Source: Chrysomallon squamiferum (taxonomy: Eukaryota; Mollusca; Gastropoda; Neomphalida; Peltospiridae). Taken from it: DNA of 64,000 nt. A program made the position numbers and the translations under genes. The stretch is taken from positions 33,594,022 to 33,658,021 of the forward strand of contig CM022665.1 of NCBI GenBank assembly GCA_012295275.1, written 5' to 3'. Position 1 is the first letter of the stretch. Every line of letters starts with the position of its first letter. Positions 1 to 64,000 of the stretch are shown here, piece after piece. Below the pieces are notes generated by a model, which saw nothing but the letters and a program-made list of their open reading frames with translations, made no database searches and had not been told where the DNA came from.

Positions 1-20
1 CTTAAAAAGATAAAATGTAC

Positions 21-1000
21 CTGTTTAAAGCAATAATCAGGAGCTGGTGTGGCATTTTGTTCCTTTAGATACTCTGTCCATGAAAAGTTTCCTGTTAATG
101 AAAAATTGAAATACAAAATAAGTTCAGATAAAAATATAGCAATACAAATTTTGTTGTTCTCATATGAACTATACAGTATACCATGCTTTGTCAGATGTCT
201 TTATGCTACTTTTTCACAGTAAATTTCATTGCAGCAAATATTATATATGTTACATGAATCATCTATGTTATCTGTCATAGTAAACTGATGTGAAATAAAT
301 GAAATATATAAATATTAAAAAAATAATAATAAATAAATTTAAAAAACAATATAAGTTAAACAAGTTATTTGCAGTAGTTTTAAGGAATTTTTAAAGCATT
401 GCATATGATTTATGTCATTTAATTTTGGTGATAATGGGCAGGGTATGACTGTAATTTTCCAGAAAAGTTAAATTTTCTTAAGTAAATGTGAAGCATTAGA
501 AACCTAATGGCAATACAACATCATCTGCCATTATGCAACTATTGTCTATTAATTTAGCATTTATTGGATAAAAACAAACAACAACAAACCCTCCCAAAAA
601 TAATGCATGTTCCATGCGATACTATCTGGATCATATTAAATCTAAACACTGTGACAGTGAATAAAACTTTAACATTTAAGAATATGAATAATAAAAAAAA
701 TTAAGAAAAAATGATAAAAAAATAATTTTCAATTTAGTCAAAATTATGAAATTTATAAAACATTTATGAAAATATATAATTGTTCAACAAGTAATTTATT
801 ACTGTTTTTAAAAAGCAAAGTACTTAGCATGGAATCTTTTTTGTTTTTTTTTGTTTTGTTTTTCTCAAGAAATTTTAATTTTATGTTTATAAAAATAAAC
901 TGTATGATGTGTATAATCAAATGAACATACCCTGACTCTCATACTGATATCTAGAACCTTTGACACCAGAACCCGACATTATCACAGTACAGCGTATAAC
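21..1000 (-). CDS. Scm/SCMH1-like MBT-domain protein, N-terminal two exons (partial)
   Basis: Two exons read on the minus strand. The first runs 1000-931, with its ATG at 979-977 after a CTTTTCAG acceptor, and ends in a GTATGT donor. The second runs 91-21, between a TTAACAG acceptor and a GTACAT donor. The junction is in phase (1 nt + 2 nt). Exon 1 encodes a Ser/Gly-rich start, MSGSGVKGSRYQYES. Exon 2 encodes NFSWTEYLKE followed by APDYCFKQ. This matches the opening of the first MBT repeat of Polycomb Sex-comb-on-midleg homologues (SCMH1/SCML2 pattern W-x2-YLKE-x6-APxxCFKQ). Family members are nuclear methyl-lysine-reader repressors with MBT repeats and a C-terminal SAM domain. Those parts would lie beyond the left edge. 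A CAG acceptor directly before the first exon implies an upstream untranslated exon. Another MBT family (L3MBTL, SFMBT) is possible, but the CFKQ ending favours Scm. Confidence 0.72.
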
Positions 1001-2443
1001 CTGAAAAGAAAAAAAAACAATGAAAGAAAAATGAAAAAAGAAAAAAGTAATTAGACATTTACACGTTTTTAAAGAAACTTGTTTTAAATACAAATCTTTA
1101 CTTTCAGGTAAGATTTAATTAAAAGAAAATGTGAAAACAACAGGTGCTGTTGGTTTCGTCCAGTTGTGTAAGTAAATTATTGCTATCAGCAAAATAAATA
1201 TTTATTACTATAAAGAAATATAACCTCAAACAATACATTATTTTATTTTGTTTCAAATAAATGCTAACCATGTGCTTGTCAACATTACATATAAAGTAAT
1301 TGCTTTTAGTTACCTCAGTATGGTTACCAGTGGATACTAGATGATGAAAAGGTAAAAACTGACATGACAAACCAAAGTGAGTTTAATTGATATTATGATC
1401 GGTTTTTTTTTAGTATACTGAGCCTAGCAGTGAAACAACATATGGATAACAGTGATTGTTTTCATGCCATGAGATATTTTACCAAAATTTTTGCTGAGAT
1501 TTGTGTTCTGCTGCTTGTGCAAATAAAACAAGGTTATCTAAAGAGGTCTGTATTCACTTTCACTTGTCAAATCAACAAAGTTTTTCTTCTCGTCAACAGA
1601 ATTGTATCCTTTCCTCCTCAACTATACTGGTGAAAATGAAATTTGATCTTTGGGATTATTTTTGATTTTTTCAAGGTTTTTTTTCTAATATATTTTTCTT
1701 AATTTCTATCCAGGATTTTGGATCCAATTTTACTGATTTTACTATGCTGCACTGAATCTGTCTGTATTAATCTTGCAGGATATACACTTTTCAACGAGGT
1801 TATATAACCTGGAAAACTGGTCACAATGTCTTCCTTTGTTTCTTTTTGATGGTCTTCCATTTTTTAATGCAGTTTAACTCATATGTTTAAAATTCAACTA
1901 CTAATATACTGCTTTGACAATCACACTATATCATAGTTCAAATGTACTGCTTTCCAGTGATTTAAAGTTAATTCTATTTGGTTGAGGGCTGCAAGATCAG
2001 CAACCTATTTTCTAGGGTGCCCAAATATTTTGCCAGTTTGTTCACTTTCTGAGAATATTTTAAGCATGTACATGTGTTCCCTGTGATATGCCAATCTGCC
2101 CAACAATCATGAGGTCACACAAGGCAAATCAATTAGTACTTACCAGAAAGACTTGGTTAGAAGTTACTTTGCCTTTGATCACTGATAAAACATTAGTATT
2201 TAACACCTTTTTCCACTGTCTACCTAATTGTTGATGGCATACTTTATAGGCCAAGTTTAATTGTTGAGGTATCTCATTTGATTATTTCAATCTACATAAT
2301 TCTTGATCAGTAATCAAAGAATCAGGAAGGCCAGTAAGCACCGGTTTCTGTAAAAACTGTATAAAAAGCCCACAATTACAGTTGATCATCATTTCACAAT
2401 ATGAAAGACCAAGATGAATTTTGAATTCTGAATTTCTGTATTA
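1001..2443. other. AT-rich non-coding stretch, probably 5' intron of the MBT gene
   Basis: No convincing exon or repeat was seen. The short open frames here (for example 1119-1370 minus and 1430-1633 plus) have no splice context, have AT-driven composition and resemble nothing I know. The stretch lies upstream of the acceptor at 1001-1003, so it probably belongs to the first intron of the minus-strand MBT gene. Confidence 0.4.
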
Positions 2444-3700
2444 GTGGATCTAATCAATTTGAGACATGATTCTGATGGTAACTACAAATGGATCAGACAT
2501 TTTATGGACTACTTCATCAAGTTTCATGTGCTGTTACCTCTGAAGTCCAAAACGGCATAAAAGGTGGTAGAATCACTTCAAATAAGAACTCTTGAAATGC
2601 CTCATATATTTCATTCTCATAATCAGATAATGGCCAAAAATTTGGTGGAAATGGCAAGAAGATACTAGAAAAGCAACTGACAGCAGCACCTTTTGGACAA
2701 AATGATTACCAAGAATCCAGAGAAGATTTAACATATTAATTCAAAAGGGATTAAAGGAGACTCCATATGTCCTGGTATTTGGCCAGCAACTGCTGCCCAT
2801 CCCTTGGACCTATCTCTGAGAACTGAAGACCACAGATTAGTCCCCATTTCTAGATACTGAGACAAAGAGCTGGCAGCTCCTCTATTGGCCAAATCTCCAA
2901 GAACTGAAAATAGTGACCAGTTCCACTGACTTCATCACCAAAATGAAGCAAGACCAAAGATCAGAGTAAAGTGCTCCCATGATGACAAATTACAGAAATA
3001 ACACAGAACATATGAAAAATATATTTCAGAAAAGAAAAGGTTTTCAAGTTGCCAAGTACAATACTGGTGAATTCATACTGTTGAAATGCCTAAACTAAAT
3101 TGATCCTATACCAATCCTCATTGCCTGCCTAATGGAAAAACATTACAACACTGTCAGAAGAAACCACCATATTGGTGCCAAACTGGCCTACCCCAAGAAA
3201 CTGGCTCAGAGGAAATGTAGCAGCATGTCCAAATGCTCAACCTCATGATGTGCATGTAAAAAAAGACAAGAATGAACAAGCCATTGTCATCCTAACCATT
3301 CATTCTGTAATCGAAAGAAGAAACACACAATGCAAGGATCATCATTCAGTCTTAAAACTGAGAGTTTGCACTCCATATGGAATATCCTAGCAAACTAATC
3401 AGTAAAGTCAATCTATCTCTTTTCAGCGTACGAATACCCATTCTACAAATTGTGAACTGTTGTAGACAAACAAAAAGGGAGTTCATTCATGCCAGCTGTT
3501 TCCACAGTTAGGTCTAGGATGTTAATAATATGTTCCAAGCTGGCATTGCAGGATAGCTCTAGATTGCAAAAACATACTTGTGGCTTGCATGATCTCAAGA
3601 TTGCTGCATGTTTTACTGATCATAAGCAATGCAAAACACATGCATTATTTGCAGAAGTAGAGTGGGATAAACTTTAGAGAAAAAAATCATAACTTTTTAT
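2444..3700 (+). pseudogene. Decayed KRBA2/SCAND3-type retroelement integrase
   Basis: The frame from 2444 to 2668 reads VDLINLR, then a DGNYKWI block, then DYFIKFHVLLPLKSK, with one internal stop after the last block. This is the order seen in the rve integrase core of KRBA2/SCAND3-type domesticated or free retroelements, where the first catalytic Asp lies in the VDLI-type strand. The usual SDNGREF-type second-Asp block has decayed to a His/Asn-containing SHNQ. Around 2735-2800 a further fragment resembles the family's GIKxTPYxxxFGQ motif (KETPYVLVFGQQ). At 3295-3390 a weakly similar C-terminal block ends in VCTPYGI. Many stops and frameshifts mean it cannot encode a protein. The exact 3' limit is uncertain. 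No LTRs were recognised. Confidence 0.5.
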
Positions 3701-5640
3701 CATACTGTTATACCTATTTTTATATTCAAACTAGCAGCATAACAAAATATTCAGTAAAATCTTTACCAATAAAGTGCAAGCCTAAACTGCAATACTACCT
3801 ACAAATGTCTGACAATATATGGTTTTAAACTACAGGATTACCCAGTTCCATCTAGTTAGAATAATTATAATTATACAGAACACACTCAAGCACAGATATC
3901 TAGGAGGATTATACATTCAAGAAAATGACTAAATAGTTGGACACTAGTTTAGACGGCAGGCAATGTTCCTTCTAAGCTGCACATAAGTGCAGTGCTCTAT
4001 TGGTGCTGCACATATCAAAATATTGCCTCTCATTTTTTAAAAATATAACTGATGTGTTTCCCCAGGGTGACTGCGACAGTTCTTCTTTAAACACTTAAAA
4101 CTGCTATCTGCAAATTACTTTTGCCGATACTGTACATTCATCTGAGCCATAATCATCGATTACACAAATTTACAAGAACCGTAACTTGTAACAGCAAAAA
4201 TTACGACACTGGAAAAAATGCCTCCAGAAGTTAATGGGTGCTAACTACACCTGAATGTTCTTTTCTGTTGGGTTCCGACACGGGGAACATTGCCAGTTAG
4301 AAAAATTAATACATTAATATTATACCGAATTATAATTTTAGTTCATTATGCAAGCATTTGAATAAAAATAATCCAGTTTGAAAATGTAATATAAACAACC
4401 ATCCTTATCTTTATCAGTGTAAATCATAAAAAGTTCCGAAAATAACCATAATATAACTGAATTTGGAAGTTTAAAATCTTCTGAGCTCACAGAACATTCT
4501 GATCGAAATCCAAGATGGCAGTGTTGAAAGCTGATCAGTGTTTACAAACTTTTAAATAAGTATGCCTTCATAAAGCAATCAATTCTACATGGATTATTAA
4601 AAGTAATTTGGGGAAATGTGTCATTTAATCAATGCCTCGTATACACAGATGTCTGTTATTGAATAGAAAGTGCTGCAAAGGTCGAAACCTTTTTTTTTTT
4701 TTTTTTTTATCTTTGATGTCATATCATCTCGTACATGTTTCGTACTATATAATTTTTTCAGATATCATTACGATGTCGCCAGCCAAAAACAAATTAAATA
4801 AAATAATTTTCACAGACACTGGCATGTGAATATGAAGATGACTATTCTCATTTGGTACCCTAACGTGGACACGTTACTCTGCTAAAACTCCATAGCGGAC
4901 AGTTCTGAATACGTAGTTGTAAAATGATACTTGAAACCATTACAATTCTTTTTTTTTTTTTTAAATAATATTTATTTCCATTTTCAATGCATTAGAGGTG
5001 GTATTTACATGTAAAAAGCAAACTGATCACGTAATTTGAATGATTGCCTTGATACATTCATTATAATGCTTGATACCAGTTTTACAACAGAAAGCTAAAA
5101 AAATAATAATTATAGGCCCGTTAACCGGCCGTATATAAAAATTCGTTAAAAATTAATTGTTTCACTCTTTTTCGTTAAAACAAAAAGCATTCAACTTCTA
5201 AAACATGTACTATTAATTATGTATGCAAACAATGATTCCTATTTTTATTTTTAAAAAAACACTGGTAAAATTAATAGATTTTATGATATTAATGAGTAAA
5301 GTACATCTGAATGTGAATAGTTAATCCAAACAAATCAATGCATCTCCAGACTAATGATTACTTTCAAGCTGAATAGTAAATCACTAAATCATTGGCAGTA
5401 AATGGTTCATAAAATTACAAGTATAAAATGGCTAAAACAAAATTGCTGTGCAAAAACGATACCTTAATAAGTTATAATACCTGCGACGGAAAAACTTCAA
5501 GAAATTGCCTTTATTCAGTATCAGTTGCAAAATTTCAAAATATCGTCTTTTAAAAAGCAAAATTTCTCCATTTCTTTTTGACTGGTTCTTCTCTAATTTG
5601 ACGAAATTGGAATTAACAGTACTTCATAATATAGGATAAC
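3701..5640. other. Non-coding stretch with short T-runs
   Basis: No gene model is supportable. The stretch contains poly-T runs at about 4690-4708 and 4950-4962. An AAGATGGC motif at 4511-4518 matches the YY1 core and could mark an alternative promoter or untranslated exon. A short GTTCCTTCTAAGCTGCAC block near 3965 looks like an old interspersed repeat, but I could not assign it. Confidence 0.4.
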
Positions 5641-5649
5641 AACCATGCG

Positions 5650-5770
5650 CTGATTAGCTACTCCATCCAAACATGGCGTCGCGCAGTCGCCTTTTCGTGT
5701 ACGTTACATCCGTTGTCAATATTGCGCGCTAACATCAGCATTATGTATAGAAAGCGCTGCGCTAACAGAA
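5650..5770. promoter_or_regulatory. CpG-containing promoter-like patch
   Basis: Against an AT-rich background this ~120 bp patch holds a cluster of CpG dinucleotides (GCGTCGCGCAGTCGCC, GCGCGC, AGCGCTGCGC) and an ACATGGCG motif at 5672-5679 resembling YY1. Such short unmethylated CpG patches with YY1 sites are common at TATA-less metazoan promoters. It lies upstream of the minus-strand MBT gene and is a candidate start site for it, about 4.7 kb from the ATG exon. No transcript evidence is available. Confidence 0.3.
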
Positions 5771-5933
5771 AACATAGACCATTTTAAATTTGGGCGCACT
5801 AATTGAAAAGTTGCTATATGATTCATCAGCTCGCATCAACTGATATATTTGATACGCAGAAATAGGTAAAGATAGAGCAAGCCTACGCGACACCGACACC
5901 GAAAACAAAAGTGATACAAACATTTGGGAAACA

Positions 5934-6990
5934 ATGAAAAGGAAAAAAAAAAAACAACAACAACATATTGAACGCCGAGCTACCATTGCGATCCACAAAA
6001 AAAACAAAAACACGCAGATATCGAAAAAAAGTTGCGATATCTGTTGGAAGCACAAATACATATCATCGACAAAACAACCGAAGTAAACAAAAATCAAAAT
6101 GCACAAGAAATATATTTTGAAATAGATTCAAAATCATTAAAAACTATAGGTCCCAGCATAACTATCTGGGATGAAGTATTTATTGTCAGGGTATTACCAA
6201 AAATAATCCCTGACACCCAACAAACAAAGAAAACACCAATACCACAACCAAGAAAAACACTGCTCATGCAACAGCAGCCAAAAAAACCCCATTAATTACA
6301 CAGCAACAACAACCCAAACAAACAACAAAAAACAAAGAAACAACAATTCACAAATACATCTCCACATATTTGGGTTTTTACTACCCGTATGCGGATAAGC
6401 ATGATTCCTTTGAGATGTTTAACAAAGAAATACTACAACAAACAAAAGCTAAACAAGTCGGTGTGGAAATGTGGAAAAATCCAAGATACTGGACCACACT
6501 GAAGTTTAGAAGCAAACTAACCAACACAAGCATCACCATTGATGGGTACAGATAACTTCTGACAAATGAGGCCACAGTTATCCAAGTGTGGCCACTGTCA
6601 GAAATGGGGTCACATCACAAACCAATGCACCCACAGACACAACCCAAAATCACTGACATGCAGTTTCTGCGGTGGAAATCACCACAGAAACTCGGAACAA
6701 TGCTGTTCCTGGCAAAGCGTGCGAACTGCCAGGGTCCACACTCATCAGATTACAAACTGTGCCCATCAAAAATTACAGCAACAACTTTGAACACAGCAGA
6801 CGAGAAAACAAAATTTTACGCATCGTCAACAAAAAATGCCAAAAAACATAAGAAAACACCAAAACTATCACTGAAAAAAAAAAATCGAACATCACAACAA
6901 CAAACCAAAAGACAATCTGGACAAGGAGGTCAGAATTGCAGAAATACACAAAATTATTATCTGCCTCCTTATCGAACTTCAAAACATTAG
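5934..6990 (+). pseudogene. Retrotransposon ORF1 (gag-like, CCHC zinc knuckles), broken
   Basis: Fragments in shifting frames make up this region. 6032-6292 carries an N-terminal gag-like segment, 6370-6555 a middle segment ending in an ITIDGY motif, and 6566-6790 two zinc knuckles (CGHCQKWGHITNQC and CSFCGGNHHRNSEQC). A third, degenerate knuckle (NCQGPHSSDYKLC) follows after a frameshift near 6715, and a basic Lys-rich tail runs to about 6990. I-element ORF1 proteins bind element RNA and typically carry three such knuckles. Frameshifts between the three open pieces make it non-functional. Confidence 0.75.
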
Positions 6991-7204
6991 AAACAACCCA
7001 GAAAACATCACTGACGACTCCAATTTCGAGTACACGGTAGCCCAAATAATTGAAGACAGCTTGGACTTCAAGATCCCCCACAGACAACGAAAGACTTAAA
7101 TTACATACAGACAAGAGAAATCCCACAAACACAAAACAACAGTGAACAAAAAAACCAGCAAATAGTACCAACCATTTACACACTCTTCACGATAACCACA
7201 CCAA

Positions 7205-10200
7205 TAACACAGGCCTCTCCACTCTTCAGTGGAACGCTAAAGGCCTCCACGGAGATGAACTCAAACACTTCCTGGCCTCCTGACTTCAACAAAATGATAA
7301 CAACAAAAACAAGCTCATTACAGTGTGTGATTTCAACTGTCACAACGCCTTATGGGATGGCTTGACAGATGACAGCCCTGGAATCGTCCTTGAAAATTTC
7401 TTGGAGCAAAACCAGCTGGTCTGTCTGAATGACGGAGCACCCACATACACCAGCGACATCAATGGTGGCCAATCCGCCATTGATCTAACGTTCCCAAGCA
7501 AGGACATCGCAGAGCTATGCAAATGGCAAGTGCTCAATCAACAGCGACCATCACCCAATACTTGCCAACTACAACTGTAAGAACACTTTCTCGGACAGAT
7601 CCATTTTCACACCCAAATGGAATTTCAACAAAGCAGACTGGGAAGGCTTCTACAAAGCATGCAGAAACATCATCACAAATAACCCAAATGACATAGAAAC
7701 CTACTGTACATCACTCACAACACATTACACTCCATTGCTAACACATTCATACCCGAATCCAGACAATGCACTGGCAAAATATCCACTCCCTGGTGACGGA
7801 ACGCATAGAAAAGAAATGCAAAGAAAGAAACAAATTCAGAAGACAATACAAAAAAGACAAAAATCATTCCACACACGAGAAATACAAAATAGCAAAAAAA
7901 GAAGTTTCCAACTTTATTTTCACCACAAAACAAGAACACTGGGAACCTTTTTGCAACAACATCGACCACAAAACATCAGTCAAAGACATGTGGGCCAAAG
8001 TAAAAAACATCCAAGGCAAAAAACCCCACAGAATCAACACTCGGCAAAAACAACATCGCATTCACCGACAAGCAAAAAGCGGATCTATTCAGCTGAACCT
8101 TCGCCAAGTCCAGCAGCAACTCAAACTTCCCACTGAAATTCACAAAGAAACAACCGGACAACCAAGCAATCGGCGAACACTCCGCAGACACAGAAAACAG
8201 GAAATACAATCAACTATTCAACATCAGCAAATTAAAACATGCCCTCAAAAGCAAGAAAAGTACAGCCACGGGGCCAGATAAAATAAGCTACACAATACTA
8301 CAAAACCTACAGATGAAACACTACTCATCACACTCGATCTTTACAACACAATATGGACCACAGGCAAGATTCCAACAAACTGGAAACACGCCGAATGTTT
8401 CAGCTTGCCCAAACCACTCAAAGATCACTCACTACCCAACGGCTACAGACCGATCATGCTGACATCACACGTGTAAAACACTGGAAACAATGATCAACAC
8501 ACGCCTGAGCGAGCATCTAAACGACAACAATTTAATCAGCAAATAGCAAAGTGGCTTCAAGAAGAAACACAGCACAAACGACCAGATCACCCGTCTGCAA
8601 ACATGAATCAACCAATCTTTTAGGAAATCGAAAAAAGTCATCACAGTATTCCTAGACATTGAAAAAGCATTCGACATGGTATGGAGGGAAGGACTGCTCG
8701 TTAAATTAATCAACAACAACATCAAAGGCAACATGTTCAACTTCATTAAAGACTTCATCAACAACAGATCCATAGCAGTCAAAGTGAACGGTCACACCTC
8801 CAAGAAAATGACAATCGACTACGGCATCCCACAAGGATCTGTGGTCTCACCAACACTCTTCAACATTTACGTCAACGACATCATCACAGCACTCGGCAAA
8901 CAAGACAACGCCAAAAATCCACCAACTGAACCAATCAACACAGCACTCTTTGCAGACGACTGAGCCTTTTGGCGTGCAGGCAGATCAACCACAGCAAAAC
9001 AGAAACAAATAAAAAAAGACCTAAACAACGTAAACGACTGGGCATTGAAATGTGGCATAAAGATTTCTCTTTCGAAAACGACATGCCTCCTTTTCATCAA
9101 AAAAACAGACAACAACAAAACCACACTAAACATTGACAACAACATCATAACACAAACCAAAACATTCGACAGTCAACTCTACTTCTGAAGCCACATACAC
9201 AACATAATTGCATCCTGCAAAAAAACAATCAATCTTCTAAAGTTAATTTCCGGAACCAGTTGGGGAGCAAACGAGTCAAGGCTGATTTTGATATACAAAG
9301 CGTGTATTCTCTCCAAGCTCGACTACGGAGCCACGGCTTACTCGAATGCTCCCGAACACTCTTTAAAAAAACTAGACATAATTCAATCCAGCGCCCCCAG
9401 AGTGATTGGCCTCCTGTCAGAATACAGCATCCAACCACTGAAATACAGAAGAAAGCTGCAGCTACTGAAATACAACCTGAAAATACACACCCTGAGCACA
9501 GACCACCCCGTCAAGGATCTGGTCCCCGACCAACAAAGAATAGGGCAACTCTTTGAATAGCATAGTCTACTACTATTGAATTTCCTGTTAAAAGCCAGCG
9601 AAATCGAAATGGAAACAGGAATAGGGGAAATCACCTTTCAGTATACATGGCCAAACTGGTTGCCATCATCAGAGCCATGCTGTGGGTGAAACACAACAAC
9701 AACAACAAACACACAGTGATATTCTTGGACAGCCTAAATTCCGTCACCTCCATACAATCTGGACATTCCAGTAGACCAGACCGACTCAGCATAATACAAC
9801 ACCTACACGAAGACATACAAATCAACAAGAAACAACTAATCATCGAGTGGCTCCCAGCACACGTCAGCATCATCGGCAACGAACTTGCCGACCACTACAC
9901 CAAAGAGTCACTCAGCATCAAAGACAAAGACATTTGCACCAACATACACTACGGAACAAATGAAATTCTCTCCATCGCAGCCAAACATTACGACAAACAA
10001 TGGCAAAACGAATGGAACAACACCAAAAACAAATGGCACTTGAACATCAAAGCACTAACCAAAACACCCAAAATCACACTCGCCAACAAACTACACAACA
10101 ACAATCTCAACAAAGCCAGAACTGGTTACTCAACCAACTTAAATGAAATCCGATTCAAATATCACAACACCATATCACCCAACTGCAGCTGTGGACTCTC

Positions 10201-10390
10201 CAAAACCATGAAACACTACTTGTTTTACTGTCAAAATGTCACCAAGGAAAGACATGCACTACGCAACACATTGGAGGAACTAAAAATTGAGTTCACGCTC
10301 CAAAACATCTTGGCACCAAACACGAAAGACAGAGAGTTAGTCCTCGCTGCAGTAACAACATACATTCTGAACACAAAACACAAACTTTAG
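7205..10390 (+). pseudogene. Retrotransposon ORF2 (endonuclease, RT, RNase H), broken
   Basis: The reading starts with LQWNAKGL (EEP endonuclease opening). It jumps near 7280-7315, probably through an internal deletion, to CDFNCHNALW and SAIDLTF, which are endonuclease active-site and C-terminal motifs. RT motifs follow: FLDIEKAFDMVW (motif A, about 8650-8685), GIPQGSVVSPTLFNIY (motif B) and FADD (motif C, ending near 8960), with a TGA immediately after FADD. RNase H is the longest open piece (9647-10390). It has a retained Asp in FLDSLNS and WLPAHVSIIGNELAD, but it reads MAKL where the family has the catalytic Glu of TAEL. The C-terminal block CSCGLSKTMKHYLFYC matches the usual Cys/His tail. 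Stops and frameshifts are scattered throughout. Confidence 0.85.
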
Positions 10391-10412
10391 ACTCTTGCAG
10401 TTGAAAGTTTGA

Positions 10413-10443
10413 ATTTTATTTATTTATTTATTTATTTATTTTT
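10413..10443 (+). repeat. (ATTT)n 3' tail of the I-like element
   Basis: Seven or so ATTT/TTTA units follow 23 bp after the ORF2 stop codon. Simple-repeat rather than poly-A tails are usual for I-group elements, and this marks the 3' end of the insertion. Confidence 0.7.
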
Positions 10444-10734
10444 GTCACAAAAACAAACAACTATTATATGAATTTATTGACTTACAGATTGATTCGTTGA
10501 ACAGCTGATTGATCCATGGATGGATCGGCTGATTGACGGATCAGTTTGAATAGCCAGCTAAATTAATAATTAAAAAAAAATAAAATAAAAAAATACACGT
10601 ACTTACTTTCAGACCATACTAACCTGGTTATCGGAATTTAAAAAAAGTACATAATAAATGTAAATAAGTTAACTACATTCATGTTCTTATTCGTTTTAGT
10701 TGCAGGTGTTTATAGCATCTTTTAAATCAATAAA

Positions 10735-11105
10735 AAGACCATCGGGGAAAAAAAAAAAAAGTTTGGAATTGTTGGACCAGAGGGAAGCAGCCAAAAAGAA
10801 CAAGGAAACATCAACAGCAGCCAAGAACAGAACAAACAGCACACAACCAACGTGGACCCGGTGACAAATACGAGACATTCGGCGAGCAAGACAAGTGCTG
10901 GAAACAACAAGAAGCAGAAAACATCAACGAAACATTGCAACCGACTCGTTACGATCCAACATGCTGGACACTCCCTTGTGTCCTGCAATCGTAACGAGAA
11001 CCCACTCTCTTTCCTTACCCAAAACTTTTCTGCGACAGACACGCCCAATGACCTGTCAGAAAGCGTGCCTGTCGTAGATGTGCTTCACAACAGCTTGCTC
11101 TGATT
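10735..11105 (+). other. Possible fragment of a second I-like element (5'/ORF1 region)
   Basis: This is a GC-richer, A/C-biased patch that starts near a CATCGGGG and poly-A run. The readable pieces are Lys/Thr/Ser/Asn-rich and resemble the compositional style of the neighbouring element's ORF1, but the frame breaks repeatedly. I could not align it to the element at 5.9-10.4 kb by eye. It could be an unrelated repeat. Confidence 0.3.
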
Positions 11106-11529
11106 AGCACGTTAATTATTTTCAAGGTTCAAGGTTCAAGCAAAGAAAGGTAGAAACCCTTCTGGGGCCACGAGGCAGGCAAATATTTTTCTTAAAACTA
11201 AGGATTTCATGTTCAGTAAATCTACATGTAAACTCTCATAAATACTTTATTTCCATGATCAGATATAACATAAAGTACTTGTTCTTGAGGGGTGGGGGGA
11301 AATGGATGTTGCATGGTTGCTTTGGGGTCCTTCTTAGCTCTTAGGCCTCAGAACAAAGTACCGGCTGGAAATATATTAGAAAGGGGTCAAAGTTTAATAT
11401 CAAAATACACATGGACCTGTTCATAAAAAGGACAGTTGAAGAAAAGTATTTTTAATATTAAATTATGTCTTCCTTTCAGAAAAAAACTTGAATCCTTCAT
11501 TAATATTATTATCACAGTTGGCTGTAGAA
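11106..11529. other. Non-coding AT-rich stretch
   Basis: Nothing was recognised here apart from three tandem copies of a GGTTCAA-like heptamer at about 11129-11150. Confidence 0.4.
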
Positions 11530-12310
11530 AAAAAAAATGGCACCCGGAAGAAATCGCACTATGCATATTTGTAAAAATGCCATCTGGCTAAAAATGTTTT
11601 TTTTTTTTAATTGTTTATTAACATTTAGTTATTCATAGTAGGTGAAGTCCTTACAAAAAGAGTTCATAACTGCACATAAAAAAGCCAGTGCATGAATAAT
11701 ATTTGAGATAATGATTTAATATCAAGAAATAAACTGCAGCTAATAATATATTTAACAATTGATGACAATTCATAATTAAGCAGTCAGTCAAAACAAATGA
11801 AAACCAAAATCAACCTCCCAAATACATACATATCTTATGCTATGTTTGAATCAACAGAATGATATCATCCTGGAGGATATTTTAACTGTGGTATGCATAT
11901 TAACATTGGTTACATCTGTATGATCGTGTCTGTATGTATGAATGTACATGTGCAAGCATACATATATGTATGAATGTGTATGTTTTTGTGTGTATACATA
12001 TATAGATATATATACATATATATACATGTATATGTGTATATGTATATCTGTGTGAGTGTGTGTGTGTGTGTATATGTATGTGTATATGTGTAATATTAAA
12101 TTCTGATATAGTACTGTACTTTGTAAACAAAACCAAGTGGCTGAGTGATGCTATGTATCAATATGCATGTATCTAGCAATACTGCATGAATAAATTGTAT
12201 TTTCAAAAGTACGTTTAAAGTTGTTTTTAAGCAACTATACAGAAAAAATTAAGGTACCATTTTTTTCCAAATTTGCATAGTGCCATTTGTTCTGGGTGCC
12301 ATTTTGACCA
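11530..12310. mobile_element. MITE-like element bounded by ~50 bp imperfect inverted repeats
   Basis: The sequence at 11534-11582 (AAAATGGCACCC, then GCACTATGCA, then AAAAATGCCAT) recurs as an imperfect reverse complement at about 12254-12305. Over some 50 bp the arms differ at only several positions, mostly single substitutions. The ~670 bp between them is AT-rich and holds a TG/TATG microsatellite. Long inverted arms with no coding content suggest a non-autonomous DNA transposon. Target-site duplications and the outer ends were not resolved. Confidence 0.5.
11930..12090. repeat. Compound TG/TATG/TATA microsatellite
   Basis: Interrupted TGTA, TATA and TG units form one compound tract. Reading frames across it on the minus strand are repeat artefacts rich in His, Thr and Ile. 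Confidence 0.7.
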
Positions 12311-12471
12311 GCTGCCTTTTTTCTGGTACCATTTTCCCCATACCCCCCAAAAACACTTCCCCCACATCTCTAAACTCGTATTATGCATTGAATCCTAATG
12401 CAAAACCCAGGATTTTTGTATTTGATATGAACAATGATACATTGTTGAATTATATACTTTATGTGCTTGTA

Positions 12472-12552
12472 TGTATACATATATGTATTTTTGTATGCAT
12501 ATATGATGTGTGTGTGTGTGTTTATGTATGCATGAATCATTGAATTTGTCAT

Positions 12553-12583
<31 letters not shown>

Positions 12584-12592
12584 ATGTGTATA
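12472..12592. repeat. Compound TATG/TG microsatellite
   Basis: TATG-rich sequence is followed by two pure TG runs, the longer at about 12554-12579. It lies just before the Tigger-like MITE. Confidence 0.7.
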
Positions 12593-12648
12593 CAGAAGTA
12601 TTCAGGACTGCACACACACTTCTAGAAGAAAAAAACCATTTCTAAATA

Positions 12649-13362
12649 CAGTGGTACCTTGACTTACAAGTGTACCAACTTAAGAGGTTTTTTTGCTTTC
12701 AGTTCCGAGCCAAAAGCCAAGTTACGAGCTAGTTGGCGCAATGAACAAAACACAACATCCACCCAGCATCCCACGTCTCACTTGTTTGCTTCACATGGTT
12801 ACCTCGGTGTGGACGCATCTCTGTTGTGCTCACATTTTGTGCAGTTTTTTTGCCAAATTTCCACGGATCCTAAGAAGGTGAGTGCAAAGGACAATGCCGA
12901 GAAGAAGAAGCAGATGATGTCCATTGAATTAAAGCATGAAATCATAGAAAATCATGTGAGGTGTGCGTGTAGTAGACTTGGCTAGGCAGTACAATAGTAG
13001 TACTTTTATGATATGTACCATACTAAAACAGAAGGAGTCGATAATGGCATTAAAATAATTCCTAAGCTGTGGGCCTCTGTCCATTCAAAGATGGAGAAAC
13101 CCTAATCCTGTATACTTTACAAAACCAACTTATTTCTTTACATTCTCTTTTATTTTGTTTTTTTACAATATTTGTCATTTATAAATACGTTTTCTTAAAT
13201 TTAAAAACATGTTACAAAAAATTGGGGTGGTTTTGGGGGAGCTGGAAGGGATTAATGTTATTTCAATAAATTTCAATTGGGAAAATTGATTTGATATACG
13301 AGCAACTTGAGTTACGAGCTCGGCCACAGAACGAATTAAACTCGTATCTCAAGGTACCACTG
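12649..13362. mobile_element. Tigger/pogo-like non-autonomous DNA transposon (MITE)
   Basis: The 714 bp element begins CAGTGGTACCTTGACTTAC and ends with the imperfect reverse complement (CTCAAGGTACCACTG), giving terminal inverted repeats of about 25-30 bp. CAGTGGTACCTYGACTTACGAG-type ends are typical of Tigger-like elements in many animals. Internally, 12868-12960 encodes DPKKVSAKDNAEKKKQ, then MSIELKHEIIE. This matches the N-terminal lead-in and first helix of the pogo/Tigger CENP-B-type DNA-binding domain of the transposase. The catalytic DDE domain is absent, so the element depended on a partner in trans. A TA is present on the left; the right flank reads TG then TA, so the duplication is imperfect. 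Confidence 0.75.
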
Positions 13363-14232
13363 TGTATTTAAAAGCATTTAAAAAATTATTTAGAAAGTAT
13401 ATACTTTCTCATTATCTATACAAAAATTACACATCTCAAAATAGCATTCTTAGACAAACATGTATGCATGCATGTAGCTGTGTGTGTATGGAGGTGAATG
13501 CAGGGAGAACTGGGACACATTTTTTGTTTTGTCACATATCCTATTTTCTAATTTCTGAAGTGAGGATTTTCTCAAAACAATTGTCTTCATTTTCAGTCAT
13601 TTTTTGATGGATATAGTTTTTCCCTGATATTTTTGAAGATGATGGGAGGTGGGTAGAATTTGGTAACATTGGAGAAAAGTAGGACAGTGGGTGCAGACAT
13701 TTGGGACGCCTATGAAATTGACATTTTTTCTATTCCATACTATACTGAAATAAAAAAAAATATGTTACTTGAGGTTGATAATATTAATATTCCAGAAATC
13801 ATGTAAATTATAACAGAATATTTTAATAATCTTTCAGTCATTTCAGTGCATAACCATTATTTAACATGCTGCAATCATCGTGTGTTCCCAGTAGTACCTA
13901 CATAGGAAAGAACATTTAAAAGGAATTTTCATGATGAACAAGCTTTTTCTTGTACAAGTAACATTTATTACATGTTGGGAGGGAGAAGTGACACTGTGTC
14001 CCAGTTCTGCATACACAGTGGGCACTTAGGTCACTCAGTGGTATGTCTCTAACACTTACAGGGGTGTATATCAGAGGCAAGATGAAACATGTATTAAATA
14101 TCACCTAATTTTTGTACATAGGCAGCATTAAAGAATAGCATGAACATTAAAAAAAATCTTTTTGGAGCAAAAAATCAACTTTACATCACTAGACTTACAG
14201 AATGGCTTATATGTTTTACAAACAACATATAA

Positions 14233-14484
14233 CTAACAGGAAACAAAGGGTTTCAGATAAATATATCCTTGAATCTGATCACCTGAAAATGTTTTTTCAT
14301 TTTTGTTTGTTAGTTCATTGTAGTTTGTCAAGTCTGTTGATACTTCTGTATCAGGCACTTTTTCTCTGAGGACATTTTGGTGAGGATAACATTTGGAGTA
14401 CCCAAGAGAGATGCTGCTGTTAAAATTGTGGTGTCTGTAGCCATGTTTCATTGTCTCCCATTCGTTTTTTAAGGTTGATAACAA
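14233..14484 (-). other. Unassigned open frame, possible exon or repeat relic
   Basis: This is an 83-codon open stretch without low-complexity bias (NEWETMKHGYRHHNF, then KCYPHQNVL). It is more protein-like than neighbouring frames. It has no ATG at a convincing start and no clear splice sites, and I do not recognise the sequence. It may be an exon of an unrecognised gene or a remnant of a transposon-encoded protein. Confidence 0.2.
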
Positions 14485-16287
14485 TAATCCAAAAAATAAA
14501 AATTATATTTCTTAATTATCTTTGGAAGCTTTTTACTGCTGCATTAAATAATAGACTAATGTATGATGAAAGTATTTGAAGTTCAAGGAAGAATAATTGT
14601 ACAAATAGTGTTTTCACATTACATGCATTTTAGAACAGATTTTATGCTATATACAATTAAATATACTTAAATCTGTGTTCTAAAATTTGTATCCATCTTA
14701 ACAGATATGTTCACTTACTATAAAAATTATTGTCATTAAGTTGACAAGTTGACAAATCCCGTAACACTATGCTTAATGCAATTTTGATTTTAATTAACGA
14801 AACAAATATTGCTTAAATCAACTAAATTTTATGATTTTATGTTTTAAATTCTATACACTGATAGGCTTACATAACTTGGGATAGGGTTTTATGGCTACTA
14901 CACTCATATTTTTAAGTGTCTTTCTTTTTAAATTTAAATTTTGTTTTATTTTGTTACACTTCAGATATATTTAATATTTTTTTCTCTCCATATATCTTAT
15001 TCAAATAATGTTTTTCATCTACTACAATGCCACTGTTTCAGTAATTAAGTGTAATATACTAATAAACATACACAGGCCAAGTATTTGATTTAACAAGATT
15101 TATTAATTAAATAGTTAAACATTAACTGTTATAATTGGTGGCAGCATGTACTTCTGATCAAATGATGCACTTGCTAGATATGTATATTCAGAAATTATGT
15201 ATAATACCTGAAATTTAGTTAGTTATTTTATACATATTCCCTGAAATTGTTTGATATATTATTATTGTATCATTGTAATTAAATTGTCCCATTCGCTTTT
15301 ATTAGGGAAACCAAGATAATATTTTTGAGTCTTTAAAAAGAATGTAGTCACTTAACATTCCAGTGACTTTAAAATTAAATTAATATAAAGATTGTCACTT
15401 TACAGTGCTTTAGACAAAAAATAACCAGTGTCATAGTAATGCAGAAAGAAACCTAATTCAGGATCTCTCATCTAATAATCATTCATAATGTGTTTTGTAA
15501 GTTGTTTTAAATTATCTTTTATGGTTAAGCTTTATTTTGCTAATTTTATTTATTTATACAGTAAAATTAAAAGTACTAAAAACAAGAGGAAAATTGTTTT
15601 TTTTAGAAAAATCATTTCTTAAGTGATTTCTGCAATGTATATAATGTTAGTAGTAGAGCAATTGATAATTTAGTGATTTAAAAAGATTACAGATCATGGC
15701 TTGTGACGTTCTTAAAACTGTAACATATCTTGTATTTCTAATCACTGAGACTGGATTAAAATAAATATTAAGTTGTATTGTTTGCAAACTGGATTTTCAC
15801 AACAAATAAAACAGTGATAATAAACACCAAGGTAACGAACTGTTTTATACAACTTTTTTCTTACAAAATAGAAACCAGAATAATGAAAATATATATACAC
15901 ACACACAATCTCATTTAGTGTTCAACTATTATCATGAAATGAAAGTATTCTTAGATGTGAATGATAGCATGTACAAAATGAATCTTGAGAAACAAACTGG
16001 AATCTTAAAAATATCAGTTGTATTGATAAAAGAAAAATTATATAGTAAAATCTGAAATTTTAGGCAAACAATAAAATTGAAACTGAAAAAGCAGTTACTG
16101 ATATGAACCTGCCTCTCTTTATGCTACTAATATATTTAAGATTTTGACATTTTGTAATATCATAGAAAATCTGAAATTCAAAACTGATGTGTGAAAAAAG
16201 TTTATTACCAGTAGAATTAAAAATACAATCAGATACCATTTAAATTACAAGGCTATGTTTTATGTACTTACATATAAAATCTAACTT

Positions 16288-16491
16288 CTATTCAGTTGTC
16301 TTTCTATTACTGGATCCATAATCACTACCTCCTGAACTGAAGTGATAAACAATTTCTGCAGATGCATTAAACTTTAATATTGGAGTATAACTACTGAAGC
16401 TGGTGAGAACCCATCCCAAAGCTTGATCTTGTAGTGCTTCAAAATTGCATTTGAAATGATTCTTCTTTTTATCATCTTCCTTTTTTATCAA
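16288..16491 (-). other. Unassigned open frame, possible terminal exon or relic
   Basis: A 67-codon open frame reads HFKCNFEALQDQALGWVL and ends SSGGSDYGSSNRK. Its composition is balanced, unlike the surrounding AT-rich sequence. No good acceptor was seen upstream and no homologue is recognised. It is recorded only because it stands out from its context. Confidence 0.2.
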
Positions 16492-17049
16492 AATTAATCA
16501 GTAATGGTAATGCTGATTTAAACAAAAATTGTGAAATTTGATCATGTGATACCAAATTCTTAACTTTTGCGAATAATGAAACATGACATGTGTTAGTAGA
16601 AATGAAGTGTACAATGTTAGCTGATATGTATTATATCTAGATACCTAAGATTTACTATTGATGTGTCATGACAGTTGTTTTACTTTTTATTTAACTGTTT
16701 TATCTTTGCTTTTGTAAGTGTTTTAAAGTAATCAGATTGTTCATTTTCTGAATTCTAATATTTTTGCCTCAGAGACAACTGGTTATTTTAAAATCCAGTG
16801 TTTACTTGTGTAAATTCAATGACAAATATCTAAATATGTTTTGTTTCTTAAATGTTTTTTTATCATTAAAATTCTTTCAATTGGAGTAGTGAAGATGAAT
16901 GAAATGTTTAATTTGGTGAATTATGTAAAACAATATTTTATCTCTAGATGATAATATATATCAATAAACTCTGAAGTGTGTACTGACATTTCTTGTAATG
17001 ATATTAACAAATGCTTTAAATTCAATGGTACAAATGTTTACTTCCTCTG

Positions 17050-17535
17050 GGTGGTTGTTGGGGAGGACGAGGTCGAGGACGATTCTGGCTAGGTCGTTAT
17101 GGACAGCGTTGTTATAATCCATGTTGGGTTAGTAATTCTGTGTGAAAAAATATTTTTAGTATTTAATTTTTATTTTTCTTCTTCAGGAAAGAACCCCTCC
17201 CCCCACTACTACACTGTAAACAATGTTCAAAATTTATTTTTGAGTAATAATTAAACATAATTTTTCATGGATTGTTTTTCTGAAAATAAAACAAATATAT
17301 AAAATAACATTTTTCATAATGTTTATTTAACCTGTTAAACAGTTTTCACTGGTTTTCGTAAAAAAAAACCTTGAAATATAAAAATCTTTTTGTTTATTTC
17401 AGAACAAGAGCTGTGGGCCTCTGATGCGCTATGCACTGTGGGCGACGTGGTGTGTGCGTGTGGTTGACAGACAGCTGGTTCCAAGGAAATCAGAACTGGC
17501 CCATTATGTACAGTTCTGACCAGAGTACAGATTAA
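17050..17535 (+). pseudogene. Array copy 0: truncated relic of the Arg/Gly-rich secreted protein gene
   Basis: Only the 3' third of the large exon remains (from about 17050), joined at its left to unrelated AT-rich DNA. Relative to the intact copies it lacks 18 nt (in frame) within the RGRGRG-encoding part. It keeps the end encoding RCYNPCW and the donor after Trp (17127). The last-exon equivalent is 17403-17535, 133 nt instead of 135. A 2-nt loss plus substitutions near 17430 destroy the frame and the Cys of the RCVP motif. Promoter, first exon and signal-peptide exon are absent, so it cannot make a secreted protein. Confidence 0.85.
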
Positions 17536-17910
17536 TTTGTTATTTAAACTTCATAATAAATCGTTTCAAAGGAATAGTCGATTGTTTGTTGTTAATGATA
17601 ACATAATTTAATTTTGAAAACTTGTTACCTGTTAGTTTGTAAACAATTTCACATAAACAAACACATTTTCACGTAAACACGTACACGCGTATGTTAAGTT
17701 TATACCCAGTTAACCAATAATTCAGCATACACTGCTGTTTTAATAATTATTTATGAGCTGTATTTACTGCGTTTAAAAAGATATCAAATTCTGACCTTAT
17801 GACTCCAGGGACATGTCAGCGAACGTAACAAAAGAAATTATAGAATCAATCCGATGTATCCGTATAGAAGGCCGACAGAGTGATTTGAAGAATAAAACGT
17901 TATTATTATT

Positions 17911-17952
<42 letters not shown>

Positions 17953-20710
17953 ATTATTGTTAATGATATAAATAACACCGAAACATTACCGTTCTTACAA
18001 TTTTGAAACGTTATTTACAAAAGTCTTGATCAATCAAATAAAAACGTGAGGATGATTACCATGTATATACTGTAGGATAATCAGGTTTTCGCTGAGGTAT
18101 AGGTTCTGGTGATCATCATATTTAAAAACGGAAGCTATTTTATACTTTTTTCATTTCATTTTATAGTCAGTACAAACTAATACAAAGGGTATTTGAGATG
18201 GAAAGCTAAACATTACGTGTTCTGCATAAAATTGTACGAAATAATTTGTTAGGTCATAATCTTTTTCGAGCATCCTTTGTGTGATGAATGTGAAATGCAT
18301 TTCGACATTTTATTTTCAATATATATTAATTACTTAGATGAATAAATTATGAAAAGTGGAGCTGGTGGTATCTTTGAATGTTGAACATTATTTGTGCTGT
18401 TATTCGCAGAGGACATAGTTTTTTTTTCACTCACAGTGAAAGAGATATTCAAACCAGTTTGATTGTCCGCTGTCACTCCAGTATGACTTGGAGATTGTGT
18501 GTAAATATAGAAAAGAAAACAAATTAAATCGATATATTTCGTAACATTTGAAGACTGTTAAAAGATTTACTATTTAATTAAAGATAATCATGTTGTGGAT
18601 ACATTACACATATCCTGTCACTTGCTGTAGTTTTCACAAAAGGCGGAGCTTTTAGGAAGTGGGGGATACTGTAATAGGACATGCACAAAAAGGGAGCTTT
18701 TTTTATGCATAAATATTTACTATACATGTAATTGTTTCTCTTTTCCTGAATATTTGTGATAAATCAATATCAAATAGTTTACATTACGAAAGTGAAGGGT
18801 GTGGTTTCATAAAAGGTCTGCACAAGAACATTTCGCATTTAAAATTTTGTAATAATGTGTTAAGAGTAAAGAAGGTATAAATAAATGATTTTTGTGTACG
18901 GTGAAGTGGGTAGATTTCCTGTAATTATTCACAGACAATGCAGAATTGTTAAATTTTCGTTGGTACCTACAAATAGTAATGAAATGAAATTTATTATTTT
19001 AAAAATATGTTGCAACATCATAGCTGCTGATAGAATAGTTTTTTGTATCCCAGTAACAGTAAATGAGTAATTGGGCTGTCCAGGCAAGCAATCAGTTAAA
19101 TAATACTAGATTTTCAGACGCTTGGCTGAATCAAAGTGAGAAGGATTTTTTGCCGTACTCAACAACAGTTAACAGACAGACGTCTACTGGGATTAAATGA
19201 CTCTTCGAGAGCATTGCTATACAGACATTTATCACAATTGTTTTTTTTTATGTAATTTATTTAGACTGCTTTTAGGTGGAAACATACAGAAGAGAATTAT
19301 CGAGATTAGCATGTCAGCACAACGGTTAACCATATAAACTGCAAGGTTGGAGAAAGCCAACCCAATTTTGTTGGACAATCGTAGATGTCATACTTGTAAT
19401 CGCTGATTAATTTCACTTTGTTCATGAATGGATTTTCTATATTATATGACCGTAAGAACGTTATATTTCGAAATATTATGTAATTAATGCCAGTATTTGC
19501 TAAAATATAGAGAATTGTTAAACAGCAGAAATCAAAATCTAGTATGAAAGTTGGCTGCATGTTTTTATAATGCATTTGAGCAAACAAATTATTTCTTTTA
19601 ATTAAGCTTCTCCATTAGCAATAAAAAGCAATAGAAATTATAATAAGAACATTACTTAATAATATACGGGACAGGTGGGGTAAAATTAGACTATTAATTT
19701 ATTTTTTTATGTATTTTATATTACCTGTATTGTATTTGTATGAATATATGTATTCAACGGTCTATGTCTTCTTTTTATTATTACTGTGCCGGATTTTCAG
19801 TACATACATTCACGAAAAGCCCTTTAGAATAAGAAGGATAAAACGCAACTAATAGTAATAATTATTATTGTTACAAAAAAACAATAACAGTAATATTAAT
19901 GAAGTAATAATGATAATAATGTCATCAGCTGTAAACAAAGTTAGTCTTGAATGATTTGAAATATGTTTTATTGTCTTGTCATCGTTAATATCAGTAGTAA
20001 TGGTGGTATTAGTAGTAGCATCTCATCATCTTTTCTTTCTTATGGCTTATTCGCCAGTGCATATTCATGTGTATTAAATATTCCCCAACCATAGTAATAA
20101 TAACAACAACAACAAGAGCAATAACAACATCAACAATGGTGATCACAATTCAGTAATTGCTGAAATATGTTACCTGGACTTAAACACTAAAACCTGCATG
20201 CTACTGTCTTAGAAACACCATTTATCTTTTCACAAATAGAATAAAGTTTGAAACTAAGTCTACGAAATGGTTACCCGATTTTAATTAGGAGCGGAAGATT
20301 TATATGCCTCAACACAGTTCAGTCCCATGCCGTTTTCGTTTCTACTTATCTTTGAATTTAAAACGTATCATCACATTTAACAAAACATAGGAAAATAAGA
20401 AGAAAAAATCGTGTACAGAGATTAACATGATACGGTGACAATTTAATCATGTTTTCTTTGACGTGAGTCGTATATTGTACATAAAAATGACAATGTTTCA
20501 GTGTCCAAACCAGGTTCAGCATGTTAAACGTGTCATTTCTCGTAGAAAAATCTTCATACGACCTCAGTCAGTCTCATCATCTGTCAGAATAACTAACGAA
20601 TTTACTGATAGTGTCAGTTCTGTTTTATATAGGTTATTTCATATTTTTATTGTTTTACTATTATCTTCTTTGTCACTATTTATTTATTTAATTTTGTTTT
20701 TAAGAACAAC

Positions 20711-20773
<63 letters not shown>

Positions 20774-21170
20774 AGAAATTAAAAAAATTATGCATTAGGT
20801 TCTAGGTTTAAATTGTTAATTAAAAAATAAAATAGTATCATCATCATTATTTTGGTCACTACTATTACTACTACTATTATTATTTTCAAGACCATTATAA
20901 ACGCTTTCGTTACTATCGTTATCCATTTCGGCATCATCAAAACGCATTCAAAATTAACACAGACTTCTGGGCACTAAATTTCTTTAAACGTTCCAATGTA
21001 AAACCAATTAAAATGACACGAACTATTGTATTTTTTATTTCTTACTTACACGAATATTCCGTCTACTTCTGATATACTGGACACCAGATATGACCTGTGA
21101 CCTGTCAGGAGATACAGACAACCGTTTCTGTAAGCTGACACTTTGCAAATTGCATCTAAATTGTCAAGAC
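17536..21170. other. Array spacer 1 (non-coding)
   Basis: The spacer holds a (TTG)n tract at about 17912-17952, a (CT)n tract at 20713-20771 and AT-rich sequence. Open frames seen here on both strands (for example 18885-19070 plus and 19306-19587 minus) are broken or shifted by indels in other copies, so they are not supported as genes. Confidence 0.6.
20713..20771. repeat. (CT)n microsatellite, spacer 1
   Basis: An uninterrupted CT run of about 59 bp. The equivalents in the next two units are about 84 bp and 79 bp. Confidence 0.9.
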
Positions 21171-21174
21171 GTAC

Positions 21175-21245
21175 TATATAAGGTAGACATCAAAACATAT
21201 TTGTCAAAGGAGTCTTTTTGGCTGTGTGTGTATCTGGTGAAACAG
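21175..21245 (+). promoter_or_regulatory. Array copy 1 core promoter and untranslated first exon
   Basis: A TATATAAG box at 21175-21182 lies about 30 bp before a presumed start. A short exon would end at 21245 in AAACAG followed by a perfect GTAAGT donor. A TTTGCAAATTGCA block about 30 bp upstream of the box resembles an octamer or C/EBP-type site. The next acceptor (TTTGCAG, ending 22766) precedes the ATG exon. The start site is inferred, not mapped. Confidence 0.5.
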
Positions 21246-21255
21246 GTAAGTGAGA

Positions 21256-21256
<1 letters not shown>

Positions 21257-21305
<49 letters not shown>

Positions 21306-21440
21306 TATACATACATATATATATAGAGAGAGATAGATTGATAGATAGATAGATAGGTAGATAGATATAGATATAGATAGATAAACAGATACATACATAC
21401 AGACAGACAGACAATGAGACAGGCAGACAGTCAGACATTC
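21257..21440. repeat. (CA)n followed by GATA/GACA microsatellite, copy 1 intron 1
   Basis: CA run at 21257-21304, then TA, GATA and GACA repeats. It lies only about 11 bp after the splice donor. Confidence 0.9.
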
Positions 21441-22780
21441 AGACAGACAATCACATACGTACATACACACGTAAAATACATACATTTTAATACATATACG
21501 TTGATACAGAAGCAATAGTTTTTACTTTAATTATAGCATTACGTCATCGAATCATGAAACTTAAGATCGCGCAGAAAATTTGTTGTCGATGATTTATTGT
21601 ACACGTCAAAATAATAACGGTACAACTATTAAAAGTCTAGACCTCAGGTCACTGTTTCGTTTAACTAGTATTTCATTGCTGCTCAACGTAAATGCGACTT
21701 TTTAGTTTAATTATATATTAATATACACATATACTTGTTGAAAGGGATATAGCCATTCATACGCAGACGCTCCAACACACATCTACAAGCATGCAAACGT
21801 ACACATATAATCTCCTCTGTGTGTGTGTGTAGGTGTGTGTGCGTGCGTGCGTGCGTGCGCGTGTGTGTGTGATTACACGCAAAAATGGTGCGATGTTGTG
21901 GTAAACTATATACAATTCTCCAAAGACTAGGTTAGGATTCAACTGCGTGGGTTATTCGCGTATGTGGATAAACACTAACAGAAATGAAATTATGTGTTAA
22001 GGTGCGAACGAAATTTTTCCTACAGTAGTGTGGTTTGAATTGTCAAAAATATGAATATCTATATCAGTGGAAATATATTTAAATACATGTATATCGTCAA
22101 TTTATTTCTAAAATGATTAGATTACAGAATTTTCCACATAGATAAAAATAAGTTAATATTTATTGATTTCCCAGTACAACACAATTTAATATTATTGGAT
22201 TTTTATTTTATTTTATTTTATTTTATTTGTTTGTTTCTTTTCAACTTTTTGAAAACGATGTTATTTGGTCTCAGTTTAATACCCTTTTTATGTTTTACTT
22301 TCTATGATAAATCCGGATTGTATTAAACATATAGTATAGAGCGAGCTCATACATTCAGACAAATTCCTAGTAGGCAAATGATAATTCATCTGACATGGAT
22401 AAATTTAAATGTTTTAGAAGGTAAATAAGTAAATGTCTTTTTCTAATACTTATAATTTAATACACAGACGAGATGTTGCCTCAGCAGCGGCGTCTCTGAG
22501 GTCTTGATTGGACTTCTGTGTCAGTGCGTTCCGAATACTTACTAACAGTTGATCCTAATCAGATATACATTTAACAACAGAATGCTCATTCCAAAACACA
22601 CACACACACATTCATTTTCTTGTCGTTTACAGAGTTCAAGAGTCCTATTAAATGCAATGTAAAGTCTGCTTTTATATGTATTGAACATCTCTGATTTGTA
22701 CATGCACAGTTCGTACATACATCTACAATGTGTTTGTTACAAATATGAAAATTCTATCTGTTTGCAGGATTATTACAAAC

Positions 22781-24291
22781 ATGAAAGTAGTTTTTTTCTT
22801 TTTTTCTTGCTGTATGTGTGGTTCTGTTAGACACCAATGTTCAAGGTAAGTAAGTAAAAATATAAAGCTATGTATCCTATTTTCTTGCAAACGAAATATG
22901 TAGTTACAAAGTCTTTTTCATATAATTGTGACGATGCCGTGAAATACTGCTTTATTTTCTGCGATGAAGAATTTGTATTTTATGGACTACGGCAGGGCCG
23001 GTATGTTTTTACGAATTTGTGAAAATGTTTAATTTTGTTTCTAGATAATTAAATGTAAATACTTACATCATCATCATTTGAACGCTTTTTAAATAATAAT
23101 AATAATAATAATACTTGTTCTAAGTGATGCGCTCACGTTGGCAATGTAGATTTAATATTTAATCGTAGGCAAAGTCAACATAACAAATTCTCTTTTTCTA
23201 ATCGATAAACGTATCCCTTTCCTTTGAAGATTCTGAATTCACAAACATTTCGTAACCAGTCGAAAATTAATTGATGTGTTCGTATTGTTTTTAAAATGTA
23301 GCGGGTTTCATTTTGAGAATATGATAACACGTAGTCAATGATTGGAATTTAATCAGTGTATTCTAACTACATGTATATAGTTAAAATGAAGTCTCCAGCA
23401 GAACTAACATATATTTGACATCAGTGAAAAGTGTACAGAAAATTATTACAGTATTTTAATTTTAGTTAAGCAAAATAAACTTTATATTCTTAGCTCAAGG
23501 TCGAGGTAAAACTACAGCAATGAGTCGGCGTGGTGGTAGCCGTGGTATTCTCGGACAAGGTGGTCTCCGGAGGAGAGGAGGTCGTAGAATGGGAGGCCGT
23601 CGGAGGGGCAATCGTGGTAGACGTGACTACTGGAATGATTGTTACATGGACGGAGGTCTTAGGTCTGGTGGTTTCGGACAGAACGGCTTTTGGTCAGGCG
23701 GCTTTGGACAAGGTGGTTTCGAACAAGGCAGCCTCGGACAAGGTGGTTTTCGACAAGGTGCTTTTGGACAAGGTGGCTTTGGACAAGGTGGTTTTTTGGG
23801 AGGACGAGGTGGACGAAGAGGACGAGGTCGAGGACGATTCTGGCTAGGTCGTTATGGACAGCGTTGTTATAATCCATGTTGGGTTAGTAATTCTGTGTGA
23901 AAAAATATTTTTAGTATTTAATTTTTATTTTTCTTCTTCAGGAAAGAACCCCTCCCCCCACTACTACACTGTAAACAATGTTCAAAATTTATTTTTGAGT
24001 AATAATTAAACATAATTTTTCATGGATTGTTTTTCTGAAAATAAAACAAATATATAAAATAACATTTTTCATAATGTTTATTTAACCTGTTAAACAGTTT
24101 TCACTGGTTTTCGTAAAAAAAAACCTTGAAATATAAAAATCTTTTGTTTATTTCAGAACAAGAGCTGTGGGCCTCTGATGCGTTGCGTACCTCGTGGGCG
24201 ACGTGGTGTGTGCGTGTGGTTGACAGACAGCTGGTTCAAAGGAAATCAGAACTGGCCCATTATGTACAGTTCTGACCAGAGTACAGATTAA
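22781..24291 (+). pseudogene. Array copy 1: Arg/Gly-rich secreted protein gene with signal-exon frameshift
   Basis: The exons mirror copies 2 and 3: 22781-22845 (signal), 23494-23882 (Arg/Gly and pentapeptide exon) and 24157-24291 (C-terminal exon), with a polyadenylation signal at 24311-24316. The signal exon has 65 nt instead of 64. Its T/C tract carries one extra T and a C-to-T change, which throws the signal peptide out of frame and gives an early stop after splicing. The large exon is identical in protein to copies 2 and 3. The last exon differs by one residue (WFKGNQ instead of WFQGNQ). Either this copy is newly dead, or a homopolymer sequencing error hides an intact gene. Translation from the internal MSRR methionine would lack secretion. 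Confidence 0.7.
22904..23000 (+). other. Possible cryptic Cys-containing exon in intron 2 (copy 1)
   Basis: 97 nt lie between an ATGTAG acceptor and a GGCCG/GTATGT donor. The frame is open and in phase with an intact signal exon, reading VTKSFSYNCDDAVKYC then FIFCDEEF. The donor phase does not join in frame to the known downstream exons, so if used it would be terminal, ending shortly after in YVFTNL. Copies 2 and 3 have it at 29669-29765 and 36432-36528. Confidence 0.25.
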
Positions 24292-24310
24292 TTTGTTATT
24301 TAAACTTCAT

Positions 24311-24316
24311 AATAAA
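24311..24316 (+). terminator. Polyadenylation signal, array copy 1
   Basis: AATAAA lies 20 bp after the last-exon stop codon. Confidence 0.6.
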
Positions 24317-24669
24317 TCGTTTCAAAGGAATAGTCGATTGTTTGTTGTTAATGATAACATAATTTAATTTTGAAAACTTGTTACCTGTTAGTTTGTAAAC
24401 AATTTCACATAAACAAACACATTTTCACGTAAACACGTACACGCGTATGTTAAGTTTATACCCAGTTAACCAATAATTCAGCATACACTGCTGTTTTAAT
24501 AGTTATTTATGAGCTGTATTTACTGCGTTTAAAAAGATATCAAATTCTGACCTTATGACTCCAGGGACATGTCAGCGAACGTAACAAAAGAAATTATAGA
24601 ATCAATCCGATGTATCCGTATAGAAGGCCGACAGAGTGATTTGAAGAATAAAACGTTATTATTATTATT

Positions 24670-24711
<42 letters not shown>

Positions 24712-27467
24712 ATTATTGTTAATGATATAAATAACACCGAAACATTACCGTTCTTACAATTTTGAAACGTTATTTACAAAAGTCTTGATCAATCAAATAA
24801 AAACGTGAGGATGATTACCATGTATATACTGTAGGATAATCAGGTTTTCGCTGAGGTATAGGTTCTGGTGATCATCATATTTAAAAACGGAAGCTATTTT
24901 ATACTTTTTTCATTTCATTTTATAGTCAGTACAAACTAATACAAAGGGTATTTGAGATGGAAAGCTAAACATTACGTGTTCTGCATAAAATTGTACGAAA
25001 TAATTTGTTAGGTCATAATCTTTTTCGAGCATCCTTTGTGTGATGAATGTGAAATGCATTTCGACATTTTATTTTCAATATATATTAATTACTTAGATGA
25101 ATAAATTATGAAAAGTGGAGCTGGTGGTATCTTTGAATGTTGAACATTATTTGTGCTGTTATTCGCAGAGGACATAGTTTTTTTTTCACTCACAGTGAAA
25201 GAGATATTCAAACCAGTTTGATTGTCCGCTGTCACTCCAGTATGACTTGGAGATTGTGTGTAAATATAGAAAAGAAAACAAATTAAATCGATATATTTCG
25301 TAACATTTGAAGACTGTTAAAAGATTTACTATTTAATTAAAGATAATCATGTTGTGGATACATTACACATATCCTGTCACTTGCTGTAGTTTTCACAAAA
25401 GGCGGAGCTTTTAGGAAGTGGGGGATACTGTAATAGGACATGCACAAAAAGGGAGCTTTTTTTATGCATAAATATTTACTATACATGTAATTGTTTCTCT
25501 TTTCCTGAATATTTGTGATAAATCAATATCAAATAGTTTACATTACGAAAGTGAAGGGTGTGGTTTCATAAAAGGTCTGCACAAGAACATTTCGCATTTA
25601 AAATTTTGTAATAATGTGTTAAGAGTAAAGAAGGTATAAATAAATGATTTTGTGTACGGTGAAGTGGGTAGATTTCCTGTAATTATTCACAGACAATGCA
25701 GAATTGTTAAATTTTCGTTGGTACCTACAAATAGTAATGAAATGAAATTTATTATTTTAAAAATATGTTGCAACATCATAGCTGCTGATAGAATAGTTTT
25801 TTTGTATCCCAGTAACAGTAAATGAGTAATTGGGCTGTCCAGGCAAGCAATCAGTTAAATAATACTAGATTTTCAGACGCTTGGCTGAATCAAAGTGAGA
25901 AGGATTTTTTTGCCGTACTCCAACAACAGTTAACAGACAGACGTCTACTGGGATTAAATGACTCTTCGAGAGCATTGCTATACAGACATTTATCACAATT
26001 GTTTTTTTTTTTATGTAATTTATTTAGACTGCTTTTAGGTGGAAACATACAGAAGAGAATTATCGAGATTGCGCATGTCAGCACACCGGTTAACCATATA
26101 AACTGCAAGGTTGGAGAAAGCCAACCCAATTTTGTTGGACAATCGTAGATGTCATACTTGTAATCGCTGATTAATTTCACTTTGTTCATGAATGGATTTT
26201 CTATATTATATGACCGTAAGAACGTTATATTTCGAAATATTATGTAATTAATGCCAGTATTTGCTAAAATATAGAGAATTGTTAAACAGCAGAAATCAAA
26301 ATCTAGTATGAAAGTTGGCTGCATGTTTTTATAATGCATTTGAGCAAACAAATTATTTCTTTTAATTAAGCTTCTCCATTAGCAATAAAAAGCAATAGAA
26401 ATTATAATAAGAACATTACTTAATAATATACGGGACAGGTGGGGTAAAATTAGACTATTAATTTATTTTTATGTATTTTATATTACCTGTATTGTATTTG
26501 TATGAATATATGTATTCAACGGTCTATGTCTTCTTTTTATTATTACTGTGCCGGATTTTCAGTACATACATTCACGAAAAGCCCTTTAGAATAAGAAGGA
26601 TAAAACGCAACTAATAGTAATAATTATTATTGTTACAAAAACAATAACAGTAATATTAATGAAGTAATAATGATAATAATGTCATCAGCTGTAAACAAAG
26701 TTAGTCTTGAATGATTTGAAATATGTTTTATTGTCTTGTCATCGTTAATATCAGTAGTAATGGTGGTATTAGTAGTAGCATCTCATCATCTTTTCTTTCT
26801 TATGGCTTATTCGCCAGTGCATATTCATGTGTATTAAATATTCCCCAACCATAGTAATAATAACAACAACAACAAGAGCAATAACAACATCAACAATGGT
26901 GATCACAATTCAGTAATTGCTGAAATATGTTACCTGGACTTAAACACTAAAACCTGCATGCTACTGTCTTAGAAACACCATTTATCTTTTCACAAATAGA
27001 ATAAAGTTTGAAACTAAGTCTACGAAATGGTTACCCGATTTTAATTAGGAGCGGAAGATTTATATGCCTCAACACAGTTCAGTCCCATGCCGTTTTCGTT
27101 TCTACTTATCTTTGAATTTAAAACGTATCATCACATTTAACAAAACATAGGAAAATAAGAAGAAAAAATCGTGTACAGAGATTAACATGATACGGTGACA
27201 ATTTAATCATGTTTTCTTTGACGTGAGTCGTATATTGTACATAAAAATGACAATGTTTCAGTGTCCAAACCAGGTTCAGCATGTTAAACGTGTCATTTCT
27301 CGTAGAAAAATCTTCATACGACCTCAGTCAGTCTCATCATCTGTCAGAATAACTAACGAATTTACTGATAGTGTCAGTTCTGTTTTATATAGGTTATTTC
27401 ATATTTTTATTGTTTTACTATTATCTTCTTTGTCACTATTTATTTATTTAATTTTGTTTTTAAGAAC

Positions 27468-27556
<89 letters not shown>

Positions 27557-27950
27557 AGAAATTAAAAAATTATGCATTAGGTTCTAGGTTTAAATTGTTA
27601 ATTAAAAAATAAAATAGTATCATCATCATTATTTTGGTCACTACTATTACTACTACTATTATTATTTTCAAGACCATTATAAACGCTTTCGTTACTATCG
27701 TTATCCATTTCGGCATCATCAAAACGCATTCAAAATTAACACAGACTTCTGGGCACTAAATTTCTTTAAACGTTCCAATGTAAAACCAATTAAAATGACA
27801 CGAACTATTGTATTTTTTATTTCTTACTTACACGAATATTCCGTCTACTTCTGATATACTGGACACCAGATATGACCTGTGACCTGTCAGGAGATACAGA
27901 CAACCGTTTCTGTAAGCTGACACTTTGCAAATTGCATCTAAATTGTCAAG
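24317..27950. other. Array spacer 2 (non-coding)
   Basis: Near-identical to spacer 1. It contains (TTG)n at about 24671-24711 and (CT)n at 27471-27554. A minus-strand open frame at 25890-26351 is Ile/Phe/Tyr-rich, and its end shifts with a poly-T run in other units, so it is not called a gene. Confidence 0.6.
27471..27554. repeat. (CT)n microsatellite, spacer 2
   Basis: About 84 bp of uninterrupted CT, the longest of the three array copies. Confidence 0.9.
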
Positions 27951-27956
27951 ACGTAC

Positions 27957-28027
27957 TATATAAGGTAGACATCAAAACATATTTGTCAAAGGAGTCTTTT
28001 TGGCTGTGTGTGTATCTGGTGAAACAG
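27957..28027 (+). promoter_or_regulatory. Array copy 2 core promoter and untranslated first exon
   Basis: TATATAAG lies at 27957-27964 and the first-exon donor GTAAGT starts at 28028. The arrangement is identical to copy 1. A (CA)n tract of about 40 bp follows at 28039-28078. Confidence 0.5.
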
Positions 28028-28037
28028 GTAAGTGAGA

Positions 28038-28079
<42 letters not shown>

Positions 28080-29549
28080 TATACATACATATATATATAG
28101 AGAGAGATAGATTGATAGATAGATAGATAGGTAGATAGATATAGATATAGATAGATAAACAGATACATACATACAGACAGACAGACAGTGAGACAGGCAG
28201 ACAGTCAGACATTCAGACAGACAATCACATACGTACATACACACGTAAAATACATACATTTTAATACATATACGTTGATACAGAAGCAATAGTTTTTACT
28301 TTAATTATAGCATTACGTCATCGAATCATGAAACTTAAGATCGCGCAGAAAATTTGTTGTCGATGATTTATTGTACACGTCAAAATAATAACGGTACAAC
28401 TATTAAAAGTCTAGACCTCAGGTCACTGTTTCGTTTAACTAGTATTTCATTGCTGCTCAACGTAAATGCGACTTTTTAGTTTAATTATATATTAATATAC
28501 ACATATACTTGTTGAAAGGGATATAGCCATTCATACGCAGACGCTCCAACACACATCTACAAGCATGCAAACGTACACATATAATCTCCTCTGTGTGTGT
28601 GTGTAGGTGTGTGTGCGTGCGTGCGTGCGTGCGCGTGTGTGTGTGATTACACGCAAAAATGGTGCGATGTTGTGGTAAACTATATACAATTCTCCAAAGA
28701 CTAGGTTAGGATTCAACTGCGTGGGTTATTCGCGTATGTGGATAAACACTAACAGAAATGAAATTATGTGTTAAGGTGCGAACGAAATTTTTCCTACAGT
28801 AGTGTGGTTTGAATTGTCAAAAATATGAATATCTATATCAGTGGAAATATATTTAAATACATGTATATCGTCAATTTATTTCTAAAATGATTAGATTACA
28901 GAATTTTCCACATAGATAAAAATAAGTTAATATTTATTGATTTCCCAGTACAACACAATTTAATATTATTGGATTTTTATTTTATTTTATTTTATTTGTT
29001 TGTTTCTTTTCAACTTTTTGAAAACGATGTTATTTGGTCTCAGTTTAATACCCTTTTTATGTTTTACTTTCTATGATAAATCCGGATTGTATTAAACATA
29101 TAGTATAGAGCGAGCTCATACATTCAGACAAATTCCTAGTAGGCAAATGATAATTCATCTGACATGGATAAATTTAAATGTTTTAGAAGGTAAATAAGTA
29201 AATGTCTTTTTCTAATACTTATAATTTAATACACAGACGAGATGTTGCCTCAGCAGCGGCGTCTCTGAGGTCTTGATTGGACTTTTGTGTCAGTGCGTTC
29301 CGAATACTTACTAACAGTTGATCCTAATCAGATATACATTTAACAACAGAATGCTCATTCCAAAACACACACACACACATTCATTTTCTTGTCGTTTACA
29401 GAGTTCAAGAGTCCTATTAAATGCAATGTAAAGTCTGCTTTTATATGTATTGAACATCTCTGATTTGTACATGCACAGTTCGTACATACATCTACAATGT
29501 GTTTGTTACAAATATGAAAATTCTATCTGTTTGCAGGATTATTACAAAC

Positions 29550-31051
29550 ATGAAAGTAGTTTTTCTTCTTTTTCTTGCTGTATGTGTGGTTCTGTTAGAC
29601 ACCAATGTTCAAGGTAAGTAAGAAATATAAAGCTATGTATCCTATTTTCTTGCAAACGAAATATGTAGTTACAAAGTCTTTTTCATATAATTGTGACGAT
29701 GCCGTGAAATACTGCTTTATTTTCTGCGATGAAGAATTTGTATTTTATGGACTACGGCAGGGCCGGTATGTTTTTACGAATTTGTGAAAATGTTTAATTT
29801 TGTTTCTAGATAATTAAATGTAAATACTTACATCATCATTTGAACGCTTTAAATAATAATAATAATAATAATACTTGTTCTAAGTGATGCGCTCACGTTG
29901 GCAATGTAGATTTAATATTTAATCGTAGGCAAAGTCAACATAACAAATTCTCTTTTTCTAATCGATAAACGTATCCCTTTCCTTTGAAGATTCTGAATTC
30001 ACAAACATTTCGTAACCAGTCGAAAATTAATTGATGTGTTCGTATTGTTTTAAAATGTAGCGGGTTTCATTTTGAGAATATGATAACACGTAGTCAATGA
30101 TTGGAATTTAATCAGTGTATTCTAACTACATGTATATAGTTAAAATGAAGTCTCCAGCAGAACTAACATATATTTGACATCAGTGAAAAGTGTACAGAAA
30201 ATTATTACAGTATTTTAATTTTAGTTAAGCAAAATAAACTTTATATTCTTAGCTCAAGGTCGAGGTAAAACTACAGCAATGAGTCGGCGTGGTGGTAGCC
30301 GTGGTATTCTCGGACAAGGTGGTCTCCGGAGGAGAGGAGGTCGTAGAATGGGAGGCCGTCGGAGGGGCAATCGTGGTAGACGTGACTACTGGAATGATTG
30401 TTACATGGACGGAGGTCTTAGGTCTGGTGGTTTCGGACAGAACGGCTTTTGGTCAGGCGGCTTTGGACAAGGTGGTTTCGAACAAGGCAGCCTCGGACAA
30501 GGTGGTTTTCGACAAGGTGCTTTTGGACAAGGTGGCTTTGGACAAGGTGGTTTTTTGGGAGGACGAGGTGGACGAAGAGGACGAGGTCGAGGACGATTCT
30601 GGCTAGGTCGTTATGGACAGCGTTGTTATAATCCATGTTGGGTTAGTAATTCTGTGTGAAAAAATATTTTTAGTATTTAATTTTTATTTTTCTTCTTCAG
30701 GAAAGAACCCCTCCCCCCACTACTACACTGTAAACAATGTTCAAAATTTATTTTTGAGTAATAATTAAACATAATTTTTCATGGATTGTTTTTCTGAAAA
30801 TAAAACAAATATATAAAATAACATTTTTCATAATGTTTATTTAACCTGTTAAACAGTTTTCACTGGTTTTCGTAAAAAAAAACCTTGAAATATAAAAATC
30901 TTTTTGTTTATTTCAGAACAAGAGCTGTGGGCCTCTGATGCGTTGCGTACCTCGTGGGCGACGTGGTGTGTGCGTGTGGTTGACAGACAGCTGGTTCCAA
31001 GGAAATCAGAACTGGCCCATTATGTACAGTTCTGACCAGAGTACAGATTAA
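29550..31051 (+). CDS. Array copy 2: secreted Arg/Gly-rich, pentapeptide-repeat, six-cysteine protein (intact)
   Basis: Coding exons are 29550-29613, 30253-30641 and 30917-31051, with phases 1 and 0, for 195 residues. Residues 1-22 form a classic signal peptide (MKVVFLLFLAVCVVLL core, likely cut near NVQA). Residues 31-70 are Arg/Gly-rich (RRRGGRRMGGRRRGNRGRR). Residues 80-124 are nine pentapeptides of GGFxQ type. An RGG-like stretch follows. Six mature cysteines lie at about 71, 146, 150, 155, 161 and 170, the last five spaced 3-4-5-8. The protein is strongly basic and secreted. If intron 3 is retained, translation instead ends five residues after Trp151 (VSNSV). The family is not recognised. 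A structural (mucus, egg-case, cuticle, adhesive) or antimicrobial role would both fit basic Gly-rich Cys-bonded proteins, but this is speculation. Confidence 0.75.
29669..29765 (+). other. Possible cryptic Cys-containing exon in intron 2 (copy 2)
   Basis: Same 97-nt open, acceptor-in-phase segment as in copy 1 (NCDDAVKYCFIFC core). Here the signal exon is intact, so use as a terminal exon would give a short secreted peptide of about 60 residues. There is no direct support. Confidence 0.25.
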
Positions 31052-31070
31052 TTTGTTATTTAAACTTCAT

Positions 31071-31076
31071 AATAAA
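31071..31076 (+). terminator. Polyadenylation signal, array copy 2
   Basis: AATAAA lies 20 bp after the stop codon of the last exon. Confidence 0.6.
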
Positions 31077-31429
31077 TCGTTTCAAAGGAATAGTCGATTG
31101 TTTGTTGTTAATGATAACATAATTTAATTTTGAAAACTTGTTACCTGTTAGTTTGTAAACAATTTCACATAAACAAACACATTTTCACGTAAACACGTAC
31201 ACGCGTATGTTAAGTTTATACCCAGTTAACCAATAATTCAGCATACACTGCTGTTTTAATAGTTATTTATGAGCTGTATTTACTGCGTTTAAAAAGATAT
31301 CAAATTCTGACCTTATGACTCCAGGGACATGTCAGCGAACGTAACAAAAGAAATTATAGAATCAATCCGATGTATCCGTATAGAAGGCCGACAGAGTGAT
31401 TTGAAGAATAAAACGTTATTATTATTATT

Positions 31430-31477
<48 letters not shown>

Positions 31478-34238
31478 ATTATTGTTAATGATATAAATAA
31501 CACCGAAACATTACCGTTCTTACAATTTTGAAACGTTATTTACAAAAGTCTTGATCAATCAAATAAAAACGTGAGGATGATTACCATGTATATACTGTAG
31601 GATAATCAGGTTTTCGCTGAGGTATAGGTTCTGGTGATCATCATATTTAAAAACGGAAGCTATTTTATACTTTTTTCATTTCATTTTATAGTCAGTACAA
31701 ACTAATACAAAGGGTATTTGAGATGGAAAGCTAAACATTACGTGTTCTGCATAAAATTGTACGAAATAATTTGTTAGGTCATAATCTTTTTCGAGCATCC
31801 TTTGTGTGATGAATGTGAAATGCATTTCGACATTTTATTTTCAATATATATTAATTACTTAGATGAATAAATTATGAAAAGTGGAGCTGGTGGTATCTTT
31901 GAATGTTGAACATTATTTGTGCTGTTATTCGCAGAGGACATAGTTTTTTTTTCACTCACAGTGAAAGAGATATTCAAACCAGTTTGATTGTCCGCTGTCA
32001 CTCCAGTATGACTTGGAGATTGTGTGTAAATATAGAAAAGAAAACAAATTAAATCGATATATTTCGTAACATTTGAAGACTGTTAAAAGATTTACTATTT
32101 AATTAAAGATAATCATGTTGTGGATACATTACACATATCCTGTCACTTGCTGTAGTTTTCACAAAAGGCGGAGCTTTTAGGAAGTGGGGGATACTGTAAT
32201 AGGACATGCACAAAAAGGGAGCTTTTTTTTATGCATAAATATTTACTATACATGTAATTGTTTCTCTTTTCCTGAATATTTGTGATAAATCAATATCAAA
32301 TAGTTTACATTACGAAAGTGAAGGGTGTGGTTTCATAAAAGGTCTGCACAAGAACATTTCGCATTTAAAATTTTGTAATAATGTGTTAAGAGTAAAGAAG
32401 GTATAAATAAATGATTTTGTGTACGGTGAAGTGGGTAGATTTCCTGTAATTATTCACAGACAATGCAGAATTGTTAAATTTTCGTTGGTACCTACAAATA
32501 GTAATGAAATGAAATTTATTATTTTAAAAATATGTTGCAACATCATAGCTGCTGCTGATAGAATAGTTTTTTGTATCCCAGTAACAGTAAATGAGTAATT
32601 GGGCTGTCCAGGCAAGCAATCAGTTAAATAATACTAGATTTTCAGACGCTTGGCTGAATCAAAGTGAGAAGGATTTTTTTGCCGTACTCCAACAACAGTT
32701 AACAGACAGACGTCTACTGGGATTAAATGACTCTTCGAGAGCATTGCTATACAGACATTTATCACAATTGTTTTTTTTTTATGTAATTTATTTAGACTGC
32801 TTTTAGGTGGAAACATACAGAAGAGAATTATCGAGATTGCGCATGTCAGCACACCGGTTAACCATATAAACTGCAAGGTTGGAGAAAGCCAACCCAATTT
32901 TGTTGGACAATCGTAGATGTCATACTTGTAATCGCTGATTAATTTCACTTTGTTCATGAATGGATTTTCTATATTATATGACCGTAAGAACGTTATATTT
33001 CGAAATATTATGTAATTAATGCCAGTATTTGCTAAAATATAGAGAATTGTTAAACAGCAGAAATCAAAATCTAGTATGAAAGTTGGCTGCATGTTTTTAT
33101 AATGCATTTGAGCAAACAAATTATTTCTTTTAATTAAGCTTCTCCATTAGCAATAAAAAGCAATAGAAATTATAATAAGAACATTACTTAATAATATACG
33201 GGACAGGTGGGGTAAAATTAGACTATTAATTTATTTTTATGTATTTTATATTACCTGTATTGTATTTGTATGAATATATGTATTCAACGGTCTATGTCTT
33301 CTTTTTATTATTACTGTGCCGGATTTTCAGTACATACATTCACGAAAAGCCCTTTAGAATAAGAAGGATAAAACGCAACTAATAGTAATAATTATTATTG
33401 TTACAAAAACAATAACAGTAATATTAATGAAGTAATAATGATAATAATGTCATCAGCTGTAAACAAAGTTAGTCTTGAATGATTTGAAATATGTTTTATT
33501 GTCTTGTCATCGTTAATATCAGTAGTAATGGTGGTATTAGTAGTAGCATCTCATCATCTTTTCTTTCTTATGGCTTATTCGCCAGTGCATATTCATGTGT
33601 ATTAAATATTCCCCAACCATAGTAATAATAACAACAACAACAAGAGCAATAACAACATCAACAATGGTGATCACAATTCAGTAATTGCTGAAATATGTTA
33701 CCTGGACTTAAACACTAAAACCTGCATGCTACTGTCTTAGAAACACCATTTATCTTTTCACAAATAGAATAAAGTTTGAAACTAAGTCTACGAAATGGTT
33801 ACCCGATTTTAATTAGGAGCGGAAGATTTATATGCCTCAACACAGTTCAGTCCCATGCCGTTTTCGTTTCTACTTATCTTTGAATTTAAAACGTATCATC
33901 ACATTTAACAAAACATAGGAAAATAAGAAGAAAAAATCGTGTACAGAGATTAACATGATACGGTGACAATTTAATCATGTTTTCTTTGACGTGAGTCGTA
34001 TATTGTACATAAAAATGACAATGTTTCAGTGTCCAAACCAGGTTCAGCATGTTAAACGTGTCATTTCTCGTAGAAAAATCTTCATACGACCTCAGTCAGT
34101 CTCATCATCTGTCAGAATAACTAACGAATTTACTGATAGTGTCAGTTCTGTTTTATATAGGTTATTTCATATTTTTATTGTTTTACTATTATCTTCTTTG
34201 TCACTATTTATTTATTTAATTTTGTTTTTAAGAACAAC

Positions 34239-34321
<83 letters not shown>

Positions 34322-34725
34322 AGAAATTAAAAATTATGCATTAGGTTCTAGGTTTAAATTGTTAATTAAAAAATAAAATAGTATCATCATCATTATTTTG
34401 GTCACTACTATTACTACTACTATTATTATTTTCAAGACCATTATAAACGCTTTCGTTACTATCGTTATCCATTTCGGCATCATCAAAACGCATTCAAAAT
34501 TAACACAGACTTCTGGGCACTAAATTTCTTTAAACGTTCCAATGTAAAACCAATTAAAATGACACGAACTATTGTATTTTTTATTTCTTACTTACACGAA
34601 TATTCCGTCTACTTCTGATATACTGGACACCAGATATGACCTGTGACCTGTCAGGAGATACAGACAACCGTTTCTGTAAGCTGACACTTTGCAAATTGCA
34701 TCTAAATTGTCAAGACGTACTATAT
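31077..34725. other. Array spacer 3 (non-coding)
   Basis: Third copy of the spacer, with (TTG)n at about 31431-31477 and (CT)n at 34241-34319. The same broken open frames occur as in the other spacers (for example 32634-33119 minus). No gene is supported. Confidence 0.6.
34241..34319. repeat. (CT)n microsatellite, spacer 3
   Basis: About 79 bp of uninterrupted CT. Confidence 0.9.
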
Positions 34726-34730
34726 AAGGT

Positions 34731-34791
34731 AGACATCAAAACATATTTGTCAAAGGAGTCTTTTTGGCTGTGTGTGTATCTGGTGAAACAG
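34731..34791 (+). promoter_or_regulatory. Array copy 3 core promoter and untranslated first exon
   Basis: TATATAAG at 34731-34738 and donor GTAAGT from 34792. A (CA)n tract of about 44 bp follows at 34803-34846. The arrangement is the same as in copies 1 and 2. Confidence 0.5.
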
Positions 34792-34801
34792 GTAAGTGAG
34801 A

Positions 34802-34847
<46 letters not shown>

Positions 34848-35360
34848 TATACATACATATATATATAGAGAGAGATAGATTGATAGATAGATAGATAGGT
34901 AGATAGATATAGATATAGATAGATAAAACAGATACATACATACAGACAGACAGACAGTGAGACAGGCAGACAGTCAGACATTCAGACAGACAATCACATA
35001 CGTACATACACACGTAAAATACATACATTTTAATACATATACGTTGATACAGAAGCAATAGTTTTTACTTTAATTATAGCATTACGTCATCGAATCATGA
35101 AACTTAAGATCGCGCAGAAAATTTGTTGTCGATGATTTATTGTACACGTCAAAATAATAACGGTACAACTATTAAAAGTCTAGACCTCAGGTCACTGTTT
35201 CGTTTAACTAGTATTTCATTGCTGCTCAACGTAAATGCGACTTTTTAGTTTAATTATATATTAATATACACATATACTTGTTGAAAGGGATATAGCCATT
35301 CATACGCAGACGCTCCAACACACATCTACAAGCATGCAAACGTACACATATAATCTCCTC

Positions 35361-35391
<31 letters not shown>

Positions 35392-36312
35392 GTGTGTGTG
35401 TGATTACACGCAAAAATGGTGCGATGTTGTGGTAAACTATATACAATTCTCCAAAGACTAGGTTAGGATTCAACTGCGTGGGTTATTCGCGTATGTGGAT
35501 AAACACTAACAGAAATGAAATTATGTGTTAAGGTGCGAACGAAATTTTTCCTACAGTAGTGTGGTTTGAATTGTCAAAAATATGAATATCTATATCAGTG
35601 GAAATATATTTAAATACATGTATATCGTCAATTTATTTCTAAAATGATTAGATTACAGAATTTTCCACATAGATAAAAATAAGTTAATATTTATTGATTT
35701 CCCAGTACAACACAATTTAATATTATTGGATTTTTATTTTATTTTATTTTATTTGTTTGTTTCTTTTCAACTTTTTGAAAACGATGTTATTTGGTCTCAG
35801 TTTAATACCCTTTTTATGTTTTACTTTCTATGATAAATCCGGATTGTATTAAACATATAGTATAGAGCGAGCTCATACATTCAGACAAATTCCTAGTAGG
35901 CAAATGATAATTCATCTGACATGGATAAATTTAAATGTTTTAGAAGGTAAATAAGTAAATGTCTTTTTCTAATACTTATAATTTAATACACAGACGAGAT
36001 GTTGCCTCAGCAGCGGCGTCTCTGAGGTCTTGATTGGACTTTTGTGTCAGTGCGTTCCGAATACTTACTAACAGTTGATCCTAATCAGATATACATTTAA
36101 CAACAGAATGCTCATTCCAAAACACACACACACACACACACATTCATTTTCTTGTCGTTTACAGAGTTCAAGAGTCCTATTAAATGCAATGTAAAGTCTG
36201 CTTTTATATGTATTGAACATCTCTGATTTGTACATGCACAGTTCGTACATACATCTACAATGTGTTTGTTACAAATATGAAAATTCTATCTGTTTGCAGG
36301 ATTATTACAAAC

Positions 36313-37816
36313 ATGAAAGTAGTTTTTCTTCTTTTTCTTGCTGTATGTGTGGTTCTGTTAGACACCAATGTTCAAGGTAAGTAAGAAATATAAAGCTATG
36401 TATCCTATTTTCTTGCAAACGAAATATGTAGTTACAAAGTCTTTTTCATATAATTGTGACGATGCCGTGAAATACTGCTTTATTTTCTGCGATGAAGAAT
36501 TTGTATTTTATGGACTACGGCAGGGCCGGTATGTTTTTACGAATTTGTGAAAATGTTTAATTTTGTTTCTAGATAATTAAATGTAAATACTTACATCATC
36601 ATTTGAACGCTTTAAATAATAATAATAATAATAATACTTGTTCTAAGTGATGCGCTCACGTTGGCAATGTAGATTTAATATTTAATCGTAGGCAAAGTCA
36701 ACATAACAAATTCTCTTTTTCTAATCGATAAACGTATCCCTTTCCTTTGAAGATTCTGAATTCACAAACATTTCGTAACCAGTCGAAAATTAATTGATGT
36801 GTTCGTATTGTTTTTAAAATGTAGCGGGTTTCATTTTGAGAATATGATAACACGTAGTCAATGATTGGAATTTAATCAGTGTATTCTAACTACATGTATA
36901 TAGTTAAAATGAAGTCTCCAGCAGAACTAACATATATTTGACATCAGTGAAAAGTGTACAGAAAATTATTACAGTATTTTAATTTTAGTTAAGCAAAATA
37001 AACTTTATATTCTTAGCTCAAGGTCGAGGTAAAACTACAGCAATGAGTCGGCGTGGTGGTAGCCGTGGTATTCTCGGACAAGGTGGTCTCCGGAGGAGAG
37101 GAGGTCGTAGAATGGGAGGCCGTCGGAGGGGCAATCGTGGTAGACGTGACTACTGGAATGATTGTTACATGGACGGAGGTCTTAGGTCTGGTGGTTTCGG
37201 ACAGAACGGCTTTTGGTCAGGCGGCTTTGGACAAGGTGGTTTCGAACAAGGCAGCCTCGGACAAGGTGGTTTTCGACAAGGTGCTTTTGGACAAGGTGGC
37301 TTTGGACAAGGTGGTTTTTTGGGAGGACGAGGTGGACGAAGAGGACGAGGTCGAGGACGATTCTGGCTAGGTCGTTATGGACAGCGTTGTTATAATCCAT
37401 GTTGGGTTAGTAATTCTGTGTGAAAAAATATTTTTAGTATTTAATTTTTATTTTTCTTCTTCAGGAAAGAACCCCTCCCCCCACTACTACACTGTAAACA
37501 ATGTTCAAAATTTATTTTTGAGTAATAATTAAACATAATTTTTCATGGATTGTTTTTCTGAAAATAAAACAAATATATAAAATAACATTTTTCATAATGT
37601 TTATTTAACCTGTTAAACAGTTTTCACTGGTTTTCGTAAAAAAAAAACCTTGAAATATAAAAATCTTTTTGTTTATTTCAGAACAAGAGCTGTGGGCCTC
37701 TGATGCGTTGCGTACCTCGTGGGCGACGTGGTGTGTGCGTGTGGTTGACAGACAGCTGGTTCCAAGGAAATCAGAACTGGCCCATTATGTACAGTTCTGA
37801 CCAGAGTACAGATTAA
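36313..37816 (+). CDS. Array copy 3: secreted Arg/Gly-rich, pentapeptide-repeat, six-cysteine protein (intact)
   Basis: Coding exons are 36313-36376 (signal peptide), 37017-37405 (Arg/Gly-rich region, nine GGFxQ pentapeptides, RCYNPCW end) and 37682-37816 (NKSCGPLMRCVPRGRRGVC, then a Trp/Asn/Asp-rich tail ending SSDQSTD). Phases agree, giving 195 residues identical to copy 2. All splice sites match copy 2: acceptors TATTCTTAG and TTTATTTCAG, donors GTAAGT and GTTAGT. This is the rightmost copy. Its downstream flank leaves the near-identical tract about 40 bp after the AATAAA at 37836-37841, so its 3' control region differs from copies 1 and 2. Its upstream promoter is the same, so co-expression is expected. 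The family is unknown. Confidence 0.75.
36432..36528 (+). other. Possible cryptic Cys-containing exon in intron 2 (copy 3)
   Basis: Identical to the segment at 29669-29765. Its preservation says little, because the whole unit is near-identical. Confidence 0.25.
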
Positions 37817-37835
37817 TTTGTTATTTAAACTTCAT

Positions 37836-37841
37836 AATAAA
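37836..37841 (+). terminator. Polyadenylation signal, array copy 3
   Basis: AATAAA lies 20 bp after the stop codon, within the last conserved stretch of the array. Confidence 0.6.
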
Positions 37842-37880
37842 TCGTTTCAAAGGAATAGTCGATTGTTTGTTGTTAATGAT

Positions 37881-38893
37881 AATATTAATTAATTCTGAAA
37901 ACTTGTTAACTTTTAGTCTGTGTTTTGTAGTAAACAGTATGGTTTACCGAAACACATATACATAGATTCACGCTCGCACATAAATGTAGCTTTACTATAT
38001 ACCCAGCTAAAACTCAAAATTCTAGTATGGCTTTGAAATGAGCAAACCAAACACGGATCTGCACCTTTCAGTCGTTACAGATAAGACAGCTAAATTCCTT
38101 TCAGCGCTATAATCAACTAATAATAAAAAAAACATCTGCTAGCTTAACTATCGTGGAAATTGCCACATTAATTATGAGCAACAGTTACAAAACATGAACT
38201 GTCGCACTATATGCGGCAACCTCTTCAGACTGAGGATGATGTGATTAAAACTGCTAATATGAAAAAAGTACACAGTTAGTTTAACTGTTGTACAAATGAG
38301 CAAAATGCAGACAGATTAGACCGTAATTAGCTATTATAATTAGGAATTACACATTATTGTGAACTACAACAGCAAGTAATAATAATTATGACAAAAACAA
38401 CAACAAGAATAATAATAATAATAATAATATTTAGTTGTATTAAAATATTTTTATCATGTAAAAGTTGTGGAACAGTACTGAGAAAAGGGATAGTCTATTA
38501 TAGTAAAAGGTGTTATACTTAGCATAACCAAGTTCCTGTTAAGTATTATCATTACTTTGCTCGCAGTCACTTTTATTCAACTCGTGTTACATTTTTTTAC
38601 ATGACATTTTTCTTTTTAATTTATCTGTTATTCAGTAACTCTTTGTTTCAAAAAGGCGGCTCGTATCGCATAACGCACCTAAATCAAAACATGACACAAC
38701 AGTTTGAATAATGATACGGCTATTGATTAGAGGCTAACAACAATGCAAACACCATACTATACGTTTGTCCCTTTTAGACGTTCTGTTTTTACCTCTTACG
38801 ACGTCTTTCTGTACTATACATTTGTTTTATCATACAGTAAATAAACAGAGTGGGAACTATGGGTTCTTGCTGGGGGTCGCTATGCATTAACTG
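37881..38893. other. Array right flank: diverged spacer remnant, then non-coding DNA
   Basis: From about 37,880 the sequence still resembles the array spacer in places (an AACTTGTTA block, a TTTAGTCTGTG block and TATACCCAGCTAA against TATACCCAGTTAA) but with many differences, and the similarity fades by about 38,020. The rest shows only an (AAT)n tract near 38,408-38,430. No gene is seen. Confidence 0.5.
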
Positions 38894-39036
38894 TCACACT
38901 CGATCAGCTTTTCGTCTGTGATTCATTGCCCATTCATTCACTTGGTCACCACCAGCACCTCCCCCTTTACGACGTTTCGGATTTCGAGCATGGGCAAGCA
39001 ACGGCATGTGTGTTTCTATTTGTGACGTTAGATCAT
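38894..39036 (-). CDS. Possible terminal exon of an unrecognised minus-strand gene
   Basis: Read on the minus strand, a pyrimidine-rich tract (CTCTCTCATTTCTCTCCAAG) acts as a plausible acceptor. It is followed by 143 nt open to a TGA at 38896-38894. The peptide reads DDLTSQIETHMPLLAHARNP, then a basic/Gly patch KRRKGGGAGGDQ, then NEWAMNHRRKADRV. Its codon usage is GC-richer than the flanks, which favours real coding sequence. Upstream exons would have to lie antisense within the first intron of the LRRC74-like gene. None was found, and I do not recognise the peptide. Confidence 0.3.
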
Positions 39037-39204
39037 CTTGGAGAGAAATGAGAGAGACGACCATTAAGAAAGAATAAATAACGCAATAACAGCGGTTAAC
39101 TTGTATTTGGAATAAAACAAATAGGAATACATTCTTAGAGTGCATATTTGTTGAAAATGTTTGGATTAGTAATCTATGGAGAAATAACATTAAGTTAAAT
39201 AACA

Positions 39205-50244
<11,040 letters not shown>

Positions 50245-53200
50245 TAGAAAACAACAATTAGAAAAATGGAAATATTAATCATATTTCTATTAAGTGTTAC
50301 CTATTTTCAACAAGAATTGTTCTGCATCTAACTCAGTGGCATTTACGAGTGCTATATTATACACCAGAGAAACATTATGACTCTGTTCATAGCCTGAGGA
50401 AAAACGAAATAATGAGGCCGGTGTTAAAAACTTTAAACAGCGCCAAAATCGTTCGTAGGCATAATGTGATTGTTCCACTTACTGTAAATGACTAAATTTA
50501 TACTAAAGGATTATTTCATTATGTGTTACAAATTTATTTATGTAATCAAGGAGAACGGTTTCTGAGAATTTCGGGATCAAAAACTGATTGTTGTGGAATG
50601 TATTCTAGGTTAGAAAGTGTTTTTTTTGGCTCAGTTTTCAGAACCAAATATTTCTGATCAAAAACGTCTTCAAAGCAAGACGTTTCAGAAAAGACAGTGT
50701 AAATAACATTAGACATTCTCTCTGAAGAATAAATGTATATATAAAATGTTATGACATTTTATTAAATTATAAACTGTAATTGTATAACAAAGCTTTATCT
50801 TGCAAATGCAAAGTTTTATTTATAATAAACATTTTGCTAACAACAACACAGAAATATAAGCTGTTATTGTCAAATTCAAACTCTGATTATACCAAAATTA
50901 CTGTAATAACTTATACAATTTTTTCTACCGCTTTGAATTATTTTTCTAAATCCAGATTGATATAATAATTGTTTTGCTACATGCTACCTCCTAAAGAAAT
51001 GAAAATTTAAAAAAAAAACCAAAAGTCATTTCTGTGGAGAAGTTGTGCATATAAAACATCTAACGTCAGTTTATTTTCTTCAGAGTATTTTCGTATTTTG
51101 CTTCTTTCTTTCTTCCCTATTTTTATTTTTTATTTTTATTTTTTTATTTTTTTGTAATAATTATATTTAAACATTTGATCAGATATTTTTGCCTCGATTT
51201 ATTTATATTAAACTACATTAAAATCAATGATGCCATATAATGTATATCGAATAAAACGTATAAAATACTGTTTAATTCATTTTGTTCTGCTTTTTACATA
51301 TCTGATTACAGTTTCTGGATTATTCAAGAGAAAGAGAATGAGACTGATGTAGGGTAAATATAATACAAACTCAAATTATAGATGGAATATAACTATTTCA
51401 AATAAATCTCACTTTACATTTGTTCTTGAATACTTTCGTTCATCTTTGGTTTTCTACAGTACAAAAAAAAAAAAAATAAAAAAAATAAATAAATAAATAA
51501 ACTTGTATAACAGTAGCAATGTAAAGTAACCATTATATTTTATAATCATTTCAAAGAATAAAAACAAAAATATCAACTAGCAGCAAAACCAAAATCAAAA
51601 CTGATATAACGTTTCTATCGCTCAAAATTTGAGAACGGTAAATTATTCATTATGTTATTTGAGTTATTCCAAAATATATTGTCTCTAAACTCAAAACATA
51701 AAGATAGGAGACACAAACAATGTTTTTATTTTCAGATCCTATGATAATGAAGAAGATTTATTAAATTTATTTAATGAGATACTATGATCGAAAGACATAC
51801 CTATACACTTACATAATACTACATACACAAATACATACATACACACACACACACATATACATATGTATATATACATACATTCATACATACATACATACAT
51901 GCATACATAAATATATACATAAATTCATGTATACATTTATGTATATGTATTTGAATGGATTTATGTTCGCATAAGAAAAGTATTTTTGGATCACTACTCT
52001 CATGTTTAGATTATAAGTTATAAACACGTATAACTGCACAAAGACTGTATATTTATTCGTGTGTCTGTATATATATATATACACACACATACGCATATAT
52101 ATATCTGCGTATGTATGTGTATATATATGTATATGTACTTATACTAATAAATATATATATTAATCACTGAATGAAACATATTCACCTAAACCGAAGATAG
52201 ATAGAGAGATAGATAGATAGGCAGACAGACAGGCAGACAGACAGACAGAGAGATGAATGGAAGAACAGTCGGAAAATAATTGACAGTTTCTTTCTTTTAT
52301 AAAATATAAATGACATAACTGCCTTTCAGAAACAAGTAAAATTAAGAAATGTATTTCATTCATTTTATTTTCAATTATTTCTATACCAATGTTATATAAC
52401 CTGGTGCGTACTGTTATTATTACAACATAGTGTAAAAAGATAATAAAATAAAAAATGTATTAAAAATAAAAATAACATAAAATCAATTTTAATATTTCAG
52501 TATTATTTATTCCACAATATAATCTAAACAACATCAGTGTAGAGTTAATTTCTAGTATGAAGATGTTATTAAAGACATGTCAACATATTTCTTTCAGAGT
52601 AGGTACATGCGCTAAGTGTCTTCCTTTAGATATAAAGGTGTTTATATTTTTGAGCACTAAACATATTTAATTTTACATTCGATAATGAACTGTATCAATT
52701 TGAAAAATACTGGTACTCAGACACAGTTCTTGTATAATTTCTATTAACCAACTCTTTAATTATTTTAAGATTCTACAACAAAACTTATCTGACTTTAGTT
52801 ACCAAAACAGTATTCATTAATTAATGAAAAAGAAACTTCTCAGTACTAATTTGCGACATTATTCATAGTTTACATTAATCACTGAATGAAACATATTCAT
52901 TTAAAAGTTTACTGCAGATTATGAACATGTTTAAATATTAATTTAATTATTATTTTATTTTATTTTATTTTATTTATTTTTATTGATTTATTTATAGTTT
53001 TTCATTATAAATTAACAATCCAGTTGTTTTCAGTCAGATGTATCCGTTGATCCAAATGAATTCAAATGTCAGCACATGCATTAACATAATTACACAGACA
53101 ACCATACACACTGACAAAACCACACACACGCACACATTCATACAGACATCCATATACATACTGACAAATGTATAAGATCAGAAATTATTTTTAAAAAAAT

Positions 53201-53310
53201 GTATGACTGCTTAAAAATAAGTCCAATTTTACTGATATTTAAAAAAAAAGGTATTAAATAAATTATTTTAAATATGCATATAATCTTCTATTTTCCATAA
53301 CATATTCATT
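50245..53310. other. 3' UTR and intergenic region with compound microsatellites
   Basis: After the LRRC74-like stop there is AT-rich DNA without a gene. A compound CATA/CACA/TATA tract spans about 51,830-52,150, a GATA/GACA tract about 52,195-52,250, and TTTTA repeats about 52,950-52,990. Open frames across these are repeat artefacts. Confidence 0.5.
50728..50733 (+). terminator. Candidate polyadenylation signal of the LRRC74-like gene
   Basis: AATAAA about 480 bp after the stop codon. It is chosen as the first good hexamer; others follow. Confidence 0.4.
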
Positions 53311-55882
53311 TTATGCATCTAAATCGGACTCAGAAGAAATGTCCAGTGCTGGGCAGTCACTCCGAGGACAGGGTACTGGACAATAGTATGGACAAACTTC
53401 ATCAGTGGTACTAATCTGATCGAAAATTGTCCCTTCTATCAAATCTGTGAACTGAAGAAACTGCTTGAGCTTTTCTGGAAGAGAGAGATGAGATATTTTA
53501 CACGTTGGGTTTCTTCCTAGAAGAAGAAAGATTTTTGTACGACAAAGTTTCAGTAAAGAATTGGGTTCATTCCTTGAATTCACCAGCCATTTATGAATAT
53601 CTGGTTGGCGAGTTATGGAAATGGGCCAAAGACTCAACTGAACCCACTGCTCATTCAGAAAGATGGGTTTTATTTCAGCTAGAAGATTAGCAACATACAT
53701 AAGCTTTGCTTCAACAGCCATATAAAAGTAAGACTGTTTTCCCTGATGGTTGGCTAAACTGCATCCACCATGAATTAAAACAATAGCACATTTCTCAGCA
53801 TGGATATTAACTGCTTGTTCTAAAGGAGTTTCTTTCCACTTATATTTCTTGTCCAGTTTGTATCCGTACCTGACCAGTAGTCTAACCATGGCTGCATTGT
53901 GGTGTTCTATGGCTACAGTCATTGCAGTGACACCATGTTTAGTAGTTGCATGAAGTTTAATTCTGTTCTGCAGCAGAAGTTCACATATCTCATACCGGTT
54001 GTATGCTACAGCAAAGTGTACAGCAGTCAGTCCAACATCTGTTTTAGCCTGGAGATTACACAGTGAGTTGATCAGACATTCACATATTACCTTGTTGTTT
54101 AACTGAACAGCTCTGTGAAATCAAAGGTTAAAGATTGGCAAAATATATGTGAAAAAGCTGAATAAAGCATTATTATATTTATGTATTATAATCTGAATAA
54201 TTAGATATTTAATTTTTTTAATCCAATTTAGTAAATTACATAATAAATATAAATCAACACACGCACACACACACAAACACACGTTTAAACCATCATAAAG
54301 AAACAGTAGTAGTAAAAGTAGCAGTAGAAGTGTAACAGTAGCACAAATAATAGCAGTAGCAGTAGCATGAGTATTATAAATAGAAGCAGTCATATTTCTA
54401 ACAGAAGAAATAGTGGAAGTGGTACCAGTTGTGGTAGTAGTAACATAAGTATTATAAATAGCAATGGTAATGGTAGCAATAGTAGACTATAAATAGTGGT
54501 TGTGGTAGCAATAGCAGTAGTAGTGGTGGCAGAAGCAACAGTAGTGCTGACAGTAGCAGTAGTTTCTGTAACGATAGCAGCAGTACTACTAGCAGTAGTA
54601 GTAATAGTAGCAGTTGAAATAGTAAGTAATAGTATCAGTAGTAACAGTAAAAGAGTTTACTTAATTAGAGGTGTTTCAAAGTCCACACCAATGCCAAGTC
54701 TTCTCTGATTAACGTCACCTCCAGCATTAATAATGAGTTGAACAACTTCAGCACTGTTACTTAGTACAGCTTGAAATAAAGGACTGCAACCTGTATAAAT
54801 AGATATCTGTTGTTTTAACACCACAAGACAATTTTCAAAATATACTAGTAAATGAATTTACAGACAAAATGAACAGAAATATTTGAAAATAAATATTGAT
54901 GCAGAACAAAAATAATATTGTCATTTATTTGAGTTTTTGTCTGTGTCAGTGTTTGTGTGTTTATTTGTGTTTATTTATTTATTTATTTATTTATTATACC
55001 ATATTTATATAGCACTTTTTCTATACTAAGTAAGTTCAAGGGTGCTTTTCAGAGTAAACTGATGAACTAAAATATAAAAGGACTTGGACATAAACCTATT
55101 AAAATAACTGTAAACATAATGGTGAACATATCAAAATGTTAAAAATAAATGAGTCACATTTAAAAATTGTATAAGATAATTAATAGACTAGCTTAAACAT
55201 TTAAAAAAAATAGAACATGACTTTATATTAACAAAGTGAATCTGAAAGAAATGTGTCTTTAGTAGTGTTTTGAATGTAGTTGTTGTTTCAGACTCCCTAA
55301 TGTTACTTGGGAGTGAATTCCACAAAATCAGTGCAGCATAACTGAAACATCTCTGACCATGTATAGCTGTGTCTTCATATATTTCTGTACATCAGAGATA
55401 AAATATAAAATGTGCATGTGTTCTAATAAAAAAAGCAATATGATAAAAATATCAGGCTTGTGGAGGCAGATATATTCCCCTTTTCATACATGGATTTGTA
55501 AATAACAGACCGATTAAAACATTGCCTATTTGGCACTTCCTCAATTTGTCAGGGATTTTTAAAATGTTCTGTTATAAAAGAAATACAAATGACAGCTCCA
55601 TGCATCTTAATTAACATCTTATAATTATTATTGCTCTAAATATTTATTACCATGGTCTAGTAAAATAATCAGCTCTTTATATTCAAAATATGTTTAGACT
55701 ATTTGTTCATATTACTGAGGATATGCTTAAAATAATAATGACGTTATGTGTAAACTATATATACCTGTTTTTTGGTCTATTACACCAACATTGCATTTCC
55801 CTCCTTGTAAAAGAACACTTGCTAACTCCTTGTTGCCATGTTTAGCTGCCCACCTGAAAATATAGTATTTTATTTACTTATT

Positions 55883-55921
<39 letters not shown>

Positions 55922-56036
55922 TATAATGTTTCCATCTAGAAATTTATGAATTAATTCTCCTGTTAGGTGCATAATCAGATGGGAAATAAAAGACTATAGT
56001 AAGGAAAGGTACATTAAAAGGTATTCCGTAATTCTT

Positions 56037-56068
<32 letters not shown>

Positions 56069-56654
56069 AATAAATAATTGATTACTGCCAGTATAAAAGT
56101 GAAGATCTATAATTGTGCATTACAGTAAATTTTGATCACTAATTTTATCCTTTCTTTTATAAAAAATGTCCTTTTACTCATAAAGACAGTGCTTAAACTA
56201 TTTCTGAAATGACAAATCTGACCTTATGAGGTCGCATTAATAAATTTAAAAAAATATTTCAATAATTTTAAATAATTATTTTATTTCATTTATTTATTTA
56301 TTTAATTATTATTATTATTATTTTACTTTTTTTTTTTTTTTTTTCACAATCAAAATATAAAGAAGACAATTAATAATGATAATACCTGAGACATTTTACT
56401 ACAATTCTCCATTTATGCAAATATTAACAATGAATAACACTCTAAAAAGACTTACCAGATAGGGGTTCTGCCATCAGTGGTCACTGCATTGATGTCTGCT
56501 GGTCTAGGTTTAGCTGTGATTAAAATGAGAGTTAGCTCTGCACTATTCAACTTTGCTGCTATATTCAGTGCTGTTGGTTCTAATGGACATAGTTTATCTC
56601 TAATGTTTGGGTCAAATGAACTTTCTTTCAATATTTTCTTCACACTTTGGCATT
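53311..56654 (-). CDS. Ankyrin-repeat and SOCS-box (ASB-type) protein, 5' exon not found
   Basis: Minus-strand exons: 56654-56456, 55853-55765, 54790-54661 and 54112-53311, joined in phase, giving 405 residues so far. Seven or eight ankyrin repeats are visible, for example DGRTPIWWAAKHGNKELASV, GLTAVHFAVAYNRYEICELL and GVTAMTVAIEHHNAAMVRLL. A SOCS box follows at about 321-360 (SLLKLCRTKIFLLLG, then SLPEKLKQFLQF), with the expected Leu/Cys BC-box and a LPxxLxxFL end. ASB proteins are substrate-recognition subunits of elongin B/C-cullin 5 ubiquitin ligases, acting in the cytoplasm or nucleus. Odd for the family is a 45-residue tail after the SOCS box, with CPYYCPVPCPRSDC and an acidic end. No ATG occurs in the first exon's frame, so at least one upstream exon is missing. 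The exact ASB subfamily is not resolved. Confidence 0.85.
54300..54655. repeat. Cryptic (AGT/CAG)n trinucleotide-rich tract in ASB intron
   Basis: A long imperfect run of AGTAGC, AGTAGT and related triplets fills most of the intron between exons 54112-53311 and 54790-54661. It produces artefactual open frames (Val/Ala-rich at 54496-54708). Confidence 0.7.
54957..55590. repeat. Probable interspersed repeat in ASB intron
   Basis: A (TTTA)n tract is followed by TATACCATATTTATATAGCAC and then by a block reading GGGAGTGAATTCCAC, with ACTGAAACATCTCTGACCATG after it. This layout resembles widely dispersed non-autonomous repeats of invertebrate genomes that begin at a TTTA tail and a TTATATAGCRCTTTT motif. 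Family assignment is from memory and tentative. Confidence 0.4.
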
Positions 56655-56914
56655 CTAGGCATCGAACATGATAAAAAAAACTCTTTTATTTTGTGACTGG
56701 GCTGGATTTTTTTATTAGGCATGTTGTAGATCATCAGACTATCATTTGTCACTTAGAATAAGTCAAGTCATTTTGTTCTTAACACTGTTTATTCTGAAAT
56801 AAAAGATATGGAAGAAAAAATAATAAATAAATAAATAAAGATCAAAGTTATGAATAAATATTTTCCAGACTTATCCTTTTCCACATTTTTTTTGTTTTGT
56901 TTGTTTTTGTTTAA

Positions 56915-56962
<48 letters not shown>

Positions 56963-59900
56963 TATATTCCCAATCTGAGTGTTAAGATTATTTCATATTT
57001 TTTCGTTCATATGATTTTGACGGCTGATAATTAATAATTAAAAAATAAAACAAATAAAACAAATAAGAAAAATAAAATTCTAATATACATTAATATTAAT
57101 AAAATAAAAGCTTATATAATAACCTGTCAGTAACTTATATTTACACGCATTAATATTAATTAGATTATATTTATCAGTTTTATAGAATTAAATTTGAATA
57201 ACAGAGTAATTTATCACTCTTTTAAAAATTAGAACGGACAGTTTTTATTTAACTTGTATTCAGGGTTCATATCGTTTAGTTAGAAAATGACTGGAGTCCC
57301 GTCAAAACACTTTAGTTATATATTATTTACTCCACCTCTCTGTTAATTTCATTCTAAGGCTTTTTCTAACCGTTTATTATACTGTATAAATGTTATTAAG
57401 CCCACCTATCTGTCTTTATTACTTTTAATATGAAAAATGTGGCATTTAACAACAATAAAAATGTACGTAAATATAAAGATTTTACCCTAACGACTTCGGT
57501 TGTCAACAAAAACTAAGGCAAATGCTGTACCGTAAATTCTCTAAAGACATCGAAACATTTCTGGCTTATCGTTTTAATTATAATATAAATATAAATAATA
57601 TATATAAAAAAATATAATAATAATAATAATAATAATAATAACAGCCTTTTTGTGTGTATCGATGGTGTGGATGTGTGCATTTGTTAATATAAAATAAATG
57701 ATTAAATTACAGAAAAGGTTTTGTTAGTTATTGTTTTCGCAATAGGAATATAACAGGAATATGTACATAGTTATGCCTATGATTATCCTTATGTTTGTCA
57801 ACAGAGTAAGTGTCTGCATGCGCTTTATTGTTTTACTTTTATCATAGTCTTCAGATTATTACTAAGTATATTTTTTATAAACTGGTTATTTTTATCTTTT
57901 AAGGTGCCTCGTTGTTTGATGTATTGATGCTCTAAAGAATTAGATGGAATTTACGAATCGCCTTCACCTAGAGTTACGTCCCATTTCCGTATCTTACTGC
58001 ATGTAGAAGCTTTTCATTTATTAATAAGTAAAGAATATATATTAAAATGTATTTACTCCAGAAAATAGGTGACTTTTTGGCGTACTGGTATCTACAATAT
58101 ATTTTGACGACATCATTATATATGCTGGAACCAGCAGAGAGAAGAGTTTTTAGTATCCTTTTAGTATAAATCATGAGCAATGTGCTTGGTTGGTGATCGC
58201 CGAATTCGTGTTATTGTTAATGAATCATTGGAATTTGTAATAAATTACGCAAAAGAAAAGAAATTTAAGAAATGAAGTAGGCTTTGTTTTTCTGTTACGA
58301 TTATTGCTTTTATTATAATTAGTATTTAATCGTATATGTTTACTGAAAGTTTAACATATTGATTTATCTTACTTTAATATTGATTGTCTCACTAAACTAT
58401 GTACATTTGGTGACTTGTCACTAAAAGCAAAAAGTAAAGTGAATAGTGATACTGACAGTCATTCATATTTTAATGAGATTGCCCAGTTGCTGAAATTATA
58501 TCCACAGCACGAAACTGCTATTTTTCAGTATCTGTTATAATTTTAGGATTGATAATGATATTGTAACTATTCAATTGAGTTTATTAAACAAGACAACATT
58601 TTTTTATTTTTTTATTTTTTTATTTTTTATTTATTTTTTGTTAGTGTTACCAATATAACTAATTAGTTTTAGTGAATATTTTGTTTTTAATGTTTGGCTT
58701 TTACCACCAAATGAATTGCATTCTGATAACATGATATTGTATCATATTAATTATTATTTACATTAGAAGCAGAACAAATTGCTGAAAATCTTCAGTAAAA
58801 TCTCTTCTAACAAACTGTAGACCTAAACTGCTAACATTTTCAAACAAAATAACAACAACAGAAATCATGTACTGTAAATAAATTATTTGATCAGTTTTTT
58901 GGTTACAGATTTAAGATATTTCAGTGTTTGTAAAGGTGTATATAATTTACCTTATCAGCAAGTTCAGTTATTTGAGAACATAATTGCACATTGTATTCTG
59001 TAGAAATTACACACATGTTTATAGTAATGGCTTCTTTGATATATTTTGATCACAAGAATTCCGTTACTCCTTTTATAATTATTTTATACCTGCCCATCTA
59101 TTTTAAACTTAGTGCTTGCTGTGCTAGTTACAGTTTTAACATCCCTTTAATTACACTGTATTATTTGTGCTTTGGCATATTTCAGTATCAGTCAGACACG
59201 TGTCAAAAAAATTATGGTTTATAGAGATTAACTGAAAGTGAAAATTAGGCTCATGTACATGATATGGCCTCAGTATTAAAGATATTAATTATGTTAAATG
59301 CACTATTTAGCACGTTAAAAGATATAAAGGTCATCATTTTAGTATTGTTAACAGGTCATCTCTTTTTCTTTTTTTTCAGTTATATACATAACATTTTTAC
59401 ATTAGGAATAGATTTATCACTGGGAGTGAGATTCCTGGACAGTAAGAGAGAATACAAGCTGTGTGCTGTTTGAAACTGTTGTCTGTGTTATATGAAAATA
59501 TACAATAGTAATGTAGATTGGTGTTATCTGGAACTTATAGAAATATACATTTCTATACAATACACAATTAATATTGCTGAATATAATAAAAAATTAATAA
59601 TTTTCATAAGACAAGTACTCTTTAGCAGCTAGAATTGCAAACAAAAATTTAAAAATGAAAAAGTGCATTTCAGTTTATCAAAACAAATTAATCAAGGAAA
59701 AACAATGTTACTTTTATATTTGTCATAATCTAGATTCATGTGAAATGTTAACTTGTTTATAAAAATTATGGTGAAAAAAAATTCAGGTTAATGCTTTATG
59801 TTGCTTTGCCCCATAGAGAATAAGTCACTGACAGAAATGTAAAATTATTTATAACAAACAGATAGATATATAGATATAGCAGCTTAACCAGTGTTATACT

Positions 59901-61432
59901 CTTGTTGTTTTAATATCAATGTAAGAAAATTGGACTGTTTTCAGCACTTTCATTAGCACCCCATTAAATACTCTGTTTTTCTCATAACAAAACAAATAGA
60001 GCAACTGGTAAAAACTTGCAGTGGTATGATGTCATTTCCTATGGGCCTTGATCACTAGTAAAAGACAATATTTTTGTAATATGTCACAGGAAGAATAATT
60101 AAGCTGCAAAAAACCCACTTTATTTAATCTGGTTAAATCATTAAAATAAATGTTATTTTGAACTAATGGCATATGTTAAAAATAAATCATTTAATTAAAG
60201 TTTAGCAAATTTATTTACAGTTGTTGATATCATTTAATGTTTGGTTTTTAATCTGTCCAGGTATACATTACTGTTTGTGATTTTTCATGGTGTCTTTTTG
60301 ATTATCAAGAAATATGGAATGTATTTCCCATTAAAATGTTTCCATTTTCTCAGGCATAATATTTCTTATATGGCATGTTGTTTTCAGAAATTATTTTAAT
60401 TATGAATAGATCAAATTTTAATGGCAATGTTATATATTATTGTATTAGGATAATGCTTAACAAAATTTCTTGTTTTATTTTAATTTGTTGTTGTATTTAT
60501 TATTATTATTATTAATGCATAGTTTATCACTTCTGAAAATCATATAATATTAAATACATAAAGGAATCTTTTGATTAAATTTTGCTTGCGCTTAGATTGG
60601 AGAAAGCTATTTATTTTATTGCATTAAAAATTTTAATACTAATATTATACAGGTTTGCATTTATCTGCCAATCCTAAACTGATGCGATTTCTGCCTTTGT
60701 TTTTATTTTATTGTATGTTATTGTAAAGAAACATTTGTAATATTTTTATGAATCAAATTCTAATTGTTTTGTTTTTCTTGCTGGCTGTGTTGTCTGTGAA
60801 TCACCATTACTAATAGTTAATATATATATATATATATATATATGTAATAGATAGTGAAGCTATTTGAATAAGGATATGTTTTGGGTTACAGTCACTATGT
60901 GTTTAAATGATAAGTAATAATAAAAGTACAGACATAGCTCATGTCATAATCTCTTTTAAATAATACATTTAGTTTCATAGTTAATGAATAAGTTTTTTAC
61001 AGTTATTTAAAACTACATATTTCCTGTATGTAAAAAAGCATTTACCTTACATGTACTAACTTGAATGCTTAACTGCTATTGGGAGACTCAAAGAGTAAAC
61101 AGTGCAGATAAATAGTATTTGAATTTATGCTGGGGATAAGCCGGAGAGATTGAATGACACTCTATTGTGTACTTATAATTGTATTTTTTATATCAAGTGC
61201 TACCTAATATGCAAGACATGGCTCCCATTGATGTAGCCATGACAACCAAACATTGACACCTGTTAAACATTTAGTTCAATCTTTGATTTCTTTCTTTCTT
61301 TCTTGTTTTGTTGTTGTCTGTGTGAGTGTGTGTGGAAATTTCTGGATCAGGGGATTATGATTTAGATTAATCGTTGTAGTACACTGTTTGTTTTAATCAC
61401 ACAGAATGTTTGAGAGTGAATATATGTGAAAC
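56655..61432. other. Intergenic region between the divergent ASB and SPT-subunit genes
   Basis: It must contain the 5' exon(s) and promoters of both flanking genes, which are transcribed away from each other, but I could not place them. A minus-strand patch near 58,010-57,970 reads NEKLLHAVRYGN, which is ankyrin-like, but its splice phase does not fit the known first exon. Repeats: (CA)n at 56919-56961, (AAT)n at about 57,617-57,640, TTTTTA repeats at about 58,598-58,640, and (TA)n at about 60,822-60,843. Confidence 0.4.
56919..56961. repeat. (CA)n microsatellite
   Basis: About 43 bp of uninterrupted CA, upstream of the first located ASB exon. Confidence 0.9.
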
Positions 61433-62947
61433 ATGAGGAGCAGTTCAGTGATGGCTAATGTTGTGAAACGTATTACAGCTTGTCTGAGTGCGTGGTATCT
61501 GAAATATTCTCTCTTCATTCCGGTTTACATGTTGGATCCAACCGAGGCTTGTATCGTCAGTATCTTTTAAGTTATTTAAAACAATTTTTTTTAAATCTGA
61601 AATTACAAAGAAAATTTGATAGTTGAGACATATTTTATACAGAGAAAACTATAGATAGTATCATTGGTATACTAACAGATTAATACTGTTATATTTACTG
61701 ATATGAGCAAACTGACCTGGATGTGTTTGTTTTCAAAGTATTAATTAGATTTGCATGCATCTACATGTTACAATGTATTTATTGATTGTGCTTACTTTTC
61801 ATTTAGTTAAAATGTGGTTTTTAACAGGTAGGTTTTAATATATTTTGAAATGATAGATTTGTTCCAGTTTGTAAATTTGATGTAAATGTTGAAATAATAT
61901 GGATGTAAAAATTTCATTTTAATACCAATTTATTTACTGTTGTGTATTCATTAATACTGAAAATGATAAACATTTTTGGTGCTTAATATGGAAAGCAAAT
62001 GCAAGTTAAGTCGAGTAAAAATATTTTTTTTTAAATTGTATCATGCTTACTTGTTGAAGTCCTTTAGCTTTTATCTGATTTGTAGTAAATTATAACTTCA
62101 GTAACATTTCAGGCTAAAATTGTTTTGTTTTTTTTGTTTTTTTTATTGTATTTACTGCTATTTTTTAAAGTACATACCTAAAATGAAATTCTTGTACTTG
62201 AATAATAGTATAAAATATGCTTTCCTTATTGAATTAAATTTCACTTGTTGGAACAATACATTCTGTTAGTGTTTATGCAGTCATATTTTGTACTTTTTTA
62301 TAAGTAAATATTTTGTTTTTAAAAATGGAGATGAAACCCTGTTAAATTTTAGTAGTGGATTTGTTTAGATTTTGATGATTATTATTTTAACTTGAAAAAT
62401 CACTTTAATTTCTTCCTAGTTTCAAATAATACACTACATATTTAAATTTATGAATATTTAACTTTTATATTGCATTATAATATTTACCTTTTGTAACAAA
62501 TTTTATTTAAACTGTCAGTTTATGAAATAAATTTGCAAATGAATGTGTCAGTTTTAATATAATTTTATTTGTTAATGTAAAGTGCAGATATATTTTTGTA
62601 CACCCCTAATATTTTTTTATATTTAAATGTTTGTTTGAATTACAATTTTTAAATTGTTTCAGTATTAATACATTTTTCAGTTTGGTTTGAATTTACATGC
62701 ATATTTGAAATTATTTCAGTACAACAACATCATTGTTGTTATTATTATTTAAATTGTTTGATCTGAAAACCGTTTCCTTAACAAAGTCTCAGATGCTCTC
62801 TTGGTTGCTCTGATTGCTATGTGTGTGTACACTAGTTATCTATTCCTGCCTGGTCATGCAATAATGCTGTACAACTTCATCAAGTACATGCTGGGACTGG
62901 TACCAGAAGAACATCCGTTGGGCTCTGGGCATCCAACTTCAGTATGA
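61433..62947 (+). CDS. Serine palmitoyltransferase small subunit (SPTSSA/SPTSSB-like), two coding exons
   Basis: Exons 61433-61559 and 62793-62947 join in phase through GT-AG sites (GTATCT donor; AAAGTCTCAG acceptor), giving 93 residues. The core aligns with human SPTSSA/B: SAWYLKYSLFIPVYMLDPTE, then VNALLVALIAMCVYTSYLF, then LPGHAIMLYNFIKYM. Especially diagnostic are the MLDPTE (MLEPWE) block, the following Asn and the MxxYTxYxFxPxH motif. Small subunits sit in the ER membrane bound to the SPTLC1/SPTLC2 heterodimer, stimulate condensation of serine with acyl-CoA in sphingolipid synthesis, and set acyl-chain preference. The stop TGA at 61427-61429 precedes the ATG in frame. A CACACAG acceptor at 61404 implies a 5' untranslated exon. 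The C-terminal tail (LGLVPEEHPLGSGHPTSV) is longer than in SPTSSA. An alternative start is Met7. Confidence 0.9.
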
Positions 62948-64000
62948 GAGAAGATGAATACTATCAACCTGTGATATCACAACTATCTTAGCACAAACCT
63001 GACAATATGAAGTGCACAGCATCTTTTTTGTTTTTGTTTTCATGGGTTATTAATTTTGACAGCATCTCGTTACGAAAGTATGAATTTGTTCTCTAATGTT
63101 AAAAGCTTCTGCCAGTACTCTGGAGGACCAAAACAAAATAATAATAATCATAATAATAATAATAAGAAGAATAAGAATAAAAATAAGAATAAGAATAATA
63201 TAAAATATTGACAACTTTGAAATTTCATACCAGTAACTGGTTTTAGTCGGATTTCATTTTTCATGTCTTTATTATTTTTATTTTTTTTCCCATCCATTGT
63301 ATACTAATAGAGGAAGAATAAGAAATGCAATTTCATTTAATACAAAATCCCATATTAACAAAAATAGATACTTTTTCTTTTTATTGTAACATGCTTCTGT
63401 ACAGCATAGCTTTTACTTTCATTTGATGATGCCTTATTTTAATTGCATTTCAAATACAATATTCTTGTGAAATTTATATTGTTCCTTTCTTGGCTTGTTC
63501 ACTTGAAGAATTCTTGATATTGTTTTATTTCACCACTTTTGAAATCAGTTGTAATTCGTAAATATTATGTTTTTGAAATATAGGTTCATTTCTATATTTT
63601 TATTATTATTTATTTTTTTATTTATTATTTATTTTTTTTATATTAAAGATCACTTTAGATCAAATGTCAATCCATACTGATTAAAATTGCAGAAATATGT
63701 TGATTTGTGTATTTGTTACATTTCTGCAGAAAACATTTCTTTGTAATTTAGTCATAAGTGTAGCATATTTATGGATGTATATCACATTTATGTGACATAT
63801 ATCACACTTAAAACATATATTGGATGTACAAACATTCTTAACAGTTTTAGATTTTGTATAAAATTGTGGAGTAGTTTTGTTAGAAAATGTGAATTGCAGT
63901 GAATATCATTATAGTAAGACAAAAATTATTAATTTGTGCTTAGAAGAAAAAAAGGAAAAGGCTTAGGGTTTTCTTGTTTGCTGTTGTTTTTTGAATGTTG
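62948..64000 (+). other. Probable 3' UTR of the SPT small-subunit gene and beyond
   Basis: AT-rich sequence with an (AAT/AAG)n tract at about 63,138-63,198. Possible polyadenylation signals include ATTAAA at about 63,643-63,648. No other gene was seen to the window end. Confidence 0.4.

Follow-up and report, generated by a model that had tools for sequence, protein, structure and literature searches.

The locus raises two questions: what is encoded by the gene that is repeated head to tail within it, and what accounts for the near identity of its copies? The first-pass annotation had proposed that a gene for a secreted protein was recently amplified in tandem, with selection for dosage of its product. 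Our best reading is that the gene is lineage-restricted, that its tandem array is very recent or was homogenised recently, and that its product would be a secreted extracellular structural (matrix) protein; taken jointly, these propositions are given about an even chance.

Layout and origin of the array

Three head-to-tail units and a leading fragment occupy positions ~17046–37882 of the 64-kb stretch of DNA that was analysed (the window). Self-comparison delimited unit 1 at 17063..23817 (6755 bp), unit 2 at 23818..30576 (6759 bp) and unit 3 at 30577..37340 (6764 bp), all on the plus strand; a partial fourth unit (37341..37921, plus strand), defined by alignment against unit 3, is the 3' end of gene copy C. 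Identity was 99.07% over 14,152 positions at an offset of one unit and 98.58% over 7,382 positions at an offset of two. The duplication is far beyond chance, and the earlier description of a recent amplification comprising three ~6.76 kb units plus a fragment is upheld.

Over 6741 aligned bases, units 2 and 3 show 4 substitutions, of which 3 sit at microsatellite edges, and several of the unit-specific differences are homopolymer indels. Near identity of this kind might be produced by an assembly artefact in which one or two real copies were multiplied, or haplotypes were joined in tandem. We regard such an artefact as very improbable: substitutions and microsatellite lengths differ between units (CT, 29.5/42.5/39.5 copies; CA, 24/20/22 copies), the leading fragment carries changes of its own and the flanks of the array are unique, without repetition in the window. 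The differing microsatellite lengths, in particular, indicate that the units are separate physical copies.

The edges of the array lie close to where they had been placed. On the left, DNA alignment begins at 17063 and protein-level homology at ~17047; on the right, the sequence up to 37882 matches unit 3 without substitution (but with one 1-base insertion, at 37638), and beyond 37882 7 differences accumulate in 39 bases, to 37921. The leading fragment (17046..17560, plus strand, left edge approximate) consists of the 3' end of exon 3, an intron, exon 4 (from 17403, frameshifted at 17429–17437) and an AATAAA at 17555, and it lacks the 5' part of the gene. We propose that the array originated when two older, diverged copies of the gene's 3' end crossed over unequally. 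Such an event would account for its start inside exon 3, its end just past the polyadenylation signal and the fading of its right edge into diverged homology.

The identity of the spacers had been taken as a sign of dosage selection. This argument does not hold, since the exons, introns and spacers of the unit alignments have similarly low levels of substitution and one of the three full copies has lost its signal peptide (see below); recency or gene conversion suffices as a cause. Extra copies could increase output, and selection for output is conceivable at most.

Gene model, state of the copies and coding evidence

The four-exon gene model holds as a prediction, the splice sites of all copies being predicted from sequence: a TATA box (present in each full unit, as had been claimed), an exon 1 donor, exons 2–4 and an AATAAA are shared by the three full copies, all on the plus strand. 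Copy A (21175..24316) has its TATA box at 21175, exon 1 to 21245, exon 2 at 22768–22845, exon 3 at 23494–23882, exon 4 at 24157–24291 (to the stop) and AATAAA at 24311. The corresponding positions in copy B (27957..31076) are 27957, 28027, 29537–29613 (ATG at 29550), 30253–30641, 30917–31051 and 31071, and those in copy C (34721..37841) are 34721, 34791, 36300–36376 (ATG at 36313), 37017–37405, 37682–37816 and 37836.

Copies B and C appear intact and have the same predicted protein. In copy A, exon 2, which specifies the signal peptide, is 78 bases long versus 77 in the other two, with a frameshift within the tract 22791–22806; translation from the ATG would end at a stop within exon 3. The frame matching exon 3 contains two stops in exon 2 with no ATG downstream of them. 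Thus, the 195-residue precursor would be encoded by two of the three full copies, and not, as first proposed, by each of them. The frameshifts in copy A and in the leading fragment, both predicted to be broken, could also denote a decaying array, i.e. a gene that is unexpressed or unneeded and whose copies are becoming pseudogenes. We consider this improbable, although slightly less so than an assembly artefact, given that copies B and C are intact with an identical predicted protein (a weak test in view of the few differences between units) and that codon features of exon 3 argue for coding in the past.

These features are a GC content of 0.66/0.68/0.28 at the three codon positions and a synonymous-codon score of 0.1 in the proposed frame, the other five frames scoring from −21 to −87. 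The reference was the neighbouring ankyrin-repeat/SOCS-box gene, identified by sequence comparison (53317..56685, minus strand; 75% identity to Gigantopelta aegis, 54% to Haliotis). On these identities, this one gene places the host among gastropods near the vent snails; a cephalopod host, which the microsatellites had suggested, was rejected accordingly. The codon-usage score of exon 4 (−11.5 for 39 codons) counts against the coding reading. The length of the open frame is not by itself far beyond chance and is weak evidence for coding: stop-free runs of at least 144 codons turned up in 9 of 500 sequences simulated with a first-order Markov model of unit 2 and, with a model of the 435-base exon 3 region, in 46 of 2000.

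On the minus strand, units 2 and 3 contain a stop-free frame longer than that of exon 3 (162 and 170 codons, respectively). It was set aside as a candidate gene: its sole Pfam match is far under the cut-off, and in unit 1 no more than 102 codons of it remain. Neither the Rfam scan nor the tRNA scan gave a match in the window.

The predicted protein and its likely role

The mature part of the precursor, with the cleavage site placed by inference, has 173 residues (49 Gly, 29 Arg, 6 Cys, 5 Tyr, 4 Pro, 2 Lys and 0 His), a mass of 19.0 kDa, a pI of 11.7 and a charge of +23.7. The product is probably secreted. In copies B and C the N-terminus is hydrophobic (the Kyte-Doolittle 19-residue maximum is 2.26 for the precursor and 0.33 for its mature part), and a VQA sequence plausible as a cleavage site follows. 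An intracellular RNA-binding protein of the RGG type was not retained, in view of the cysteines and of the signal peptide predicted here. Nine GGFxQ pentapeptides had been announced; nine pentads are indeed in register, of which 5 match GGFxQ strictly, 2 deviate from it but keep the final Q and 2 fit neither description. Similarly, the mature part does contain six cysteines, but the C-terminal module (mature 124–148) holds five of them, the sixth lying far upstream at position 49.

The product has no recognised family and its predicted sequence is new. The search suggested earlier for the 195-residue model supports this: Pfam, queried with exon 3, the full model and the C-terminal part, yielded 0 families (E up to 10); in the protein database, the full model drew 7615 candidates, all of them above that E value, and residues 138–195 had no three words in common with any candidate (these searches require shared five-residue words, which distant relatives can escape). 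A bacterial-type pentapeptide-repeat protein was likewise rejected, with no match to the Pfam pentapeptide models. The single match among PDB sequences, a designed repeat protein, is the sum of six weak stretches, none individually significant. A literature text search for GGFGQ-type motifs or CYNPCW matched GGFGQ once in each of three papers; the match in PMC8618194 is a single insect chorion protein peptide with no repeat. The available main-text passages of two vent-snail genome papers (PMC7142155, PMC7736800) name no comparable gene.

Among the roles listed at first (mucus, egg-case, cuticle, adhesive or antimicrobial), structural secretion appears to fit the predicted composition best. 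Silk-like structural proteins (SLSPs) are defined by a signal peptide, a glycine share of 25% or more over 80 residues once the signal is removed, no transmembrane domain and presence in a biological material (PMC4944945). Here a signal peptide is suggested by the hydrophobic N-terminus of copies B and C, glycine reaches at least 25% in 88 of the 94 80-residue windows of the mature part (maximum 40%) and the mature hydropathy maximum given above indicates no transmembrane domain; it is on this composition that the matrix reading is based. In such a protein, the glycine-rich GGFxQ stretch would be disordered and serve as a gel-forming linker; polyanions, namely acidic matrix proteins, sulphated sugars or mineral surfaces, would be bound by the arginine-rich blocks, and cross-links would come from the cysteines. 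The product would most likely be found in mantle and shell, mucus or other secreted material.

The main rival, which we judge unlikely, is a secreted cationic antimicrobial of chimeric type, in which a glycine-rich region is joined to a cysteine module and added copies would mean more of an immune effector. The pI, the charge and the six cysteines are in agreement with it, as is the precedent of crustaceans where, according to the available passages of PMC2866484, hyastatin couples a glycine-rich region with a six-cysteine domain, and both hyastatin and type II crustins are, like the predicted array product, cationic and secreted. However, the crustin hallmark, a C-terminal WAP four-disulphide core with eight cysteines, was not found (0 Pfam families; 6 cysteines in total), and of the hyastatin features (glycine-rich N-terminus, short proline-arginine region, six-cysteine C-terminal domain) only the richness in glycine was seen, with 4 Pro in 173 residues and five C-terminal cysteines. 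Moreover, the product belongs to a different phylum and its predicted mature size exceeds that of crustins (about 7–14 kDa) and hyastatin (11.7 kDa; same passages).

As described in the accessible part of PMC4897951, molluscan mantle secretomes are typically rich in lineage-restricted, repetitive, duplicating proteins; this counts in favour of a matrix protein and also means that the general lesson is not new, the sequence itself being without relative in the libraries searched and its kind ordinary for such secretomes. Provided that the model is correct, the array shows an orphan secreted protein of a mollusc in the midst of copy-number change, with two copies intact, one freshly broken and one older fragment, and arrays of this type illustrate how repetitive secretome genes expand and decay. 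A more specific proposal, to which we attach very little probability, is a neomphaline-restricted (vent and deep-sea snail) family under current amplification, whose polycationic, cysteine-cross-linked, silk-like products would build lineage-specific armour, a mineral interface or symbiont-facing mucus. Were it true, a secretome gene would be observed only tens of thousands of years after its copy number began to change, and a frameshift would by now have removed one copy.

Comparison with known matrix proteins

The predicted array product differs, by description, from the shematrins of pearl oysters in its strong arginine content and its cysteine module, and from Perlinhibin in that the latter is a miniprotein not known to have a glycine repeat. 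Shematrins resemble it in being a glycine-rich, secreted and duplicated family (PMC4897951, passages available). Perlinhibin, an abalone nacre miniprotein rich in Cys, His and Arg (compared by description, from a title in PMC6003135), is likewise from a gastropod and rich in arginine and cysteine, whereas the array product has 0 His in 173 residues.

The lysine-rich matrix proteins (KRMPs) of pearl oysters (PMC3120837), also compared by description, have a signal peptide, as predicted for the array product, share a basic region and a glycine-rich region with it, and form a duplicating, lineage-restricted family (PMC4897951, in the part available). In contrast to their lysine-rich basic region and Gly/Tyr-rich C-terminus, the array product has Arg for Lys (29 Arg, 2 Lys), 5 Tyr in 173 residues, Gly-Phe-Gln instead of Gly/Tyr repeats and a C-terminal cysteine module. 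Like SLSPs (PMC4944945) it would have a signal peptide, and it shares with them a glycine-rich domain past the threshold, the lack of a second hydrophobic segment and the lack of a sequence relative; it departs from them in being strongly arginine-rich, in carrying the C-terminal cysteine module and in being known here from sequence alone.

Structure of the array and divergence between units

Self-comparison of the window aligned the direct repeat 17063–31156 with 23818–37921 at 99.07% identity over 14 152 positions, 17063–24396 with 30577–37921 at 98.58% over 7382 positions and 17063–17640 with 37341–37921 at 97.4% over 581 positions. These were the only three self-matches in the window (>150 bases, E up to 1e-10) and all belong to the array, which consists of a leading fragment (about 17046–17560), three full units (17063–23817, 23818–30576 and 30577–37340; 6755, 6759 and 6764 bp) and a partial fourth. 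The tandem amplification proposed in the first-pass annotation is thus borne out by three near-identical units lying head to tail. Elsewhere in the window are the remains of a non-LTR retroelement (7284–10390, plus strand; broken frames, A-rich strand), with pieces of an endonuclease (PF14529, 2.4e-14) and of a reverse transcriptase (PF00078, 1e-16), and exons of a leucine-rich-repeat gene (45555–47854, plus strand; LRR_6, LRR_1) that perhaps extends to about 49150.

With gap columns set aside, 4 substitutions separate units 2 and 3 (6737 matches), 12 separate units 1 and 3 and 15 separate units 1 and 2. Three of the 4 sit at the edges of microsatellites; of the 12, five are clustered within the leading fragment's last exon. 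Microsatellite copy numbers are specific to each unit (CT 29.5, 42.5 and 39.5; CA 24, 20 and 22 in units 1, 2 and 3, respectively), which favours separate physical copies.

Gene model and coding evidence

All splice sites of the four-exon model are predicted from sequence. TATATAAG and a short untranslated exon 1 with a GTAAGT donor are found at matching positions in all three full gene copies (A, 21175–24316; B, 27957–31076; C, 34721–37841; all on the plus strand), and the putative exon 2 bearing the ATG, long exon 3, exon 4 and AATAAA likewise correspond in position. The introns measure 1508–1522, 639–648 and 274–276 bases. Conceptual splicing gives an identical 195-residue precursor for copies B and C; when intron 3 is retained, the frame stops five residues beyond the exon 3 boundary.

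Frame length alone is weak evidence of coding, since first-order Markov sequences reached a stop-free run of at least 144 codons in 9 of 500 cases with unit 2 as the model and in 46 of 2000 with the 435-base exon 3 region as the model, and since a longer frame exists on the minus strand. Minus-strand stop-free frames span 162 codons in unit 2 (25890–26378) and 170 in unit 3 (32634–33146), neither with a Pfam match above the cut-off; in unit 1 small indels shorten the frame to 102 codons. Codon composition is better evidence than length. GC by codon position is 0.66/0.68/0.28 in exon 3 and 0.49/0.37/0.30 in a neighbouring ankyrin-repeat/SOCS-box gene (53317–56685, minus strand), and, with 423 codons of that gene as the reference, the proposed frame has a synonymous-codon score of 0.1, against −21 to −87 for the five alternative frames. 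Between the nine pentads in register, 180 comparisons per codon position gave 59 differences at position 1, 46 at position 2 and 78 at position 3, a slight surplus at the silent one. Counting against coding is the codon-usage score of exon 4 (−11.5 over 39 codons).

Origin of the array and state of its copies

The array begins inside exon 3 and stops just beyond the polyadenylation signal of copy C; every junction therefore consists of a piece of the gene's 3' end. On the right, 47 bases from AATAAA onward are identical to copy B, the following 39 contain 7 differences, and the alignment then stops. We suggest that two older, diverged 3'-end copies flanked the locus and that unequal crossing-over between them would have generated the units, in which case such a fade into differences is expected. 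Units 2 and 3 may be the youngest pair, or the latest converted. Taking a neutral rate on the order of 2e-9 per site per year, one non-microsatellite substitution in 6.7 kb would correspond to some tens of thousands of years if no conversion had occurred.

Identity across the spacers had been taken as a sign of selection for dosage. Exons, introns and spacers show similarly few substitutions, so that the identity points to recent or converted units and this argument for dosage selection falls. The broken copy A also speaks mildly against it. Exon 2 is 78 bases long in copy A versus 77 in copies B and C, the extra length lying in a T/C tract (22791–22806) with two substitutions and one added base; a plain homopolymer read error would not by itself account for the two substitutions. 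The frame from the ATG runs into stops in exon 3, and the one compatible with exon 3 is interrupted by two stops within exon 2, with no ATG downstream of them. As assembled, and under the predicted exons, copy A is unable to make the secreted precursor, which is encoded by copies B and C; a signal peptide in each full unit, as originally annotated, is not upheld. The leading fragment retains only the end of exon 3 and what follows it. Its exon 4 carries, at 17429–17437 and within 11 alignment columns, a deletion of 2 bases together with five substitutions, which looks like a single local event; the remainder of this exon agrees with copies B and C.

Predicted product and comparison with known proteins

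Cleavage after VQA would leave a mature part of 173 residues (pI 11.7, charge +23.7) with 49 Gly, 29 Arg and 6 Cys, the latter at mature positions 49, 124, 128, 133, 139 and 148. The nine pentads of the first-pass annotation are present, but the strict GGFxQ form ascribed to them holds for five; two are variants with the final Q and two are neither. No match was found in Pfam, no credible one among PDB sequences, and none in a protein database by a search requiring shared five-residue words. The last result has some weight because the database includes at least one Gigantopelta protein, a weight limited by the shared-word requirement. A 269-residue exon of the ankyrin-repeat/SOCS-box gene shares 75% identity with a Gigantopelta aegis protein, 73% with a second protein (84% identical in turn to that of Gigantopelta), 54% with a Haliotis protein and 46.6–48.3% with one bivalve protein and three further gastropod proteins; the comparison covered seven of the 23 proteins found. 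On this one gene, the host would be a gastropod nearer to Gigantopelta than to abalone.

By the glycine criterion described for silk-like structural proteins in PMC4944945 (at least 25% Gly per 80-residue window after signal peptide removal), 88 of 94 windows of the product qualify. Identity with three known types was ruled out: KRMP (the product has 2 Lys), crustin (it has no WAP domain) and hyastatin (PMC2866484; the product lacks a proline-arginine region and has five cysteines in its C-terminal part). A structural role is favoured, with an antimicrobial one as its chief rival. For a structural role, PMC4897951 describes in molluscan mantle secretomes many lineage-restricted proteins with repetitive low-complexity domains, and expansion of the KRMP and shematrin families through duplication. 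KRMPs are thought, according to PMC3120837, to join acid-soluble proteins to the framework via basic and Gly/Tyr-rich regions. By analogy, the arginine blocks of the product would bind polyanions, its glycine repeats would make up a flexible gel, and cross-linking would come from the cysteines.
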